Shown one piece after another: positions 1-62,143 of a DNA stretch of 62,143 nt. A program made the translations under genes and the position numbers. Location of the stretch: the NCBI RefSeq assembly GCF_018612875.1, contig NZ_JAGGRI010000031.1, forward strand, positions 1 through 62,143, given 5' to 3'. Origin of the DNA: Lysobacter sp. ISL-50. Its GTDB lineage: Bacteria; Pseudomonadota; Gammaproteobacteria; Xanthomonadales; Xanthomonadaceae. The notes under the pieces were generated by a model. It made no database searches, was not told the origin of the DNA, and saw only the letters and a program-made list of their open reading frames with translations. Positions within the stretch are counted from its first letter, which is position 1. Each line of letters begins with the position of its first letter.

Positions 1-122
1 CCCCCTCCCGCTTGCGGGAGAGGGCCGGGGTGAGGGCGCCCGCAATCTCAGCGCGATGACAGCTTCGTCGCGGCTCAATGCCCTCGCCCTCACCCTAGCC
101 CTCTCCCGCAAGCGGGAGAGGG
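1..122. repeat. REPIN-like inverted REP pair
   Basis: Two copies of a REP-type palindrome (core ctctcccgcaagcgggagag) face each other across about 50 bp. Each is followed on its inner side by a 'ccggggtgaggg' or 'ccctcaccctagc' tail. The left end may be cut by the window edge. The same paired arrangement recurs at 42931-43053. Such pairs are non-autonomous repeats spread by RAYT transposases in related genomes; no RAYT gene is seen in this window. Confidence 0.8.
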
Positions 123-323
123 AACGGTTGCGAAAGCCCCTGAGTTGCCGCGCCATCGATGTTTATCGGCGCCACGACACCCGGATTTCATCGCAATCGC
201 TCAAACAATGCCGGTTTTGTGCGCATACGCCTGCGTTCGTTGCCACACCGCCGCCAAAAGTGATTGGCCGCTCCCGGCGCTTTATGCTTTGATGCCGCGT
301 CCAAGCCTCCGGCCGTCCCAGCA

Positions 324-1934
324 ATGCCCGCGATCACTTCCCAGCTCGACCCGCGTTCGCAAGATTTCCGCGACAACCTCGCCTATCACCAGGCCCTGGT
401 CGAAGAACTCGACGCGCGCCTGGCGCGCGCAGCGCACGGCGGCGGCGACAAGGCCCGGGCCAAGCACACCGAGCGCGGCAAACTGCTGGCACGCGACCGC
501 ATCGCCGCCCTGCTCGACCCGGGCTCGCCGTTCCTGGAAATCGCCCCGCTCGCCGCCGAAGGCATGTACGACGACGCCGCGCCGGGCGCCGGCATGGTCG
601 CCGGCATCGGCCGCGTGCAGGGCCTGGAAGTGGTGATCGTCGCCAACGACGCCACCGTCAAGGGCGGCACCTACTTCCCGATGACGGTCAAGAAGCATCT
701 GCGCGCGCAGGAAATCGCCCGCGAGAACCGCCTGCCGTGCATCTACCTGGTCGATTCGGGCGGCGCGTTCCTGCCGCTGCAGGACGAAGTCTTCCCCGAC
801 CGCGAACACTTCGGCCGCATCTTCTACAACCAGGCCCGGCTGAGCGCGGAAAACATTCCGCAGATCGCCGTGGTCATGGGCAGCTGCACCGCCGGCGGCG
901 CCTACGTGCCGGCGATGTGCGACGAATCGATCATCGTCAAGGAACAAGGCACGATCTTCCTCGGCGGCCCGCCGCTGGTGAAGGCCGCCACCGGCGAAGT
1001 CGTCGACGCCGAAGCGCTCGGCGGCGCCGAAGTGCACACCACCGTGTCCGGCGTGGCCGATCACTTCGCCGAAGACGACCGCCACGCGCTGCAGATCGCG
1101 CGCGAGATCGTCGGCAACCTCAATCGCCGCAAGGTGCTGCCGGTCGCCGCGCAGCCCTCGCGCGAGCCGCTATACGCGGCCAACGAGCTGTACGGCATCG
1201 TGCCCAAGGACACGCGCCGCCCGTTCGATATCCGCGAAGTCATCGCCCGCATCGTCGACGGCAGCGATCTGCAGGAATTCAAGGCGCGCTACGCCAAGAC
1301 CCTGATCACCGGCTTCGCCCACGTGCACGGCTATCCGGTCGGCATCGTCGCCAACAACGGCATCCTATTCGCCGAGAGCGCGCTCAAGGGCGCGCACTTC
1401 ATCGAGCTGTGCAACCAGCGCGGCATTCCGCTGGTGTTCCTGCAGAACATCACCGGCTTCATGGTCGGCAAGAAGTACGAGAACGCCGGCATCGCCAAGG
1501 ACGGGGCCAAGATGGTCACCGCGGTGGCCTGCTCGCACGTGCCCAAGTTCACCGTGGTCATCGGCGGCAGCTTCGGCGCCGGCAACTACGCCATGTGCGG
1601 CCGCGCCTACGGCGCGCGCTTCCTGTGGATGTGGCCGAACGCGCGCATCAGCGTGATGGGCGGCGAACAGGCCGCCTCCGTGCTCGCCACCGTGCGCCGC
1701 GACGGCATCGAGGCCGCCGGCAAGGTGTGGACGCCGGAGGAAGAAGAAACCTTCAAGGCGCCGATCCGCGATCAGTACGAAAGCCAGGGCAATCCGTACT
1801 ACGCCAGCGCGCGGCTGTGGGACGACGGCATCATCGACCCGGCCGACACCCGCCGCGTGCTCGGCCTGGCGCTGTCGGCCAGCCTCAACGCGCCGATCGA
1901 GGAGAGAACCCGCTTCGGCGTGTTCCGCATGTAA
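324..1934 (+). CDS. liuB: Methylcrotonoyl-CoA carboxylase carboxyltransferase (beta) subunit
   Basis: A 536-aa biotin-dependent carboxyltransferase. It moves the carboxyl group from biotin to 3-methylcrotonyl-CoA in leucine/isovalerate breakdown. The protein has two crotonase-fold halves: the N half carries '[13 protein letters not shown]' and the C half carries '[17 protein letters not shown]', both glycine-rich acyl-CoA/carboxybiotin sites. I chose the ATG at 324 (MPAITSQLD) because it gives the usual family length of about 535 aa; an in-frame upstream start at 264 adds 20 residues with no family character. Its alpha partner liuD lies about 10 kb downstream, an unusually large separation. 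Assignment to MCC rather than propionyl-CoA carboxylase rests on the neighbouring liuC, liuD and mvaB. Confidence 0.92.
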
Positions 1935-1969
1935 GCTTTCGGCCAACCGCAACGGATTGTCGTTACGCC

Positions 1970-3661
1970 ATGATCGTCGGCATCGACCTCGGCACCACCC
2001 ATTCGCTGATCGGCGTCTACGGCGCCGACGGTCCGCGCCTGATCCGCAATGCCCTGGGCGAATCGCTGACGCCGTCGGTGGTCAGCGTCGGCGACGACGA
2101 ACGCGTCATCGTCGGCCGCGCCGCGCGCGAGCGGCTGGTCTCGCATCCGCAGCGCAGCGTCGCCGCGTTCAAGCGCTGGATGGGCAGCGAGCGCATCACC
2201 GCGCTGGGCTCGCACCGGTTCCGGCCCGAGGAACTGTCGGCGCTGATCCTCAAATCGCTGATCGCCGACGCGGAAGCCGACCTGGGCGAAAAAGTCCTCG
2301 AAGCGGTGATCAGCGTGCCGGCGTATTTCTCCGACAGCCAGCGCAAGGCCACGCGCATCGCCGGCGAGCTGGCCGGGATCAAGGTCGAGCGCCTGATCAA
2401 CGAACCCACCGCCGCGGCGCTGGCCTACGGCCTGCAGCAACGCGACGGCGGCGGCCGTTATCTGGTATTCGATCTGGGCGGCGGCACCTTCGACGTGTCG
2501 ATCCTGGAATTGTTCGAAGGCGTGATGGAAGTGCACGCCAGCGCCGGCGACAACTTTCTCGGCGGCGAGGATTTCTCCGCGGCCTTGCTCAATGCGTTCT
2601 TGCACGAACACTCGCTCAGCGCCAGCCAATTGTCGCTGGGCGAGCTGGCGACCCTGGAACGCCGCATCGAATTGTTCAAGCACGAGCTGGCGCGCGGCGG
2701 CGAAATCGCCCTGGAACTGCCGCTGGCCGGACACAACCGCGCCTGGCGCCTGGACGAAGCCGGCTTCGCCCAGTTGTGCGAACCGCTGGTGCAGCGCCTG
2801 CGCGCGCCGCTGGAACGGGCGATGCGCGACGCCAAGCTCAGCCCGGGCCAGCTCAACGAAATCGTCCTGGTCGGCGGCGCCTCGCGCATGCCGCTGTGCG
2901 CGCGGCTGGTCTCGCGCATGTTCGGCCGTCTGCCGCTGCGCCACGTCAATCCGGACGAAGCCATCGGCTTCGGCGCCTGCGTCGCCGCCGGGATGAAGGC
3001 GCGCGATCAGTCGCTGGAAGAAATCATCCTCACCGACGTGTGCCCGCACACCTTGGGCGTCAACACCAGCCGCGAATCGCAGCACGGCTACACCAGCGGC
3101 GTGTTCTCGCCGATCATCCACCGCAACAGCACCGTGCCGGTGAGCCGGGTCGAGCGCTACTACCCCACCCAGGACCAGCAGCGCGCGGTCGAGATCGAGA
3201 TCTACCAGGGCGAAAGCCCGCGCGTGGAAAACAACGTGCGTCTGGGGATGATCTCGATCGACCTGCCGCCCAAGCGCCGCGACGAAAATCCGATCGATGT
3301 GCGTTTCACCTACGACATCAACGGCCTGCTCCAAGTCGAAGCGGTCGCGCTGTCGACCGGGCTCAAGCGCGAAGTGGTGCTGGAAAAGAATCCCGGCGTC
3401 ATGACCCAGGAGCAGATCCGCGAACGCCTGGCCGCGCTATCCGTGATCAAGGTGCATCCGCGCGAGCAGCAGGAGAACATCGTCCTGGTCGCGCGCGCCG
3501 AGCGCCTGTACGAAGAACTGCTGTGGGCACGCGAAGACCTGCAGGGCGCGCTGGTGCGGTTCCGCGGCGTCCTCGATCTGCAGGACCGCGATGTGATCGC
3601 CGAACACCGCGGCGAGTTCGCGCGCTTTCTCGACGCGATCGAAGCCCAAGGCTATACGTGA
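1970..3661 (+). CDS. hscC: Hsp70-family chaperone, HscC type
   Basis: A 563-aa Hsp70 protein, shorter than DnaK (about 640 aa) and close to E. coli HscC (about 556 aa). The ATPase domain opens with the phosphate-1 motif 'VGIDLGTTHSLIGVYG' and has 'FDLGGGTFDVSIL' and 'VLVGGASRMPL'. A short substrate-binding region follows from about residue 370. The GTGA junction at its end overlaps the start of a J-like protein gene by 4 bp, and a second J-like gene follows in the same way, so the three are probably translated together. E. coli HscC also works with dedicated J-type partners (DjlB, DjlC), which supports the name. The gene starts 35 bp after liuB and may share its transcript. Confidence 0.88.
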   Translation: MIVGIDLGTTHSLIGVYGADGPRLIRNALGESLTPSVVSVGDDERVIVGRAARERLVSHPQRSVAAFKRWMGSERITALGSHRFRPEELSALILKSLIADAEADLGEKVLEAVISVPAYFSDSQRKATRIAGELAGIKVERLINEPTAAALAYGLQQRDGGGRYLVFDLGGGTFDVSILELFEGVMEVHASAGDNFLGGEDFSAALLNAFLHEHSLSASQLSLGELATLERRIELFKHELARGGEIALELPLAGHNRAWRLDEAGFAQLCEPLVQRLRAPLERAMRDAKLSPGQLNEIVLVGGASRMPLCARLVSRMFGRLPLRHVNPDEAIGFGACVAAGMKARDQSLEEIILTDVCPHTLGVNTSRESQHGYTSGVFSPIIHRNSTVPVSRVERYYPTQDQQRAVEIEIYQGESPRVENNVRLGMISIDLPPKRRDENPIDVRFTYDINGLLQVEAVALSTGLKREVVLEKNPGVMTQEQIRERLAALSVIKVHPREQQENIVLVARAERLYEELLWAREDLQGALVRFRGVLDLQDRDVIAEHRGEFARFLDAIEAQGYT

Positions 3662-4476
3662 ATCCGTTCGCGCGGCTGGGCCTGTCCGAGGACGCGGACC
3701 GGGCGCAGATCAAGCGCGCCTACGCGCGCGAGCTGCGGCTGGCGCGGCCCGACGAAGACCCGCAGGCGTTCCAGCAGTTGCATGAGGCGTATCTGCGATG
3801 CCTGGAACTGGCGACGCCGGAGAATGCCGGCGACTTCAACGAAGCCGACGCGCCGGCCGCCGCTTTCAACGAGGTATCGCTGCAATTCGACGCGCCGGCG
3901 CTGCAGCCGCTGGACGCGATCGATCCCCAATGGCCGGCGGCGTCGCCATCGACGCTGTGGCGCTACAGCCATCGCAGCGAAACCCACGAGCCGCCGTGCT
4001 GGCCGGCGCCTGCGATCGACATCGCGCAGGCGCCGCCCGAAGACGAGGCCGCCTTCGACCTCGATCAATTCACCCGCGAGCTGTTCCGCTACCAGGCCAG
4101 GCATTCGCCCGAGCAGTTGGATGCATGGCTGCGCGCGCATCCGGCGCTGTACAACCTCGAACGCAAGGAAGCGGTGGGCCGGTACGTGCTGGAGTTTCTC
4201 TGCGATGGGCCGACCTTGTACATGCGGCCGCTGGAAGTGATCCTGCGCTTCTTCGAACTGGACGGTCTGCACCCCGGCCGTCCGTGGATACACGCTGCCG
4301 TCGATGAATTGCGCGAACGCGCGCGTTCGACCGGCACCGACTTCAGCGAACTGCGCTTCGCACAACCCGCTCCCCAGCGCAGCAGCGAAGAACCGCCGTG
4401 GATGTGGCTGCTGGTGCTGCTGTTCGTGTGCACGACGGTGATGCGGGCATTCAAGGGCTTCAACTCCTCGTTATGA
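3658..4476 (+). CDS. J-like domain membrane protein (HscC partner candidate)
   Basis: A 272-aa protein with a GTG start that overlaps the hscC stop (GTGA). Residues 1-50 form a J-like domain ('NPFARLGLSEDADRAQIKRA'), but the usual HPD tripeptide is replaced by R-P-D within 'RLARPDEDPQAF'. The middle is acidic and low in known motifs. One membrane segment lies at the extreme C-terminus ('WMWLLVLLFVCTTVM'), so it is likely tail-anchored with the J-like domain in the cytoplasm. Overlaps at both ends point to tight co-translation with HscC and the next J-like protein. Its co-chaperone role is inferred from the domain and the context, as in the DjlB/DjlC-HscC pairs of enterics. Confidence 0.8.
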   Translation: MNPFARLGLSEDADRAQIKRAYARELRLARPDEDPQAFQQLHEAYLRCLELATPENAGDFNEADAPAAAFNEVSLQFDAPALQPLDAIDPQWPAASPSTLWRYSHRSETHEPPCWPAPAIDIAQAPPEDEAAFDLDQFTRELFRYQARHSPEQLDAWLRAHPALYNLERKEAVGRYVLEFLCDGPTLYMRPLEVILRFFELDGLHPGRPWIHAAVDELRERARSTGTDFSELRFAQPAPQRSSEEPPWMWLLVLLFVCTTVMRAFKGFNSSL

Positions 4477-6014
4477 GCGCATTCGAACGGCTGGGCCTGA
4501 AACCAACGCAGGACGAGCGCGAGATCAAGCGGGCCTATGCGCGCGAGCTCAGGCGCACGCGTCCGGACGAAGACCCGGCCGGATTCCAGGCGCTCAACGA
4601 GGCCTATCGGCAGTGTCTGGCTTATGCCGAGTATCAGCGCGAGCAGGCTTCGCTCGACGATGAGCCCGAGGCGAGCGGCGGCGACGAATTCGCCGCGCCC
4701 GCGGACGAAAGCGGCGACGACGTCGATGCCGAATGGCCGTCGCGGGGCGATGACGCATCGCAGGCTGAATCCACCGCGCGATACCGACCGGCCGCCGCGG
4801 CGTCCGAGCCGGCCGGGCAAAGCTCGCTTTCCTTCGACCTGCACGCCTTCCTGGACGAACTGCTGCAACGCGCGCGCACGCAATCGCCGGCCGAACTCAA
4901 GCGTTGGTTGCTCGACCTGGAGCCGCTGTATTCGCTCGACCTCACCCGCGCGCTGCGCGGCCCGGTCGCGCAAGCCGCGAGCCAGGCCGAGCCGGCGTTG
5001 TCGCCGCAGGCGTTGGCGACGGTGTTCGACTTCTTCACGCTCAACGTGGTGGGCCCGAACGACGGCTGGCTGCTGGAACAGGCGCATCAAGCGCAGCATC
5101 GCGCCGAATCCACGCGTGCGTTCGAACTAGCGCTGGCGAAGTTGCGGTCGCCGCAGGCGCGGCCGGTCGATCGCTTGCTGCTGCGCGAATTGCTGGAACC
5201 TGAGCAACTGGGCCGGCGTCTGATCATCGCGCTGATCGCCGGTTTGCCGACGCGATTGATTGAGATGGCAAGTACGCTGCGGCAGCTCGATCCGCAACTG
5301 GCGGCGCAGCGGCTGAACCTGGGCACCGTCGAATTCTGGCATCAGATCTGCGATCGCGGCCGGCTGCATTGGCGTCGCGCCTTCGTGGTCCTGGCGCGCA
5401 TCGTGTTGTACCCGTCGCTGCTGCTGGGCGCGATCGCGGCACTGGGGCAACGCACCGACGTACTCGGCGCCCTGCCCAGTATCTGGTGGGTCGCCGCCGC
5501 GTCATGGCTGTCGGTAACCGTAGTGCAAGCGTGGGCGCACCGTCGGGCGCTACGGCCCAGGCCGGCCAGTCGCGAGCCGCCCTTGCCGATCGATCCGGAC
5601 GGGCCGTTATGGCTGTTCGGCGCGCTGACCGTCGTGGCGCTGTTTCTGATGCCGATCGCCAGCGAGTTCGCCTTGCTGATCGTGTCGGTGATGGGTTTGA
5701 TCTGGCTGATCGCGCGCGGCCGGCGGCTGATGGGGCGTACCTTCGTCGCCATGCTATCTGGCGCACTCGCTGCGTCCTGTCTGCCTTCCTGCCTCGATGC
5801 CCTGCTCGGTGTACGCGGCGACACCGATCCGCCGGCCGCGTGGATGCCGTTCTTCGTGCTGATCGGCGTGGCCACGCCGGTGCTGCAGGATCTGCACCAC
5901 GCTCGGCGTCATCGCATCAGCCTGCGGGCCGCGCGTGAACAGGCCGCATGGCTGTGGCCGGCGATGATCGCGGCAATGGCGGCCTTGGTGGTGAGCGCCT
6001 GGGTGACGAACTGA
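4473..6014 (+). CDS. J-like domain polytopic membrane protein (HscC partner candidate)
   Basis: A 513-aa protein whose ATG overlaps the previous stop by 4 bp. The N-terminus repeats the J-like domain of its neighbour ('FERLGLKPTQDEREIKRAYA') and again has R-P-D ('RRTRPDEDPAGF') in place of HPD, so the two genes probably arose by duplication. After an acidic linker and a helical middle region, roughly the last 210 residues contain about six or seven hydrophobic segments, for example 'LWLFGALTVVALFLMP' and 'FALLIVSVMGLIWLIA'. It likely brings HscC to the inner membrane. Substrate unknown. It ends the hscC unit; the next gene is 279 bp away behind its own regulatory site. Confidence 0.78.
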   Translation: MSAFERLGLKPTQDEREIKRAYARELRRTRPDEDPAGFQALNEAYRQCLAYAEYQREQASLDDEPEASGGDEFAAPADESGDDVDAEWPSRGDDASQAESTARYRPAAAASEPAGQSSLSFDLHAFLDELLQRARTQSPAELKRWLLDLEPLYSLDLTRALRGPVAQAASQAEPALSPQALATVFDFFTLNVVGPNDGWLLEQAHQAQHRAESTRAFELALAKLRSPQARPVDRLLLRELLEPEQLGRRLIIALIAGLPTRLIEMASTLRQLDPQLAAQRLNLGTVEFWHQICDRGRLHWRRAFVVLARIVLYPSLLLGAIAALGQRTDVLGALPSIWWVAAASWLSVTVVQAWAHRRALRPRPASREPPLPIDPDGPLWLFGALTVVALFLMPIASEFALLIVSVMGLIWLIARGRRLMGRTFVAMLSGALAASCLPSCLDALLGVRGDTDPPAAWMPFFVLIGVATPVLQDLHHARRHRISLRAAREQAAWLWPAMIAAMAALVVSAWVTN

Positions 6015-6195
6015 GGCGTTGCTCGCTTCGATCACATCGCCCCACCCCATTCATCGTCCTGAAAGACTTCTGAATTATTTTTGCCATCGGGGAAGCGTTG
6101 CGCTTGCATGAATGCGCGCCGGATCAGGCGGTTTCTCAATCGCGCCGCTGCCTGCGAAAACTGAACTGGAGTCGCCTTTTCCTGTAACTCGGATT

Positions 6196-6211
6196 GGTGA
6201 GATGCATCACA
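6196..6211. promoter_or_regulatory. CRP/Clp-type operator upstream of bactofilin gene
   Basis: The sequence GGTGA-GATGCA-TCACA matches 9 of 10 fixed positions of the CRP consensus TGTGA-N6-TCACA. Xanthomonads have a CRP-like regulator, Clp, that binds this motif and responds to c-di-GMP. The site lies 83 bp before the bactofilin ATG, in a 279-bp intergenic region otherwise free of genes. Control by Clp is an inference from the motif. Confidence 0.55.
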
Positions 6212-6293
6212 GTGGGCGCTTCGTATCAGCGTGTTAGGCTCCAAAGTTCACGCGTGTCATCACCTGATCCCCCGACCTGAGGAACACCGCGTC

Positions 6294-6920
6294 ATGGCAA
6301 TCTTCAACCAGCCCACCCCGCCCAAGCGCGACAATCCGGTTCCGCCGTTGCAGCCGGAAACCGCGCTCAAGCGTGAGCCCGATACCGCAAACGAATTCTC
6401 CTTCGGCCAGCCGTCCACGCCGGCGCCGGCTCCGATCGCCGCGCCCGCCCCGACCCCGGCCCCCGCGCCGCGTCAGGCCGAGCAGCCGGTGGTCAAGGAA
6501 TCGCTGATCGCCTCGGACCTGTCGATCGAAGGCAAGATCCACGGCGCCGGCCACATCCGCATCGCCGGCCGCTTCAAGGGCGACGTGCAGGTCGACGGCG
6601 ATCTCACCGTCGAGCTCGGCGCCAAGCTCAACGGCGGCGTGCGCGCGCGCAAGGTCGTCATCGCCGGCGAGCTGGAAGGCAACATCGAAGCCGCGCAGCG
6701 AGTGGAACTGCTGGAAAGCGGCGTGATGATCGGCGACGTCAAGGCCGGCGTGGTCACCGTCGCCGCCGGCGCGCGCGTTCGCGGCCAGGTCGAGTTCGGT
6801 TGGGAAGACAGCGGCAAGTCGGTCGCCCGCAACGACGCCGGCAAGTCCGACCGCAACGCCGACAAGAGCGACAAGGGCGACAAGAACGGCGCCAAGACGG
6901 AGACCGGCGCCGACTCATGA
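6294..6920 (+). CDS. Bactofilin (polymerising cytoskeletal protein)
   Basis: A 208-aa protein with a central bactofilin (DUF583) domain at about residues 70-160, a run of short beta-helix repeats ('IEGKIHGAGHIRIAGRFKG', 'VDGDLTVELGAKLNGGV'). It is flanked by a Pro/Ala-rich N-terminal tail and a Lys/Asp/Gly-rich, repetitive C-terminal tail. Bactofilins form non-polar filaments that localise cell-wall or polarity functions near the inner membrane. The start at 6294 (MAIFNQP) follows 'gaggaa' at a plausible distance; the in-frame ATG at 6231 is less likely. Its stop overlaps the next start (ATGA), so it is co-translated with a small zinc-ribbon protein. Confidence 0.88.
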   Translation: MAIFNQPTPPKRDNPVPPLQPETALKREPDTANEFSFGQPSTPAPAPIAAPAPTPAPAPRQAEQPVVKESLIASDLSIEGKIHGAGHIRIAGRFKGDVQVDGDLTVELGAKLNGGVRARKVVIAGELEGNIEAAQRVELLESGVMIGDVKAGVVTVAAGARVRGQVEFGWEDSGKSVARNDAGKSDRNADKSDKGDKNGAKTETGADS

Positions 6921-7291
6921 GCGCTGTTCGCCAGGGCATGCCCGGGGCGACACGCGTCTGTCCGCACTGCAAGGCGACGATTCTCGAAACCGCGAGCGTC
7001 TGCCCTGCGTGCCGGCATCATCTGCGATTCGATTCCGACGCAAACGCGCAAGCGGCGAAACGATTTTCGCCGCTGCACGTGGAAGGCACCATTCGCCACC
7101 CACCCGGCGACGGTGCCTGGGAATACTCGATGGTCTTGTCGATCAAGAACGATCGTGGCGAGGAAATCACCCGTCAGGTCGTCGGCGTGGGCGCGTTGTT
7201 CCCCGGAGATGAGCGCACTTTCACTCTCTCGGTCGAAGCGTTCGAAGCGGTCGGTTACAAGGCCGCGAACAAGGGCCGGTTGCGCCGCTGA
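6917..7291 (+). CDS. Zinc-ribbon protein of unknown function, coupled to bactofilin
   Basis: A 124-aa protein. Residues 15-35 form a four-cysteine zinc ribbon: 'CPHCKATI' followed by 'CPACRHH'. The rest is a beta-rich domain ('VEGTIRHPPGDGAWEYSMVL', 'RTFTLSVEAFEAVGYKA') that resembles a small beta-sandwich. No signal peptide or membrane segment is visible, so it is probably cytoplasmic. Translational overlap (ATGA) with the bactofilin gene suggests a partner or assembly factor for the filament; this is inferred from context only. Confidence 0.75.
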   Translation: MSAVRQGMPGATRVCPHCKATILETASVCPACRHHLRFDSDANAQAAKRFSPLHVEGTIRHPPGDGAWEYSMVLSIKNDRGEEITRQVVGVGALFPGDERTFTLSVEAFEAVGYKAANKGRLRR

Positions 7292-7331
7292 GCGGCGGCG
7301 CGCCGGTATCAGAAGGAAAGGACCCCCCTCG

Positions 7332-7871
7332 ATGTCGGAACCCGCTTCGTTGTATGCGCGCTTCACCCTGAGCCACGAGCAGTACGAGGCTTTCATGAAT
7401 TCCACGCCGGCGCGTCCGGCGTCGTTCGGCGATTGGCAATCCTGGTTCGACCGCCAGCCCATGGCCGGCGATAACCGCGTGCCCGCGGCGATCCTGGGCG
7501 ACCTGGACGCGGCCCGCGTGGCCGACGTCATCAAGGCCTGGCGCGAGGACGACTGGACCGGCACGCCGCCGGTGGAATACGACGAAATCAAGCGCACCTT
7601 GCGCATCGCCATGCTGCAGGCCTCGGAGAATTTCCACGAGATGCTGCGGCTGCTGACGCCGTTGCGCGGCGCCAGCGGCTACAACGATCCGGACGCGGAC
7701 GATTTCATCGTGATCTTCGATTTCCTCTGGGACGAGGGCGACATCAGCGCGTATCTACAACTGCGCGACGGCGCCAGCCGCTTCGTCCAGGACTGCCCGC
7801 CCGCGCACCTGCAGGAAGCCGGCGGTTATCTGCGCGCGGCGCTGAGCTACATGCGCGATCGCACCGGCTGA
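7332..7871 (+). CDS. Hypothetical acidic protein
   Basis: A 179-aa cytoplasmic protein that I do not recognise. It is acidic and mainly helical, with many Trp and aromatic residues ('FGDWQSWFDRQPM', 'VIFDFLWDEGDISAYLQL'). No signal peptide, membrane segment or catalytic motif is visible. The ATG at 7332 lies a few bases after 'gaaaggaccccc', which may act as ribosome binding site. It follows the bactofilin/zinc-ribbon pair by 40 bp on the same strand and converges with the feo operon. Confidence 0.65.
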   Translation: MSEPASLYARFTLSHEQYEAFMNSTPARPASFGDWQSWFDRQPMAGDNRVPAAILGDLDAARVADVIKAWREDDWTGTPPVEYDEIKRTLRIAMLQASENFHEMLRLLTPLRGASGYNDPDADDFIVIFDFLWDEGDISAYLQLRDGASRFVQDCPPAHLQEAGGYLRAALSYMRDRTG

Positions 7872-7883
7872 GCCGCGCGGCTC
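7870..7883. terminator. Short GC palindrome between converging genes
   Basis: The perfect 14-bp palindrome GAGCCGCGCGGCTC overlaps the stop region of the hypothetical gene at 7332 and sits before the end of the converging feo operon. It has no T-run, so terminator function in either direction is only possible. Confidence 0.3.
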
Positions 7884-7949
7884 ACTGATCAAACGTTGCT
7901 GCCGGCCCGCATCGCGTCCGCCCGACGCGGCGCGCGCGTTATCGCAGCC

Positions 7950-8192
7950 TCAATCCGAAGGCCCGCAGTTGTCGCATCCGGCGCAGTTCGGCCCGGACGC
8001 GCTCGGCGCCGGCGCGATGCGCTTGCCGAGACTGCGCATCCACCGCGGGCGTCCCTCGCGCACCAACGGCAAGGCGCAGGCGATGCGCAGGCGGCGCACG
8101 CCGCCGGGGAACTGCTTGCGCGCGACAACCACCGCGCTGATCAGCACCGCGATCGCCACCACCACGTACTGCGCGAACAGTCCGGCGCTCAT
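7950..8192 (-). CDS. FeoC-like / small Cys-rich membrane protein of the feo operon
   Basis: An 80-aa protein with one N-terminal membrane segment ('FAQYVVVAIAVLISAVVVA'), a basic middle and a cysteine-rich tail ('CAGCDNCG'). It starts 3 bp after the feoB stop on the same strand. Third genes of feo operons differ between lineages: FeoC in enterics is a small winged-helix protein that can carry an Fe-S cluster, while many other bacteria have a small membrane protein with a CxxC tail. This one fits the second kind. The three closely spaced Cys could bind iron or an Fe-S cluster; that is inferred. Confidence 0.7.
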   Translation of the reverse strand: MSAGLFAQYVVVAIAVLISAVVVARKQFPGGVRRLRIACALPLVREGRPRWMRSLGKRIAPAPSASGPNCAGCDNCGPSD

Positions 8193-8195
8193 CGC

Positions 8196-10156
<1,961 letters not shown>

Positions 10157-10160
<4 letters not shown>

Positions 10161-10405
10161 GCCGGATTCTCCAGCACGCTGACCCGCACCCGCGCGGCTT
10201 CGCTGCGGCGCAGCGCGAAACGGGTGTAGCCGATCTGCACCAGCAGCGGCTCGGCGGCGACCGGTCCGGCGGCCATCACTTCGACCCGCTCGCCGCTGAC
10301 GAAACCCAATTCGCGCAGGCGTCTGGCAATGGTGTCGTTGGGCGTGTGGTCATCGACGGATTCGACCGTGGCCGCGGTGCGGCGCGGCAGTTCGGACAGC
10401 TTCAA
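10157..10405 (-). CDS. feoA: Ferrous iron transport protein FeoA
   Basis: An 82-aa SH3-like FeoA protein that assists FeoB. Family features are 'LRELGFVSGERVEVMAAGP' and 'GYTRFALRRSEA'. I chose the TTG at 10405 (KLSELPRR after the start) because 'ggaag' sits 7 bases upstream and homologues begin close to this point. The upstream in-frame ATG at 10453 lies inside the 19-bp Fur box, which would place the start codon in an operator; that makes it unlikely. The gene overlaps feoB by 4 bp. Confidence 0.88.
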
Positions 10406-10435
10406 GAGGTGGCTTCCACGGAGGGTGGCGTCCCA

Positions 10436-10454
10436 AATGGGAATTGTTCTCATT
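10436..10454 (-). promoter_or_regulatory. Fur box of the feo operon
   Basis: Read on the - strand, AATGAGAACAATTCCCATT is a 19-bp imperfect palindrome: 7 of 9 position pairs are complementary around a central base. It resembles the Fur consensus with AATGAGAA-type half sites. It lies 30 bp before the proposed feoA start. Iron-dependent repression by Fur follows from established knowledge of feo operons. Confidence 0.72.
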
Positions 10455-10528
10455 CTAGCACCGACCGCCGTACAGGGGCGGATGCGGCAAGCTGAACGGT
10501 ATCATTCGCCAACTCCCACAAACTCCCC

Positions 10529-11317
10529 ATGCCGATGAGCCACCCGCTGCTGAGCCTGCGCGAGGGCCCTGTCGCCCGCCTGCGCCTGAATCGTCCCGAG
10601 CTGCACAACGCGTTCGACGCCATCCTGATCGCGGCCCTGACCGGCGCGCTGGAGTCGGTCGGCGCCGACGACGGCGTGCGGGTGGTGGTGATCGAAGGCG
10701 AAGGCGCTTCGTTCTCGGCCGGCGCCGACCTCAACTGGATGCGCGGCATGGCCGCGGCCGGCGAAGCGGAAAACCGCGAGGACGCGCTGGCCCTGGCCCG
10801 GCTGATGCGCACCCTCAACGAACTGCCCAAGCCGACCCTGGCCCGGATCCAGGGCGCGGCCTTCGGCGGCGGCGTCGGCCTGGTCGCCTGCTGCGACATC
10901 GCCATCGCCGCGCCGCAGGCCAAGTTCGGCCTGACCGAAAGCAAGCTCGGCCTGCTGCCGGCGGTGATCTCGCCGTATGTGATCGAAGCCATCGGCGCGC
11001 GCCAGTCGCGGCGCTGGTTCGCCAGCGCGGAGATCTTCGACGCCGCCGCCGCGCTGCGCATCGGCCTGCTGCACGAGGTGGTCGCGGCCGATCAGCTCGA
11101 CGCGGCGATCGACCAGCAGATCGCGCTGCTGCTCAAGGCCGGCCCGCACGCGGCCGCGCAGGCCAAGGCGCTGGTGCGCCGGGTCGCCGGCGAACGCGAC
11201 GGCGCCCGCCTGGACGCCGACAACGCGGCCTTGATCGCGGGACTGCGAGTATCGGCTGAAGGTCAGGAAGGGCTGTCCGCGTTCCTGGATAAGCGCAAGC
11301 CAAACTGGATCGCGTAA
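10529..11317 (+). CDS. liuC: Methylglutaconyl-CoA hydratase (enoyl-CoA hydratase family)
   Basis: A 262-aa crotonase-superfamily enzyme. It hydrates 3-methylglutaconyl-CoA to HMG-CoA, the step between LiuBD and MvaB in leucine breakdown. The oxyanion-hole regions are visible as 'FSAGADLNWM' and 'IQGAAFGGGVGLVACCDIAI', and the second catalytic region as 'KFGLTESKLGLLPAVI', with Glu in place for hydratase chemistry. ATG codons at 10529 and 10535 are both possible starts. The gene diverges from feoA, with 75-123 bp between them depending on the feoA start. Assignment to this substrate rather than a general enoyl-CoA relies on the neighbouring liu genes. Confidence 0.85.
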   Translation: MPMSHPLLSLREGPVARLRLNRPELHNAFDAILIAALTGALESVGADDGVRVVVIEGEGASFSAGADLNWMRGMAAAGEAENREDALALARLMRTLNELPKPTLARIQGAAFGGGVGLVACCDIAIAAPQAKFGLTESKLGLLPAVISPYVIEAIGARQSRRWFASAEIFDAAAALRIGLLHEVVAADQLDAAIDQQIALLLKAGPHAAAQAKALVRRVAGERDGARLDADNAALIAGLRVSAEGQEGLSAFLDKRKPNWIA

Positions 11318-11513
11318 ATCAGGCCCGTCGCTCCGGCAGAAACCGTAATCGACCGGCCCCGGCGACACCGCGCAAACCCAGCCCCTTCATCCCGGCAGAA
11401 TCCCTAACCTGCCTGCCTCAGTAACGAAGCCACGCGCCCGCCTCGACGCCCCCCCCACGTCCCGAACCCAACCTCACCGCCCCTCTGCCCCCGCTTCCGC
11501 CCTGGAGCCCGCC

Positions 11514-11903
11514 ATGTTCGATCACATGGGTTTCGCCGTTTCCGACCTGCGACGCAGCCACGACTTCTACCTGCGCGCGCTGGCGCCGCTGGGCTACGGC
11601 CTGGTGATGTCGCTCGGCAAGGAACAGACCGGCGGCTACGAAGGCCACGCCTTCGGCCCGCAGCACGAGCCCGCGTTCTGGATCGGCACCGGCGAGCGCA
11701 CCTCGGCCGGCCTGCACGTGGCGCTGAAGGCGAAATCGCGCGAGCAGGTCGATGCCTTCCACGCCGCCGCGCTGGCCGCCGGCGGGCGCGACAACGGCGC
11801 GCCGGGCATTCGCCCGCACTACTCGCCCGATTACTACGGCGCGTTCGTGATCGATCCCGACGGCAACAACATCGAAGCGGTCTGCCGCATACCGGCGCAG
11901 TGA
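11514..11903 (+). CDS. VOC-family (glyoxalase/bleomycin-resistance) protein
   Basis: A 129-aa single vicinal-oxygen-chelate domain protein with paired beta-alpha-beta-beta-beta modules: 'MFDHMGFAVSDLRRSHDFYL' at the N-terminus and 'GAFVIDPDGNNIEAVCR' at the C-terminus. His4 and the C-terminal Glu are candidate metal ligands. The ribosome site 'ctggag' lies 7 bases before the ATG. Substrate unknown. It sits between liuC and liuD on the same strand, so it may be co-expressed with leucine-degradation genes, but nothing in the sequence ties it to that pathway. Confidence 0.8.
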   Translation: MFDHMGFAVSDLRRSHDFYLRALAPLGYGLVMSLGKEQTGGYEGHAFGPQHEPAFWIGTGERTSAGLHVALKAKSREQVDAFHAAALAAGGRDNGAPGIRPHYSPDYYGAFVIDPDGNNIEAVCRIPAQ

Positions 11904-12123
11904 GCCGCCGCGGCGCCGTCAACACTTCGGCGTATGGGCGAGCGCCGGCACCACCAGATCACGCAAACGCGCGCAGCGTCGCGCTACGTCGCGGTTTCGC
12001 CCGGCCGATCAGGCGACACGGCGCCCGCTAATCGGCGAAAATCCCCGCATCGCGTCGGCTGGCCGGCGTAGTCACCGGTTCCGACCGTCTTTCTTTCCAT
12101 GCGCACACGCGCCCCGACTTGCG

Positions 12124-14151
<2,028 letters not shown>

Positions 14152-14259
14152 TTCGGTACACCGGCGAAGTACGCGCGTCCTCGCCTCGCGTTTCCCTCAA
14201 GGCCGTCGTTGGATGAGGTGACGGCGCTGCGCCGACCAAATACGCGCGTCCTTTCCTAC

Positions 14260-14803
14260 CGTCATTCCCGCGAACGCGGGAATCCAGGGCCTTTCGTGCG
14301 AGGACGTTTGAAGTCGCTGGATTCCCGCGTTCGCGGGAATGACGTTCTGGAAGGATGACGCTGAAGTCTCTAGATTCCCGCTTTCGCGGGAATGACGTTC
14401 TTGAAATATGACGCTGAAGTCTCTGGATTCCCGCTTTCGCGGGAATGACGGACTGGAGGGATGACGCTGAATCCTCTGGATTCCCGCGTTCGCTGGAATG
14501 ACGTTCTTGAAATATGGTGCTGAAGTCTCTGGATTCCCGCCTTCGCGGAAATAGCGACCCGGGATGCGGTGAAGACTCTGCACACCGTCCAAGTCCGCAC
14601 GCCCTTACCTACCGTCATTCCCGCGAACGCGGGAATCCAGGGCCTTTCGTGCGAGAACCTTTGAAGTCACTGGATTCCCGCGTTCGCGGGAATGACGGTC
14701 TGGAAGGATGACGCTGAAGTCTCTGGATTCCCGCCTTCGCGGGAATGACGGACTGGAGGGATGACGCTAAAGACTCTGGATTCCCACCTTCGCGGGAATG
14801 ACG
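14260..14803. repeat. Array of ten 27-bp palindromes with a 53-bp period
   Basis: Ten copies of a palindromic element (type tggattcccgcgttcgcggg followed by aatgacg) occur at 14260, 14318, 14371, 14424, 14477, 14530, 14613, 14671, 14724 and 14777. Neighbours in the same orientation are exactly 53 bp apart and have nearly identical 26-bp spacers. Two copies (14260, 14613) are inverted and start two similar super-modules, each with its next element 58 bp on. This fills most of the 835-bp gap between liuD and the first lipoprotein gene. No ORF here is credible. A single related copy lies at 43853-43880. Confidence 0.88.
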
Positions 14804-14986
14804 ACTGGAGGGAAACCGGGAATAACACCCTTGAAAGACCCACGAACACCCGCCCACTTGACCGCAACCCCCATCCGCGCCGAATAATGGTGCCGCAAAC
14901 GCGTCAATCCCGGCTGGGAGCGCCGGATTCATCGGCCGCCGTACCACGGCGGCCCCTGGTCTGTGTGTTCTATGGAGGGAAGTCCC

Positions 14987-15727
14987 ATGCGTTTACCCAT
15001 GCTGTCGTCGCGGGTACGAAAGCTGTTCGCGGCCGGCCTCACGCTGGCCTTGCTGAGCGGGTGCAGCGTCACCAGCTTCGAATCGCCGCCGAGCGGCACC
15101 CAGGTCGCCTGCGATCCGCGTCTGGTCGGGCAATGGCGCAGCCGTCAACTCGACGACACCGACCGGATCAGCATCCTGCCGAAGGATTGCGGATTGATCG
15201 ACCGCAACACCGGCGAGTGCCCTTCCGACCTGATCGGCTACCGCTTTACGTATCTGCCCGATGCCACTGGCGGGTACATCGTCGCGACCGACGCCACGCT
15301 GGCGACTCAACCTGCCACCTGCCAGGGCATGCATAGGGAAGACTCCGATGACGACAGCGATTCGCATCGGGGTCGTTACATGCTCCTGCGCTATGTCGTC
15401 ACCCCGGATCGGATCGCGATCCACAGCGTCGATACGCTGCGAATGGCGAGGCTGATCGCCGCGGGCACGGTCCCCGGCACCGTCAAGAACACCGACAACC
15501 ACGCCGAACACCCCGACATCACCTCGGTCAAGCAACTCGACGCCGCGCTGCGCGAAACCAAGGCGAAGTACGACGAGCCGCAGATCGACGCATCGGTGAA
15601 AGGCAGCAGCCCGCAGATCGATGCGCTGCTGGCTTCGCGCAAGGATCTGTTCTTCGCCAAGCCGGGCATCGTCCTGCGCCGCGACGGCAAAGCCGCGACA
15701 AAACCCTCGCCCCGCTCGAACCGCTGA
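14987..15727 (+). CDS. Putative lipoprotein, lipocalin-like GxW motif (paralogue 1 of 3)
   Basis: A 246-aa protein with a lipoprotein signal peptide ending in the lipobox 'LLSGC' (Cys about residue 25). The mature part begins with 'FESPPSG....CDPRLVGQWRS', whose G-x-W resembles the first conserved block of lipocalins. 'tggaggga' lies 7 bases before the ATG. The next two genes encode proteins with the same opening pattern (E-x-P/S...C-D...G-x-W), so the three form a tandem paralogue set. Probably anchored in the outer membrane. Ligand and role unknown. Confidence 0.72.
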   Translation: MRLPMLSSRVRKLFAAGLTLALLSGCSVTSFESPPSGTQVACDPRLVGQWRSRQLDDTDRISILPKDCGLIDRNTGECPSDLIGYRFTYLPDATGGYIVATDATLATQPATCQGMHREDSDDDSDSHRGRYMLLRYVVTPDRIAIHSVDTLRMARLIAAGTVPGTVKNTDNHAEHPDITSVKQLDAALRETKAKYDEPQIDASVKGSSPQIDALLASRKDLFFAKPGIVLRRDGKAATKPSPRSNR

Positions 15728-15851
15728 CACGGCTCACCGGACGGGCGTGCGCGGATCGCAACGATTCGCGCAACGCCGCGATCCCATCGGCGATCGCGAT
15801 GCGGCTTGAATGCGCGTCGCCCGTCGCCATCCATTCGCAGAGATTCCCACC

Positions 15852-16517
15852 ATGCCGGCGCACTTCCATTCCACCGTCTGGCGCGCACTGGCCGCGGCCA
15901 TCGCCCTGTCCGTCTCGCTGGCCGGTTGCCTGATCGTCGAAAACCCGCCGTCGGCGGGCCTGCCCTGCGACCGCGCCCTGGTCGGCGACTGGGGCCTGAT
16001 CGAGGGCGAGGCCATCCTCGACTCATCCGGCCGCGCCGCGGACGATGACTTCACCGACGACGACGAACGCCGTCTGCGCATCGATGCCCAATGCCGCGCC
16101 CACCTGCCGGCCAAGTACGAGCCGCGTCAGGTCCAACTCGGCGTGTACAAGGCCAACGGCCATCGCTACCTGGCGCTGCCCCTGGCCGACGTGGCGGTGC
16201 TTCTGACCGGCAAGAAGGGCGCGCAGGAAGTGGCCAGCGACGCTCTCAGGGCGAAGTATCCGCACACCGTAAGCCTGATGCGTTATGAGACCGAGCCCGG
16301 GTTCGTGACCCTTGACCTGGGCAATCCCGATCAGCTCAGGCAAGTGGTCGCCGAGCGCAACGCCCGCAACGGCCTCTCCGGCCCGGACGCACCCGACTTC
16401 CTGACCGGCGAGCGCCGCGCGATCGCCAGGCAGCTGCGTGAACATCCGCAGCTGTTCGAGGCGCCCGATCGCAGTACCCTTTATCGTTTCAAGCGTATAC
16501 CCCCCGCCGCGCACTGA
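15852..16517 (+). CDS. Putative lipoprotein, lipocalin-like GxW motif (paralogue 2 of 3)
   Basis: A 221-aa protein with the lipobox 'LAGC' at about residues 23-26. The mature start 'VENPPSAGLPCDRALVGDWG' repeats the pattern of its neighbours, followed by a beta-rich domain ('YEPRQVQLGVYKANGHRYLA'). The chosen ATG (MPAHFHST) gives a normal signal peptide; an upstream ATG at 15810 would add 14 charged residues and spoil it. The third paralogue starts 9 bp after its stop, so the two are in one operon. Confidence 0.7.
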   Translation: MPAHFHSTVWRALAAAIALSVSLAGCLIVENPPSAGLPCDRALVGDWGLIEGEAILDSSGRAADDDFTDDDERRLRIDAQCRAHLPAKYEPRQVQLGVYKANGHRYLALPLADVAVLLTGKKGAQEVASDALRAKYPHTVSLMRYETEPGFVTLDLGNPDQLRQVVAERNARNGLSGPDAPDFLTGERRAIARQLREHPQLFEAPDRSTLYRFKRIPPAAH

Positions 16518-16526
16518 GAGGCCGCC

Positions 16527-17186
16527 ATGACCCCGCCCGATCCGTGCTTCCGCGCCGCCGCTCGCCCCGCCGGGGCCGCGCCGACTGGCCGCCGCCGCGG
16601 CTGGACGAACGCGGTGATCGCCGCGGCCGTCCTCGCCGGCCTCGGCGGCTGCGTCGCCTTCGAACACTCGCCGGTCGAATCGCCGACCTGCGACCCCGAC
16701 CTGCCCGGCACCTGGAACCTCAAGGCCCAGGGCGTCGCCAAGACCCTGCGCATCGACGCGCGCTGCCACACCGAAGACTGGCCGGGCCTGCACGAGCATC
16801 CCACGGCGCTGGATCTGACCGGCTTCAGCCTGGGCCGCGACCGCTACATCGTGCTGTCGCCGGCCGACGCCCAGCGCGCGATCGGCGCGCAGGGCGAATC
16901 GCTGGTCAAGGCCGCGCCGCCCGGCTCGGTATTCGTGATCCTGTACCGTGTCGAAAACGGCCGGGCCAGTGCCTGGCTGCCCGATTCGCAACGCGTGCTG
17001 GCCGCGATCGCCACCGGCGAACTCAACGGGCGCAAACTCGACGAGAAATTCCCCCTGGTGCAGGGCTCGGCCCAGGCCATCCGCGATACCCTCTCGCAAC
17101 GCGGCGCCCTGCTGTACAACACCGAAGCGAACAAGGCGATGGTGCTCGAACGCGTCCTCGCCCCGGCCTCAAAGGATTCCCCATGA
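16527..17186 (+). CDS. Putative lipoprotein, lipocalin-like GxW motif (paralogue 3 of 3)
   Basis: A 219-aa protein with a long basic n-region, the hydrophobic stretch 'AVIAAAVLAGLGGC' and the lipobox Cys at about residue 42. The mature opening is 'FEHSPVESPTCDPDLPGTWN', matching the other two paralogues. The sequence then diverges, with a beta-rich middle ('TALDLTGFSLGRDRYIVL'). Its stop overlaps the mvaB ATG by 4 bp, so a cell-envelope lipoprotein is translationally coupled to a leucine-degradation enzyme. This is odd and may simply reflect genome compaction. Confidence 0.7.
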   Translation: MTPPDPCFRAAARPAGAAPTGRRRGWTNAVIAAAVLAGLGGCVAFEHSPVESPTCDPDLPGTWNLKAQGVAKTLRIDARCHTEDWPGLHEHPTALDLTGFSLGRDRYIVLSPADAQRAIGAQGESLVKAAPPGSVFVILYRVENGRASAWLPDSQRVLAAIATGELNGRKLDEKFPLVQGSAQAIRDTLSQRGALLYNTEANKAMVLERVLAPASKDSP

Positions 17187-18082
17187 CCCAACCCGTTTCC
17201 GTACGCATCGTCGAAGTCGGTCCGCGCGACGGACTGCAGAACGAGAAATCGCAGATCGCCACCGCCGACAAGATCGCCCTGATCGATCGCCTGTCGGCCA
17301 CCGGCCTGCGCAGCATCGAAGCGACCAGTTTCGTCAGCCCCAAGTGGGTGCCGCAACTGGCCGACGCGGCCGAAGTGTTCACCGGCATCCATCGCCGCGC
17401 CGGCGTGCATTACCCGGTGCTGGTGCCCAACGAACAAGGCTACGAACGCGCGCGCGCCGTCGGGGTGGAGGAAATCGCGGTGTTCACCGCGGCCTCGGAA
17501 GCGTTCAACCTCAAGAACATCAACGCCAGCATCGACGAATCGCTGCAGCGCTTCGCGCCGGTGATGGCGCGAGCCAAGGCCGACGGCGTGGCGGTGCGCG
17601 GCTATGTCTCCACCGTGCTCGGCTGCCCGTATCAGGGCGAAGTGCCGGTCAGCGACGTGGTGCGCGTGGCCAAGGCCCTGCACGCGATGGGCTGCTACGA
17701 AATCTCCCTGGGCGACACCATCGGCGTCGGCACGCCGGGCAAGGCGCGGGCGATGTTCAAGGCGGTCGCCGCGGAAGTGCCGCTACAGGCGCTGGCGGTG
17801 CATTTCCACGACACCTACGGCCAGGCCTTGTCGAACATCCTGGCCTGCCTGGAAGAAGGCGTGGCGGTGGTCGATTCGGCCGTGTCCGGCACCGGCGGCT
17901 GTCCTTACGCCAAGGGCGCCAGCGGCAACGTCGCCAGCGAGGACGTGGTCTACATGCTGCACGGCCTGGGCATCGAGACCGGCGTGAATCTCGACGCCCT
18001 CGCCGACACCGGTCGCTGGCTGGCCGGGCTGCTGGGCCGCGAGACCGGCAGCAAGGTCGGCAAGGCGCTGGCGGCGGCGTGA
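17183..18082 (+). CDS. mvaB: Hydroxymethylglutaryl-CoA lyase
   Basis: A 299-aa HMGL-like TIM-barrel enzyme that splits HMG-CoA into acetyl-CoA and acetoacetate, the last step of leucine breakdown (also called LiuE). 'VGPRDGLQNEK' near the N-terminus supplies the catalytic Arg-Asp, 'AVHFHDTYGQAL' the metal-binding His pair, and 'SGTGGCPYAKGASGNVASED' the signature loop with the catalytic Cys. Length matches the family. It overlaps the upstream lipoprotein gene (ATGA) and the downstream GGDEF-EAL gene (GTGA), so all three are probably co-translated. Confidence 0.93.
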   Translation: MTQPVSVRIVEVGPRDGLQNEKSQIATADKIALIDRLSATGLRSIEATSFVSPKWVPQLADAAEVFTGIHRRAGVHYPVLVPNEQGYERARAVGVEEIAVFTAASEAFNLKNINASIDESLQRFAPVMARAKADGVAVRGYVSTVLGCPYQGEVPVSDVVRVAKALHAMGCYEISLGDTIGVGTPGKARAMFKAVAAEVPLQALAVHFHDTYGQALSNILACLEEGVAVVDSAVSGTGGCPYAKGASGNVASEDVVYMLHGLGIETGVNLDALADTGRWLAGLLGRETGSKVGKALAAA

Positions 18083-20637
18083 ATTCCGACGCGCCCGCCG
18101 ACGGTCCTCCCGCATCGCCCGCCGCGCAGGCGGCGACGACGGCGGACACCATCGCGGCGCTGCAACGCGCGCTGCAAGATCCGTCCCTGCCCGCGCCGCT
18201 GCGCGCGACTTTGGACGACGCGCTCGCCGCGCTGCAGCGCGAACCGGCCTCGCTGCACCGCGCCGCGTTCGATGCGATTCCCGACCTGGTCACCGTGCTG
18301 GAAGAAGACGGCACCGTGGTCGAGATCAACCGCCACGGCATGGGCGCGCACCGCCGTCTGCGCGAAGAGATCATCGGCCAGCCGATCCACGTGCTCAATC
18401 CGGAACTGCCGCGCGATCACATGGCGCCGGTGTGGGAAAGCCTGAACCGCGGCGAGAGCTACATCATCGAGGTCACCAACAAGCGCGGCGACGGCACCCG
18501 CTTCCCGGTCGAAGTGCATTCGGCCAGTTTCGAATTCGAAGGCAAGCGGCGCATCATCGCGGTCGCCCGCGACCTGAGCAATCGCGCCGAGACCGAGCTG
18601 CGTTTCCGCGAACTGGTCGAGACCATCGACCGCGGCGTGATCGTGCAGGACAAGGCGCTGCGCATCATCTACGCCAACAGCGCGGCGATGCGCCTGCTGT
18701 CGCTGCACAACGGCCAGAGCATCGCCGACGAACTGCGCAGCGGCCACTGGTTGGTGGTCGATGAGCGCGGCCGCGAACTCAAGCCCGAGCACTACCCCTC
18801 GCAACTCGCCCTGACCACCGGACGCATCGTCGAAAGCACCCTGCTCGGCCTGTACCACCGCGACCGCCGCGAGCTGATCTGGCTGTCGGTGACCGCGGTC
18901 CCGCATTTCCCGCCCGGCGGCGACCGCCCACATCAGGTGTTCGCGCTGTTCTCCAACGTCACCGAGCTCAAGCGCGACAGCGCCCTGTTCGACCGCGCCC
19001 AGGCCCTGGCCCACATCGGCGGCTGGGAATGGGACGCCGGCCGCGACCTGCTGTATCTGACCCAGGAGGCCGAACGCATCCTCGGCCGCGAGAGCACGCC
19101 GACGCGGATCGAAGAACTGCTCGAATGCCTGCAGCCTCTGGATCGACATCGCTTGCGCAACGCGCTCGAACGCACTCTCGCCGGCGGCCGCGGCATCGAC
19201 CTGGAACTGCAGGGCCTGCGTCCCGACGGCAGCGGCTTCTGGGTGCGCGCGATCGCCGACGCCGGCGTCGGCGACGTGGTGCGGCAGGTGCTGACCGGAA
19301 CCTTCCAGGACATCACCGAACGCAAGCACGAAGAAGAACACCTGCGCATCCAGGCGCGCAGCGATCCCTTGACCGGCCTGCTCAACCGCGACGCGGTGCA
19401 GGCCGAACTCGAACGCCGCCTGGACACGTTTCCGCATTCGCCGCTGGCGGTGCTGTACATCGATCTGGACCGCTTCAAGGTGGTCAACGACGTGCTCGGC
19501 CATGCCGCCGGCGATCGCCTGCTGGCTTCGGCCGCGCGCCGCATCCGCCACGCGGTCGGCGATCAGGCCCAGATCGCGCGCTTCGGCGGCGACGAATTCC
19601 TGGTGGTGTGCTCGCTCGACAGCGATCCGAACCGCGGCGAACGCCTGGCCGACGCGATCCTGGACATCTTCGGCGACAGCTTCCGCGTGGACGGGGAAGA
19701 ATTCAGCATCACCGCCAGCATCGGCATCAGCCAGGCGCCGCTCGACGGCCGCACCGCGCAGCAGCTGATCCAGAGCGCCGACGTGGCCATGTACGACAGC
19801 AAGCGCCGCGGCCGCAACAGCTGGCAGGCGTTCACGCCGGAACTGGCCGAGCAGCAATTGCACCGCCTGCAGTTGGAAACCCATCTGCGCCGCGCCGTGC
19901 ACAACGACGAATTCCATCTGGTCTATCAACCGCAGGTGGACCTCAACGACGGCCGCGTGATCGCGGTCGAAGCGCTGATCCGCTGGCGCAACCGCTCGCT
20001 CGGCGAGATGCGCCCGGACCGTTTCATCGATCACGCCGAAACCACCGGCGACATCGTCGGCATCGGCGGCTGGGTGCTGCACGAAGCCTGCCGGCAGTTG
20101 CGGCAATGGCGCGACGACGGCCTGAAGATCGAACGCGTCGCGGTCAACGTTTCCTATCGCCAATTCCTCGGCGACGATCTTGCCAGCAACGTCGCCGCCG
20201 CGCTGGCCGAATACGGCCTCACCGGCACCGCGCTGGAACTGGAATTCACCGAACGGGTGCTGATCGAAGACGCGCCCGACACCGTGCGCACCTTCGCGCG
20301 ATTGCGCGAGTTGGGCGTGAGCCTGTCGATCGACGATTTCGGCGAAGGCTACAGCGCGCTCAACTACCTGCGCCGCCTGCCGATCCACGGCCTCAAGCTC
20401 AGCCAATTGTTCGTGCAGGGCGTGCCGGACAATCAGTCCGACGTCGCGGTGTGTCAGGCGGTGACCGGCATCGCCCGCAGCCTGGGCCTGGGACTGGTCG
20501 CCGAGGGCGTGGAGACCGAACGCCAGCGCGCGTTCCTGCGCGAGCTGGGCGTGGCCATCGGCCAGGGCTTCCTGTTCGCGCCGGGCCTGATGCCCGACGA
20601 TCTGCGCGACTACTGCCGGGCGCAGCAGCCGAATTGA
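18079..20637 (+). CDS. PAS-GGDEF-EAL cyclic-di-GMP turnover protein
   Basis: An 852-aa cytoplasmic signalling protein with a GTG start overlapping the mvaB stop. It has several PAS-like domains (about 60-170, 173-295, 300-415), then a GGDEF domain with intact 'RFGGDEF' at 501-507, and an EAL domain with intact 'EALIRW' at 631-636 and 'DDFGEGYS' later. I see no RxxD inhibitory site at the usual place before GGDEF. Both synthesis and hydrolysis of c-di-GMP are possible; which one dominates cannot be told from sequence. No membrane segment is visible, so the signal is probably cytosolic and sensed by PAS. Coupling to HMG-CoA lyase is unusual. Confidence 0.9.
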   Translation: MNSDAPADGPPASPAAQAATTADTIAALQRALQDPSLPAPLRATLDDALAALQREPASLHRAAFDAIPDLVTVLEEDGTVVEINRHGMGAHRRLREEIIGQPIHVLNPELPRDHMAPVWESLNRGESYIIEVTNKRGDGTRFPVEVHSASFEFEGKRRIIAVARDLSNRAETELRFRELVETIDRGVIVQDKALRIIYANSAAMRLLSLHNGQSIADELRSGHWLVVDERGRELKPEHYPSQLALTTGRIVESTLLGLYHRDRRELIWLSVTAVPHFPPGGDRPHQVFALFSNVTELKRDSALFDRAQALAHIGGWEWDAGRDLLYLTQEAERILGRESTPTRIEELLECLQPLDRHRLRNALERTLAGGRGIDLELQGLRPDGSGFWVRAIADAGVGDVVRQVLTGTFQDITERKHEEEHLRIQARSDPLTGLLNRDAVQAELERRLDTFPHSPLAVLYIDLDRFKVVNDVLGHAAGDRLLASAARRIRHAVGDQAQIARFGGDEFLVVCSLDSDPNRGERLADAILDIFGDSFRVDGEEFSITASIGISQAPLDGRTAQQLIQSADVAMYDSKRRGRNSWQAFTPELAEQQLHRLQLETHLRRAVHNDEFHLVYQPQVDLNDGRVIAVEALIRWRNRSLGEMRPDRFIDHAETTGDIVGIGGWVLHEACRQLRQWRDDGLKIERVAVNVSYRQFLGDDLASNVAAALAEYGLTGTALELEFTERVLIEDAPDTVRTFARLRELGVSLSIDDFGEGYSALNYLRRLPIHGLKLSQLFVQGVPDNQSDVAVCQAVTGIARSLGLGLVAEGVETERQRAFLRELGVAIGQGFLFAPGLMPDDLRDYCRAQQPN

Positions 20638-20712
20638 GCGCGCGCACACTGATGGCTTCGTGCGCTTCTCGCCAAGCGCCATGATCGCGACAGCGGACAA
20701 TGGAGTGACCGA

Positions 20713-21045
20713 ATGACTCAGCAACAACCGCCCGCTCTGGCCGCGTCGATGCCGTCGTCCAAATCGTGGATCATCCCGTTCGCACTCGCGCTGGCTTTCT
20801 GGTGCGCGGCCTTGACCTTCTACTACCTGGCGAACCGCAGCAATTGCTTCGCCGCGCTACTGCTGCTGATCGCCGGCGTGTTGCTGTTCTGCCTGCCCGC
20901 GGCGATCTGCGCGATCGTCTCGATCTATCGCCGGCCGCTGACGATCCTGGGCCTGGCCTTGAGCGGCGCGGCGCTCGCGGCCGCGGCTCAGTATCTGGTC
21001 TCGGCCATCGACAAGTGCTATTGCGGCTGCGGCTATCCGGGATAA
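20713..21045 (+). CDS. Small membrane protein of unknown function
   Basis: A 110-aa protein with three hydrophobic segments ('WIIPFALALAFWCAALTFYY', 'FAALLLLIAGVLLFCLPAAI', 'PLTILGLALSGAALAAAAQ') and a Cys-rich C-terminus 'CYCGCGYPG'. The N-terminal 15 residues are polar. It stands alone on the + strand after the GGDEF-EAL gene and converges with the glucan-synthase unit. Not recognised; the CxCxC tail could bind metal. Confidence 0.6.
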   Translation: MTQQQPPALAASMPSSKSWIIPFALALAFWCAALTFYYLANRSNCFAALLLLIAGVLLFCLPAAICAIVSIYRRPLTILGLALSGAALAAAAQYLVSAIDKCYCGCGYPG

Positions 21046-21073
21046 AGCGCGATCGTCGAACAACGCCCGCCGC

Positions 21074-21307
21074 TCATTCGTCCGGAAGATGCCGCCGGCC
21101 CGGATCGCAGTGATTCAAGGTCAGCATGCGCGCGATGCGTTCTTCCGCATAACGGCGGTCTTCCGGATTCAGGCCCTCGACGATCGGCTCGACCAAGGCC
21201 TTGAACTGCGGCCAGAACTGCGCCTCGCTGCGCAGGCTCGCGCGCCAGTGCGGCAGCATCCGCTCCAGGCGGGCGAGCTCGATGTCCAGTTGCAGGCGCG
21301 AGCTCAT
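21074..21307 (-). CDS. Small hypothetical protein coupled to cyclic glucan synthase
   Basis: A 77-aa helical, charged protein ('LQLDIELARLERMLPHWRAS', 'RYAEERIARMLTLNHCDPG'). Its ATG overlaps the glucan-synthase stop by 4 bp, so it is co-translated with that gene. No signal peptide or membrane segment. Function unknown; the coupling suggests a regulator or accessory of the synthase, which is an inference. Confidence 0.6.
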   Translation of the reverse strand: MSSRLQLDIELARLERMLPHWRASLRSEAQFWPQFKALVEPIVEGLNPEDRRYAEERIARMLTLNHCDPGRRHLPDE

Positions 21308-24300
21308 CGCGGCGCTCCCGGCCATTCCACCTCGACCCGGTGCAGGTTGCCGTCGTCGATCAGCGCGAAGCTGAGCCCGTCCTGCGCGACCTCGTCCAGA
21401 CTCAGGCGACCGCCGCCCTGCCCGCCTTCGGTCGGCGATTGCCGCACGCGGATCTGATAGCGCGTATCGCCGAAACGATAGTGCAACTGGTACTCCGGCC
21501 AATCGGCCGGAATGCACGGCGCGATGCGCATGCGGTCGCCCTCGCGATGCAGGCCCAGCAGGGATTCGGTAAGCAGTCGGTACATCCAGCCGGCCGAACC
21601 GGTGTACCAGGTCCAGCCGCCGCGGCCCACGTGCGGCGCCACGCCGTAGACATCCGCGGCCAGCACGTAGGGCTCGACCTTGTAACGCGCGGCCGATTCC
21701 GCGTCGCTGCTGTGATGGATCGGATTGATCATCCGCGCCAGTTCCCAGGCGCGCGCGCCGTCGCCCAACTCGGCGAAGGCCATCGCCGCCCACACCGCCG
21801 CGTGGGTGTACTGGCCGCCGTTCTCGCGCACGCCGGGGACATAGCCGCGGATGTAACCGGGATCTTTCTCGGTGCGGTCGAACGGCGGATCGAGCAATTG
21901 GATCAGGCCCGCGTCGCGCCGCACCAGATGGCGGTCGAGCGAGTCCATCGCCTGCCGCGCGCGCGCCGGATCGGCCACGCCCGACAGCACCGACCAGCTT
22001 TGCGAGATCGAATCGATCCGGCATTCGTCGCTTTCGTGCGAACCCAGCGGCGTGCCGTCGTCGAACCACGCGCGCCGGTACCACTCGCCGTCCCAGGCCT
22101 GGGCTTGCAGGTTCTCGCGCAGCTGTTGCGCCGATTGCGCGCAATAGTCGGCGAAGGCCTCGTCGCCGCGCGCCCGCGCGATCGGGCCGAAGCGGTTCAA
22201 GGCATCGAACAGGAAGAAGCCCAGCCAAACGCTTTCGCCGCGGCCGGCCTCGCCGACCCGGTTCATGCCGTCGTTCCAGTCGCCGCTGCCGATCAAGGGC
22301 AGCCCGCGCTCGCCCAGCAACTGCGCGCCGCGCTGCAACGCCAGCACGCAGTGATCGTAGAACGGTTGCCGGCGATCGCTGCTCCACAGGCGATCGTAAT
22401 AGGATTCCTCATCGGCATTGAGCGGGCGGCCTTCGACGAAGCTGACCGGTTCGTCGAGCACGCTCACATCGCCGGTGACCTGCAGATAACGGCACGCCGC
22501 CACCGGAAGCCACAGGAAATCGTCCGAACAGCGCGTGCGCACGCCGCGATTCAAGGGCGGATGCCACCAGTGCATCGCATCGCCCTGCGGGAACTGATGC
22601 GCCGCGCTCAGCAGCAGATGCTCGCGGCTCAGCGCCGGCATCGCATGCACCGTGGCCATGGTGTCCTGCAATTGATCGCGGAAGCCGAACGCGCCGCCGG
22701 ATTGGTAGTAACCGCTGCGCGCCACGTAGCGGCAGGCCAGCGCCTGATACGGCAGCCAACCGTTGACCAATGCGTCGACACCGGGCTCCGGCGTCTCGAC
22801 GCGGATCGCGCTCAAGGTGCGGGTCCAGTGCATGCGCACCGCGTCGAGCGCATCGTGCGCGGTCGCCAGGCCCTTGCTGCGTTGCGCCAGTTGCGCCGCG
22901 CCGCCGGCATCGTCGGCGGCGCCGAGGCGGAACACGATTTCCATGCTCTCCTGCGACGCCAGCGCCACCGGCACCTGGATCGCCGCGCACGGGTCCATGC
23001 CGACGCCCAGGCGCCCGGACAAACGCTGATTGAGCAACGCCGCCGGATGGCCCAGATCGCCGTTGCGGCCGATGAATTCGCCGCGGTCGGCGGTGAAGCT
23101 GCAACCGTCGGCATCGGTATCGAAGAACGCCACGCGGCCTTCGAACTCGGTGTTGTACGGATTGCGCGCGGTCAGGGCGCCGCTGGCCGGATCGACTTCG
23201 CTGACCACGTGCATCTGCGAACGGCTGCGGATGTCGCCCAGCACCCATTCGACATACCCCACCGCCGACAAGCGCCGCGCGCGGCCGGAGCGATTGCGCA
23301 GGCGCAGCACCGAATACTTCACCGCATCTTCAAGACCGACATAGACCCACAGCTCGCTGGCGATGCCGTCTTCGACATGCTCGTAGACGCTGTAACCGAA
23401 GCCGTGGCGGGTGCGGTAGGCGCCGCGTCCGCGGCACGGCAGCGGCATCGGCGACCATACCCGGCCGCTGTCTTCGTCGCGCAGATAGAACGCTTCGCCG
23501 CCGGTGTCGGCGACCGGATCGTTATGCCACGGCGTCAGCCGGTACTCGTGCGCGTTCTCGAACCAGGTGTAGCCCGGCGCGCTTTCGCTGACCACCGTGC
23601 CCAGGCGCGCGTTGGCCATCACGTTCGACCACGGCGCCGGCGTCGGCGCGCCCTCTCTCAGCACGATCACGTACTCGCGCGCGTCGGCGGCGAAGGCGCC
23701 GGTGCCGTTGTCGAAATTCACCGCCTCGGCCACGGCCTCGAACGGCCAGGTGTCGTCGTCGCCGGGTTGCGGCGGCGGCAGGCCGAGCAACGGCGACGCC
23801 TCGATCGATACCGGCGCAGAAACGGCCGCCGGTTCGGCCAGCAACGGCGCGCCGTCGGGCCACAGCAAGGCCTGCGCGCGTTCGGGCGGCGTGTGCCGGC
23901 TCACCTGCGCGGCCAGGGTGCCGCGTCGATCGCTGATGATCACCCGCGCCACCGACTGCAACAAAATGCGGTCTTCCTGCGACATCTGCTGGATCGGCCG
24001 CACGAAGATGCCGCCGGGGCGATCGAGCACGCTGCCTTCCGGCCCGGCCGACACCAACCCCAGAATCTGCTCCTGCAACTGCTGGCGATAGCCGCTTTGC
24101 TCTTCGTTCCAGATCACCAGATCGACGTTGAGCCCTTTCAGGCGCCAGTAGGCGTGCGCCTGCACCATCTGCCGCACCAGCTCGATGTTGGCGGACTCGG
24201 CGATCTGCAGCAGCACGATCGGGAAATCGCCCGAGATCGAATGCCCCCACAGCCCCGACTGGCCGCGCCGGTTCTGCAACAGCACCGCCTGCTCGGCGCG

Positions 24301-27300
24301 CAGGTACGGATGCGCGTACACCATCGAGCCGGCCAGGCGTTCGTACAATTGCGCATCGGCCTGCGAGGCGTTGATCTGGCGGCGCACGACCTGGCTGTGG
24401 GTCCAGGCCAGATCGAATACGCGATCGGCCAGGCGCCGGTCGCGATAGCGGTCGATCAGCGTGGCGCAGCCGGCGCGATCGCCGCCGACGCCGGTGACCA
24501 TGTCGATGATCGCGGTCTGGTCCGGCGCCAGCACGATCCGGGTGCGGATCGCGACGATCGGATCGAGCACCGACCCGGCCGAATCCGACAGCTTGTCGTC
24601 GCCGGTCATCGCCCGCGGCGTGCGCGGCGTATTGCCGCGGCCGAGGAAGCGGGCGCGATCGGTCTCGTAGGAAATCTGGCTGATGTCGGCATCGTGCACG
24701 GCCACCAGATGGAACATCCACGGCGGAATCTCATCGCTTGAGCGCGGACGGCGCGTGCACAGCAGCGCCTGCTTGTCGCGTTCGATCCGGGTCTGCACGA
24801 ACAGATTGCTGAAGGCCGGATGCAGTTCGTCGGACAAGGCCGAGGCCAGCACCACTTCGGCGTAGGTGGTGATCTCGATGGTGCGCGTGCGGCGCGAGCG
24901 ATTGCTCACGCGCAGGCGTCGCAGCTCGATGTCGTCCTCGGCCGAGATCGCGATCTCCAGATGCGTCTCGTAGCGGTGCTTGCGCCCGCGGAACTCGGCC
25001 TTGGCGTCGGAGAAGATCGCCTCGTAATGCTCCATCGGCACGCAGGTCGGTTGATGCGTGGCCGACCAGAACTCGCCGCTGTCGACATCGCGCAGATAAC
25101 AGAACGCGCCCCAATGATCGCGGGTGGCGTCTTCGCGCCAACGCGTCACGGCCATGTCGCCCAATCGGCTGTAGCCGCCGCCGGCGCTGCTCAACAGGCC
25201 GTGATAGCGGCCGTTGGACAACAGTTGCACCGCCGGTCGCGCGGTGGCCGGATTGCGGAACACCCGCAACTGCGTTTCGGTGGCCGGCGGCGGCGCGCGG
25301 CCGCCGCTGGCTTCGGCCTCGTGCGGATGGAACACGCCGGTGCGCGGAATGCGTTCTTGCAGCAGCAACAAGGTCGCCTGGAATTCAGCGTCGGCGACGA
25401 AGCGCTTCTGCATCGGCTGATCGCGCAGCAGGTAATCCAGCGACAGCAGGCCCATGCCCTGGTGATGGGCCATGAACGAGCGCACCACCGCGTGGGTCTG
25501 GCCGCGCGGCACTCGCGCCGGGGTGTAGTCGATCGCCTCGTACAGGCCGAATTCGCCGGCGAAACCCAGTTCGGTCAGGCGTTGCAGGTTCTGGCACGCG
25601 GCTTCGGGCATCACCATCAGCGCCATCGTGCTGGCGTAGGGCGCGATCACCAGATCCTGGCCGAGCCCGCGCTTGAGCCCCAGCCCCGGCACGCCGAACG
25701 CGCGGTACTGGTAGTTCATGCGCGTGTCGACGGTGTTGTAGCCGGATTCGGAAATGCCCCAGGGCACGTCGCGTTGCCGGCCGTAATGAATCTGCGCCAG
25801 CACCGCGTGCTGCGAGGTCTGATCCAGCAAGGTGTCGGGATAGCTCGGCATCACCAACTGCGGCATCAGGTACTCGAACATCGAGCCGCTCCACGACAGC
25901 AAGGTCGCGCCGCTGTCGATCTCGGTCAGCAGCCGGCCCAGCGAGAACCAGGTCTCCTGCGGCAACTGGCCCTGGGCGATGGCGACGAAGCTGCACAGGC
26001 GCGCTTCGGAAGCCAGCAGATCGTAGAAGCCGGCGTCCAGACGGCGTTCTTCCACGTTGTAGCCGATCGAAAGCAGATGGCGGGCGCGGTCGTAGAGGAA
26101 CTCGTATTCCATCAACGACAGCTGGCCGGCGATATGCGCCAAGCGTTCCAGCTCGTGAACGCGCCGGCGCGCGCGGTCGCGAAGGCCCTCGTCGTCGTCG
26201 GGGCGCTTGGCCAGATCGCGCAGGCTGGGCATGGTTGCGGAAGCGCGCGACTGCGCCGGCAGGAATTCCTCGAACTCCTGCAGCGCGCCGCGACAGGTTT
26301 CGCTCAGAGCGCGCGGCCAGCGCGGCGCGGCATCCGCGTCGGCGCCGTCCGCGACCGGCCAGGCCGATTCGATCGCTTGCGCCAACCGCGACAGTTCCGC
26401 CAGACAGCGCTCGATCTCGCGCGGCGCTTGCGGCGGTGCCGACAAGATCGCGTCGATCTGCTCGCGGAACGCCGCCACCGCCTGGCTCTGCGCGACGGTC
26501 TTCACCGGCGCGCGCGCGTCGCGCAGATTCTCCTCGAGCACGCCGCAGGTATCGGCCAGCCCCTGGAACAGCGTCGGCGTGATCAGCGGCTCGTCGGCCA
26601 GCGCCAGCAGGCCCTGGCGCAAGGTCAACAGATGCGCGGCCAGATTGCCGCTGTCCACCGAGGAGATGTAGCGCGGCGGCAACGGCAGCAAGGTCGCGGT
26701 GTCGTACCAATTGTAGAAATGGCCGCGATGGCGCGGCAAGCTCTCCAGGGTGGCCAGGGCCAGACGGGTGCGTTCGATCAGCGCGCCGGCCTGCACATAG
26801 CCCAGGTCGTAAGCGCTCAGATTGGCGAGCAGCGACAGGCCGATATTGGTCGGCGAGGTGCGCCGCGCCACCACCGGCGTCGGGTGTTCCTGGAAATTAT
26901 CCGGCGGCAGCCAGTGATCCTCCTCGCGGATATGCACCTCGAAGAACGCCCAGGTGCGCCGCGCCAACCGGCCGAGGAAACGCAATTGCGTGTGCGACAG
27001 ACCCGCGCGCCGCTGCTTGGGCGGCCGTCCCAGCCACGCCATCAGGCCCGGCGCGATCAACCACGACGCCAACAAGGGCGCGGCGATCCACAGCGAAGCC
27101 GGCTGCACGCGCGCCAGCATCACCGCCACCGCGACGGCGAACACCGGCGCGAACCACATGTCGCGCAGCTCCGCGCCGACGCGATCGCCGAGACTGCGCT
27201 CGACCTCGCTGGACGGATTCCATTGCAGCAGGCGGCGATGGCTGACCGTCATCCGCCACAAGGTGCGGGCGATCGCGCCGAGACTGAAGAAGGCTTCGAA

Positions 27301-30027
27301 CGGCAGGCATGCCAAGGTCACCCAGGCGCGCTGCAACTCGCGCGCCAGCGAACTTCCGACCTGTACCAGATGAGTTTCCAGCGCCATGTCCACCGGCCGC
27401 CGGGTCAGTTCCCAGCCGGCCAGCACCAGCATCGGCGCAAGCCATAGCGCCAGCAGCCACAAGGTCCAGGCCAGCGGCTGCGGCAGGGTCGCCCAGCCCC
27501 ACACCAGCAGCGCCAGCGCCGCCGGCGCCACCAGACTGCGGCGCAGATTGTCCAGCAGCTTGCCGCGCGACAGCCACGACAGCGGATTGCGCTCGAAGCC
27601 GCCGTGCATGCGCGGCACCCACGGCAGCAGCCACGGCAACAACTGCCAGTCGCCGCGGATCCAGCGATAGCGGCGCTTGACGTCGGCGGCGTAGCGCGAG
27701 GGATAGTCCTCGAACAGGCGCACGTCGCTGATCAAGCCGGCGCGCGCGTAACAACCTTCCAGCAAGTCGTGACTGAGCACGCGGTTGTCGGGCAGGCGGT
27801 CGGCCAGCGCGTGCTCGAACGCGTCCACGTCGTAGATGCCCTTGCCGACGAAGGAGCCTTCCGCGAACAGGTCCTGGTAAACGTCGGACACGGTGCGGGT
27901 GTAGGGATCGATGCCGGCCTCGCTGCCGAACATGCGCGCGTAGCGCGAGCCGCGCCGCTCGCTCATGCCGCTGCCGACGCTGGGCTGCAGGATGCCGTAG
28001 CCGCGGGTGACGCGCTTGCGGCGTTCGTCGAAGCGCGCCTGGTTCAGCGGATGCGCCAGGGTAGCGATGAACTCGCGCGCGGCATCGCGCGGCAAGCGCG
28101 TGTCGGTGTCCAGGGTGATGACGTAGCGCACGTTGGCCAGCGCGTCGGTGTTGCCGGTGACCTGCGAGAACGCCTCGTGCGAGCCGCCGCGCAACAACCG
28201 ATTGAGCGCGGCCAGCTTGCCGCGCTTGCGTTCCAGGCCCATCCATTTGCGTTCCTGCGCGTTCCAAACGCGCGGGCGATGGAACAGGAAGAACAGATCG
28301 CCGCGCTCGCCGGCATAGCGGCCGTTGAGGCGTTCGATCTGCCGCGCCGCATGCGCCACCCGCGCGTCGTCGCCGGGCAGCGTCTGCTGATCGGCGTCGA
28401 GAAAATCCGTCAGCAAGGCGAAATGCAGGTAGGGGTCGCGATTGGCCAGGAAACGCACCTCCAGGCCCTCGACCAACCGGTCGATCGCGTCGACATCGCC
28501 GAGCATGGTCGGCACCACCACCAGGCTGCGCGCGTTCGAAGGCAATCCCTTGGAATAATCCAGGCGCGGCAGCGGCTTGGGCGCGATCAGCACGGTCGCC
28601 AGCCAGTTGACCAGATGGATGCCCAGCTCGCTGAACGCCAGGAACGCCAGCGCCGCGAGCGACACCTGCGCGGCCGCGCTCAAGGATTCGCCGCGCACCT
28701 GCCACAGCAGGCCGCAGGCGCAGCCGGTCGCCACCATCGCGATCGGCAGCAGATACGCCAGCAACGGCACCCGCCGCCGGCTCAGGCCCACCGGCGTGCG
28801 CGCGCGGCCGGAGTCGGCCAGCGCGCTCTTGATGCGCTCGGCGCCGTCGTCGATCAGGTAATAGCCCACGTGCGCCTTGCTGCCGCGCGCCTCGCCGGCT
28901 TCGCGCGCCAGATTCAGCACGACGCGGGCAACGTCCACCTCATCGGCGCCGCTACGGCGCGCGAGCTTCTCCACCACGTGCCGGTACATGTCGCGGGTGT
29001 TGAAATCCATCAGCGCGTAAACGCCGAGCGGATCTTCGCGCAGGGTCTGATCGACCAGGCTCATGGTCTCGACGAATTCGCGCCAATCCATATTCGCCAG
29101 GAAACGCAGGCTGCCGATGCTGTTGCTGATCGACACCTGATCGGAGGCCTGCTGCTGGCTTTCGGCGCGCACCAGTTCTTCCACGCTGCGGCCGCTGTCG
29201 GTCAGCCACTGGTCGATCCAGCTGATCGGCATCGCCAGCGCGGCGCTACGGCCTTGCAATCCGCGCACCAGCTCGGCGACGAACGCGCCGGTCATCGGCG
29301 GATTCGAACGCGCCATGTCGGCCACGATCAACACCACGTCCTTTGGGTTCTGGTCGGCGGTTTCGTTGAGCGCGTGAGACCATTCCGCGGCGCGGCGATG
29401 ATCCAGGCCGTCGCGCATCACCCGCACCGCCATGCGCCGCAGATTCTCGATCAGCGCCAGACGCAGCATGATCGGGATCGCCCACAGTTCGCCCAGTTTC
29501 AGCGGCGTCACCGATTGATACGCGGCGGCGAAGCGGGTCATGGTTTCGGCGTCGATGCGGCCGTCGCCGTGCGCGATCGCTTCCATCGCCAGATCGTAGA
29601 CGCGCGGCAGGCCGGCCGAGGCGCCTTCGCTCAGGGTCGGCAGTTCGCGGCTGTAGCCCTTGGGCAGATGGCGGCGCGCGGTGCGGATCTGCTCTTCGAT
29701 CAGATAATAGTTATCGAGCAACCACTCGCCCGCCGGCGTGATGCGCACCTCGTCCTGCACCATCTGGGTGAGCAAGGTGCTGGCGTCGTCGAGAACGCCT
29801 TCGTTGTCCTTGAGCCGCGCCAGCAGCAGGTTCGAGCCCGCCGCGGCCTGCACGCGATGCGCCTGCGCCAGCGACTTGCCGTGCAGTTCCATCTGCTCGG
29901 CGCTGAGCAGCCGCGATCGCAGCGGCTCCTCGGCCAGCCACGGCCTGCCCTTCGCCCTTCGGCCCCATCGCCACAAGCGACGGTGCAGCCGCAACCATTG
30001 ACTCAGCATTCTCCAGACATGCGCCAT
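21304..30027 (-). CDS. Cyclic beta-1,2-glucan synthase (GT84-GH94)
   Basis: A 2907-aa inner-membrane enzyme similar in length and layout to rhizobial NdvB/ChvB (about 2830-2870 aa). It builds and cyclises beta-1,2-glucan from UDP-glucose. An N-terminal helical region is followed by membrane segments ('LLAYLLPIAMVATGCACGLL'), a GT84 glycosyltransferase domain with 'TLDTDTRLPRDAAREF', more membrane segments, a glycoamylase-like region with 'HHQGMGLLSLDYLL', and a C-terminal GH94 phosphorylase part that controls chain length ('WNDGMNRVGEAGRG', 'GGWTWYTGSAGWMYRL'). A second Met at residue 7 is an alternative start. The products usually serve periplasmic osmoadaptation and host interaction. Confidence 0.92.
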   Translation of the reverse strand: MAHVWRMLSQWLRLHRRLWRWGRRAKGRPWLAEEPLRSRLLSAEQMELHGKSLAQAHRVQAAAGSNLLLARLKDNEGVLDDASTLLTQMVQDEVRITPAGEWLLDNYYLIEEQIRTARRHLPKGYSRELPTLSEGASAGLPRVYDLAMEAIAHGDGRIDAETMTRFAAAYQSVTPLKLGELWAIPIMLRLALIENLRRMAVRVMRDGLDHRRAAEWSHALNETADQNPKDVVLIVADMARSNPPMTGAFVAELVRGLQGRSAALAMPISWIDQWLTDSGRSVEELVRAESQQQASDQVSISNSIGSLRFLANMDWREFVETMSLVDQTLREDPLGVYALMDFNTRDMYRHVVEKLARRSGADEVDVARVVLNLAREAGEARGSKAHVGYYLIDDGAERIKSALADSGRARTPVGLSRRRVPLLAYLLPIAMVATGCACGLLWQVRGESLSAAAQVSLAALAFLAFSELGIHLVNWLATVLIAPKPLPRLDYSKGLPSNARSLVVVPTMLGDVDAIDRLVEGLEVRFLANRDPYLHFALLTDFLDADQQTLPGDDARVAHAARQIERLNGRYAGERGDLFFLFHRPRVWNAQERKWMGLERKRGKLAALNRLLRGGSHEAFSQVTGNTDALANVRYVITLDTDTRLPRDAAREFIATLAHPLNQARFDERRKRVTRGYGILQPSVGSGMSERRGSRYARMFGSEAGIDPYTRTVSDVYQDLFAEGSFVGKGIYDVDAFEHALADRLPDNRVLSHDLLEGCYARAGLISDVRLFEDYPSRYAADVKRRYRWIRGDWQLLPWLLPWVPRMHGGFERNPLSWLSRGKLLDNLRRSLVAPAALALLVWGWATLPQPLAWTLWLLALWLAPMLVLAGWELTRRPVDMALETHLVQVGSSLARELQRAWVTLACLPFEAFFSLGAIARTLWRMTVSHRRLLQWNPSSEVERSLGDRVGAELRDMWFAPVFAVAVAVMLARVQPASLWIAAPLLASWLIAPGLMAWLGRPPKQRRAGLSHTQLRFLGRLARRTWAFFEVHIREEDHWLPPDNFQEHPTPVVARRTSPTNIGLSLLANLSAYDLGYVQAGALIERTRLALATLESLPRHRGHFYNWYDTATLLPLPPRYISSVDSGNLAAHLLTLRQGLLALADEPLITPTLFQGLADTCGVLEENLRDARAPVKTVAQSQAVAAFREQIDAILSAPPQAPREIERCLAELSRLAQAIESAWPVADGADADAAPRWPRALSETCRGALQEFEEFLPAQSRASATMPSLRDLAKRPDDDEGLRDRARRRVHELERLAHIAGQLSLMEYEFLYDRARHLLSIGYNVEERRLDAGFYDLLASEARLCSFVAIAQGQLPQETWFSLGRLLTEIDSGATLLSWSGSMFEYLMPQLVMPSYPDTLLDQTSQHAVLAQIHYGRQRDVPWGISESGYNTVDTRMNYQYRAFGVPGLGLKRGLGQDLVIAPYASTMALMVMPEAACQNLQRLTELGFAGEFGLYEAIDYTPARVPRGQTHAVVRSFMAHHQGMGLLSLDYLLRDQPMQKRFVADAEFQATLLLLQERIPRTGVFHPHEAEASGGRAPPPATETQLRVFRNPATARPAVQLLSNGRYHGLLSSAGGGYSRLGDMAVTRWREDATRDHWGAFCYLRDVDSGEFWSATHQPTCVPMEHYEAIFSDAKAEFRGRKHRYETHLEIAISAEDDIELRRLRVSNRSRRTRTIEITTYAEVVLASALSDELHPAFSNLFVQTRIERDKQALLCTRRPRSSDEIPPWMFHLVAVHDADISQISYETDRARFLGRGNTPRTPRAMTGDDKLSDSAGSVLDPIVAIRTRIVLAPDQTAIIDMVTGVGGDRAGCATLIDRYRDRRLADRVFDLAWTHSQVVRRQINASQADAQLYERLAGSMVYAHPYLRAEQAVLLQNRRGQSGLWGHSISGDFPIVLLQIAESANIELVRQMVQAHAYWRLKGLNVDLVIWNEEQSGYRQQLQEQILGLVSAGPEGSVLDRPGGIFVRPIQQMSQEDRILLQSVARVIISDRRGTLAAQVSRHTPPERAQALLWPDGAPLLAEPAAVSAPVSIEASPLLGLPPPQPGDDDTWPFEAVAEAVNFDNGTGAFAADAREYVIVLREGAPTPAPWSNVMANARLGTVVSESAPGYTWFENAHEYRLTPWHNDPVADTGGEAFYLRDEDSGRVWSPMPLPCRGRGAYRTRHGFGYSVYEHVEDGIASELWVYVGLEDAVKYSVLRLRNRSGRARRLSAVGYVEWVLGDIRSRSQMHVVSEVDPASGALTARNPYNTEFEGRVAFFDTDADGCSFTADRGEFIGRNGDLGHPAALLNQRLSGRLGVGMDPCAAIQVPVALASQESMEIVFRLGAADDAGGAAQLAQRSKGLATAHDALDAVRMHWTRTLSAIRVETPEPGVDALVNGWLPYQALACRYVARSGYYQSGGAFGFRDQLQDTMATVHAMPALSREHLLLSAAHQFPQGDAMHWWHPPLNRGVRTRCSDDFLWLPVAACRYLQVTGDVSVLDEPVSFVEGRPLNADEESYYDRLWSSDRRQPFYDHCVLALQRGAQLLGERGLPLIGSGDWNDGMNRVGEAGRGESVWLGFFLFDALNRFGPIARARGDEAFADYCAQSAQQLRENLQAQAWDGEWYRRAWFDDGTPLGSHESDECRIDSISQSWSVLSGVADPARARQAMDSLDRHLVRRDAGLIQLLDPPFDRTEKDPGYIRGYVPGVRENGGQYTHAAVWAAMAFAELGDGARAWELARMINPIHHSSDAESAARYKVEPYVLAADVYGVAPHVGRGGWTWYTGSAGWMYRLLTESLLGLHREGDRMRIAPCIPADWPEYQLHYRFGDTRYQIRVRQSPTEGGQGGGRLSLDEVAQDGLSFALIDDGNLHRVEVEWPGAPR

Positions 30028-30186
30028 ACGCTTTCCAAGAGATCGGCCGTCAGGACGGGCCCGACTTGAACCATTCGACGGATGGATGAGCCCTGGCCTG
30101 CGGACTCGAGATATTTTTGAACCCAGCCTCGCTATCGCCGGGTGAAGGGCGCGTCGGACGCGCTCCGGCGATGGGAGGAGCCCGCG

Positions 30187-30669
30187 CTAGTTGGCGGGCA
30201 GATTGACCCGGTCGATGCCGTGAATCACCGCATTGCTCGAATAGATATTGGGCAGGACCACTTTGCCGACGCCGAAGCTGACCTGTTTGTCGAGCGACCG
30301 GATCGCGACGTTGCGACCGTTTACTGTCTTCAGCGCGTCCCAGCGCTCGAACTCGACCACGGTCTTACGTTTCGGAATCAGGTGACCGTTGAGAAGATCG
30401 TTCAAACGCGCCTTGTTTTCGGGTAGAAACAAGTTTTCCAGCGTGCTCTCGGGCAGTTCGCCGAACGCCGCGTCGGTGGGAATGAACGCGGTGAACGGGC
30501 CGTTTCCGTCAAGGAATTCGGTCATGCCGGCGCGTTCCACCGCTTCGCAGAAAATCGCGAACGAGCCTTCGTCCGCGGCGACTTCGAGCAGCTTCTTCGG
30601 CGCCGTCTCCGCCATCGCGAGAGGGGAAGAAGCGGCGCTCGCGCCGGCCGCGGTGGTGGTGCTGGTCAT
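30187..30669 (-). CDS. Fasciclin (FAS1) domain protein
   Basis: A 160-aa protein with one FAS1 domain (about 30-158). Both conserved blocks are present: H1 'FTAFIPTDAAFGELP' and H2 'NAVIHGIDRVNLP'. Bacterial FAS1 proteins are usually secreted and adhesive, but here the N-terminus (MTSTTTAAGASAASSPLAMA) is polar and has no clear signal peptide. I chose the ATG at 30669; an in-frame upstream ATG at 30735 adds 22 residues with no hydrophobic stretch either. It appears to be a single-gene unit. Confidence 0.82.
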   Translation of the reverse strand: MTSTTTAAGASAASSPLAMAETAPKKLLEVAADEGSFAIFCEAVERAGMTEFLDGNGPFTAFIPTDAAFGELPESTLENLFLPENKARLNDLLNGHLIPKRKTVVEFERWDALKTVNGRNVAIRSLDKQVSFGVGKVVLPNIYSSNAVIHGIDRVNLPAN

Positions 30670-30897
30670 TTGGGTTCGCCTTAAGTACGGCCCACGCAGC
30701 GCGGGCCGATCAACGGTCTGGGCCGTATCTCCCATGGAGACTGGGAGTTCCAGGCTGCTACGGCCGGGCGATGAAGATCGCCGCGGCCGATTTGCGCCGC
30801 GACATTGCGTCGTGGTGTCCGTCTACAGTGCGCCGCGTGGTGTTAGCTAACCGTGATCTGGCGCGATCGACCGCGCTCGCGAGGCGACGATTGCCGA

Positions 30898-31506
30898 TCA
30901 GGCCGCCGCGGACCGCCGCGACGGATCGAACAATCGCAAGCCGATGGCGTGCGCGGCTTGCAGATGCGAGGCCGCGTCATTTTGCGAATCGAGCAGCAGT
31001 TCCGAAGTCTCCACGCTGGCGCCGCAGTAATCGAAGATACCGTGATCGATCTGGGTCTTCATCGCGTCCAGGTAGCCGCGCCGGGTGTAGGTGCGCAGGT
31101 CGGCGCCACCGACACCGACCAGATGCACATGCCGGCCGCGCAGCCGTTTCACCAATGCCGTGTCGGCATCGGAGTCGTAAGCCCACCCATTTGTGAAGAC
31201 GCGGTCGATCCAGCCTTTGAGCAAGCCCGGCATCGACCACCAGAACACCGGATACACCAGCACCAGCGCATCGGCGCGATCGATCCGCGCCTGCTCGGCG
31301 AGGACATCGGCCGGCGGCGGCGCAAGGCGGCGATGCACGGCGACATCGGCGAGACCGAAGCGCGGATCGAACCCTTCCGCGGCGAGGTCGGCGATTTCGA
31401 AGCTGTGCGCCGGGTCGCCGTGCGCGATGCCCTCGCCGATCCGCGCGGCGACGGCGTGGCTGAGCGATTGCGGGTCGGGATGGGCGAGTACGATCAGCGC
31501 GTGCAT
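30898..31506 (-). CDS. NAD(P)H:quinone oxidoreductase, flavodoxin-like fold
   Basis: A 202-aa FMN/FAD enzyme of the NQO1/MdaB/KefF family. The nucleotide-binding start 'LIVLAHPDPQSLSHAVA' and the conserved block 'LVYPVFWWSMPGLLKGWIDR' are both clear. It likely reduces quinones or other electrophiles by two electrons in the cytoplasm. The ATG at 31506 gives the family N-terminus. A LysR gene lies 524 bp away in divergent orientation, which suggests control by that regulator in response to electrophiles, but this is inference. Confidence 0.85.
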   Translation of the reverse strand: MHALIVLAHPDPQSLSHAVAARIGEGIAHGDPAHSFEIADLAAEGFDPRFGLADVAVHRRLAPPPADVLAEQARIDRADALVLVYPVFWWSMPGLLKGWIDRVFTNGWAYDSDADTALVKRLRGRHVHLVGVGGADLRTYTRRGYLDAMKTQIDHGIFDYCGASVETSELLLDSQNDAASHLQAAHAIGLRLFDPSRRSAAA

Positions 31507-32030
31507 GAGGCGCTCCCAATCGGGCGAAGATGTCGACCGCGGCGTTGCGCCGGATCTTCGGCCTTGGATGGAACCATGCAACCAACCAGATAAGCTGACA
31601 TCGATTTACTCCGGAACATGCGCGAACGCGATGTCGGAATCATCCGCGTCCGGCCCGCGGCTGATAAACCAATTGTTTTCAATGCATCGACAAGCGCGGT
31701 TTGAAGATCGACCGCGGCCGGATTTCAATCGTTGCGCACGCTCGCGGACAACACCGGCCACGAGCCATCCCCCCACGTGTCCTCGTTTGGCAGTTCCCCG
31801 GACAGCCCGCGCTCCGCCACCGAGCCATCGGGATCGACCAGATCGAGCACGCCGGGCGCGGCGAAAAACCGGTTGCGAGAAGATGCACATGGGACATCCT
31901 GATGTCCGGCGTCGATACCGCGCATGGTAGATCACCCGTTCCGCGGCGGCGACACCAAGGCGCGCGGCCGTTGACCGGGTGCGCAAAAGCGGTGATTCTC
32001 GCCGCATTGTCAAAGTTGGCTTGAAGATCG
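31507..32030. other. 524-bp divergent intergenic region without a clear gene
   Basis: The gap lies between the quinone reductase (-) and the LysR gene (+). It contains an AT-richer near-palindrome 'aaaccaattgtttt' at 31666-31679, of the size of a LysR-type site. The phrase 'ttgaagatcga' occurs at 31690 and again next to the LysR start. A 66-codon ORF on the - strand (31725-31925) has no good ribosome site or family character, and I do not call it. The region is probably regulatory, perhaps with a decayed gene. Confidence 0.4.
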
Positions 32031-32954
32031 ATGAACCGGATGCTGCCGGGCACGCGCGCGCTGCGAACCTTCGAGGCGGCCGCGCGGCATTTGAACTTCA
32101 CCCGCGCCGCGGACGAAGTCGGGCTGACCCCGGCGGCGGTCAGCCACCAGATCAAGGAGATCGAGGATCAACTCGGCCTCGTGCTGTTCACCCGCACCAG
32201 CCGCAGCATCCAGCTCACCGCGGCCGGCGCGGAACTGTTCCAGGCCGCCGCGACCGCGCTCGGCACGCTGCAGCGCGCCGTCGGCCGCGCCCGGCGCATG
32301 GCGCGCGAGCGCAGCGGCCTGCGCATTTCGACCAGCGCGCGCTTCGCCAGCAACTGGCTGCTGCCCAGGCTCCCGCGGTTCCGCGTCGCGCATCCGCAAT
32401 TGGAATTGGACTTCGACGTCAGCGATGAGCTGCGCGATTTCGACGTGGACGATATCGACGCGGCGATCCGCTTCGGCACCGGCCGCTATCCGCGCACACG
32501 CTCGCAGCGGCTGTTCGACACCCGCATCGTCGCCGTGTGCAGCCCTGCCCTGTTGCAAACCGGGCCGCGACTCGAACAGCCGCGCGACCTGCTTCAGCAC
32601 ACCTTGTGCCATGTGGACTGGAAGACCGACGGCATGGTCTGGCCGACCTGGCGCATGTGGATGGCCGCGGCCGGCATCGAGGATTTCGACGACAGCCGTT
32701 GTCTGGCGTTCGCGGATTCGGCGCATGTCGTGCAAGCGGTCATCGACGGCGGCGCGGTCGGTTTGGCCGACCTGGAGATGATCGGCGCCGATCTCGCCCA
32801 GGGGCGGCTGGTGCGCGTATTCGATATCGATGTCCAGGTTGCGCCCGAATACGCTTATCACTTCGTATATCCGGACAACAGTCACGACGATCCGCGCATC
32901 CTCGCGTTCAGCGAATGGCTGCTTGGCCAGACCGGCTTGCCGGCGGCGCCTTGA
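32031..32954 (+). CDS. LysR-family regulator (GcvA-like)
   Basis: A 307-aa regulator. The N-terminal winged HTH (about 6-65) reads 'LRTFEAAARHLNFTRAADEV' and 'LTPAAVSHQIKEIEDQLGLV'; a periplasmic-binding-like effector domain follows from about 90. The sequence is closest in style to the GcvA/AmpR branch. It stands divergent from the quinone reductase gene, its likely target together with itself. No ribosome site better than 'gcttgaag' is visible before the ATG. Confidence 0.88.
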   Translation: MNRMLPGTRALRTFEAAARHLNFTRAADEVGLTPAAVSHQIKEIEDQLGLVLFTRTSRSIQLTAAGAELFQAAATALGTLQRAVGRARRMARERSGLRISTSARFASNWLLPRLPRFRVAHPQLELDFDVSDELRDFDVDDIDAAIRFGTGRYPRTRSQRLFDTRIVAVCSPALLQTGPRLEQPRDLLQHTLCHVDWKTDGMVWPTWRMWMAAAGIEDFDDSRCLAFADSAHVVQAVIDGGAVGLADLEMIGADLAQGRLVRVFDIDVQVAPEYAYHFVYPDNSHDDPRILAFSEWLLGQTGLPAAP

Positions 32955-33145
32955 GCGAGACCACGCGGCCGGTGCGCTGCGTCATCGCAAACAACCGCAG
33001 GAAGCCACGTCCTTTGCGTTCGACTTTCGGTTGCCAGGGACCGGGCCAAGGCAAGGCATTACTCTCCGCGGCATGAATCGCGATGGCGTCGCGACAGCGT
33101 ACCCGTGCGTCGCGAAGGCCTCCAGTGGCCGCATCTTTGCGTTGC

Positions 33146-33433
33146 TCAGAGTTCCTGCGCCGTCGCTTCGCGCGCGCAGCAGTAGATGCTGAAGCCGGTG
33201 TCCATGCCCTTGGTGTAGACCAGATTGCCGTACTTGAGATAGTTGTGGTCCGGACAGGTGTAAGTGAACTTGGCCAGGATCAGCCGATCGCTGTCTTTCA
33301 GGTAACGGGTGGAATTGAGGTCCTTCAACTTGCAACCCGGATACAGGCGATCGATGTCGGCCGAAACGGTCCCGCGCCCCACCGAACACGCGCTCACAAG
33401 GCTCAGCGCCAACAGCGCGACCATCCGTCTCAT
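33146..33433 (-). CDS. Small lipoprotein of unknown function
   Basis: A 95-aa protein with a lipoprotein signal peptide ending 'LALSLVSAC' (Cys at residue 16). The mature region carries four further Cys ('YPGCKLKDL', 'FTYTCPDH', 'SIYCCAREA'), which may form disulphides in the periplasm. Not recognised as a known family. It stands alone, on the - strand, after the LysR gene, which converges with it. Confidence 0.65.
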   Translation of the reverse strand: MRRMVALLALSLVSACSVGRGTVSADIDRLYPGCKLKDLNSTRYLKDSDRLILAKFTYTCPDHNYLKYGNLVYTKGMDTGFSIYCCAREATAQEL

Positions 33434-33547
33434 GCGATTCCCCTGATGATTCCGGGTGCGCGGGCAGCCGGCCGGTGCGCAGTTTAGCGCCGGCCGAAGG
33501 ACTTCGCGGCGGTCGGATCGATTCGCGGCGTTACGCTCGCGCGACGC

Positions 33548-34690
33548 TCAGGGCAAGACGGTCGCGGTCTTCGCGTTGGAATCCACCACCACCGAGCCGC
33601 GCGCGAACCGCCGCGTCCACACGCCCGGGGATTGCTGCGCCGCCGCCGACGACGGCGCGCCCAGGTCGAAGGTCCACGCGCCGTTGTACGGGTCCTGGCC
33701 GGTATCCGGGCCGCCGCCGGTGGCATAGGCGTAGCCGCCGCCGGCCGCGCCGGGATCGTGCCAGAGCAGGAACGAGGCGCTGGTGTAGCGCATCTTGTCG
33801 GCGGCCTGCCAACCACCGGCATGCGGGAACGCGTAGAAGCCGACTCCGGCCTGGGCGATGTCGCGATGAAGCGAAGCCATCCAGGCCCAATCGGCGCCGC
33901 CGAGCAAGCCCTTGTCGATGTCGTCTTCACCGGGCGCATCGCCGCTGGGCCACGATTCGTAATGTTCGCGGGCGTAGGCACCGGCGAGTTTCGCCCAGCG
34001 CACTTGCGTAGCCCGGTCGGAATTCCATGCCGAGGCGACGTTGGGCATCAGCGCGATGCCGGCCGCCTTCAACTGCGGCGAAACGTTTTTGAGGAACGAT
34101 TCGACCGCCTGCGTCCAGGCCAGATCGGTCGCGTACTTGGACGGAATCGCCGACCAACTCGAACGAAAGCTCTCGCCCATGTTGACGTCGTCGGCGAACA
34201 CGCCATGGAAGCCGCCGGTCTTCGCGTAGTCGATGGCGCGCCGCGCCCATTCGTCCTGATAGGCCTTGTTGCCGACGTCGTACAGATGCAGGTCGCCGCC
34301 CCAGAAGGTGATCGGTCGGCCGGCGCGATCCTTGACGATCCAGTCCGGATGATTGGCCTTGACCCAGCGATACGACAGGCCGGACGGCCACGGTTCCTCG
34401 GCCGGCGGCAGGTCGTAGGCGCCGGCCGTATCGAAATACATGTACAGGCGCATGCCTGGATTGGCGGCCTTGAGCCGCGGGATATCGACGTGCACTCGCA
34501 TGTAGTTCTGGATGACCATCCACGAGTAAGCGCCGGTGTGTTGCGTGATCAACGGCACTTCGGCGTAGTCGAGGTACAGCTGGCCGTTGTGCGGCGCGCT
34601 CGACGCCGTCGCCGGCAACAACAGGGCCAGAGCCAGTCCGGCGAAGATCGCGCGCGCCCGGACGCGCGATGCGGATGCGGAATTCGACAT
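33548..34690 (-). CDS. Putative secreted glycoside hydrolase (GHL-type TIM barrel)
   Basis: A 380-aa protein with a Sec signal peptide ('AIFAGLALALLLPATASSA'). The mature part looks like the putative glycoside hydrolase families with a TIM barrel, with 'LYMYFDTAGAYD', 'GFHGVFADDVNMGESF' (paired Asp near a beta-strand end, a likely acid/nucleophile site) and 'GVGFYAFPHAGGWQ'. 'aggagccgcc' directly before the ATG at 34690 supports this start. The substrate is unknown; polysaccharide cleavage in the periplasm or outside the cell is inferred. Confidence 0.68.
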   Translation of the reverse strand: MSNSASASRVRARAIFAGLALALLLPATASSAPHNGQLYLDYAEVPLITQHTGAYSWMVIQNYMRVHVDIPRLKAANPGMRLYMYFDTAGAYDLPPAEEPWPSGLSYRWVKANHPDWIVKDRAGRPITFWGGDLHLYDVGNKAYQDEWARRAIDYAKTGGFHGVFADDVNMGESFRSSWSAIPSKYATDLAWTQAVESFLKNVSPQLKAAGIALMPNVASAWNSDRATQVRWAKLAGAYAREHYESWPSGDAPGEDDIDKGLLGGADWAWMASLHRDIAQAGVGFYAFPHAGGWQAADKMRYTSASFLLWHDPGAAGGGYAYATGGGPDTGQDPYNGAWTFDLGAPSSAAAQQSPGVWTRRFARGSVVVDSNAKTATVLP

Positions 34691-34850
34691 GGCGGCTCCT
34701 GCTATCGACGGCCGGCATGGGCCCGACGGAGCCACAGATATCACGGCCATCGGTCGCGACCTGCGCCTGGGATCACACATCCGGCGCGACATGACAGCCG
34801 TAATGGTTTCGCGCTATCGAGCCTTGCGCGCGGCTGAAACGTGGAGTCGG

Positions 34851-35360
34851 TCAGCAGCGATCGCCGTCGTGCGCGACCACCACTACATGATCGATGCCGT
34901 GGCGGAACATCTTCGCGTAAGGACAGATCCGTTCGGTGTCGCGCACCAGTTCGGCCGCGACCGCGCGCTCCATGCCGGGTAGATCGACGCGGATTTCCGC
35001 CGACAGCACGAACAATCCATCCATCGGATCGCGCGCGAACGTCACCGCGGCATCCACCGTCACCTGCCTCAGCGCCAGCCCCGAGCGATTCGCGAGCAGC
35101 ACCAGCGCGCCGTGGAAACAGGCGGCATACGCGGCCGCCAGCAGTTGTTCCGGATTGCTGCCGCCGCCCGGCCCGCCCAGTTCGACCGGCATTCGCAGAT
35201 TCACCTCGAGCGCGCCGTCGTCCGAACGCGCCACGCCCGACGCGCGCCCGTGCATGGCCTCGCCGCCGCTTACCCGCACCCGGCCGGTGTACAGCGCGCG
35301 GGCCTGTTCGCCGTGGTACTTGTCGAGAAAAATCGGCGGCGGCGGTCGCAACGGACTCAT
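34851..35360 (-). CDS. OsmC/Ohr-family peroxide-resistance protein
   Basis: A 169-aa OsmC-superfamily protein. Both redox cysteines are present in family context: 'AAYAACFHGALVLL' and 'RICPYAKMF'. These reduce organic hydroperoxides through a disulphide. The N-terminus has about 25 extra residues with a proline run ('LRPPPPIFLDKYHG') compared with typical Ohr (about 140 aa). Its neighbours are other redox or stress genes. Ohr versus OsmC subfamily cannot be settled here. Confidence 0.85.
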   Translation of the reverse strand: MSPLRPPPPIFLDKYHGEQARALYTGRVRVSGGEAMHGRASGVARSDDGALEVNLRMPVELGGPGGGSNPEQLLAAAYAACFHGALVLLANRSGLALRQVTVDAAVTFARDPMDGLFVLSAEIRVDLPGMERAVAAELVRDTERICPYAKMFRHGIDHVVVVAHDGDRC

Positions 35361-35456
35361 GGGCGTACTGGCGTCGTCCCGGTGTGGATCGCAGGGTCGG
35401 CGTTGCCGCCATGCAGTGGGCGGCTGATTCGCCGAGGTGAACCGACGACGCCGCGC

Positions 35457-36227
35457 TCAGGCGTGCGGCGCCTTGGGGGCGAACTGCGATTGCTGCAGCC
35501 AGCGCTCGAAGTTCAACGCGCCCTGCCACGCCGCGCCGACCGGCACCAGCGTGTCGTTCTGCAATCGCGCACCGAAGTACAGCGCGTTCGGATCGCTGAC
35601 GACTTCGCGCGAATCCTGCACGGCGCGCATGAATCGCCGCGCCAGAGCGGCCATCGGCTCGCGCTGCGGCCCGGCGATCTCGACGATGCCGTTGGCCGGC
35701 GGCTGCACGGCCAGGCGCGCGACCGCGTTGGCGACATCCTCCGAAGCGATCGGCTGCACCAGCGCCGGCGGCAACCGCACCGTCTGGCCGTCGGTGCCGG
35801 CCTGGATGATGCCGGGCAGGAATTCGTAGAACTGCGTGGAATGCACGATGGTGTAAGGAATCGCCGATTCGCGGATCAACTGCTCCTGGGCGATCTTGGC
35901 GCGGAAGTAGCCCGATGCCGACAGCTTGTCGGTTCCCACCACCGACAAGGCCAGATGGTGGCTCACGCCGGCGCGCGCTTCCGCGCTCAGCAGGTTGTGT
36001 CCGGCGGTGCGGAAGAAATCCATGACCGCGGCGTCTTCGAACGACGGCGAATTGGCCAGATCCACGACCGTGTCGGTGCCGGCCATGGCCGCGTCCAGGC
36101 CTTCGCCGGTGAGGACGTTGACCCCGGTCGAAGGCGCGGCGGCGACGACTTCATGGCCCTGGCCGCGCAGTTGCGCGACCACCTTGCTGCCGATCAGCCC
36201 GGTACCGCCGATGACGACGAACTTCAT
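35457..36227 (-). CDS. NmrA/atypical-SDR NAD(P)-binding protein
   Basis: A 256-aa Rossmann protein. The glycine motif 'VVIGGTGLIGSKVVAQLRGQ' begins at residue 3. The active-site Tyr of classical SDRs is not in a clear YxxxK, which is typical of NmrA-like epimerase/reductase homologues. 'gaggtgcaac' before the ATG at 36227 supports the start over the upstream 36293. Proteins of this kind are among the genes often found beside ECF41 sigma factors (the carboxymuconolactone decarboxylase/oxidoreductase/epimerase group), and an ECF41 gene lies 2.7 kb away. No ECF41-type promoter is seen directly upstream. Confidence 0.82.
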   Translation of the reverse strand: MKFVVIGGTGLIGSKVVAQLRGQGHEVVAAAPSTGVNVLTGEGLDAAMAGTDTVVDLANSPSFEDAAVMDFFRTAGHNLLSAEARAGVSHHLALSVVGTDKLSASGYFRAKIAQEQLIRESAIPYTIVHSTQFYEFLPGIIQAGTDGQTVRLPPALVQPIASEDVANAVARLAVQPPANGIVEIAGPQREPMAALARRFMRAVQDSREVVSDPNALYFGARLQNDTLVPVGAAWQGALNFERWLQQSQFAPKAPHA

Positions 36228-36394
36228 GTTGCACCTCTGCGCCTGATGAAGGGGGATCGTTGTTCCCGGCTCGGAAACAACGGATAACGACAAGCGATGC
36301 TAGGCGCCGGGCATCGATCGCAATAGGCCTGCGCGCGGATGCGCGATGTTTCCCGGCATGCACCAATGCCCGCTGGGCGGCAACGGCGGCCATA

Positions 36395-37429
36395 TCAAGC
36401 CGCCGCGTCGGTGCGCAAGTCGAAGGCCGGCGCGACCGGCGGCGGCGCATCCAACTCGGTATCGAGATTCAACGCCCGCACCTGCGCGGTGATGAAATCG
36501 ATGAACACGCGGATGCGCTTGGGCAGCTGGCGCCGGCTCAGATAGCACAGGTAGTGGCCGCGGTCGTCGGGCGCGAACGGATTCAGGCAAGACAGCAGCG
36601 CGCCCGAGCGCAAGGCCGCGCTGACCTGGTACGCCGGCATCTGCGCCAGCCCCTGGCCGGCGGATACCGCTTGCAGCAGCAGATCGTCGTCGTTGAACAC
36701 CAACTCCCCCGGCGGCGTGACCGACTGGGCGACGCCGTCCACTTTGAAGTCCCAGCCGCGCAGGCGCCCGTTCGGCAGCCGCCGGTGGATGCAGGCGTGC
36801 GCCTGCAACTCGCCGATCGACGCCGGCAGGCCGCGCCGGCGCGCGTAATCGGGCGAGGCGCACACCAGCATGCGCATCGGGATCAGCTGCTTGGCGATCA
36901 CCTGGCTGTCGTCCATGCGGCCGTCGCGGAACGCGACATCGACGCGATCGACGGCGAGATCGGCCAGCCGTTCTTCCAAGGTCAGTTCGATGCCGATCCC
37001 GGGATAGCGCAAGCGGAACTCGGCCAGCAGCGGCGCGACGACGTTGCGGCCGAAGCCGTGCGTCGAGCTGATGCGCAACTGCCCGCGCGGCGGGCCTTCG
37101 CGCAGGTCGCGCATTTCGTCCAGGGCCTGGGTGATCCGCTCCACGCCGGGACGGCAGTTCTCGAAGAACAGTTCGCCCTCGCTGGTGAGCGATGTCGAGC
37201 GCGTCGTGCGCAGGAACAGCCGCGCGCCCAACTGCCCTTCCAGTTTCTGCACGCTGCGGCTCACCGCCGAGCGGCCGACGCCCAGGCGATCGGCCGCGCG
37301 CGCGAAGCTGCCCTCGGTGGCCACGGTGATGAAGGCCACCACGCCGGCATAGCTGGCCGAGAAGCTGCACGGCAGCGCGTCGTGGCCGTCGATCGGAGTC
37401 TGCGTCGTCGCGTTCATCGCCAGATTCAT
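36395..37429 (-). CDS. LysR-family regulator downstream of sigma4-only gene
   Basis: A 344-aa LysR regulator. The HTH lies at about 30-90 ('GVVAFITVATEGSFARAADR', 'VGRSAVSRSVQKLEGQLGAR') after an N-terminal extension of about 25 residues; the effector domain follows. The start at 37429 is 5 bp after the stop of the sigma4-only gene on the same strand, so the two should share one transcript from the ECF41-type promoter at 37704-37730. An internal ATG at 37417 is also possible. Likely targets are nearby oxidoreductase genes, which is an inference. Confidence 0.85.
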   Translation of the reverse strand: MNLAMNATTQTPIDGHDALPCSFSASYAGVVAFITVATEGSFARAADRLGVGRSAVSRSVQKLEGQLGARLFLRTTRSTSLTSEGELFFENCRPGVERITQALDEMRDLREGPPRGQLRISSTHGFGRNVVAPLLAEFRLRYPGIGIELTLEERLADLAVDRVDVAFRDGRMDDSQVIAKQLIPMRMLVCASPDYARRRGLPASIGELQAHACIHRRLPNGRLRGWDFKVDGVAQSVTPPGELVFNDDDLLLQAVSAGQGLAQMPAYQVSAALRSGALLSCLNPFAPDDRGHYLCYLSRRQLPKRIRVFIDFITAQVRALNLDTELDAPPPVAPAFDLRTDAAA

Positions 37430-37434
37430 GGTCC

Positions 37435-37695
37435 TCACGCCTCGTCCTGCCCGCACCGGTGCCGCGACGCCAGCGCATGAGCGCGAGCGTGTTCGACCTG
37501 CTGGCGGCACAGCTCCGCCGGTTGGCCGATCATGCGGGCGATGTCGGCGTAGCTGGTCTCGAAGATCACATGCAGCACGAACGCCGCCTGCGCCTCCGGC
37601 GCCAGCGCCTGCAGCGCGCGCAGGAAATCCAGCCAGACCCGCTCGGCTTGCGACGGCGCCGGATCGCCGGGCCGGTGATGAAAAATGATGGTCAT
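37435..37695 (-). CDS. Sigma-70 region-4-only protein, ECF41-derived
   Basis: An 86-aa protein consisting almost only of a sigma region 4 helix-turn-helix: 'ALAPEAQAAFVLHVIFETSY' followed by 'ADIARMIGQPAELCRQQVEH'. It aligns closely with region 4 of the ECF41 sigma factor encoded at 38964 ('RLAPEARAAFLLREVF', 'GDIARTLDKSEAACRQIVHR'), but region 2 and the C-terminal SnoaL-like domain are missing. It has an ECF41-type promoter 8 bp upstream of the ATG at 37695, which supports that start over a GTG at 37731 lying within the -35. It could bind -35 elements or core enzyme without initiating. A degenerate sigma remnant is the alternative. Confidence 0.72.
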   Translation of the reverse strand: MTIIFHHRPGDPAPSQAERVWLDFLRALQALAPEAQAAFVLHVIFETSYADIARMIGQPAELCRQQVEHARAHALASRHRCGQDEA

Positions 37696-37703
37696 GCTCC
37701 AAG

Positions 37704-37730
37704 GTCGGCGCAGCGCATCGGCTTGTGACA
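37704..37730 (-). promoter_or_regulatory. ECF41-type promoter of sigma4-only/LysR operon
   Basis: On the - strand TGTCACA (37730-37724) and CGAC (37707-37704) are separated by exactly 16 bp. The reported ECF41 promoter consensus is TGTCACA-N16-CGTC, so one base differs. Exactly the same motif and spacing precede the ECF41 gene itself. The expected start of transcription is within a few bases of the ATG at 37695, giving a nearly leaderless mRNA. Confidence 0.75.
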
Positions 37731-37877
37731 CGCCGGCCGCACTGGTGCCCGGCGCTCAACACCGCGCGTCCGTGCGCGTGCCTACCGGGCCGCGGCCGCG
37801 CTGCCTAGGCTGGATCGGCAACCCGGCTCATCCCCGGTCGCTCTCCCCCGTCGATACCCACCCAAGGACGCTTCGCC

Positions 37878-38357
37878 ATGAGTCAAGGCCTGGATTACCA
37901 GCAGCAATCCCCGGAACTGTTCAAGAAGCTCATCGAGTTCAGCATGCTCACGGACAAGTCCTCGATCGAGCGGCCCATCCACGATCTGGTCTCGATCCGC
38001 GCCTCGCAGATCAACGGCTGCGCGTTCTGCGTGGACATGCACATCAAGCAGGCCACCTTGCACGGCGAGCGCCCGCTGCGCCTGCATCACCTCGCCACCT
38101 GGCGCGAATCGACCTTGTTCGCCCCGCGCGAACGCGCCGCGCTGGCGTGGACGGAAGTGCTGACCCAGATTCCGGCACAGGGCGTGTCGGACGAAATCTA
38201 CGAACGCGTGCGCACGCAGTTGTCGGAGAAGGAAATGTCCGACCTGAGTTTCGTGGTCATGAACATCAACGCCTGGAATCGCGTCAACGTCGGTTTCCAG
38301 ACCGTTCCGGGCAGCCTGGACAAGGCCTTCGGACTGGACAAGGCCAATCTGGCCTGA
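37878..38357 (+). CDS. Carboxymuconolactone-decarboxylase (AhpD-like) family protein
   Basis: A 159-aa alpha-helical protein. The AhpD-like redox motif C-x-x-C-x-x-x-H is intact within 'INGCAFCVDMHIKQATLHGE' at about residues 50-60. Such proteins act as peroxidase-like or alkylhydroperoxidase components. 'aaggacgc' precedes the ATG. Genes of this family are the commonest neighbours and targets of ECF41 sigma factors, and here the ECF41 gene is two genes downstream. I see no TGTCACA motif directly before this gene, so direct control is uncertain. Confidence 0.88.
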   Translation: MSQGLDYQQQSPELFKKLIEFSMLTDKSSIERPIHDLVSIRASQINGCAFCVDMHIKQATLHGERPLRLHHLATWRESTLFAPRERAALAWTEVLTQIPAQGVSDEIYERVRTQLSEKEMSDLSFVVMNINAWNRVNVGFQTVPGSLDKAFGLDKANLA

Positions 38358-38366
38358 GTCCGCCGC

Positions 38367-38401
38367 GTTCGCCGCCGCGGCCACGCGCCGTGGCGGCGAA
38401 C
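38367..38401 (+). terminator. Strong hairpin between decarboxylase-family gene and cupin gene
   Basis: GTTCGCCGCC and GGCGGCGAAC form a 10-bp perfect stem, extended by a few more pairs around the inner CGG/CCG, starting 10 bp after the stop at 38357. There is no T-run, so it may be a terminator helped by other factors or an mRNA-stabilising 3' end. Confidence 0.5.
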
Positions 38402-38459
38402 GGTGTTCCCGTATTCGCCATCATCGCTCCGCCGCGAGCGCCGTCACATCGAGGTTCCC

Positions 38460-38876
38460 ATGCGCATCCGCCATTCGCTCGCCCTGCTGTCGCTGCTCGC
38501 CCCCGCGGCCGCATCGGCCCACGGTCCCGCCGCCGCGGGCGCCGCGCCGCCGCCTTCGGTCACCACCGTCATGTCCCATCCGCTGTCCGGCTACCCGGGT
38601 AAGGAAGCGTTGATGATCACCGTCGAATACCCGCCCGGCGGCGCCGATCCGGTGCATCGCCACGACGCGGACGCGTTCGTCTATGTGCTGGAAGGTTCCA
38701 TCGTGATGGGCGTGGCCGGCGGCAAGGAAGTCACCCTGAGCGCGGGCCAGAGTTTCTACGAAGGCCCGAAGGACATCCACACCGTCGGCCGCAACGCCAG
38801 CGGCGACAAGCCGGCCAAGTTCGTGGTGGTGCTGCTGAAGGACGTGGACAAGCCGGCGCTGATCCCGGTTCCGTGA
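38460..38876 (+). CDS. Secreted cupin-domain protein
   Basis: A 138-aa protein with a Sec signal peptide ('LALLSLLAPAAASA', cleavage near residue 20) and one small cupin domain. The metal-binding block 'GGADPVHRHDADAFVYVLEG' and the second block 'LSAGQSFYEGPKDIHTVGRN' supply three His and a Glu. 'gaggttccc' directly before the ATG supports this start. It lies between the decarboxylase-family gene and the ECF41 gene on the same strand and may belong to the same stress group. Confidence 0.85.
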   Translation: MRIRHSLALLSLLAPAAASAHGPAAAGAAPPPSVTTVMSHPLSGYPGKEALMITVEYPPGGADPVHRHDADAFVYVLEGSIVMGVAGGKEVTLSAGQSFYEGPKDIHTVGRNASGDKPAKFVVVLLKDVDKPALIPVP

Positions 38877-38927
38877 TCGCGGGCCGGCGCCGGCGCGGGG
38901 CGGCCGGGGCGGCCGTCGAACGCGGCA

Positions 38928-38954
38928 TGTCACAATCGGGCCTGCTGTCCCGAC
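38928..38954 (+). promoter_or_regulatory. ECF41-type autoregulatory promoter
   Basis: TGTCACA (38928-38934), 16 bp, then CGAC (38951-38954), immediately before the ECF41 gene. It matches the known ECF41 consensus except for one base in the -10 and is the same as the promoter of the sigma4-only gene on the other strand. A start of transcription about 6-9 bp downstream would give an mRNA beginning close to the ATG at 38964. Confidence 0.75.
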
Positions 38955-38963
38955 ATGATAGGC

Positions 38964-39854
38964 ATGGAAGGCGCGACTCGACTGTTCACCCAACTGCAAC
39001 CACGCTTGCGTGGCATTGCCTACCGCATGCTCGGCTCGGTGGCCGAAGCCGAGGATGTGGTGCAAGACGTCTGGCTGGCCTGGCATAAGGCCGATCCGGA
39101 GCGCATCGAGGATGCGCAAGCCTGGCTGGTGACCACCACCACCCGGCGCTCGATCGACCGCCTGCGCCTGGCCCGTACCGGCCGCGAGCACTACGTCGGC
39201 ATCTGGCTGCCCGAGCCGATCCTCACCGACGCCAGCGAGGCCACGCCCGAGCAACTGCAGGAAGCCGCGAGCGACTTGTCGATCGCGTTCCTGATGGTGC
39301 TGGAACGGCTCGCGCCGGAAGCGCGCGCGGCGTTCCTGTTGCGCGAGGTGTTCGATGCCGACTACGGCGACATCGCGCGCACCCTGGACAAGAGCGAAGC
39401 CGCCTGCCGCCAGATCGTGCATCGGGCCAAGACCCAGTTGCGCGAGGAGCGGCCGCGTTACGTGGTGTCGGCGCAGGCGCATCAGCGCCTGATGCTTCGC
39501 TTCGCGCAGGCGCTGTCCAGCGGCGATTTCGACGGCATGAAACAGATGATGGCCGAGTCGGCGACCCTGGTCGGCGACGGCGGCGGCATCGTCACCAGTT
39601 TCGCCGAGCCGATGGTCGGCGGGCCGCGCATCGCCCAGCTGCTGTACGCCGCGCGCCTGCGCTACAAGCACGATCTGCGCAACGTGCCGGCCTCGATCAA
39701 CGGCCGCCTGGGCCTGTTGCGCTACGTCGGCGCGGAACTGGAATCGGTGCAGTCCTTCGACACCGACGGCGAGCGCATCGTGCGCGTTTACATCCAGCGC
39801 AATCCGGACAAGCTGCGGCGCATCGCCGCGGCTCAGGTGGCGCTGCTGAGCTAA
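38964..39854 (+). CDS. ECF41-group sigma factor with fused SnoaL-like regulatory domain
   Basis: A 296-aa sigma factor. Region 2 is at about 5-70 ('LRGIAYRMLGSVAEAEDVVQ') and region 4 at about 105-160 ('RLAPEARAAFLLREVFDADY'). A C-terminal SnoaL-like domain follows from about 175. The three ECF41 signatures are visible: 'WLPEP' in the linker, 'DGGG' and 'NPDKL' near the end. In this group there is no separate anti-sigma factor; the C-terminal domain does the regulation. I chose the ATG at 38964 because the -10 element ends right at the upstream ATG (38955), which would leave that codon at or before the transcription start. An alpha/beta hydrolase gene follows. Confidence 0.9.
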   Translation: MEGATRLFTQLQPRLRGIAYRMLGSVAEAEDVVQDVWLAWHKADPERIEDAQAWLVTTTTRRSIDRLRLARTGREHYVGIWLPEPILTDASEATPEQLQEAASDLSIAFLMVLERLAPEARAAFLLREVFDADYGDIARTLDKSEAACRQIVHRAKTQLREERPRYVVSAQAHQRLMLRFAQALSSGDFDGMKQMMAESATLVGDGGGIVTSFAEPMVGGPRIAQLLYAARLRYKHDLRNVPASINGRLGLLRYVGAELESVQSFDTDGERIVRVYIQRNPDKLRRIAAAQVALLS

Positions 39855-40025
39855 CGCCGCGGCGGCGATTTGTATCTCAATGTATCCGGACGCATCGCCC
39901 GCGCATTCGCATACGAATCGGCGACCGCGCCGACACCCGGCGGATACGCCGCCGGCGCGTAATGGACGCCATCCCGCCACGCCGCCGCATCCGCCGGCGG
40001 ATCGGCCTTCATCAGGAGACAGTCC

Positions 40026-41084
40026 ATGAACACCGGTCCTTCCGCCCCGCCGACCAACCCCCTGCGTCGCCGCCTGCTGGGCGGCGCGGCGCTCGCCTTC
40101 GCCGCCGGCCCGCTGGGCGCGATCGGGTCGGTGCTCGCCGCGCCCGCGTCGGTGCGCGCGGCGCCCGCGACTGCCGCGGGCAAGCCGGCGTGGGGAGCGC
40201 TGCGGCAGATCGACGCCGGCGTGCTGCGCGTGAGCTACGCGCAGATGGGCCCGGAGGATGGTCCGCCGGTACTGCTGCTGCACGGCTGGCCCTACGACAT
40301 CCACACCTACGCCGAAGTCGCGCCACTGCTGGCGGCGAAGGGTTACCGCGTCATCGTCCCGTACCTGCGCGGCTACGGCTCGACCGCCTTCCTGTCCGCC
40401 GACACGCCGCGCAACGGGCAACAGGCCGCGCTCGCCACCGATGCGATCGCGCTGCTGGACGCGCTGCATATCGACAAGGCGATCTTCGCCGGCTGCGACT
40501 GGGGCGCGCGCACGGCCGACATCATGGCCGCGCTGTGGCCGCAACGCTGCCAGGGCCTGGTCTCGGTCAGCGGTTACCTGATCGGCAGTCAGCAAGCCAA
40601 TCAGGCGCCGCTGTCGCCGCAAGCCGAGCTGCAGTGGTGGTATCAGTTCTATTTCGCCACCGAGCGCGGCCGCCTGGGCTATGAGCGCAACCGCAGCGAA
40701 TTCTCGCGACTGATCTGGCAACTGGCCTCGCCGCAGTGGCGTTTCGACGATGCCACCTTCCTGCGCAGCGCGGCCTCGTTCGACAATCCCGATCACGTGG
40801 CCGTGGTCATTCACAACTACCGCTGGCGCCTGGGTCTGGCCGAAGGCGAAAAGCGCTTCGACGACATCGAAGCGCGGCTGGCGCGGATGCCCGACATCGG
40901 CGTTGCCACCATCACCCTGGAAGGCGACGCCAACGGCGCGCCGCACCCGCCCAGCAGCGCCTATGCGAATAAATTCACCGGCAAGTACGCGCACCGGCCG
41001 ATCAGCGGCGGCATCGGCCACAATCTGCCGCAGGAAGCGCCAGCCGCGTTCGCGCAGGCGGTGGTGGACGTCGCCGCGTTCTGA
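40026..41084 (+). CDS. Tat-exported alpha/beta hydrolase (epoxide hydrolase-like)
   Basis: A 352-aa protein with a twin-arginine-type signal ('NPLRRRLLGGAALAFAAG', cleavage after an Ala-rich stretch near 45). The alpha/beta hydrolase core has the oxyanion motif 'LLLHGWPYD', a nucleophile elbow 'AGCDWGAR' with Asp in place of Ser, and a late 'GGIGHNLPQE' supplying His. An Asp nucleophile with HGWP is typical of epoxide hydrolases and haloalkane dehalogenases. Located 171 bp after the ECF41 gene; shared control is possible but no matching promoter is seen. Confidence 0.85.
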   Translation: MNTGPSAPPTNPLRRRLLGGAALAFAAGPLGAIGSVLAAPASVRAAPATAAGKPAWGALRQIDAGVLRVSYAQMGPEDGPPVLLLHGWPYDIHTYAEVAPLLAAKGYRVIVPYLRGYGSTAFLSADTPRNGQQAALATDAIALLDALHIDKAIFAGCDWGARTADIMAALWPQRCQGLVSVSGYLIGSQQANQAPLSPQAELQWWYQFYFATERGRLGYERNRSEFSRLIWQLASPQWRFDDATFLRSAASFDNPDHVAVVIHNYRWRLGLAEGEKRFDDIEARLARMPDIGVATITLEGDANGAPHPPSSAYANKFTGKYAHRPISGGIGHNLPQEAPAAFAQAVVDVAAF

Positions 41085-41107
41085 CTCAGGCCGAGGGCGC
41101 CGACGCC

Positions 41108-42034
41108 TCAGCGCTCGCGCGGATCGATGACCGGCGCGTGCTGCGCCATCACCTCGACGATCCAGTCGATGAACACACGCAGCTTGGCGCTGACATGCCG
41201 GTTCGGCGGAAACGCCAGATACAACGGCATCGGATCGAAGCGCCAATCCTCGAACACTGGAATCAGTTCGCCTGCGGCGCGGTGCGCCTTGGCCATGTAG
41301 TCCGGCAGCCACAGCACGCCCAGGCCGGCCAGACCGGCGGCCAGATAAGCGTTGCCGTCATCGACCGCGAACACGTAGCGGCCTTGCACGCTGACGCTCT
41401 CGCCATCGCGATGCATGGCGTACGGAAACGGTTTGCCGGTGCGCGACCACAGGAAACCGACGATGCGGTGATGGCTGTCTTCCAGTTCGCGCGGATGCGC
41501 CGGCCTGCCCTCGCGCTGCAGGTAATCCGGCGCGGCGTAGGCGCCCAGTCGCAGATCGCCGACGTGGCGCGCCATCAGCGATTGATCGGTGAGCTTGCCG
41601 CCGCGCACGACGCAGTCCACGTTCTCGCCGATCAAATCGACCATGCGGTCGCTGACGCCCAGGTCGATCTGGATATCGGGATAGCGCGCATGAAACTCCG
41701 GCAACGCCGGCACCAGGATCGTCCGCGCCAGCGGACTGGGCACGTCCACCCGCAGCTTGCCGCGCACCGAAGCCGAAGCGCTGGACAGGCTGGTTTCGGC
41801 ATCGTCCATATCGGCCAGCAACCGCACCACGCGCTCGTAATAGACGGCGCCGTCGGCGGTGACGTTGACCTTGCGCGTGGTGCGGTTGAGCAGCTTCACC
41901 CGCAACCGCGCCTCCAACTGCTGCACCAACTGGGTCACGCTGGTCTTGCTCATGTGCAGCGTGTCGGCCGCCTTGGTGAAGCTGCCGGTTTCGACCACGC
42001 GCGCGAACGCCTGCATCGCATCAATACGGTCCAT
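41108..42034 (-). CDS. LysR-family regulator divergent from ridA-like gene
   Basis: A 308-aa LysR protein: HTH at about 4-62 ('DAMQAFARVVETGSFTKAAD', 'MSKTSVTQLVQQLEARLRVK') and an effector domain typical of the CrgA/AaeR-like branch. The ATG at 42034 follows 'ggagcg'; the GTG just before it is a less likely start. It diverges from the RidA-family gene, and a perfect 6-bp-arm inverted repeat at 42058-42076, just upstream of its start, looks like its operator. Confidence 0.88.
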   Translation of the reverse strand: MDRIDAMQAFARVVETGSFTKAADTLHMSKTSVTQLVQQLEARLRVKLLNRTTRKVNVTADGAVYYERVVRLLADMDDAETSLSSASASVRGKLRVDVPSPLARTILVPALPEFHARYPDIQIDLGVSDRMVDLIGENVDCVVRGGKLTDQSLMARHVGDLRLGAYAAPDYLQREGRPAHPRELEDSHHRIVGFLWSRTGKPFPYAMHRDGESVSVQGRYVFAVDDGNAYLAAGLAGLGVLWLPDYMAKAHRAAGELIPVFEDWRFDPMPLYLAFPPNRHVSAKLRVFIDWIVEVMAQHAPVIDPRER

Positions 42035-42057
42035 CACCGCTCCAGGCGCTCGAAGAT

Positions 42058-42076
42058 TGTTTGGATTCTACAAACA
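42058..42076. promoter_or_regulatory. Probable LysR operator (TGTTTG-N7-CAAACA)
   Basis: A perfect inverted repeat with 6-bp arms and a 7-bp centre in the 141-bp gap between the LysR gene and the RidA-like gene. It contains the T-N11-A form used by LysR regulators and is AT-rich compared with its surroundings. A -10-like TACAGT (42120-42125) for the RidA-like gene lies downstream. Confidence 0.55.
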
Positions 42077-42175
42077 GTGATGGGTGGGCGCGCGCGTTTA
42101 TCCGCGCGCCGGCCCGCTCTACAGTCCTGGCATCGTCAACAACGGGCCGGCCGCGGCCCATGGATCGAGGTGTGC

Positions 42176-42574
42176 ATGAGCAAGCGCGACGTGGTTTTTC
42201 CGAGCGGGCGGCAAGCCCTGTACGAACGCAATCGCTATTCCCCGGCGATCCGCTCGAACGGCTTCCTGTTCGTATCCGGGCAAGTCGGCAGCCGCGAAGA
42301 CGGCTCGCCCGAGCCGGATCTGCAGGCGCAGGTGCGGCTCGCGTTCGAAAATCTGAACGCGATTTTGAAAGCGGCGGGCTGCAGCTTCGAGGATGTGATC
42401 GACGCGACCGTGTTCATCGTCGATCCCGAATCGAAGTTCGACACGATCTGGAAGGTCCTGCCCGAGTATTGGGGCGACGCGCCGTACCCGACCCTGACCG
42501 GCATCGGCGTGACCTGGCTGTATGGGTTCGATTTCGAGATCAAGGTGATCGCCAGACTGCCGCAGGGCGAGTGA
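42176..42574 (+). CDS. RidA-family (YjgF/YER057c) protein
   Basis: A 132-aa RidA-superfamily protein, probably an enamine/imine deaminase or a relative. The N-terminus lacks the most typical start, but the core 'FLFVSGQVGSREDGSPEPDL' and the motif 'AFENLNAILKAAGCSFEDVI' followed by 'DATVFIVD' are characteristic. The catalytic Arg of canonical RidA near the end is not clearly placed ('PTLTGIGVTWLYG' replaces the usual P-x-R-x-x-V), so it may belong to an Rid subgroup without deaminase activity. It is divergent from a LysR gene that likely controls it. Confidence 0.82.
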   Translation: MSKRDVVFPSGRQALYERNRYSPAIRSNGFLFVSGQVGSREDGSPEPDLQAQVRLAFENLNAILKAAGCSFEDVIDATVFIVDPESKFDTIWKVLPEYWGDAPYPTLTGIGVTWLYGFDFEIKVIARLPQGE

Positions 42575-42740
42575 TCGCGGCCGGGGCCGGGCTGGAAGGG
42601 GCTCCGTCCGCGCGGGATGAACCCATGGCGATAATTCGCGGCACTTCCCTGTCACTATCCTAAACCAGTCCGGGCTTGTGGCAAGCCCCCCGCCGTGATG
42701 CTCAATCGCCCACCGGACTCAAGCAACGAGGAGGTGCGCA

Positions 42741-42809
42741 ATGAGACTGCCGCTATCGACATACACGTCGCGCCGGAACGGTGAGTGGGCGATCGGAACG
42801 CGGCCATGA
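42741..42809 (+). CDS. Possible 22-aa small protein or leader peptide
   Basis: ATG at 42741 preceded by a strong Shine-Dalgarno sequence ('gaggaggtgcgca') encodes 22 residues (MRLPLSTYTSRRNGEWAIGT-). Its stop overlaps a second ATG (42806) by 4 bp. The second frame ('MTAHAVVKVVQPMLTIAKAA') then runs into the REPIN at 42931, so it looks like a gene disrupted by that repeat. The good ribosome site suggests something real is or was translated here. Low certainty. Confidence 0.3.
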   Translation: MRLPLSTYTSRRNGEWAIGTRP

Positions 42810-42930
42810 CGGCGCATGCGGTGGTGAAGGTAGTGCAGCCGATGCTTACTATCGCGAAAGCCGCCGCCAAACCTGTCAATAAAACCGCATCCGCATCTGC
42901 TCTCTCTCGCTCTCCTCTCCTTCTCGCTCT

Positions 42931-43053
42931 CCCTCTCCCGCTTGCGGGAGAGGGCCGGGGTGAGGGTGTGAGCGCCATAGGCGCGAATGCTCTTGAGTTC
43001 CGCGACGGCTGCGGCCCCTCACCCCACCCCCTCTCCCGCAAGCGGGAGAGGGG
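42931..43053. repeat. REPIN-like inverted REP pair (second copy)
   Basis: Two ctctcccgc(t/a)(t/a)gcgggagagg palindromes in inverted orientation, with 'ccggggtgagggtg' and 'cccctcaccccacc' on the inner sides. The arrangement matches the element at 1-122. It lies between the RidA-like gene and a methyltransferase gene and ends about 80 bp before the latter's start. Confidence 0.8.
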
Positions 43054-43130
43054 CTCAATCATCGCGCGTGTTTTCAGATGTAGCCCTTGCAGTAGCATGA
43101 ACCGCCCGAACCCCACGCTGGAGCCCGGTT

Positions 43131-43808
43131 GTGTCGTCGTTCTCCGATCCGCAAGCGGTTGCCCGTTACGCGCAAGGCCCCGTCAGGCAGGTGCCGGGCT
43201 TTCATGCCCTGCAACAGATGACCGAGCTGCTGTTGGCCGAAACCGTTCCCGATGACGGCCACGTCCTCGTTCTGGGCGCCGGAGGCGGCCTGGAGTTGAA
43301 GGTCTTCGCACAAGCGCACCCGCAATGGCGGCTGGTCGGCGTGGACCCTTCGGCGGAGATGCTGAAACTCGCCGACGCCACCCTGGGCCCGCTCGCGACA
43401 CAGGTCCAACTGGTCGAAGGCTATATCGACACCGCGCCGTCGGGCCCCTTCGACGGCGCCACCTGCCTGCTGACCCTGCACTTCCTGCCCAGCCATGAGC
43501 GCCTGCACACGCTGCGCGAACTCAGGCGGCGCCTGAAACCCGGCGCGCCGCTGATCGTCGCCCATCACAGCGTTCCGCAAGCCGAAGACCAGAGACTGCG
43601 CTGGCTCCATCGTTACGCCGCCTTCGCGGCGGCGTCCGGCGTGCCCACGGTGGATGCGGCCAACGCCGTCGCCGCGATCAATAGCCGCCTGCCGCTGCTC
43701 TCGCCTGAGCAAGACGCAGCTTTACTGGAGGAAGCTGGCTTCGAGCGGATCGAACTGTTCTATGCCGGGTTTACCTTCAAGGGCTGGGTCGCCTGCAACC
43801 CTGTCTGA
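43131..43808 (+). CDS. Class I SAM-dependent methyltransferase
   Basis: A 225-aa Rossmann methyltransferase with a GTG start preceded by 'ctggagcccggtt'. Motif I 'HVLVLGAGGGLELKVF' binds S-adenosylmethionine; 'LVGVDPSAEMLKLA' is motif II with the acidic residue, and 'PFDGATCLLTLHFLP' motif IV. The substrate is unknown. It converges with the lanM gene and is separated from it by a REP element and a terminator, so a role in lanthipeptide tailoring is possible but not supported by operon structure. Confidence 0.85.
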   Translation: MSSFSDPQAVARYAQGPVRQVPGFHALQQMTELLLAETVPDDGHVLVLGAGGGLELKVFAQAHPQWRLVGVDPSAEMLKLADATLGPLATQVQLVEGYIDTAPSGPFDGATCLLTLHFLPSHERLHTLRELRRRLKPGAPLIVAHHSVPQAEDQRLRWLHRYAAFAAASGVPTVDAANAVAAINSRLPLLSPEQDAALLEEAGFERIELFYAGFTFKGWVACNPV

Positions 43809-43852
43809 TATCGCCCGGGAGCGTCTACGAGCTTCCTTAGAGCCCCCTTGCC

Positions 43853-43880
43853 CGTCATTCCCGCGAACGCGGGAACGACG
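43853..43880. repeat. Single REP palindrome between converging genes
   Basis: The sequence cgtcattcccgcgaacgcgggaacgacg is one copy of the palindrome that forms the array at 14260-14803. It sits between the methyltransferase gene and the end of lanM and may help end transcription from the methyltransferase side. Confidence 0.7.
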
Positions 43881-43883
43881 AGC

Positions 43884-43910
43884 AAAAAAACAGCGGCTCC
43901 GCACCGAAGC
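43884..43910 (-). terminator. Rho-independent terminator after lanM
   Basis: On the - strand GCTTCG-GTG-CGGAGC forms a 6-bp stem with a 3-nt loop, followed by CGCTG and then TTTTTTT. It starts 16 bp after the lanM stop. The run of seven T makes this the clearest intrinsic terminator in the window. Confidence 0.75.
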
Positions 43911-43925
43911 AGAGACTCTCAGGTT

Positions 43926-46796
43926 TCAAGAGACCGCCAGCGCCTCTGCGTCCGCCGACGTGCGCGTCTTCAAACCGGTCTGCCGCTTGCATTCCAGCAA
44001 CAACGGCGAAGCCAGATCGCACTCAGGATGCATGCGGTTGAGCCCGTGAATCGCCCCGGCCAGACCGGTCATCAGTCCCGGCGTGAACGCCTGCTTGGTG
44101 ATGCCGCCGACGATGCCGTGTTCCTCGATCGCCGAAACGACTTGCGCGGTGGCGTCGTCGCGATCGATGGCGCTGGCGTCCGGATCGAGCAAGGACGCGC
44201 GCACCAGCAGCTCCCACAGCGAGAAATCGCCGTGACACAGCGTGTGGGTGAAGCCCCACTGCCCGCGCGCCGCCGCCACCGCGCGGCGCATGTCGCGCAG
44301 ATCGCGCGCATCGCCGCTGCGCGCGTACAGATCCGCCGCGGCCAGGCCGATGCCGACGCCGCCGTTGCACCAGGTCGGAAAGTTCACCGTGTCCTGCATG
44401 CGCACATCGCGCCAGTTGCCGATCGAAGCGTCGAACAACGAATCCTGGAAGGCGAACGCGGCATCGGCGAGTTCGTTCCAAGCCTTGCGTTCGGATTCGC
44501 TGCCGGCGTCGCTGCGCGCCAGACGCGCCAAGGCCCAGCCGATACCGTAGCCGCCGTGGGCGAAGCCGCCGATCGGATCGGCCAGTTCCAGCGTCTGCCA
44601 ATAGGTTCCGCGCTCATCGCTGCGCACCGCCGATTGCAGGCGCGCCGCGGCGCGCGCGGCCAGCGTCAGCCAACGCCGGTCGCCGGTGGCTTCGGCGAGG
44701 CCCAGCATCGGCGCGACCGCGCCGCAACTGCCGTCGGTGATATCCAGGCTGCGATCGTCGTCGAAGCCTTTTTGCTCCAGCGCCTGCGCGCAGGCGCTGG
44801 CATTGGCCAGCAATTGCGGCCGCCCGAGCAGATCGTGCAGCACCAGCCAGGCCCAGATGCGGCTGCCGTCGCCGGTGAAGCCGCCCACCGTCGCCGGCGC
44901 CGGCTCGGCCTCGACCAGACTCTGCAACGCGACCAGGGCGCCTTCCAGAGCCTCATCCACGCCCGCCACCGGATCGGCGCGGCCGTTAGCCACTTCATGC
45001 CGATACCCGGCCAAGGCCACGGCAACACCGCCGAGGCCGAAATAGGTGTCGCCGCCCAAGGGCTGCACATGCCAGCCCTGGCTGCCGAAGCTCTCCGGCG
45101 TGATCCAGGTGGTCGAACCGTCTTCGCCGTGCACCGCCAGTTTCAACAGCCGCTCGGTCGTATCCGCGGCGAGCTTGCGCCTGCGTTCGTCGAGCCGGTC
45201 GCGATGCGGGTGACGAGCGTAGTGCGAACGGCTGTCGCGTTCGCTCGGGCCGTCGGCGCCGCTGTTGAGTTGGGTGACGACCAGCGAACTGCGGATCGTC
45301 ATTTCCTCCAGCTCGATCCGCATCGCGCGCCAATTGGCGAAGGTCTGCGCGATGCGTTCGGGCGACAGCGACAGCGCGAATATCGGAATGTCGCCATAAC
45401 GCAGATCGTGGATTTCGCCCGCGATTTCCTCCTCCGTGAACGCCACCGCGCCGACGCTGCTGGAGAACAGCTTGCGCGCGCGTTCGATCGACTTGGCTTC
45501 GTCGTACAGCGACGCCGGATGCCAGAGCATGCGGCCGATTTCCACGTAAATCTGCGTCGCGCGGCGGACCTCGCGCGCGCGGCAGCCTTCGAACGCGCTC
45601 AGCAGCGGCGCCAGCGCGCCGTCGGCATCGAGCCGGCGCAGCCGCCGCGAGGCATCGAGAAAGGCGTCGCTGATCTCGTCCCAATACCGCGACACATCCG
45701 GATTCGGGCTGGGATGGTTCTGCGACATCGCCATTTCCGCTTCGACGATCTTCACCCGCGCATCGGTGGTGCCGTCGCCGGCGATGACCGGCACCTGCAA
45801 CTGCGGCTGCTCGCCCGGCAATGCGCCGGCGGCGGACAAGTCCGCGCGGCCGAAACCCAGCACCGGCGAACGGAACGGCACGATGCCGGTGCGCAGCACC
45901 GAGCTTTGAATCAGGGTCTGCGCTTGATCGTAGGCCTGGCCGTAACCCGACGGCGTCACCGGCAGCGCGGCGGCGAACAGGCTCTCGACATCGACCACCA
46001 CCGGCACTGGACCGGCGGCGACCAGATTTTCCAGATGGATGTCGGTGCCGCCGAGCAGGCGCAGTATCGCCAGCCAATGGCCGAGGCCGCGATAAAAACC
46101 GCGCAATTCTTCATCGCCGTCGCAATAGCGATGTTCGATGAAAGCGGCCCAGCCGTAGTCGCCCTGGTCGAGCACCGCCGGCACGCGAATGCGTCCGTCG
46201 CCTTCGAAGACGTGTGCGAGGAAACCGTCGAGCACCGCGTCGATACGCAGCGAACGCGGCTTGTACATGACCTGCCCGGCCTCGAAACTCAGCCGCGCCA
46301 CGGTCTGCCCGCCTTCGTGCAGATCGCCTTGGTCGAGCGTGATCGAGATCAAGCGGCCGGGCGCGGCGCCGAGCAAGCTCGCCAACTGCGCGCGGTCGGC
46401 GATCAAGCGCACGATCAGCGTTTCGATGGCGAGGCACTGCTGGCTCAGCGTGCGCTCCAGGCGCTCGCGCAGCGGCGGATAGCGGCCGTACAGAAGTTCG
46501 GAAAACTCCGGGCGCAAGGCCTTGGCGACGAATTGCGCGAAACGGCCCGGTTCATCCTCGGCGGTGAGTTCGCCGGCCAGCTTCGCCGCGTGCAGTTCCA
46601 GCAGCAGCACGCGATTGAGCTTGAGCCGCGCATTGGCGTACAGCGCCTGGGCGACGGCGGCGCGGATCAATTCTGATTCGTCCGCATCCAGGCCGCAGGC
46701 CAGCGTCGCGAGGCGGGCGTCGAAGGCCTCGCGCGCGGCGGCGGTGAAATGATCGGTGATCGGACCGAAGCCCTCGTGGATACGGCTTTCGGTCAT
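43926..46796 (-). CDS. Class II lanthipeptide synthetase LanM
   Basis: A 956-aa bifunctional enzyme that dehydrates Ser/Thr and then forms (methyl)lanthionine rings on its precursor in the cytoplasm. The N-terminal kinase-like dehydratase (DUF4135, about 100-560) shows 'MYKPRSLRID' (177-186) and 'GGTDIHLENLV' (249-259). The C-terminal LanC-like cyclase (about 580-930) has 'FAHGGYGIGWA' and the zinc ligands Cys810 ('PTWCNGG') and Cys854-His855 ('TLCHGDF'). Length is normal for LanM. The precursor gene lies 108 bp upstream on the same strand, with a hairpin between them. No LanT, LanP, LanFEG or LanR gene is found in the window, so export and leader removal must use proteins encoded elsewhere. 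The two catalytic halves look intact. Confidence 0.95.
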   Translation of the reverse strand: MTESRIHEGFGPITDHFTAAAREAFDARLATLACGLDADESELIRAAVAQALYANARLKLNRVLLLELHAAKLAGELTAEDEPGRFAQFVAKALRPEFSELLYGRYPPLRERLERTLSQQCLAIETLIVRLIADRAQLASLLGAAPGRLISITLDQGDLHEGGQTVARLSFEAGQVMYKPRSLRIDAVLDGFLAHVFEGDGRIRVPAVLDQGDYGWAAFIEHRYCDGDEELRGFYRGLGHWLAILRLLGGTDIHLENLVAAGPVPVVVDVESLFAAALPVTPSGYGQAYDQAQTLIQSSVLRTGIVPFRSPVLGFGRADLSAAGALPGEQPQLQVPVIAGDGTTDARVKIVEAEMAMSQNHPSPNPDVSRYWDEISDAFLDASRRLRRLDADGALAPLLSAFEGCRAREVRRATQIYVEIGRMLWHPASLYDEAKSIERARKLFSSSVGAVAFTEEEIAGEIHDLRYGDIPIFALSLSPERIAQTFANWRAMRIELEEMTIRSSLVVTQLNSGADGPSERDSRSHYARHPHRDRLDERRRKLAADTTERLLKLAVHGEDGSTTWITPESFGSQGWHVQPLGGDTYFGLGGVAVALAGYRHEVANGRADPVAGVDEALEGALVALQSLVEAEPAPATVGGFTGDGSRIWAWLVLHDLLGRPQLLANASACAQALEQKGFDDDRSLDITDGSCGAVAPMLGLAEATGDRRWLTLAARAAARLQSAVRSDERGTYWQTLELADPIGGFAHGGYGIGWALARLARSDAGSESERKAWNELADAAFAFQDSLFDASIGNWRDVRMQDTVNFPTWCNGGVGIGLAAADLYARSGDARDLRDMRRAVAAARGQWGFTHTLCHGDFSLWELLVRASLLDPDASAIDRDDATAQVVSAIEEHGIVGGITKQAFTPGLMTGLAGAIHGLNRMHPECDLASPLLLECKRQTGLKTRTSADAEALAVS

Positions 46797-46857
46797 TGCG
46801 ATACCGGTATGGGTTCTGGCGGCGGCGCGAGGATGGCGCGCGCGGAGGGAGTAGCGA

Positions 46858-46888
46858 CGACGCGCAACCCGTGCCGGGCTGCGCGTCG
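46858..46888 (-). terminator. Attenuator-like hairpin between lanA and lanM
   Basis: A stem of 14 pairs, one of them a G-T wobble, with a 3-nt loop (CGACGCGCAGCCCG-GCA-CGGGTTGCGCGTCG on the - strand) begins 16 bp after the lanA stop and ends 61 bp before lanM. No T-run follows, so it may act as a partial terminator or RNA-stability element. Hairpins at this place in other lantibiotic operons favour excess precursor over synthetase. Confidence 0.6.
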
Positions 46889-46904
46889 ATGACGCGTGGC
46901 TAAC

Positions 46905-47090
46905 TCAGATGCAGCAGTAGCAGCGGCCGTTGGGGCATGTAGAGACCGACGTGGAATGCGTTACCGGAGCCCGCATGGCATCGGTCACCGCGCTTTCGCC
47001 TTCCAGATACAGCGGACCCGCCGGATTCTCGTAGCCATCGACGCTGTCGGCGCCATTGAGCCAGCCCGAGACGATATCGTTGCTTTGCAT
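46905..47090 (-). CDS. Class II lanthipeptide precursor (mersacidin/lichenicidin-type leader)
   Basis: A 61-aa peptide with an excellent ribosome site (aaggaggactagca) before the ATG at 47090. The acidic leader contains 'NDIVSGWLNGADS' and 'ENPAGPLYLE'; N-P-A-G is a hallmark of mersacidin/lichenicidin-family leaders. The C-terminal part ends 'STSVSTCPNGRCYCCI'. Six Ser/Thr (44, 46, 47, 48, 50, 51) all lie before four Cys (52, 57, 59, 60). There is no Gly-Gly site; by alignment to typical leaders the cut could fall at A38-M39, giving a 23-residue core. It is the only precursor I find. LanM follows on the same strand. The core sequence matches no lantibiotic I know exactly; the nearest likeness is the CPTTKC end of two-peptide beta components. 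Confidence 0.85.
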   Translation of the reverse strand: MQSNDIVSGWLNGADSVDGYENPAGPLYLEGESAVTDAMRAPVTHSTSVSTCPNGRCYCCI

Positions 47091-47476
47091 TGCTAGTCCT
47101 CCTTGAGTACTGAATGTCGCCCAGCAGACGGCCGCTCCATGTGTCGAAACCCCGTCGCACCGGACATCGATTTCAACCTCGCGGCCTCTCCCTCGCAAAC
47201 CGATTCGCATCGGCGGCGTGTTTCCAGAGATACCACTTTGGCACTCTAAGCAGAGCGCTGAGCTACTGTCAAATGTGCAGTGCAGCAGGGTTCTGTGGCG
47301 AGGGTTCTGTTTGATAGCAGGGCTTGGGCGGCGCACGGGCTATGCGGCATGGGGCGCGACTCAACTGCCGCTGCGGGTCGGAAAGGGACGCCACACGGCC
47401 AGTTCCATGCCCTCCGTACGCGAGACGCCCGGACCCGCCCGACCTACAATCACCGACACACGGACGGGGAACATTG
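47091..47476. other. Divergent regulatory region between lanA and DUF262 gene
   Basis: A 386-bp gap, less GC-rich in its middle than the genes to its left. It holds the lanA promoter (47243-47272, - strand) with a leader of roughly 145 nt, and a -10-like TACAAT (47445-47450) 26 bp before the DUF262 gene. Short ORFs in it have no ribosome site and are not called. Confidence 0.55.
47243..47272 (-). promoter_or_regulatory. Sigma-70-type promoter for lanA
   Basis: On the - strand a perfect -35 TTGACA (47272-47267), an 18-bp spacer and a -10 TAGAGT (47248-47243). It is the best sigma-70 match noticed upstream of lanA and implies a 5' leader of about 145 nt. Function is predicted from sequence alone. 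Confidence 0.55.
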
Positions 47477-49489
47477 ATGAGCAATGCCGCAGAATTGAGC
47501 GCCCTTGAGAGCGTTCTCGAAGAAAAGCAGTTCGTTGTGCCGCATTACCAACGCGGTTATGCCTGGAAACAGGAACAGTGGTTGGCGCTATGGAATGACC
47601 TGGACAATCTGTACAGGCTCGGCGCGACCAGCCATTTTGTCGGCATGCTGATGCTGCGAACACAAGGCAGTCGTGCCGAAGTGGTGGACGGACAGCAACG
47701 ACTGACGACCATGATGATTCTGGCGAACGCGCTACGGGAAGCCGCCGGCCAGAAGCCGGTCGCATACGCGTTGACGTTCCTGGAGAACGACGACATTCAG
47801 AATCATTTCGACTTCCATGCGCTCGGAAGAATCGGGGCGGCCAGCAGAATCTCTCCCGACCATGTATCCAGCTATGCCAAGAACGTCAAGAAGGCAACGC
47901 TGTTCTTCAAGGAACAGGCAAAGACGCTCGGGGCGCAGAACGCGTTGCATTACCTCAACGTTCTGTTGACCCGCTTCCAACTGTTCGTACTTGAAGTGTC
48001 GGACAGCTTCGACATCCATATCGCATTCGAGACACTGAACAACCGTGGACTCCAGCTGTCGAAAATGGAACTTCTGAAAAATCGGCTGATCTACCTGTGC
48101 TCCGTCCTTCCGGACGAAGACAAATTGACCGGCGCGAGGATCAAAGACGAGATCCACCGGGCGTGGCGCGGCATCTACATCGCGCTTGGACGCATAGCCG
48201 AAACCTCGATGGATGACGACACGTTCCTGGACGCCCACGCGACCGTCTTCTATGGCCGATTGCGCGAGAAGAACTGGCTGCGAAACAAGCTCTTCGATTC
48301 TGAGTTCACCACTCGGAATCCTTCCCTGCGACTGCAGGACATATACGATTACATCGGCAGCCTGGAAACCGCGGCGCTGTGGTGGTCGCACATTCATCAG
48401 CCACGTCACTTGCCCTCGGCTCAACAGAAGGCGCTGACCCAACTCAATCGGGCCCAGTTCTCGAACATAAAACCGTTGCTGCTCTCGGCCTTTATGCGAG
48501 CCGGGCTGGAACACCCGGGCGCCGTCATCGAACCGGCTGCACATGCCGAACTTTTCGCGCCGATCCTCAACCTGATGATCCAGGCCGAGCGATTCGGCGT
48601 GATCGTGTTCCGCCTTCTCGGCAATAAATCCACGTTGGGAAAGGCTTATCTCGACAGTTGTGCACAAGCGTTGTTGAAACCCGGCCGCAAGGACCCCAGC
48701 GATCTTCCGGGGCTATCGGCAATGGATTCCGCGCCGGCGATCGACTACATCGCAGACTATCTCCATGCGTGGGCGACGAACAAAAACACTAACGCGTCAC
48801 GCCAGGACCCGCGCTTCGATTGGACCGGTGCATTCTCAAAATTCGACCTCGCAACGACACAGATCGAACAGCGATTCAGTCAGCACAACGGCGGGGGATA
48901 CTACGGTTGGCAGTTCACCCGCCTGGCGCTCTTCAATTACGAGGAAGCCTTCCGCCGCAATGGGAACGCCCCCGTCAAGCTCTCGTGGGAGGACTTCAGT
49001 TTCGACGAGACGGTGGAGCACATTTTCCCGAAGGCCGCCGAAGCCAAGGACGACTGGAACCAGGCCATCCCTATCGACGGCCGCTTCAATCGCAATGACA
49101 AGCTGCGCAAAGCCTTGGGCAATTCCATCGGCAATCTGCTGTTTCTTTCGCGATCGGACAACTCATCCGCGTCCAACAACCCCTATGTCGGACCCACTGG
49201 CAAGAAAGAACGCTACGCAAAGAACGGCTATTCCGCCGCGCAGGTAGCTCGGGTATTCAAAAAGTGGGATACCCTGACCATCGCCGCTCGAGGCGTGGCC
49301 ATCCTCAAAAAATGCGAAGAGCGCTGGGACTTCGAATTGGTGGAAAATTCCGATCGGTACATGAATTACTTGCCACTGGTCTTCGGTGCCCAACACGAGG
49401 CTATCTCCGATGGTAAGGCGGGACGACCGATCAGCGAACGCTCCCTCAAACCGCTGGTGGACGAACTGCTCGCCGACTTCCAGCGGTGA
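47477..49489 (+). CDS. DUF262/DUF1524 protein (single-chain GmrSD-like nuclease)
   Basis: A 670-aa protein with an N-terminal DUF262 domain: 'VPHYQRGYAW' at 21-30 and the nucleotide-binding 'EVVDGQQRLTTMM' at about 68-80. The C-terminal DUF1524 domain has the HNH-like 'EHIFP' (His515) and 'NSIGNLLFLSRSDNSSASNN'. In GmrSD, a type IV restriction system against modified phage DNA, these two domains form the NTPase and nuclease parts. The ATG at 47477 follows 'acggggaac'. Base composition is clearly less GC-rich than in neighbouring genes, a sign of transfer. It stands alone, divergent from lanA. A defence role is likely from the family but unproven. Confidence 0.85.
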   Translation: MSNAAELSALESVLEEKQFVVPHYQRGYAWKQEQWLALWNDLDNLYRLGATSHFVGMLMLRTQGSRAEVVDGQQRLTTMMILANALREAAGQKPVAYALTFLENDDIQNHFDFHALGRIGAASRISPDHVSSYAKNVKKATLFFKEQAKTLGAQNALHYLNVLLTRFQLFVLEVSDSFDIHIAFETLNNRGLQLSKMELLKNRLIYLCSVLPDEDKLTGARIKDEIHRAWRGIYIALGRIAETSMDDDTFLDAHATVFYGRLREKNWLRNKLFDSEFTTRNPSLRLQDIYDYIGSLETAALWWSHIHQPRHLPSAQQKALTQLNRAQFSNIKPLLLSAFMRAGLEHPGAVIEPAAHAELFAPILNLMIQAERFGVIVFRLLGNKSTLGKAYLDSCAQALLKPGRKDPSDLPGLSAMDSAPAIDYIADYLHAWATNKNTNASRQDPRFDWTGAFSKFDLATTQIEQRFSQHNGGGYYGWQFTRLALFNYEEAFRRNGNAPVKLSWEDFSFDETVEHIFPKAAEAKDDWNQAIPIDGRFNRNDKLRKALGNSIGNLLFLSRSDNSSASNNPYVGPTGKKERYAKNGYSAAQVARVFKKWDTLTIAARGVAILKKCEERWDFELVENSDRYMNYLPLVFGAQHEAISDGKAGRPISERSLKPLVDELLADFQR

Positions 49490-49498
49490 ACCCGGAGG

Positions 49499-49520
49499 GG
49501 CCGCATCTGGCGGCCTTGTT
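49499..49520 (+). terminator. Probable terminator after DUF262 gene
   Basis: GGCCGC-ATCTG-GCGGCC makes a 6-bp perfect stem with a 5-nt loop, 10 bp after the stop codon, followed by TTGTT. A short but plausible intrinsic terminator. Confidence 0.5.
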
Positions 49521-49638
49521 CGTTCAAGGCTGCCATGCGCCAATGCGTAGTCGGACAAGCCATGGCTGCGCCCAAAGGATTGTATGCGCACCTCTTCTTA
49601 CGCACACCCGCCAAATGTTTACCGCGTGGAGTCGCGCT

Positions 49639-50154
49639 TCAGCCAAAGTACGCCAGCACAATCAGGCGCTTTTTCGGAAACACCACCAGCACTTTCTCCG
49701 GGCCGTTGGCGTAGAAGTTGCCCGGCTCGCGAACGGCTCGTTCCAGCTCTTCGCGCAGCGCCCAGTCGGCCTCGGCGCAGTGCAGCCCCAGCGATAGCAG
49801 GCTCTGATCGTCGTTCAAGTCGGGGACATGCGGGGTCGGCTGCCATGGCTCGAAGGTGTGGTAGTAGTCGTGGGCCTTGCGCGAGTAACGCGCGTTGTCG
49901 AAGAAACGCAGGCCTTGTTCCGTTATCGCGTCCGCGGTGGCGCGATCCAGACGGAAGATGGCGACGCCGCAGCCTTCGCGCCAGCCGGATTCGCCTTCGA
50001 TGAAGGTCGGGTAGGAAATGCCCAGCGGCTCGGGGATGACGCCGGCCATCCACCACGCTTCCAACAAGCACCAGGCGATATACAACGACAGCATGACGCA
50101 TGCGATCGCGATGAGGACTCGTTCGCCTATGAAGACTCTCTCGATGCTGGTCAC
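49639..50154 (-). CDS. Hypothetical membrane-anchored protein
   Basis: A 171-aa protein with one N-terminal membrane segment ('VLIAIACVMLSLYIAWCLLE') and a soluble domain of about 130 residues, probably periplasmic. The domain is acidic and aromatic-rich ('FFDNARYSRKAHDYYHTFEP'). Not recognised. It stands alone between the DUF262 gene and the cytochrome gene. Confidence 0.62.
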   Translation of the reverse strand: MTSIERVFIGERVLIAIACVMLSLYIAWCLLEAWWMAGVIPEPLGISYPTFIEGESGWREGCGVAIFRLDRATADAITEQGLRFFDNARYSRKAHDYYHTFEPWQPTPHVPDLNDDQSLLSLGLHCAEADWALREELERAVREPGNFYANGPEKVLVVFPKKRLIVLAYFG

Positions 50155-50334
50155 GATGCCGTTGCCTTGCGATGGGACATCGCGGCACGGTAGTTGGCGC
50201 TCGTGGGTTGGGTGAGAAGCGAGGGTGAAGCGACGTCAGGCGGGGACAACTGCGATACCGGCGGGGTTCCGGCTTGCGCCGGAACCCCGCGATGGCTGCG
50301 CTTTAACAGGACACGCCCGCGTCGGCCGATGCGC

Positions 50335-51744
50335 TCAATTACCGTCGCGATCGACCGTGCGCAGCGGCTCCTGCACGGGCGCGCTGACACGGTTCGCGCC
50401 GACGCGACCGGCGCGCGGTCCGGTGTCGGCGACCGGCGGCGGCGTGCGCAGGCTCTGGTAGTAGTTGCGGATGCCGGCGCTGAGTTGCAGCGAGTAGTCG
50501 GTGGTCATGTAGCGGTCGCCGGTCTGGGTTTCGATGTGGGCGCCGCCGGGGATGGGTTTGAAGAATTCGTCGAACTGCGCCATCGGGTAGACGCTGGGCT
50601 TGGCGGCGCTGAAAACGGCCATGACCATCGGTTGGCCGATCTTGCTCGCGGTGGGGCCGGCGTAGGTGCCGGCGCGGCCGTGGCAGGAGATGCACGACGA
50701 CACCGGACTGTCGATGGGGCCGTTGAGGCGGCCGCCGAGGCCGTGGTGCATGACGTAGGCTCGGTTGCCGTAGTCCCAGCCGGTGCGTTCGACCAAGGAC
50801 GAAGTGATGCGGGCCTGGGTCAGTGCGGTGTTGACGAAGACGCCGTCGCGATTGGCGTCGGTGCGCACGGGCAGATCGTCGCCCCAGCTCGCGCCGACCG
50901 GGATCATGCGATCCCACACGGTCGGGCCGGGCGCGCCGCCGTCGTAGATGAAGGTGCCGAACACCCAGCCGGTGGTGTCGGCCATGCGCGGGTCTTTGAC
51001 GGCGACGTCGAGTTGCAACAGGCGCACGGTGCGATCCACGCGCGGCTTGTTGTAGTTGACGTCGGGGTAGATGTTCGCGGTCCAGGTCTTGGTCCGGCTC
51101 AGGTACGGGATCTGCGCGGTGCTGGCGTCGGTGAACAACAGTTTGCAGGCCACCGAGTTGTCCGCGAAAGTCGATTTCGACGGATCGGGACGGCCGTCGG
51201 CGGTGCGCCAGACCTTGCCCAGGCTGACCGCGCCGCGGTCGTTGTAGAAGCCGACCGCCCAGTTCTGCGCGCGCTCGGTCTGTTTGCGATGCAGGTCGAG
51301 CGGGCGCGCCATGCGTTCGCGGGTGAGGCCGCGGCGCCATTCGCGGCCGCCGCCGAACTGGGCGCCGTCGTCGTGCAGCCACGGCGCGTGATACCACTTG
51401 CGCACGCGGTTGTTCTGCACTTTGAAATCGACATCGACATTGCCTTCCAGGCAGTAGTCGAGGACCGAACGCAGGTATTCGGTGGGGAAGGCTTTGAAGT
51501 CGATCGCCATCCACGGGAAGGTGTCGTCGGCGAAGGTGGTCGGGTAATCCTGGCTGAGTTCGAAGACATCGCGCGCGCCTGGCGGCGGAGGATAGTGCGG
51601 GTCGTAGCTGGGAAAGCGCACGGTGCCGTCGGCGGCGGCCGGAGCGGCCGGCGTAGCGCCAGCGGCGCCCGCGGTTCGTTCCTGCGATACCGCCGTGGCC
51701 ACCGTGGCCGCGATCAAACCCACTGCGATCAGCGCTGTTTTCAT
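50335..51744 (-). CDS. Periplasmic cytochrome c-like protein, one heme site
   Basis: A 469-aa protein with a Sec signal peptide ('ALIAVGLIAATVATAVS', cleavage near 20). One covalent heme motif C-x-x-C-H ('SSCISCHGRAGT', Cys351, Cys354, His355). The large N-terminal part is rich in Trp and Tyr and has no motif I recognise ('RKWYHAPWLHDDGAQFGGGR'). The C-terminal 60 residues are Arg/Pro-rich. It is probably an electron-transfer or oxidoreductase protein of the periplasm. The domain order (long unknown region then heme) is unlike simple c-type cytochromes. Confidence 0.75.
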   Translation of the reverse strand: MKTALIAVGLIAATVATAVSQERTAGAAGATPAAPAAADGTVRFPSYDPHYPPPPGARDVFELSQDYPTTFADDTFPWMAIDFKAFPTEYLRSVLDYCLEGNVDVDFKVQNNRVRKWYHAPWLHDDGAQFGGGREWRRGLTRERMARPLDLHRKQTERAQNWAVGFYNDRGAVSLGKVWRTADGRPDPSKSTFADNSVACKLLFTDASTAQIPYLSRTKTWTANIYPDVNYNKPRVDRTVRLLQLDVAVKDPRMADTTGWVFGTFIYDGGAPGPTVWDRMIPVGASWGDDLPVRTDANRDGVFVNTALTQARITSSLVERTGWDYGNRAYVMHHGLGGRLNGPIDSPVSSCISCHGRAGTYAGPTASKIGQPMVMAVFSAAKPSVYPMAQFDEFFKPIPGGAHIETQTGDRYMTTDYSLQLSAGIRNYYQSLRTPPPVADTGPRAGRVGANRVSAPVQEPLRTVDRDGN

Positions 51745-51908
51745 GATCCGCTCCCTGTTTCCCGTCCTTAACGCGGTGGCGGGGCGGAAGGGGCCATGGA
51801 TTCGCAGGATGCGTGGACGGGCGCGCGAGTTGTGATCGTGGTCGCGGCCGGTCGCAGGATCGGCCGCGCGGGCTTACGGTGTGTTGTCGTGGCGTGCGCG
51901 GCGGCGGA

Positions 51909-52127
51909 TCAGGACTTGTTCGCCTGGGCCAGGTGATAGGCCACCAGTGCGTTGGCGTGTCCGTGGCCCAGCTTGTGTTCGCTCTTGAGGTGGGCCACCA
52001 GTTCCATGTGCTTTCTGTCGCCCAGCGACTGGATCACCTTGAACCAGTGCGCGACCGGGTGACCGTAGGTCTTTTCGATCGAGGGGAAGTACGAGGCCGG
52101 GCCTTTTACTTTTGCGTCGTCCGCCAT
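51909..52127 (-). CDS. DUF4287 domain protein
   Basis: A 72-aa helical protein matching the DUF4287 pattern: 'YFPSIEKTYGHPVAHWFKVI' at the N-terminus and 'HMELVAHLKSEHKLGHGHAN' then 'ALVAYHLA' at the end. 'aggagaccccgca' gives a good ribosome site at the ATG at 52127. Function of the family is unknown; it is widespread in soil bacteria and is probably cytoplasmic. Confidence 0.85.
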   Translation of the reverse strand: MADDAKVKGPASYFPSIEKTYGHPVAHWFKVIQSLGDRKHMELVAHLKSEHKLGHGHANALVAYHLAQANKS

Positions 52128-52218
52128 TGCGGGGTCTCCTTGGGTAACCGCCACGATGGCGGATCGAAGGTAGGCTTTATACCTTCTGGATCGAGTGAGC
52201 GTCGGTGGCGGTCGTACC

Positions 52219-53238
52219 TCACGCCCCGGTGCTCCCCGCCGCACCCAAGCCGTTCCACTGTTGCGGCCGCGGGGTCCAATCGCCCTGCCCCAGCACCGCT
52301 TCGAGCAGGTGTTGCACGGGGTAGCCCAGATGCTCGCCGGCGGCTTGACCGGCGTCGTCGCGATGGGCGGCCAGAACAAAGGGGACGAAGGCATCGTGGT
52401 CGCGCGCGGCCAAGCCGATCATTTTCTTGGCAAGATCGTAGGACAGCAGGTTGCCGTCGTCGGTACGGTGGAAGGCGGCGCCGGACCAGTATTCCTGGAT
52501 GCGTTCGGGGGTCCAGAACGCGGCGTGTTTCTGCGCGATTTCCTTCGGGGTGTAGAGCGAGGCGCGCGGGTCGCCCAGGCGCGGGAACAGGCTGTGTTCG
52601 GTGTTGACCGCCATCCCTTCGTTGACCCAGGTCGGAATGGGCAGATGCGCGAGCAAGGCGTGGGTGAGTTCGTGGGCAATGGTGGGGTGCATGGCGTCGG
52701 CATCGTTTTCGCACAAGGCGAAATGGCCGTAGCCGGCGTTGACGAACATACCCGAGGACATCGCGTATTCGCCGCCTTCGGGATAGTAGTGGGCGATGTA
52801 GTCGTAGTACTGATCGTCTTCCATGAAGATCAGGCACACGTGCTTGCCGCCGCCGATGGGCTGCGCCAGCGGGCCCAGGTTGCGCACGATCCAGCGCCGC
52901 GCCGATTCGCAGAATTTCAGGAACGACTGGGCGTCGGCGGATTCCAATGCGGTCAGCAGCAAAAAGCGCTCGGATGAGAGCACGCGGTAGCCGGGGCCCA
53001 GCGATTGCGCCAGCGCTTGCAGCCAGCGATCGGCAGCCGCGGTCCAGAACGCATCGCGTTCGGCATCCGACCAGTCCGGGCGCTCGGCTTCGGCGATACG
53101 TTCCCAGTCCGGCAGCGGTTGGCGGGTATCGCCCCACCAGTGCATCGCGACTTCGGGCACCGGAACCGGGACGGACGGCGAGATTTGCGGCGATGGCGGC
53201 GAGGCCGTTTTGAACAGACTGCGCAGGCGGTCGAGCAT
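52219..53238 (-). CDS. Predicted zinc metallopeptidase (HExxH)
   Basis: A 339-aa protein with the zinc site H-E-L-T-H ('TIAHELTHALLAHLP', about 189-193) followed by 'WVNEGMAVNTEH' (Glu about 207), the spacing of gluzincin-like peptidases. The N-terminus is Pro/Ser-rich (residues 10-30) and has no signal peptide from the chosen start; in-frame upstream ATG codons reach to 53343. The ribosome site is weak for all choices. Similar HExxH proteins cleave unknown targets. It diverges from the next gene, 194 bp away. Confidence 0.72.
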   Translation of the reverse strand: MLDRLRSLFKTASPPSPQISPSVPVPVPEVAMHWWGDTRQPLPDWERIAEAERPDWSDAERDAFWTAAADRWLQALAQSLGPGYRVLSSERFLLLTALESADAQSFLKFCESARRWIVRNLGPLAQPIGGGKHVCLIFMEDDQYYDYIAHYYPEGGEYAMSSGMFVNAGYGHFALCENDADAMHPTIAHELTHALLAHLPIPTWVNEGMAVNTEHSLFPRLGDPRASLYTPKEIAQKHAAFWTPERIQEYWSGAAFHRTDDGNLLSYDLAKKMIGLAARDHDAFVPFVLAAHRDDAGQAAGEHLGYPVQHLLEAVLGQGDWTPRPQQWNGLGAAGSTGA

Positions 53239-53432
53239 GGAAGAGGGACCGAAGTGAAGTGGTTGGGAAGAGCTCGGAGGTGCGATCTCGCCCATTGTGT
53301 AGGGCGATGGGTATCGCGCGCCAGCGGCCGCGATCAACGCCATTGGAAACCCGCGGGCCGCGCGTTATAAAGACCCGCGGCCCGCCGACGCCATCGCTGG
53401 ATTGTCGCGGCCGTGCACCTAGGGGGAGTTCG

Positions 53433-54044
53433 ATGAATCTGGATACCCGATCGCGTGCGCCGCGCGCGCTCGCTTCGCCGGCGCGCGCGCCTCGGCCGCA
53501 TGCGCTGCGCGTGTTCGCGTTTTGCTTGGTCATCGCGGCGGCGACGCTGTCCGCGCCGGCCTGGGCGGGCTTGCCCGAGTATCGGGTCTCGGTCGCCAAC
53601 ACCGACATCCTTCGCCATCAAGCCGATGCGGCGCCGATGCGTATCGGCCGCTTCACCGCCGCGCGCGGCGCCGACGATCAGGCCACGCAGGAAGCGGCCG
53701 AGGCGGCGGTGTATCTGCGCGATGCCTTGTCCGCCGAACTGCAGGCCGCCGGCCGGCTGAGCGCGCAGGCGACGATCGACATCGACGGCGATCTGCGCCG
53801 TTATCAGGTCGGCCCGGCGCCGTCGTCGGGCATCAACCGCGCCAGCGTCGTCCTGCACGTCAGCGTGCGCCGCGATGGCGCGGTCGCGATGCAACGCGAT
53901 TTGAGCATCGAGCAAGTGTGGCCGCATGCGGGCACGCCGTGGATCGCGCGCTCGCTGACGTCCGACCGCTTGCTGACGGCGATGCAGAGCTTGTTGCGGC
54001 AGCTGTACTCGGACCCGCAGTTCAAACGCGTTACGGCGCGCTGA
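53433..54044 (+). CDS. Exported protein of unknown function
   Basis: A 203-aa protein with a long basic n-region and a hydrophobic stretch ('ALRVFAFCLVIAAATLSAPA', cleavage near 'AWA-G' at about 45). The mature domain ('YRVSVANTDILRHQADAAPM', 'ATIDIDGDLRRYQ', 'SVVLHVSVRRDGAVAMQRDL') is beta-rich and looks like a small periplasmic or outer-membrane-assembly-type fold. 'agggggagttcg' before the ATG is a good ribosome site. Not recognised by name. Confidence 0.65.
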   Translation: MNLDTRSRAPRALASPARAPRPHALRVFAFCLVIAAATLSAPAWAGLPEYRVSVANTDILRHQADAAPMRIGRFTAARGADDQATQEAAEAAVYLRDALSAELQAAGRLSAQATIDIDGDLRRYQVGPAPSSGINRASVVLHVSVRRDGAVAMQRDLSIEQVWPHAGTPWIARSLTSDRLLTAMQSLLRQLYSDPQFKRVTAR

Positions 54045-54157
54045 GCGGACATCGCGGCCGCCCCGGCGGCTTTCGTTCCCACATCGGCCGCGGCACGCTT
54101 CGCAAGCGCGGCGGTCTGAGCGAGGATGACAGCCTCGCGATCAGGAGATTCACCCTC

Positions 54158-54640
54158 ATGGCCCTGCCTCCCGGTGTCGTACTGCGTCCGATCCAGGCCC
54201 GCGACGATGCCGCCGCAGCGGCGATCATCCGTCAGGTGATGAGCGAGTTCGGCGCCGGCGCGATCAGCGATCCGGAGGTCGATGCGATGCAGCGCGCCTA
54301 CAGCCTGCCGCGCAGCGCCTACTTCGTGGTCGAACGCGAGGGCCGCCTCGGCGGCGGCGCCGGCGTCGGCCCGCTGCTGGGCGGCACCGACCGCGTCTGC
54401 GAGCTGCGCAAGTTCTATCTGCTGCCGTCGGTGCGCGGGCTGGGGCTGGGACAGGCGCTGCTGGATCGCTGCCTGCTGACCGCGCGCGGGTTCGGTTTCG
54501 ACCAATGCTACGTCGAGGTGCTCGATCGCATGAGCGAGGCGCAGCGGGTGCTGGAGGCGAACAGTTTCCAACTGCTGCAAGCGCCGATGGGCTACGGCGG
54601 GTTGCGCGGCGTCAATACCTGGTATCTGCGCAGTTTGTAG
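54158..54640 (+). CDS. GNAT-family N-acetyltransferase
   Basis: A 160-aa GNAT. The acetyl-CoA pyrophosphate-binding motif reads 'LPSVRGLGLGQALLDRCLLT' at about 92-111, and the C-terminal part has 'FDQCYVEVLDRMSEAQRVLE' and 'ANSFQLL'. 'tcaggagattcaccctc' before the ATG contains a ribosome site. The acetyl acceptor is unknown. It is followed by a 178-bp GC-rich gap before the dehydrogenase gene. Confidence 0.85.
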   Translation: MALPPGVVLRPIQARDDAAAAAIIRQVMSEFGAGAISDPEVDAMQRAYSLPRSAYFVVEREGRLGGGAGVGPLLGGTDRVCELRKFYLLPSVRGLGLGQALLDRCLLTARGFGFDQCYVEVLDRMSEAQRVLEANSFQLLQAPMGYGGLRGVNTWYLRSL

Positions 54641-54818
54641 CGCGCCTCGGGCTGGGCGCCCTGCCCCGGCCCATGGCTTTGGGGTCTGCCCGCCGACCTG
54701 GCCGGCCGCGCCCGGGCCCCGGGCGAGCGCCGGGAGCCCGCCCCCGACCCCGCCCGCGGTCCGGGCGACGATTGCCGCCGTCCTTTAGAATGGCGGTTTT
54801 CCGCCTTCAGGACCGCCC

Positions 54819-55589
54819 ATGCAACTCGACAACGTCCGCGCCGTGATCACCGGCGGCGTCTCCGGCCTCGGCCTGGCCGTGGCCCAGCACCTGGTCGCCC
54901 GCGGCGGCAAGGTCGCGCTGTTCGACGTCAACGACGACAAGGCCGCGCAGGCCGTGGCCTCGCTCGGCGAGGACAAGGCCCGCTATTTCCGCACCGATGT
55001 CACCAACGAAGCCGGCGTCGCCGAGAACTTGAACGCGGCCAGGGACTTCCTGGGCGGCCTCAATGTCGCGATCAACTGCGCCGGCATCCTCGGCGCCGGC
55101 CGGGTCCTGGGCAAGGACGCGCCGATGGCGCTGTCGCAGTTCCAGACCACGGTGATGGTCAATCTGGTCGGCAGCTTCAACGTCGCCAAGGCGGCGGCGA
55201 ATCTGATGCAGGGCAACGAAGCGGGCGAGGACGGCGAGCGCGGCGTGATCGTCAACACCGCCTCGGTGGCCGCCTACGAAGGCCAGATCGGCCAGGCCGC
55301 GTATTCCGCGTCGAAGGGCGGCGTGGTCGCGATGACCCTGCCGATGGCGCGCGAGCTGTCGCGCTTCGGCATCCGCGTGATGACCGTCGCGCCGGGCATC
55401 TTCTGGACGCCGATGGTCGATGGCATGCCCGAGTCGGTGCAGCAGTCGCTCAGTGCCTCGATCCCCTTCCCTTCGCGCCTGGGCCGTCCGGAAGAATTCG
55501 CCGATCTGGTCGCGTACATCCTCGGCAATCGCTATCTCAACGGCGAGACGATCCGCCTGGACGGCGCGACGCGGTTGGCGCCGAAGTAA
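54819..55589 (+). CDS. Short-chain 3-hydroxyacyl-CoA dehydrogenase (HSD10-like)
   Basis: A 256-aa classical SDR. The NAD site 'AVITGGVSGLGLAVAQHLVA', catalytic Ser in 'VIVNTASVAAYEGQIGQAAY' and the Y-x-x-x-K in 'AAYSASKGGVV' are all present, as is 'CAGILGAG'. It resembles the HSD10 family, which oxidises 3-hydroxyacyl-CoA, including branched ones from isoleucine/leucine routes, so it may join the catabolism encoded at the left of the window. A -10-like TAGAAT lies about 30 bp before the ATG. A dehydrogenase for another alcohol is possible. Confidence 0.88.
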   Translation: MQLDNVRAVITGGVSGLGLAVAQHLVARGGKVALFDVNDDKAAQAVASLGEDKARYFRTDVTNEAGVAENLNAARDFLGGLNVAINCAGILGAGRVLGKDAPMALSQFQTTVMVNLVGSFNVAKAAANLMQGNEAGEDGERGVIVNTASVAAYEGQIGQAAYSASKGGVVAMTLPMARELSRFGIRVMTVAPGIFWTPMVDGMPESVQQSLSASIPFPSRLGRPEEFADLVAYILGNRYLNGETIRLDGATRLAPK

Positions 55590-55593
55590 GCGG

Positions 55594-55722
55594 CGGGAAT
55601 CGGGAATGGGGAATCGGGAATCGCAAAAGCGATCCTGCCTTCGCTCCACGATTCCCGCGCCACCGCCTTTACGATTCCCGATTCCCGATTCCCGATTCCC
55701 GATTCCCCATTCCCCATTCCCG
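55594..55722. repeat. Inverted 'gattccc' heptamer clusters
   Basis: A cluster of 'gggaatc' repeats (55594-55622) is followed, about 50 bp on, by a longer cluster of direct repeats of 'gattccc' on the opposite sense (about 55672-55722). The two can pair into a large hairpin. They fill the gap between the dehydrogenase and EfpL genes. They are probably a low-complexity element that also ends transcription. Confidence 0.7.
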
Positions 55723-55733
55723 GCCACACACCA

Positions 55734-56300
55734 ATGAAAGCCTACGACGTCAAAAAAGGTAACGTAATCGAACACAACAACACCGTGTACCAGGTGCGCG
55801 ACATCGAACGCAGCTCGCCGCAAGGCCGCGGCGGCAACGTCAAGTTCCGCTTCACGATGTATTCGGTTCCCGGCGGCATCAAGTACGACCTCAGCGTCGG
55901 CGGCGACGACGAGCTCAAGGAAGTCGAACTCTCGCGCCGTCAGGTCACCTACTCGTACAAGGACGGCGACGCGTTCGTGTTCCTGGACGACGAGGACTAC
56001 ACGCCGTACACGCTCGACGCCGATGTCGTCGGCGACGCCGCCGGCTACATCGTCGATGACCTCAGCGGTTGCTATGTGCAGATCATCGACGACCAGCCGG
56101 TCGCGTTGCAGTTGCCGGCCAGCGTGACCTTGCAGGTCATCGAAACGCCGCCGGAACTCAAGGGCGGCACCGCGACCAAGCGTCCGAAGCCGGCCAAGCT
56201 GCAGACCGGTATCGAAATCATGGTGCCGGAGTACATCGGCAACGGCGAGCGCGTGCTGGTCAACACCGCCACCGGCGAATTCGCCGGCCGCGCCGACTGA
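55734..56300 (+). CDS. efpL: Elongation factor P-like protein EfpL (YeiP)
   Basis: A 188-aa EF-P paralogue that relieves ribosome stalling on certain peptide sequences. Three beta-barrel domains are visible: KOW-like N-domain, OB-like middle ('[20 protein letters not shown]') and the C-domain signature '[20 protein letters not shown]'. The N-domain loop tip has Arg32 in '[13 protein letters not shown]' where EF-P carries a modified Lys or Arg; YeiP/EfpL proteins also have Arg there. No obvious ribosome site precedes the ATG, only the repeat cluster. A strong hairpin follows the stop. Confidence 0.92.
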
Positions 56301-56308
56301 TCGATTCG

Positions 56309-56329
56309 CCCGGGCCCATGCGGCCCGGG
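56309..56329 (+). terminator. Strong hairpin after efpL
   Basis: CCCGGGCC-CATGC-GGCCCGGG, an 8-bp perfect GC stem 8 bp after the stop codon. No T-run follows, but the stem is very stable. Confidence 0.55.
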
Positions 56330-56465
56330 TTCGGCGTGCGCCGGTGTCGACCGGCGCCGGCACGAGCGGCCGCTCTTCGACAACGCCTTCGCGCAAGGAT
56401 GCGTAGCATGCGTCGCTTCAAACGCCGGTCCGCACGCGGGCCGGCGTGTTCGTGAAGGAGCCGCC

Positions 56466-56927
56466 ATGACGCAACACGCATACGAATTCGCCCCCGCCAC
56501 CGACGCCGACCTGCCGCGTCTGCTGCCGGTGCTGCGCGATTTTTATCGGGTCGAACATCTGCCCTGGAACGAGCCGGCGCTGCGGCGCGCGCTGGCGGCG
56601 CTGATCGCCGATCCCAACGCTGGCCGCTTGCGCTTGATCGTGCGCGACGGCGAGATCGCCGGTTACTTCGTGCTGGGGTTCTGTTTCAGCCTGGAATTCG
56701 GCGGGCGCTTCGGCTTGCTCGATGAGTTGTTCGTGCTGCCGGCGCATCGCGGCGGCGGATTGGCCAAACGCGCCTTGGCGGAGGTCGAAGCGCTGTGCCG
56801 CGCCGAAGGCCTGGATGCGCTGCGCCTTGAGGTCAACGACGACAACGCGCATGCGCGCGGCATCTACGAACGCGCGGGCTACATCGTGCATCCGCGGCGA
56901 TTGATGACTTTGTGGCTGCGCGACTGA
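56466..56927 (+). CDS. GNAT-family N-acetyltransferase
   Basis: A 153-aa GNAT. The acetyl-CoA-binding motif is 'VLPAHRGGGLAKRALAEVEA' at about 92-111, followed by 'ALRLEVNDDNAHARGIYERA' and 'GYIVHPRRLMTLW', the usual C-terminal motif B. 'aaggagccgcc' before the ATG is a clear ribosome site. The acceptor is unknown; the overall pattern is like acetyltransferases acting on small amines or protein N-termini. Confidence 0.88.
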   Translation: MTQHAYEFAPATDADLPRLLPVLRDFYRVEHLPWNEPALRRALAALIADPNAGRLRLIVRDGEIAGYFVLGFCFSLEFGGRFGLLDELFVLPAHRGGGLAKRALAEVEALCRAEGLDALRLEVNDDNAHARGIYERAGYIVHPRRLMTLWLRD

Positions 56928-57234
56928 TTCGGTTCGCGCATGCGCTGAACGCGCCGCACCCCGCATACATCCAGCGGCGTTCATGCCGATGAACGCGATA
57001 CGGTTCCGCATGGCCTCGCGCAACGCAGCGTGCGCACGGCGAAGCGCGCTCGAGCAAGACATCGATAGCAGCGATCGGAATCACAGAAAATCCCCGGAGA
57101 ATTCGCGCGATGCACTTGCAGGATTGTGAATCCGAACACGCTGCGAACGCTGCCACATTGCTGCAACCTGCCATGTCCAGGCTTTATTGTTTAAGCGCGG
57201 CGCAACGCCGCCCGCCCAGCCCTGGAGCAAGGCC
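56928..57234. other. 307-bp gap upstream of phospholipase C gene
   Basis: No credible ORF. The right part is less GC-rich and holds 'tgtgaatccgaacacg' (57125-57140), a half-match to a CRP/Clp site, and 'tttattg' near 57183, which may be part of the promoter of the phospholipase gene. Neither is convincing alone. Confidence 0.3.
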
Positions 57235-59322
57235 TTGATCTCCTCGAATCGTCGCGATTTCCTCAAACTCGCAGGCGGCGCCGCCGCGCTGAGCCTGTTG
57301 CCTCCTTCGATCCGCGCCGCCCTGGCCACGCCGGCCGCGCGCGTGACCGGCACGATCCAGGACGTCCAGCACGTGGTCATCCTGATGCAGGAGAACCGCT
57401 CGTTCGATCACTACCTGGGCGCGCTGCGCGGTGTGCGCGGCTTCGACGATCCGCGGCCGATTCCGCTGCCCGGCGGCAAGACCGTGTTCGAGCAGCCCAA
57501 GTCGGCGACCAGCCCGAACAACGTGGTGCTGCCGTTCCACCTGGACACCGCCAGCACCGCCGCGCATTGCCTGGCCGACATCGATCACAGCTGGAAGGGC
57601 GCGTATTCGCGCTGGAAGGACTACAACGCCTGGATCTCGGTCAAGGGCCCGATGTGCATGGGCCACTTCACCCGCGAGGACATGCCGTTCTATTACGCGC
57701 TGGCCGATGCGTTCACCGTGTGCGATGCGTATTACTGCTCGCATCACGGCCCGACCAATCCCAATCGCATGCATTTGTTCACCGGCACCAGCGGCATGAC
57801 CGTGGGCGATCTGGGCCCGCAGGCGGTCAACAACGCCGACGACGGCAACTGGAGCGCCGACATGGCGCGCGACAACCCGAACTTCGCCGGGCATCGCTGG
57901 ACCACCTATGCCGAGCGCCTGCAGAACGCCGGCATCGCCTGGCGCGTGTACCAGGAACACGACAATTACGGCGACAACTCGCTGCCCTACTTCGCCAACT
58001 TCCGTAAGCTCGATACCAACTCGGAACTGTACAAGCGCGGCCGCGCCTGGGCGCCGGGTTCCACCGCGGAAAACGCCACCAAGTCGCGCGGCGAGTACCT
58101 GATCGCCGATTTCGCCAAGGACGTGCGCGAAAACAAGCTGCCGGCGGTGTCGTGGATCGTCCCGCCGTACATCATGAGCGAGCACCCGGCGGCGACGCCG
58201 GCCTACGGCGAATCGCTGTCCGCGCGCTTGCTGGAAGCGCTGGTGGCCAATCCGGAGGTCTGGTCGAAGACGGTGTTCATCATCAACTACGACGAGAACG
58301 GCGGCTTCTTCGATCACGTGCCGGCGCCGCTGCCGGCGATCGATTCGAATCTGGGCAAGAGCACGGTCGATACCGCGACCGAAAACTACAACGGCATTCC
58401 GGTCGGTCTGGGCGTGCGCGTGCCGATGTTCGTGATCTCACCGTGGAGCAAGGGCGGCTGGGTCAATTCGCAGGTGTTCGACCACACCTCGGTGCTGCGT
58501 TTCCTGGAATCGCGCTTCGGCATCGCCGAGCCCAACATCAGCGCATGGCGGCGCACCGTCGCCGGCGATCTGAGCACCGCCTTCGACTTCGACACGCCCA
58601 ACACCAGTTTCCCGGTACTGCCCAGCACCAGCTCGACGATGGCCAACGCCGACGCCAGCTGCAAGCTCGCCAAGCCCACCGCGCCGGCGCAGCCGAGCAT
58701 GCCGCGGCAGGAACGCGGCCAGCGCCTGGCGCGCGCGCTGCCGTACGAGTTACGCGTGGACGGCCGCATCGAAGCCTCCAGCGGCCGTTACTGGCTGGAC
58801 TTCGGCAACGACGGCATCGCCGGCGCCTGCTACAACGTCTACGCCGGCAATCGCACGGACGGCCCCTGGTACTACACGCTCGATGCCGGCACGCAGTTGT
58901 CGGATTACTGGAGCGCCAAGCAATACACGAAGGGAATCTACGATCTGTCGGCCTACGGTCCGAACGGTTTCCTGCGCGTGTTCCGCGGCGATCTGAACAA
59001 GGCGCTGACGGCGACCGGCGCCAATCCGGAAGTCTCGGTTCGCCACGACACCGCCGCCGAGCAACTGACCCTGACCCTGGTCAACACCGGCAAGGCCGCG
59101 TGCCGGTTGACCTTGAAGCCCAACCGCTACAGCAGTACGGCCGCGCGCAATTTCGACCTGGCTCCGGGCGCGCGCGCGACCGCGCTGTGGCCGCTGGCGG
59201 CCAGTCGCCATTGGTACGACTTCAGCATCACCTCCAACACCGACGCCGGTTATTTGCGCCGTTTCGCCGGTCACGCCGAGAGCGGATCGGACAGCGTCAG
59301 CGATCCGGCCATCGGGGCCTGA
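57235..59322 (+). CDS. Tat-exported phospholipase C (phosphoesterase family)
   Basis: A 695-aa secreted enzyme of the bacterial PlcN/PlcH phosphoesterase family that splits phospholipids at the phosphate. The Tat signal is 'SNRRDFLKLAGGAAALSLLP'. The catalytic domain (about 45-480) has 'VILMQENRSFDHYLGALRGV', 'HHGPTNPNRMHLFTG' and 'NYDENGGFFDHVPAP'. Two C-terminal beta domains follow (about 520-690). The proposed start is TTG at 57235, with 'ggag' 7 bases before it and the Tat motif close behind; another TTG at 57187 adds 16 residues. It probably acts on host or prey membranes. Confidence 0.92.
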   Translation: MISSNRRDFLKLAGGAAALSLLPPSIRAALATPAARVTGTIQDVQHVVILMQENRSFDHYLGALRGVRGFDDPRPIPLPGGKTVFEQPKSATSPNNVVLPFHLDTASTAAHCLADIDHSWKGAYSRWKDYNAWISVKGPMCMGHFTREDMPFYYALADAFTVCDAYYCSHHGPTNPNRMHLFTGTSGMTVGDLGPQAVNNADDGNWSADMARDNPNFAGHRWTTYAERLQNAGIAWRVYQEHDNYGDNSLPYFANFRKLDTNSELYKRGRAWAPGSTAENATKSRGEYLIADFAKDVRENKLPAVSWIVPPYIMSEHPAATPAYGESLSARLLEALVANPEVWSKTVFIINYDENGGFFDHVPAPLPAIDSNLGKSTVDTATENYNGIPVGLGVRVPMFVISPWSKGGWVNSQVFDHTSVLRFLESRFGIAEPNISAWRRTVAGDLSTAFDFDTPNTSFPVLPSTSSTMANADASCKLAKPTAPAQPSMPRQERGQRLARALPYELRVDGRIEASSGRYWLDFGNDGIAGACYNVYAGNRTDGPWYYTLDAGTQLSDYWSAKQYTKGIYDLSAYGPNGFLRVFRGDLNKALTATGANPEVSVRHDTAAEQLTLTLVNTGKAACRLTLKPNRYSSTAARNFDLAPGARATALWPLAASRHWYDFSITSNTDAGYLRRFAGHAESGSDSVSDPAIGA

Positions 59323-59360
59323 GTCGCGGCTTCGCCAGCGCCGCATGCGAGAGCGACGAC

Positions 59361-59978
59361 ATGACCGATCCCGACAACGCCAATAACCGCCGCACCGTGG
59401 CGGCTTACGAAGAGTACGCTCACCGCTATGCGCAGGCGGTATCGGCGACGCCATCGGCCGGCGAGGCCGAAGGCTTGCGACGGTTGGCCGCGGCCGTCCC
59501 GGCGTCCGGCCGCGTGCTGGATATCGGCTCCGGGCCGGGCTGGGAAGCCGATTTCCTCGAAACCCTCGGCCTGCAGGTTCGCCGCACCGACGTGACCGAA
59601 TCGTTTATCCAGTTCCAGATCGAACGCGGCAAAGCGGCCTACCGGTTCGATGTGCTGAGCGACGAGATCGCCGGCACCTACGACGGCATGTTGATGCTGT
59701 ACGTGCTGCAACACTTCGAACGCGAGCAGTTGGACGACGTGTTGCGCAAGCTGGCGCGCGGCCTGACCGCGAACGGTGCGCTGCTGCTGTCGCATTTTCT
59801 CGGCGAGGGCGAAACCTGGGAGGGCGATGCGCGGGACTATCGCTTCGTGCGCTGGTCGAGCGAGGCGCTGGACGAACGCCTGGCGCAAGCCGGATTCACG
59901 GTGGAGTGGGAGAACTTCGACGAAAGCGAACGCGAGGAACGGCCTTGGCGCCGTGTCCTCGCGCGCAAGCACGGTTGA
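59361..59978 (+). CDS. Class I SAM-dependent methyltransferase
   Basis: A 205-aa methyltransferase. Motif I is 'VLDIGSGPGWEADFLETLGL', motif II 'VRRTDVTESFIQFQ', and 'GTYDGMLMLYVLQHFERE' is motif IV. It stands 38 bp after the phospholipase gene on the same strand and may share its transcript. The substrate is unknown. Confidence 0.87.
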   Translation: MTDPDNANNRRTVAAYEEYAHRYAQAVSATPSAGEAEGLRRLAAAVPASGRVLDIGSGPGWEADFLETLGLQVRRTDVTESFIQFQIERGKAAYRFDVLSDEIAGTYDGMLMLYVLQHFEREQLDDVLRKLARGLTANGALLLSHFLGEGETWEGDARDYRFVRWSSEALDERLAQAGFTVEWENFDESEREERPWRRVLARKHG

Positions 59979-60002
59979 TCGGCGACGCGCCTGCGTTCGC
60001 TG

Positions 60003-61310
60003 TTATCGGTCCGGCCCGGGCTTCAACCACCGTCGCAGGTGCGCGTACACCTGCGCGTCGCCTAGCAGATCCAGGTGATGCAAGCCGTACCCCACCCATT
60101 GTTGCGGCTTGGGAATACGCAGATCGAACGCGGGATCGCGGTGATAGCCCAGCGCGCTGGCGACCGGCACGAGGCCATCGCCGGACGGCAGATCGGCATC
60201 GGCGTCACGCGCGTTTTTCGAGGCCGCGGGTTTCGCGGAATCGGCCTTGTCGGTCGATACCGCGATCGCGTAACTGCGGACTGCCTGCGGCAGCGGAACC
60301 GGCGTGCGCGTGTCGGCGCGCTCGTCGCCTTCACCGCGTTTTTTGTCGGTGCGCACGCGGCTTGCGTGCTTGCGCCAATCCGAATCGAGCACATTGCCGT
60401 GGCGCAGATCCTGAATGCCGGCGCTGCGGATTTTGCCGAGCCGCGCGAACGGCGCGGTGTACGGGCTGAGCTGGATCAGCATGTCGAACCAGCTGCCGGC
60501 GCGCTCCAGCGGCGCGCCTTGGTGCGGGGTGCCTAGAAACACCAGGCTGTCGAGTCGGTCCAGCCATCGATGTCCGGCGCGCTCGGCGGCATGGCAGGCG
60601 CTGCGCGCGACCAGCCCGCCCATGCTGTGGCAGACGATGGCCAATCGTTCTACCGGCACCGGCCACTCGCGCAGCAGGCGTTCCAGGCGCGAAGCGAATT
60701 CGCGGCCGTTGATCGAGATATGCCGGCCGCTGTTGTAGTGCAGATACACGGGCGTCCAGCCGTCGTCCTGCTCCAAGGCGGCGCCGTGGTCGTGACCGTC
60801 CCAGTTCCATTGCAGGTCGTTCATGCACAGGCCGTGCACCAGCACGACGATCTTGCCGCTGGCTTGCGGCAACGCCGCCGCCAATGCTTTGCGTCCCAGC
60901 CGCAGCGGCTGGCCGTGGCTGCGCAGGCGCATATCGATCGCGATCGGATTGTCGGTCGCGGCCAGATGGTCGCCGAGCACGCCGTTGAGCGCGGCGATCA
61001 CCGCGTCGCGTTGCGGCAGCGAGTCGATGCGGTCCAGCAGGGGCGCGACCTGGGCGAAGGCGAGATCGAGCGCATCGCCGACGAAGCGGGTGATGCCGCG
61101 CACGCTGCGATAAACCTGCCCGGTGATGCCGCGAGTGGGATCGCGCACCGGATTGCCCAGCGGCGCCGGCAAGGCGGCGATGGTGGCGTGGACGGATTCG
61201 ACCAGATCGGCGACGCCGGTGATGGCGTCGATGGTGAGGCGGCCGATGCCGCGCAAATCGGTGCCGTGTCCGTGGCCGGCCTCGGGGCTGGCAAAGCGTT
61301 TGTTGGGCAT
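60003..61310 (-). CDS. Lipase-like alpha/beta hydrolase
   Basis: A 435-aa protein. An N-terminal helical region of about 145 residues is followed by an alpha/beta hydrolase core: 'VVLVHGLCMNDLQWNW', the nucleophile elbow 'IVCHSMGGLVARSA' (G-x-S-x-G variant C-H-S-M-G-G), Asp in 'SGDGLVPVASALG' and His in 'GYGLHHLDLLGD'. No signal peptide is seen. It fits the lipase/PGAP1-like group and may act on lipids or esters in the cytoplasm or after an unusual export. An insert of about 60 charged residues lies between the Ser and the Asp. Confidence 0.82.
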   Translation of the reverse strand: MPNKRFASPEAGHGHGTDLRGIGRLTIDAITGVADLVESVHATIAALPAPLGNPVRDPTRGITGQVYRSVRGITRFVGDALDLAFAQVAPLLDRIDSLPQRDAVIAALNGVLGDHLAATDNPIAIDMRLRSHGQPLRLGRKALAAALPQASGKIVVLVHGLCMNDLQWNWDGHDHGAALEQDDGWTPVYLHYNSGRHISINGREFASRLERLLREWPVPVERLAIVCHSMGGLVARSACHAAERAGHRWLDRLDSLVFLGTPHQGAPLERAGSWFDMLIQLSPYTAPFARLGKIRSAGIQDLRHGNVLDSDWRKHASRVRTDKKRGEGDERADTRTPVPLPQAVRSYAIAVSTDKADSAKPAASKNARDADADLPSGDGLVPVASALGYHRDPAFDLRIPKPQQWVGYGLHHLDLLGDAQVYAHLRRWLKPGPDR

Positions 61311-61450
61311 TGCCGCGCGGTCGGGGGCTTGGGGGTTTCAGACTAGCGCAGTCGTTGGGGGCTTGGTGTTTGCGGGGCCGTTGCGGCGGCTGGCTGCAAT
61401 GGCGCTGCGCGGCGGATTCGCCGTCGGCGGCTGCGGTGCGAGCTTATTTA

Positions 61451-62045
61451 TCGCCGCGATTTGATCGAAAGGCATCGGGCCTGAAGGCCCTCCCACAAAA
61501 GCAGGCCCTCCCGCAAAAATCCCGCGGTCGGCGCGGCGGCTTTTGTGGGAGGGGCTTCAGCCCCGATGCTCTTGTCACAGATCGCCGCGACTTGATCGAA
61601 AGGCGTCGGGCCTGAAGGCCCTCCCACAAAAGCAGGCCCTTCCACAAAAATTCTGCTGCTGACGCGGCGGCTGTTGTAGGAGGGGCTTCAGCCCCGATGC
61701 TCTTGTCACAGATCGCCGCGACTTGATCGAAAGGCATCGGGCCTGAAGGCCCTCCCACAAAAGCAGGCCCTTCCACCAAAATCCCGCGGTCGACGCGGCG
61801 GCTTTTGTAGGAGGGGCTTCAGCCCCGATGCTCTTGTCACAGATCGCCGCGATTTGATCGAAAGGCGTCGGGCCTGAAGGCCCTCCCACAAAAGCAGGCC
61901 CTCCCGCAAAAATCCTGCGGTCGGCGCGGCGGCTTTTGTGGGAGGGGCTTCAGCCCCGATGCTCTTGTCACAGATCGCCGCGACTTGATCGAAAGGCATC
62001 GGGCCTGAAGGCCCTCCTACAAAAGCAGGCCCTTCCACCAAAATT
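61451..62045. repeat. Tandem array, 131-bp period, 4.5 units
   Basis: Units start at 61451, 61582, 61713, 61844 and 61975, each exactly 131 bp apart; the last breaks off near 62045. Every unit contains a long inverted repeat: an arm 'catcgggcctgaaggccctc' with 'ccacaaaagc' and its partner 'gcttttgtgggaggggcttc' with 'agccccgatg', separated by about 40 bp. Units differ at only a few positions. ORFs inside are by-products. The region 61311-61450 before it and 62046-62143 after it contain no gene that I can support. Confidence 0.9.
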
Positions 62046-62143
62046 TTGGTGTGGACGACGCGCAGGTCGGCGCCGGTGCGCTCAGCGCGGCGCGCGCCAA
62101 CCACATGCGCGCCATCCGTGTGTCATGTACGCAGCTGACAGTG

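Follow-up and report, generated by a model that had tools for sequence, protein, structure and literature searches.

The window, by which we mean the whole 62,143-nt stretch of DNA that was analysed, carries a lanA-lanM gene pair. Judging from the sequence, lanA belongs to DUF6229 (PF19740) and is no new family, and the product of the pair is very probably a ring-stapled peptide of this already published family. We consider it likely that the locus is a compact, apparently mobile operon in which lanA is modified by LanM, and that the host supplies export and trimming from genes located elsewhere, as a rule without a C39-type LanT. The pair is real, as both genes have the positions and the strand that an earlier note on this DNA had given them (Table 1), and its description of the genome as Lysobacter-like holds as well.

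Table 1. The lanA-lanM locus, its putative control elements and the regulatory genes within 10 kb.
Feature	Position	Strand	Description	Basis
lanM	43926..46796	(-)	956-aa class II lanthipeptide synthetase	TIGR03897, PF13575, PF05147; aligned to LicM2 and CylM
Hairpin	46858..46888	(-)	13 bp, between lanA and lanM	paired cells and covariation
lanA	46905..47090	(-)	DUF6229 precursor of 61 aa; approximate leader 1-43, approximate core 44-61	PF19740 score and alignment
Predicted core	46908..46961	(-)	THSTSVSTCPNGRCYCCI; near-invariant in 11 loci	boundary inferred
5' leader	47091..47242	(-)	152 nt, covarying stem regions; candidate cis-regulatory RNA	pair counts, 11 sequences
Shine-Dalgarno	47098..47104	(-)	AAGGAGG, 7 nt before the lanA ATG	read from sequence
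Promoter	47243..47272	(-)	sigma-70-type, TTGACA-18-TAGAGT	consensus scan
LysR regulator	41108-42034		within 10 kb	Pfam
LysR regulator	36395-37429		within 10 kb	Pfam
Sigma-70-type gene	38964-39854		within 10 kb	Pfam
Sigma-70-type gene	37435-37695		within 10 kb	Pfam

LanM is a bifunctional enzyme with a DUF4135 dehydratase (PF13575, 286.2 bits) and a LanC-like cyclase (PF05147, 118.2 bits), and it scores 501.6 bits against NCBIfam TIGR03897, where the cut-off is 304. Together with the 61.5 bits of lanA against PF19740 (gathering cut-off 25), this bears out the earlier assignment to class II. The enzyme had also been called intact, and all 12 catalytic and zinc residues that we tested are in place (D158, H160, K179, D252, H254, N257, D269, R408, T414, C810, C854 and H855) and are invariant in 11/11 LanMs. 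They align with CylM residues to which PMC4550811 assigns roles. For the Cys-Cys-His zinc site the aligned CylM piece scores only 4.2 bits, but a single long match to LicM2 lines up the same residues.

The precursor gene does have the perfect Shine-Dalgarno site that had been claimed for it, and the lanA genes of the other 10 core-family loci have similar sites upstream. Six Ser/Thr and four Cys lie in the last 18 residues, and the core of the window's sub-family reads THSTS[VI]STCP[NST]GRC[YIV]CC[IM] across 13 loci that form one family. In lanA, pN/pS is 0.21 for residues 43-61 vs 0.46 for residues 2-42. All six core Ser/Thr of the window peptide come before all four Cys, and therefore any rings that it forms must nest or overlap. 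We rejected this segregation as a hallmark of the sub-family, since it is exact in only 3/11 core loci (because position 54 can be N, S or T) and is also found in L042, which belongs to another group.

The leaders of 17 aligned DUF6229 precursors have W, L, G and NPAG in common, the last of which resembles mersacidin leaders. A mersacidin-type precursor was considered and rejected, as there was no match to mersacidin models. When these 17 precursors were searched with other precursor models (E<=10, HMMER filters on), no NCBIfam family matched and PF19740 was the only Pfam match. The alignment has no double glycine at the leader/core boundary in the core-family leaders.

Some LanMs are promiscuous, and ProcM serves many scattered precursors. 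We think it very unlikely that the window LanM is an enzyme of this kind, as its genome has one DUF6229 gene and there are one or two lanA genes next to each LanM in a set of 41 DUF6229 genes drawn from the family.

All 11 core-family loci have the promoter with an identical 18-nt spacer, 179-205 nt 5' of lanA, although L043 has the variant TTGACG and TAGGAT. At each of the 11 loci its score was matched by 0/40 shuffles. The candidate leader RNA was counted over 30 pairs, with 10 of the 40 predicted pairs excluded for overlapping the promoter. Changes on both sides of a pair occurred in 21 cells vs 9.6 +/- 3.1 in shuffles that do not keep the relatedness of the sequences (0/500), and slid controls gave 3-8. 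Further pair types, one of five measures, were not exceptional (92/500 shuffles). We rejected strong sequence constraint over the whole leader, where divergence is 0.343 and not below the 0.307 at lanM fourfold sites, and therefore the case for an RNA rests on the pair counts. The leader has no match in Rfam at E<=1, and a model built from it found two more genomes, in each case upstream of a lanA with the same core.

The hairpin between the two genes was aligned in 10/11 loci (G263 omitted), with 94.6% of cells paired and both-side changes in 12 cells vs 3.9 +/- 1.4 shuffled (0/500); further pair types were reached by 43/500 shuffles. It is possible that it is an attenuator that sets the lanA:lanM ratio. 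A run of at least 4 T between the genes occurs, within the core family, in L043 and L054 only and is absent in the window. The intrinsic terminator that was said to close the locus did not hold up: the three terminator-like sites are at chance level (2.9 expected from shuffles). The stronger stem downstream of lanM belongs to a group of GTCATTCCCGCG repeats, which are also found at 14.2-14.8 kb.

Our ORF script called 23 other proteins within or touching the 10-kb flanks, and we scanned 22 of them against Pfam, omitting a dubious 58-aa ORF at 39851-40027. No ABC transporter, C39 peptidase or subtilisin-type protease was found among the 22, four of which have no Pfam match at all (49639-50154, 50335-51744, 52219-53238 and 53433-54044). 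One neighbour, at 40026-41084, is an alpha/beta hydrolase, and we recognised no gene for immunity close to the locus. The claim that no transporter lies within 10 kb therefore stands for these 22 proteins, but the claim that no regulatory gene does is wrong, given the two LysR and two sigma-70-type genes in Table 1. Nothing links these four to the lanA-lanM locus.

Two neighbouring genes were considered as parts of the pathway and rejected. The methyltransferase at 43131-43808 adjoins the cassette in 5/13 loci only; it occurs (E<=1e-10) in 19/26 genomes, six of them without the cassette (G283, G157, G015, G229, G217 and G062), and was not found in the cassette carriers G070 and G144. An M13 peptidase, as a candidate leader peptidase, is beside LanM in 7 loci (by clustering, with one Pfam-scanned) and was not seen at the window. 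It looks positional, because most of these loci share other flanking genes.

The missing LanT and the two-gene layout, for which the earlier note was right, are the DUF6229 norm and no peculiarity of the window locus. In the family draw, a co-oriented LanM gene lies no more than 1.5 kb away from 41/41 DUF6229 genes. Out to 20 kb, no C39 peptidase turned up in 88/88 cases (41/41 in the family draw and 47/47 in a sister family), counting some contigs that end less than 20 kb from lanA, such as the window's, which ends 15 kb past it. The contig has no C39 anywhere in 21/41 DUF6229 cases, and there is none on the window's 62-kb contig. With just two genes and no LanT, the locus could be taken for the decaying remnant of a larger cluster, but we find this barely credible when the active sites are intact in every LanM compared, the core has the low pN/pS given above, the promoter and leader are conserved and a LanM stands beside every DUF6229 gene tested.

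With three ABC queries from the window's own genome against script-called genes, we found ABC-like proteins in 4/38 loci. Two are similar proteins that have a pair of ABC_tran stretches but lack a membrane domain (L074 was the one scanned), one is UvrA (L043) and one is exporter-like (L062). This scarcity, together with the lack of a recognised immunity gene at the window, would fit a modified peptide with an internal or structural role, kept in the cell or freed by lysis, that needs no exporter. We regard this as quite unlikely, since the gene order at L062, in genome G020, is lanA-lanM-ABC protein (without C39), suggesting that at least one relative exports its peptide, and since rhodanocin, a DUF6229 relative, has weak activity on Klebsiella once cleaved (PMC9576775). 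The window peptide may be bioactive too.

The earlier note had proposed searching the whole genome for C39 transporters. We did this and found four matches, all of them C39-ABC fusions by Pfam: L064 (707 aa), L066 (717 aa), L067 (720 aa) and L112 (664 aa, cut off by the stretch). One C39-ABC fusion is part of a complete class II cluster (contig C21), so the window peptide might be matured in trans by a LanT of another cluster such as this one. We think this improbable. No C39-ABC fusion was found in 4/11 core carriers (G190, which is Lysobacter sp. Root76, G263, G273 and G293), and therefore a LanT borrowed in trans is not the general route. In each of these four the sole C39 match is a C39 domain without an ABC domain; judged by eye, such single-domain proteins appear to be secreted, and they could cleave the leader in some carriers. 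The DUF6229 carriers G020 and G118 have no C39 match in the genome. The precursor candidate on C21 has a double glycine (EALFGG), which the core-family leader does not, and the tolerant C39 protease LahT150 failed to cleave rhodanocin (PMC9576775).

The surroundings of the cassette change, with seven genomic contexts among 11 loci. The LanM tree conflicts with that of rpoB, and the rpoB clade is rejected for LanM (p-AU 0.003), a conflict that paralogy could also cause. The cassette is apparently mobile, and we infer transfer. Carriage on mobile elements was rejected: 186 plasmid records match LanM, all at <60% identity, and phage records gave one weak match.

In the mechanism that we favour, the sigma-70-type promoter would produce a transcript with the structured 5' leader, lanA and lanM, and the hairpin 3' of lanA may favour lanA over lanM. 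LanM would bind the DUF6229 leader, phosphorylate and eliminate core Ser/Thr and add Cys to form lanthionine rings. Export and trimming of the modified peptide would then fall to host functions whose genes lie outside the locus, as a rule with no C39-type LanT. A bolder version, about which we are doubtful, is that DUF6229 as a whole is a class II lineage that matures without any C39 LanT, as a self-contained mobile cassette of promoter, RNA leader, lanA, hairpin and lanM that uses generic host export and trimming, and that a new structured RNA in the 5' leader controls the sub-family, whose rings are fully nested or overlapping.

Carriers in which no C39-ABC fusion was found are natural test strains for export and leader removal. 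Should such cassettes be served by a general host exporter, a lanthipeptide could pass from one species to another with no more than two genes. Another lead, though a lesser one, is the candidate 5' leader RNA.

Few gammaproteobacterial lanthipeptides have been characterised, and two of those in PMC9576775 are presented there as the first. The locus had been described as an orphan with a possibly new product. The literature searched describes no product that has this core, but the precursor family has already been published, as rhodanocin (PMC9576775) and as 21 of the 27 unique precursors of class II in Lysobacter (PMC11451712). The THSTS core is absent in the 38 sister-family precursors read, of which L148 has the same Cys spacing.

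As far as these two sources describe them, rhodanocin and the other DUF6229 lanthipeptides share with the window the precursor family, a class II LanM and Lysobacterales hosts. Co-expression of a Dyella DUF6229 precursor gave four dehydrations and three cyclisations (PMC9576775). The difference is in the order of Ser/Thr and Cys, compared here by ring description: rhodanocin has the rings Thr6-Cys11, Thr12-Cys23 and Cys8-Ser14 (PMC9576775), and in the window core no Cys is followed by a Ser/Thr, which makes a Cys-before-Ser ring impossible, and the rhodanocin pattern does not apply. The C21 cluster of the same genome also has a LanM with PF13575 and PF05147, but it has its double-glycine precursor candidate, a C39-ABC protein and further ABC-type genes. 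Compared with canonical class II clusters, which depend on a C39-ABC LanT, the window locus is without LanT and without a double-glycine leader end, but its LanM has the same domains and the same active-site residues as CylM and LicM2.

The earlier note's reading of this locus as one precursor gene with a Shine-Dalgarno site and one intact LanM gene held up. The window makes up all of contig C25 in a 5.9 Mb genome in 72 contigs (completeness 99.35%), in which lanA comes first, lanM follows after 108 nt on the same strand, and AAGGAGG lies 7 nt upstream of the lanA ATG. When we aligned the LanM to CylM, D158, H160, K179, D252, H254 and N257 corresponded to D252, H254, K274, D347, H349 and N352, and D269, R408 and T414 to D364, R506 and T512. 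The zinc ligands C875, C911 and H912 corresponded to C810, C854 and H855; that piece of the alignment scores only 4.2 bits, and a single long alignment to LicM2 places the same residues. All 12 tested residues are invariant across the 11 LanMs compared. Correspondences other than those of R408 and T414 were counted out by hand on the alignment. Named relatives of the LanM are in Lysobacter sp. Root76 and Root690, L. enzymogenes ATCC 29487 and Luteimonas panaciterrae. The roles of the aligned CylM residues are described in PMC4550811.

Positions of the features discussed, in the window unless a locus is named
Feature	Position	Strand	Description
lanA	46905-47090	-	61 aa; 61.5 bits against PF19740 (DUF6229)
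lanM	43926-46796	-	956 aa; 501.6 bits against TIGR03897 (cut-off 304); PF13575 and PF05147 both present
GmrSD-type protein	47477-49489	+	670 aa; PF03235, PF07510; PADLOC HEC-06 156.7 bits; low-GC patch adjoining lanA
Stretch around it	47292-49631		Unmatched in G960 (same genus), whose syntenic stretch has other DNA there
GTCATTCCCGCG palindromic repeats	14261-14802		Cluster
Further repeat copy	43854-43865		Just after lanM
Phospholipase C-like protein	57235-59322	+	Weak TAT signal match
L062 (genome G020)	3761-10170		Order lanA-lanM-ABC (no C39)-BBE (berberine-bridge-type) oxidoreductase
L064 (window genome, C21)	8224-18720		Second class II cluster, seemingly complete, with a 923-aa LanM, a candidate precursor bearing a double glycine, ABC-type genes and a 707-aa C39-ABC
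L065 (window genome, C44)	9319-12478		Third LanM, 975 aa; 59-aa ORF upstream

The window's lanA is the only DUF6229 match in its genome. Within the family, 23 of 297 sampled genomes had the domain (41 places), as did 44 of 398 sampled from the order (65 places) and 3 of 398 from the phylum; those three belong to the same family. Eleven of the 41 precursors in the window's own family, which comprises Lysobacter and its kin, have in common (the window's and 10 others) the core THSTS[VI]STCP[NST]GRC[YIV]CC[IM]. A search with the leader RNA brought two further genus members, G959 and G960, into this sub-family; the G960 precursor is identical to the window's, and its locus occupies the same site, where the DNA is about 93% and the LanM 96.4% identical. 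The core was absent from the 38 precursors read (47 places) in the sister family, probably Rhodanobacteraceae, where the Cys spacing recurs in one locus (L148), flanked there by different residues. Pooled over 55 pairs, lanA pN/pS is 0.46 for residues 2-42 versus 0.21 for residues 43-61. In the window peptide, T44, S46, T47, S48, S50 and T51 are followed by C52, C57, C59 and C60, and since every core Ser/Thr is upstream of every Cys, any rings would all have to span the Thr51-Cys52 bond, in a nested or overlapping arrangement. Position N54 is Ser or Thr in 8 of the 11 loci, so this rule is strict only for the Asn forms.

All 11 core loci have a TTGACA-18-TAGAGT promoter 179-205 nt upstream of lanA (TTGACG and TAGGAT in L043), with a score reached in none of 40 shuffles per locus. 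At L056, L073, L074, L075 and L079 there is a weaker, similarly placed TTGAC[AG]-17/18-CAGCGT, whose score is reached by 8-31 of 40 shuffles, and at L076 and L078 a TTGACA-17-TAGCGT closer to lanA (2-3 of 40). Since some other DUF6229 groups have such similarly placed sites, the element may predate the THSTS sub-family.

The 5' leader is 149-175 nt long and contains stem regions whose pairs covary. On four of the five measures used, covariation exceeded that of controls made by shuffling or sliding, where the structure was derived from the same alignment and so is favoured over slid versions, the shuffles ignore kinship, and 10 of 40 predicted pairs were excluded for overlap with the promoter. 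Leader divergence was not below that of lanM fourfold sites (0.343 versus 0.307; lower in 14 of 55 pairs), with 0.279 in the 3' half. A covariance model matched upstream of lanA in the 11 loci used to build it, and across 40 sources gave only matches at E 0.14 and 0.64 beyond them. Scoring 150 candidates per genome in the genus, we found it in 11 of 20 genomes, always before a lanA with the core, plus a weak match in G959 (E 0.04). Searched against Rfam, the leader matched no family at E<=1. Between lanA and lanM, a 13-bp hairpin covaries across 10 aligned loci.

The 11 core loci lie in seven contexts, taking six genes on each side and at least two shared families as one context. In the LanM tree, G190 (a core carrier) groups with G138 and G090 (100/99); in the rpoB tree, a quick search without bootstrap, it falls outside the other 13 genus members (SH-aLRT 94). 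Forcing eight rpoB-clade members together on the LanM data cost 52.7 log units (p-AU 0.003). Paralogy could possibly explain the conflict between the trees; transfer of the two-gene unit is the simplest reading.

A LanM adjoins all 41 precursors of the window's family, the only family counted for this, on the same strand within 1.5 kb. No C39 peptidase was found within 20 kb of these 41 precursors (some contigs, the window's included, end sooner; G959 and G960 are excluded from the C39 counts), and 21 have none on the contig. At the 47 sister-family places none was found within 20 kb either, the nearest being 28 kb away. The search of the rest of the window genome for C39-peptidase ABC transporters found four C39 matches, all C39-ABC fusions, so a C39 acting in trans could mature the peptide here. 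As a general account this fails: the core carriers G190, G263, G273 and G293 each have a single C39 match, which lacks an ABC domain (counted from the first start, the open frames are 236, 253, 392 and 324 aa long, with an N-terminal stretch that looks signal-like by eye), and genomes G020 and G118 have no C39 match at all.

Our exporter test considered ABC proteins only. With three own-genome queries and the script-called genes of the stretches covered, it gave four near DUF6229 loci, although the script can miss genes (it overlooked the G118 LanM, recovered by Pfam search). Two are alike (540 and 544 aa, duplicated ABC_tran, no membrane domain; one was scanned), one is UvrA, and one, of 606 aa in G020, is exporter-like. 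An M13 metallopeptidase gene is near LanM at L051, L052, L056, L057, L060, L077 and L080, which span several DUF6229 groups (one of the seven was scanned). With modest confidence, we believe that export by the host without C39 is the likelier route, by which the modified peptide would leave the cell. LahT150 failed to cleave rhodanocin, in spite of its possible double glycine (PMC9576775), and this fits such a route.

In that study, a Dyella DUF6229 precursor expressed in E. coli underwent four dehydrations and three cyclisations; the group was named rhodanocins, with a MIC of 126 uM against Klebsiella, and the authors take their data to suggest that lanthipeptide precursors, in at least two groups, are what DUF6229 proteins represent. 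The predicted peptide synthesis and ring formation by our LanM are well supported by homology and this Dyella precedent, unlike the steps of export and leader removal. Literature searches returned only PMC9576775 and PMC11451712 for DUF6229, and only the former for rhodanocin. Within the portions of the literature covered, PMC7268733 included, there was no mention of the DUF6229-wide absence of C39 or of the leader RNA, and the words transporter, protease, leader and export do not occur in the main text of PMC11451712. Elsewhere, lanthipeptide clusters are listed for L. enzymogenes (PMC9410377), and in L. capsici three class II LanM genes had raised expression (PMC10380237). From 24 Lysobacter genomes, PMC11451712 reports 72 class II clusters, 27 unique precursors (21 of them DUF6229) and six precursor families. 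The family itself is already in print (PMC9576775, PMC11451712); the THSTS sub-family can at most count as a new member, and may already be among those six Lysobacter families.
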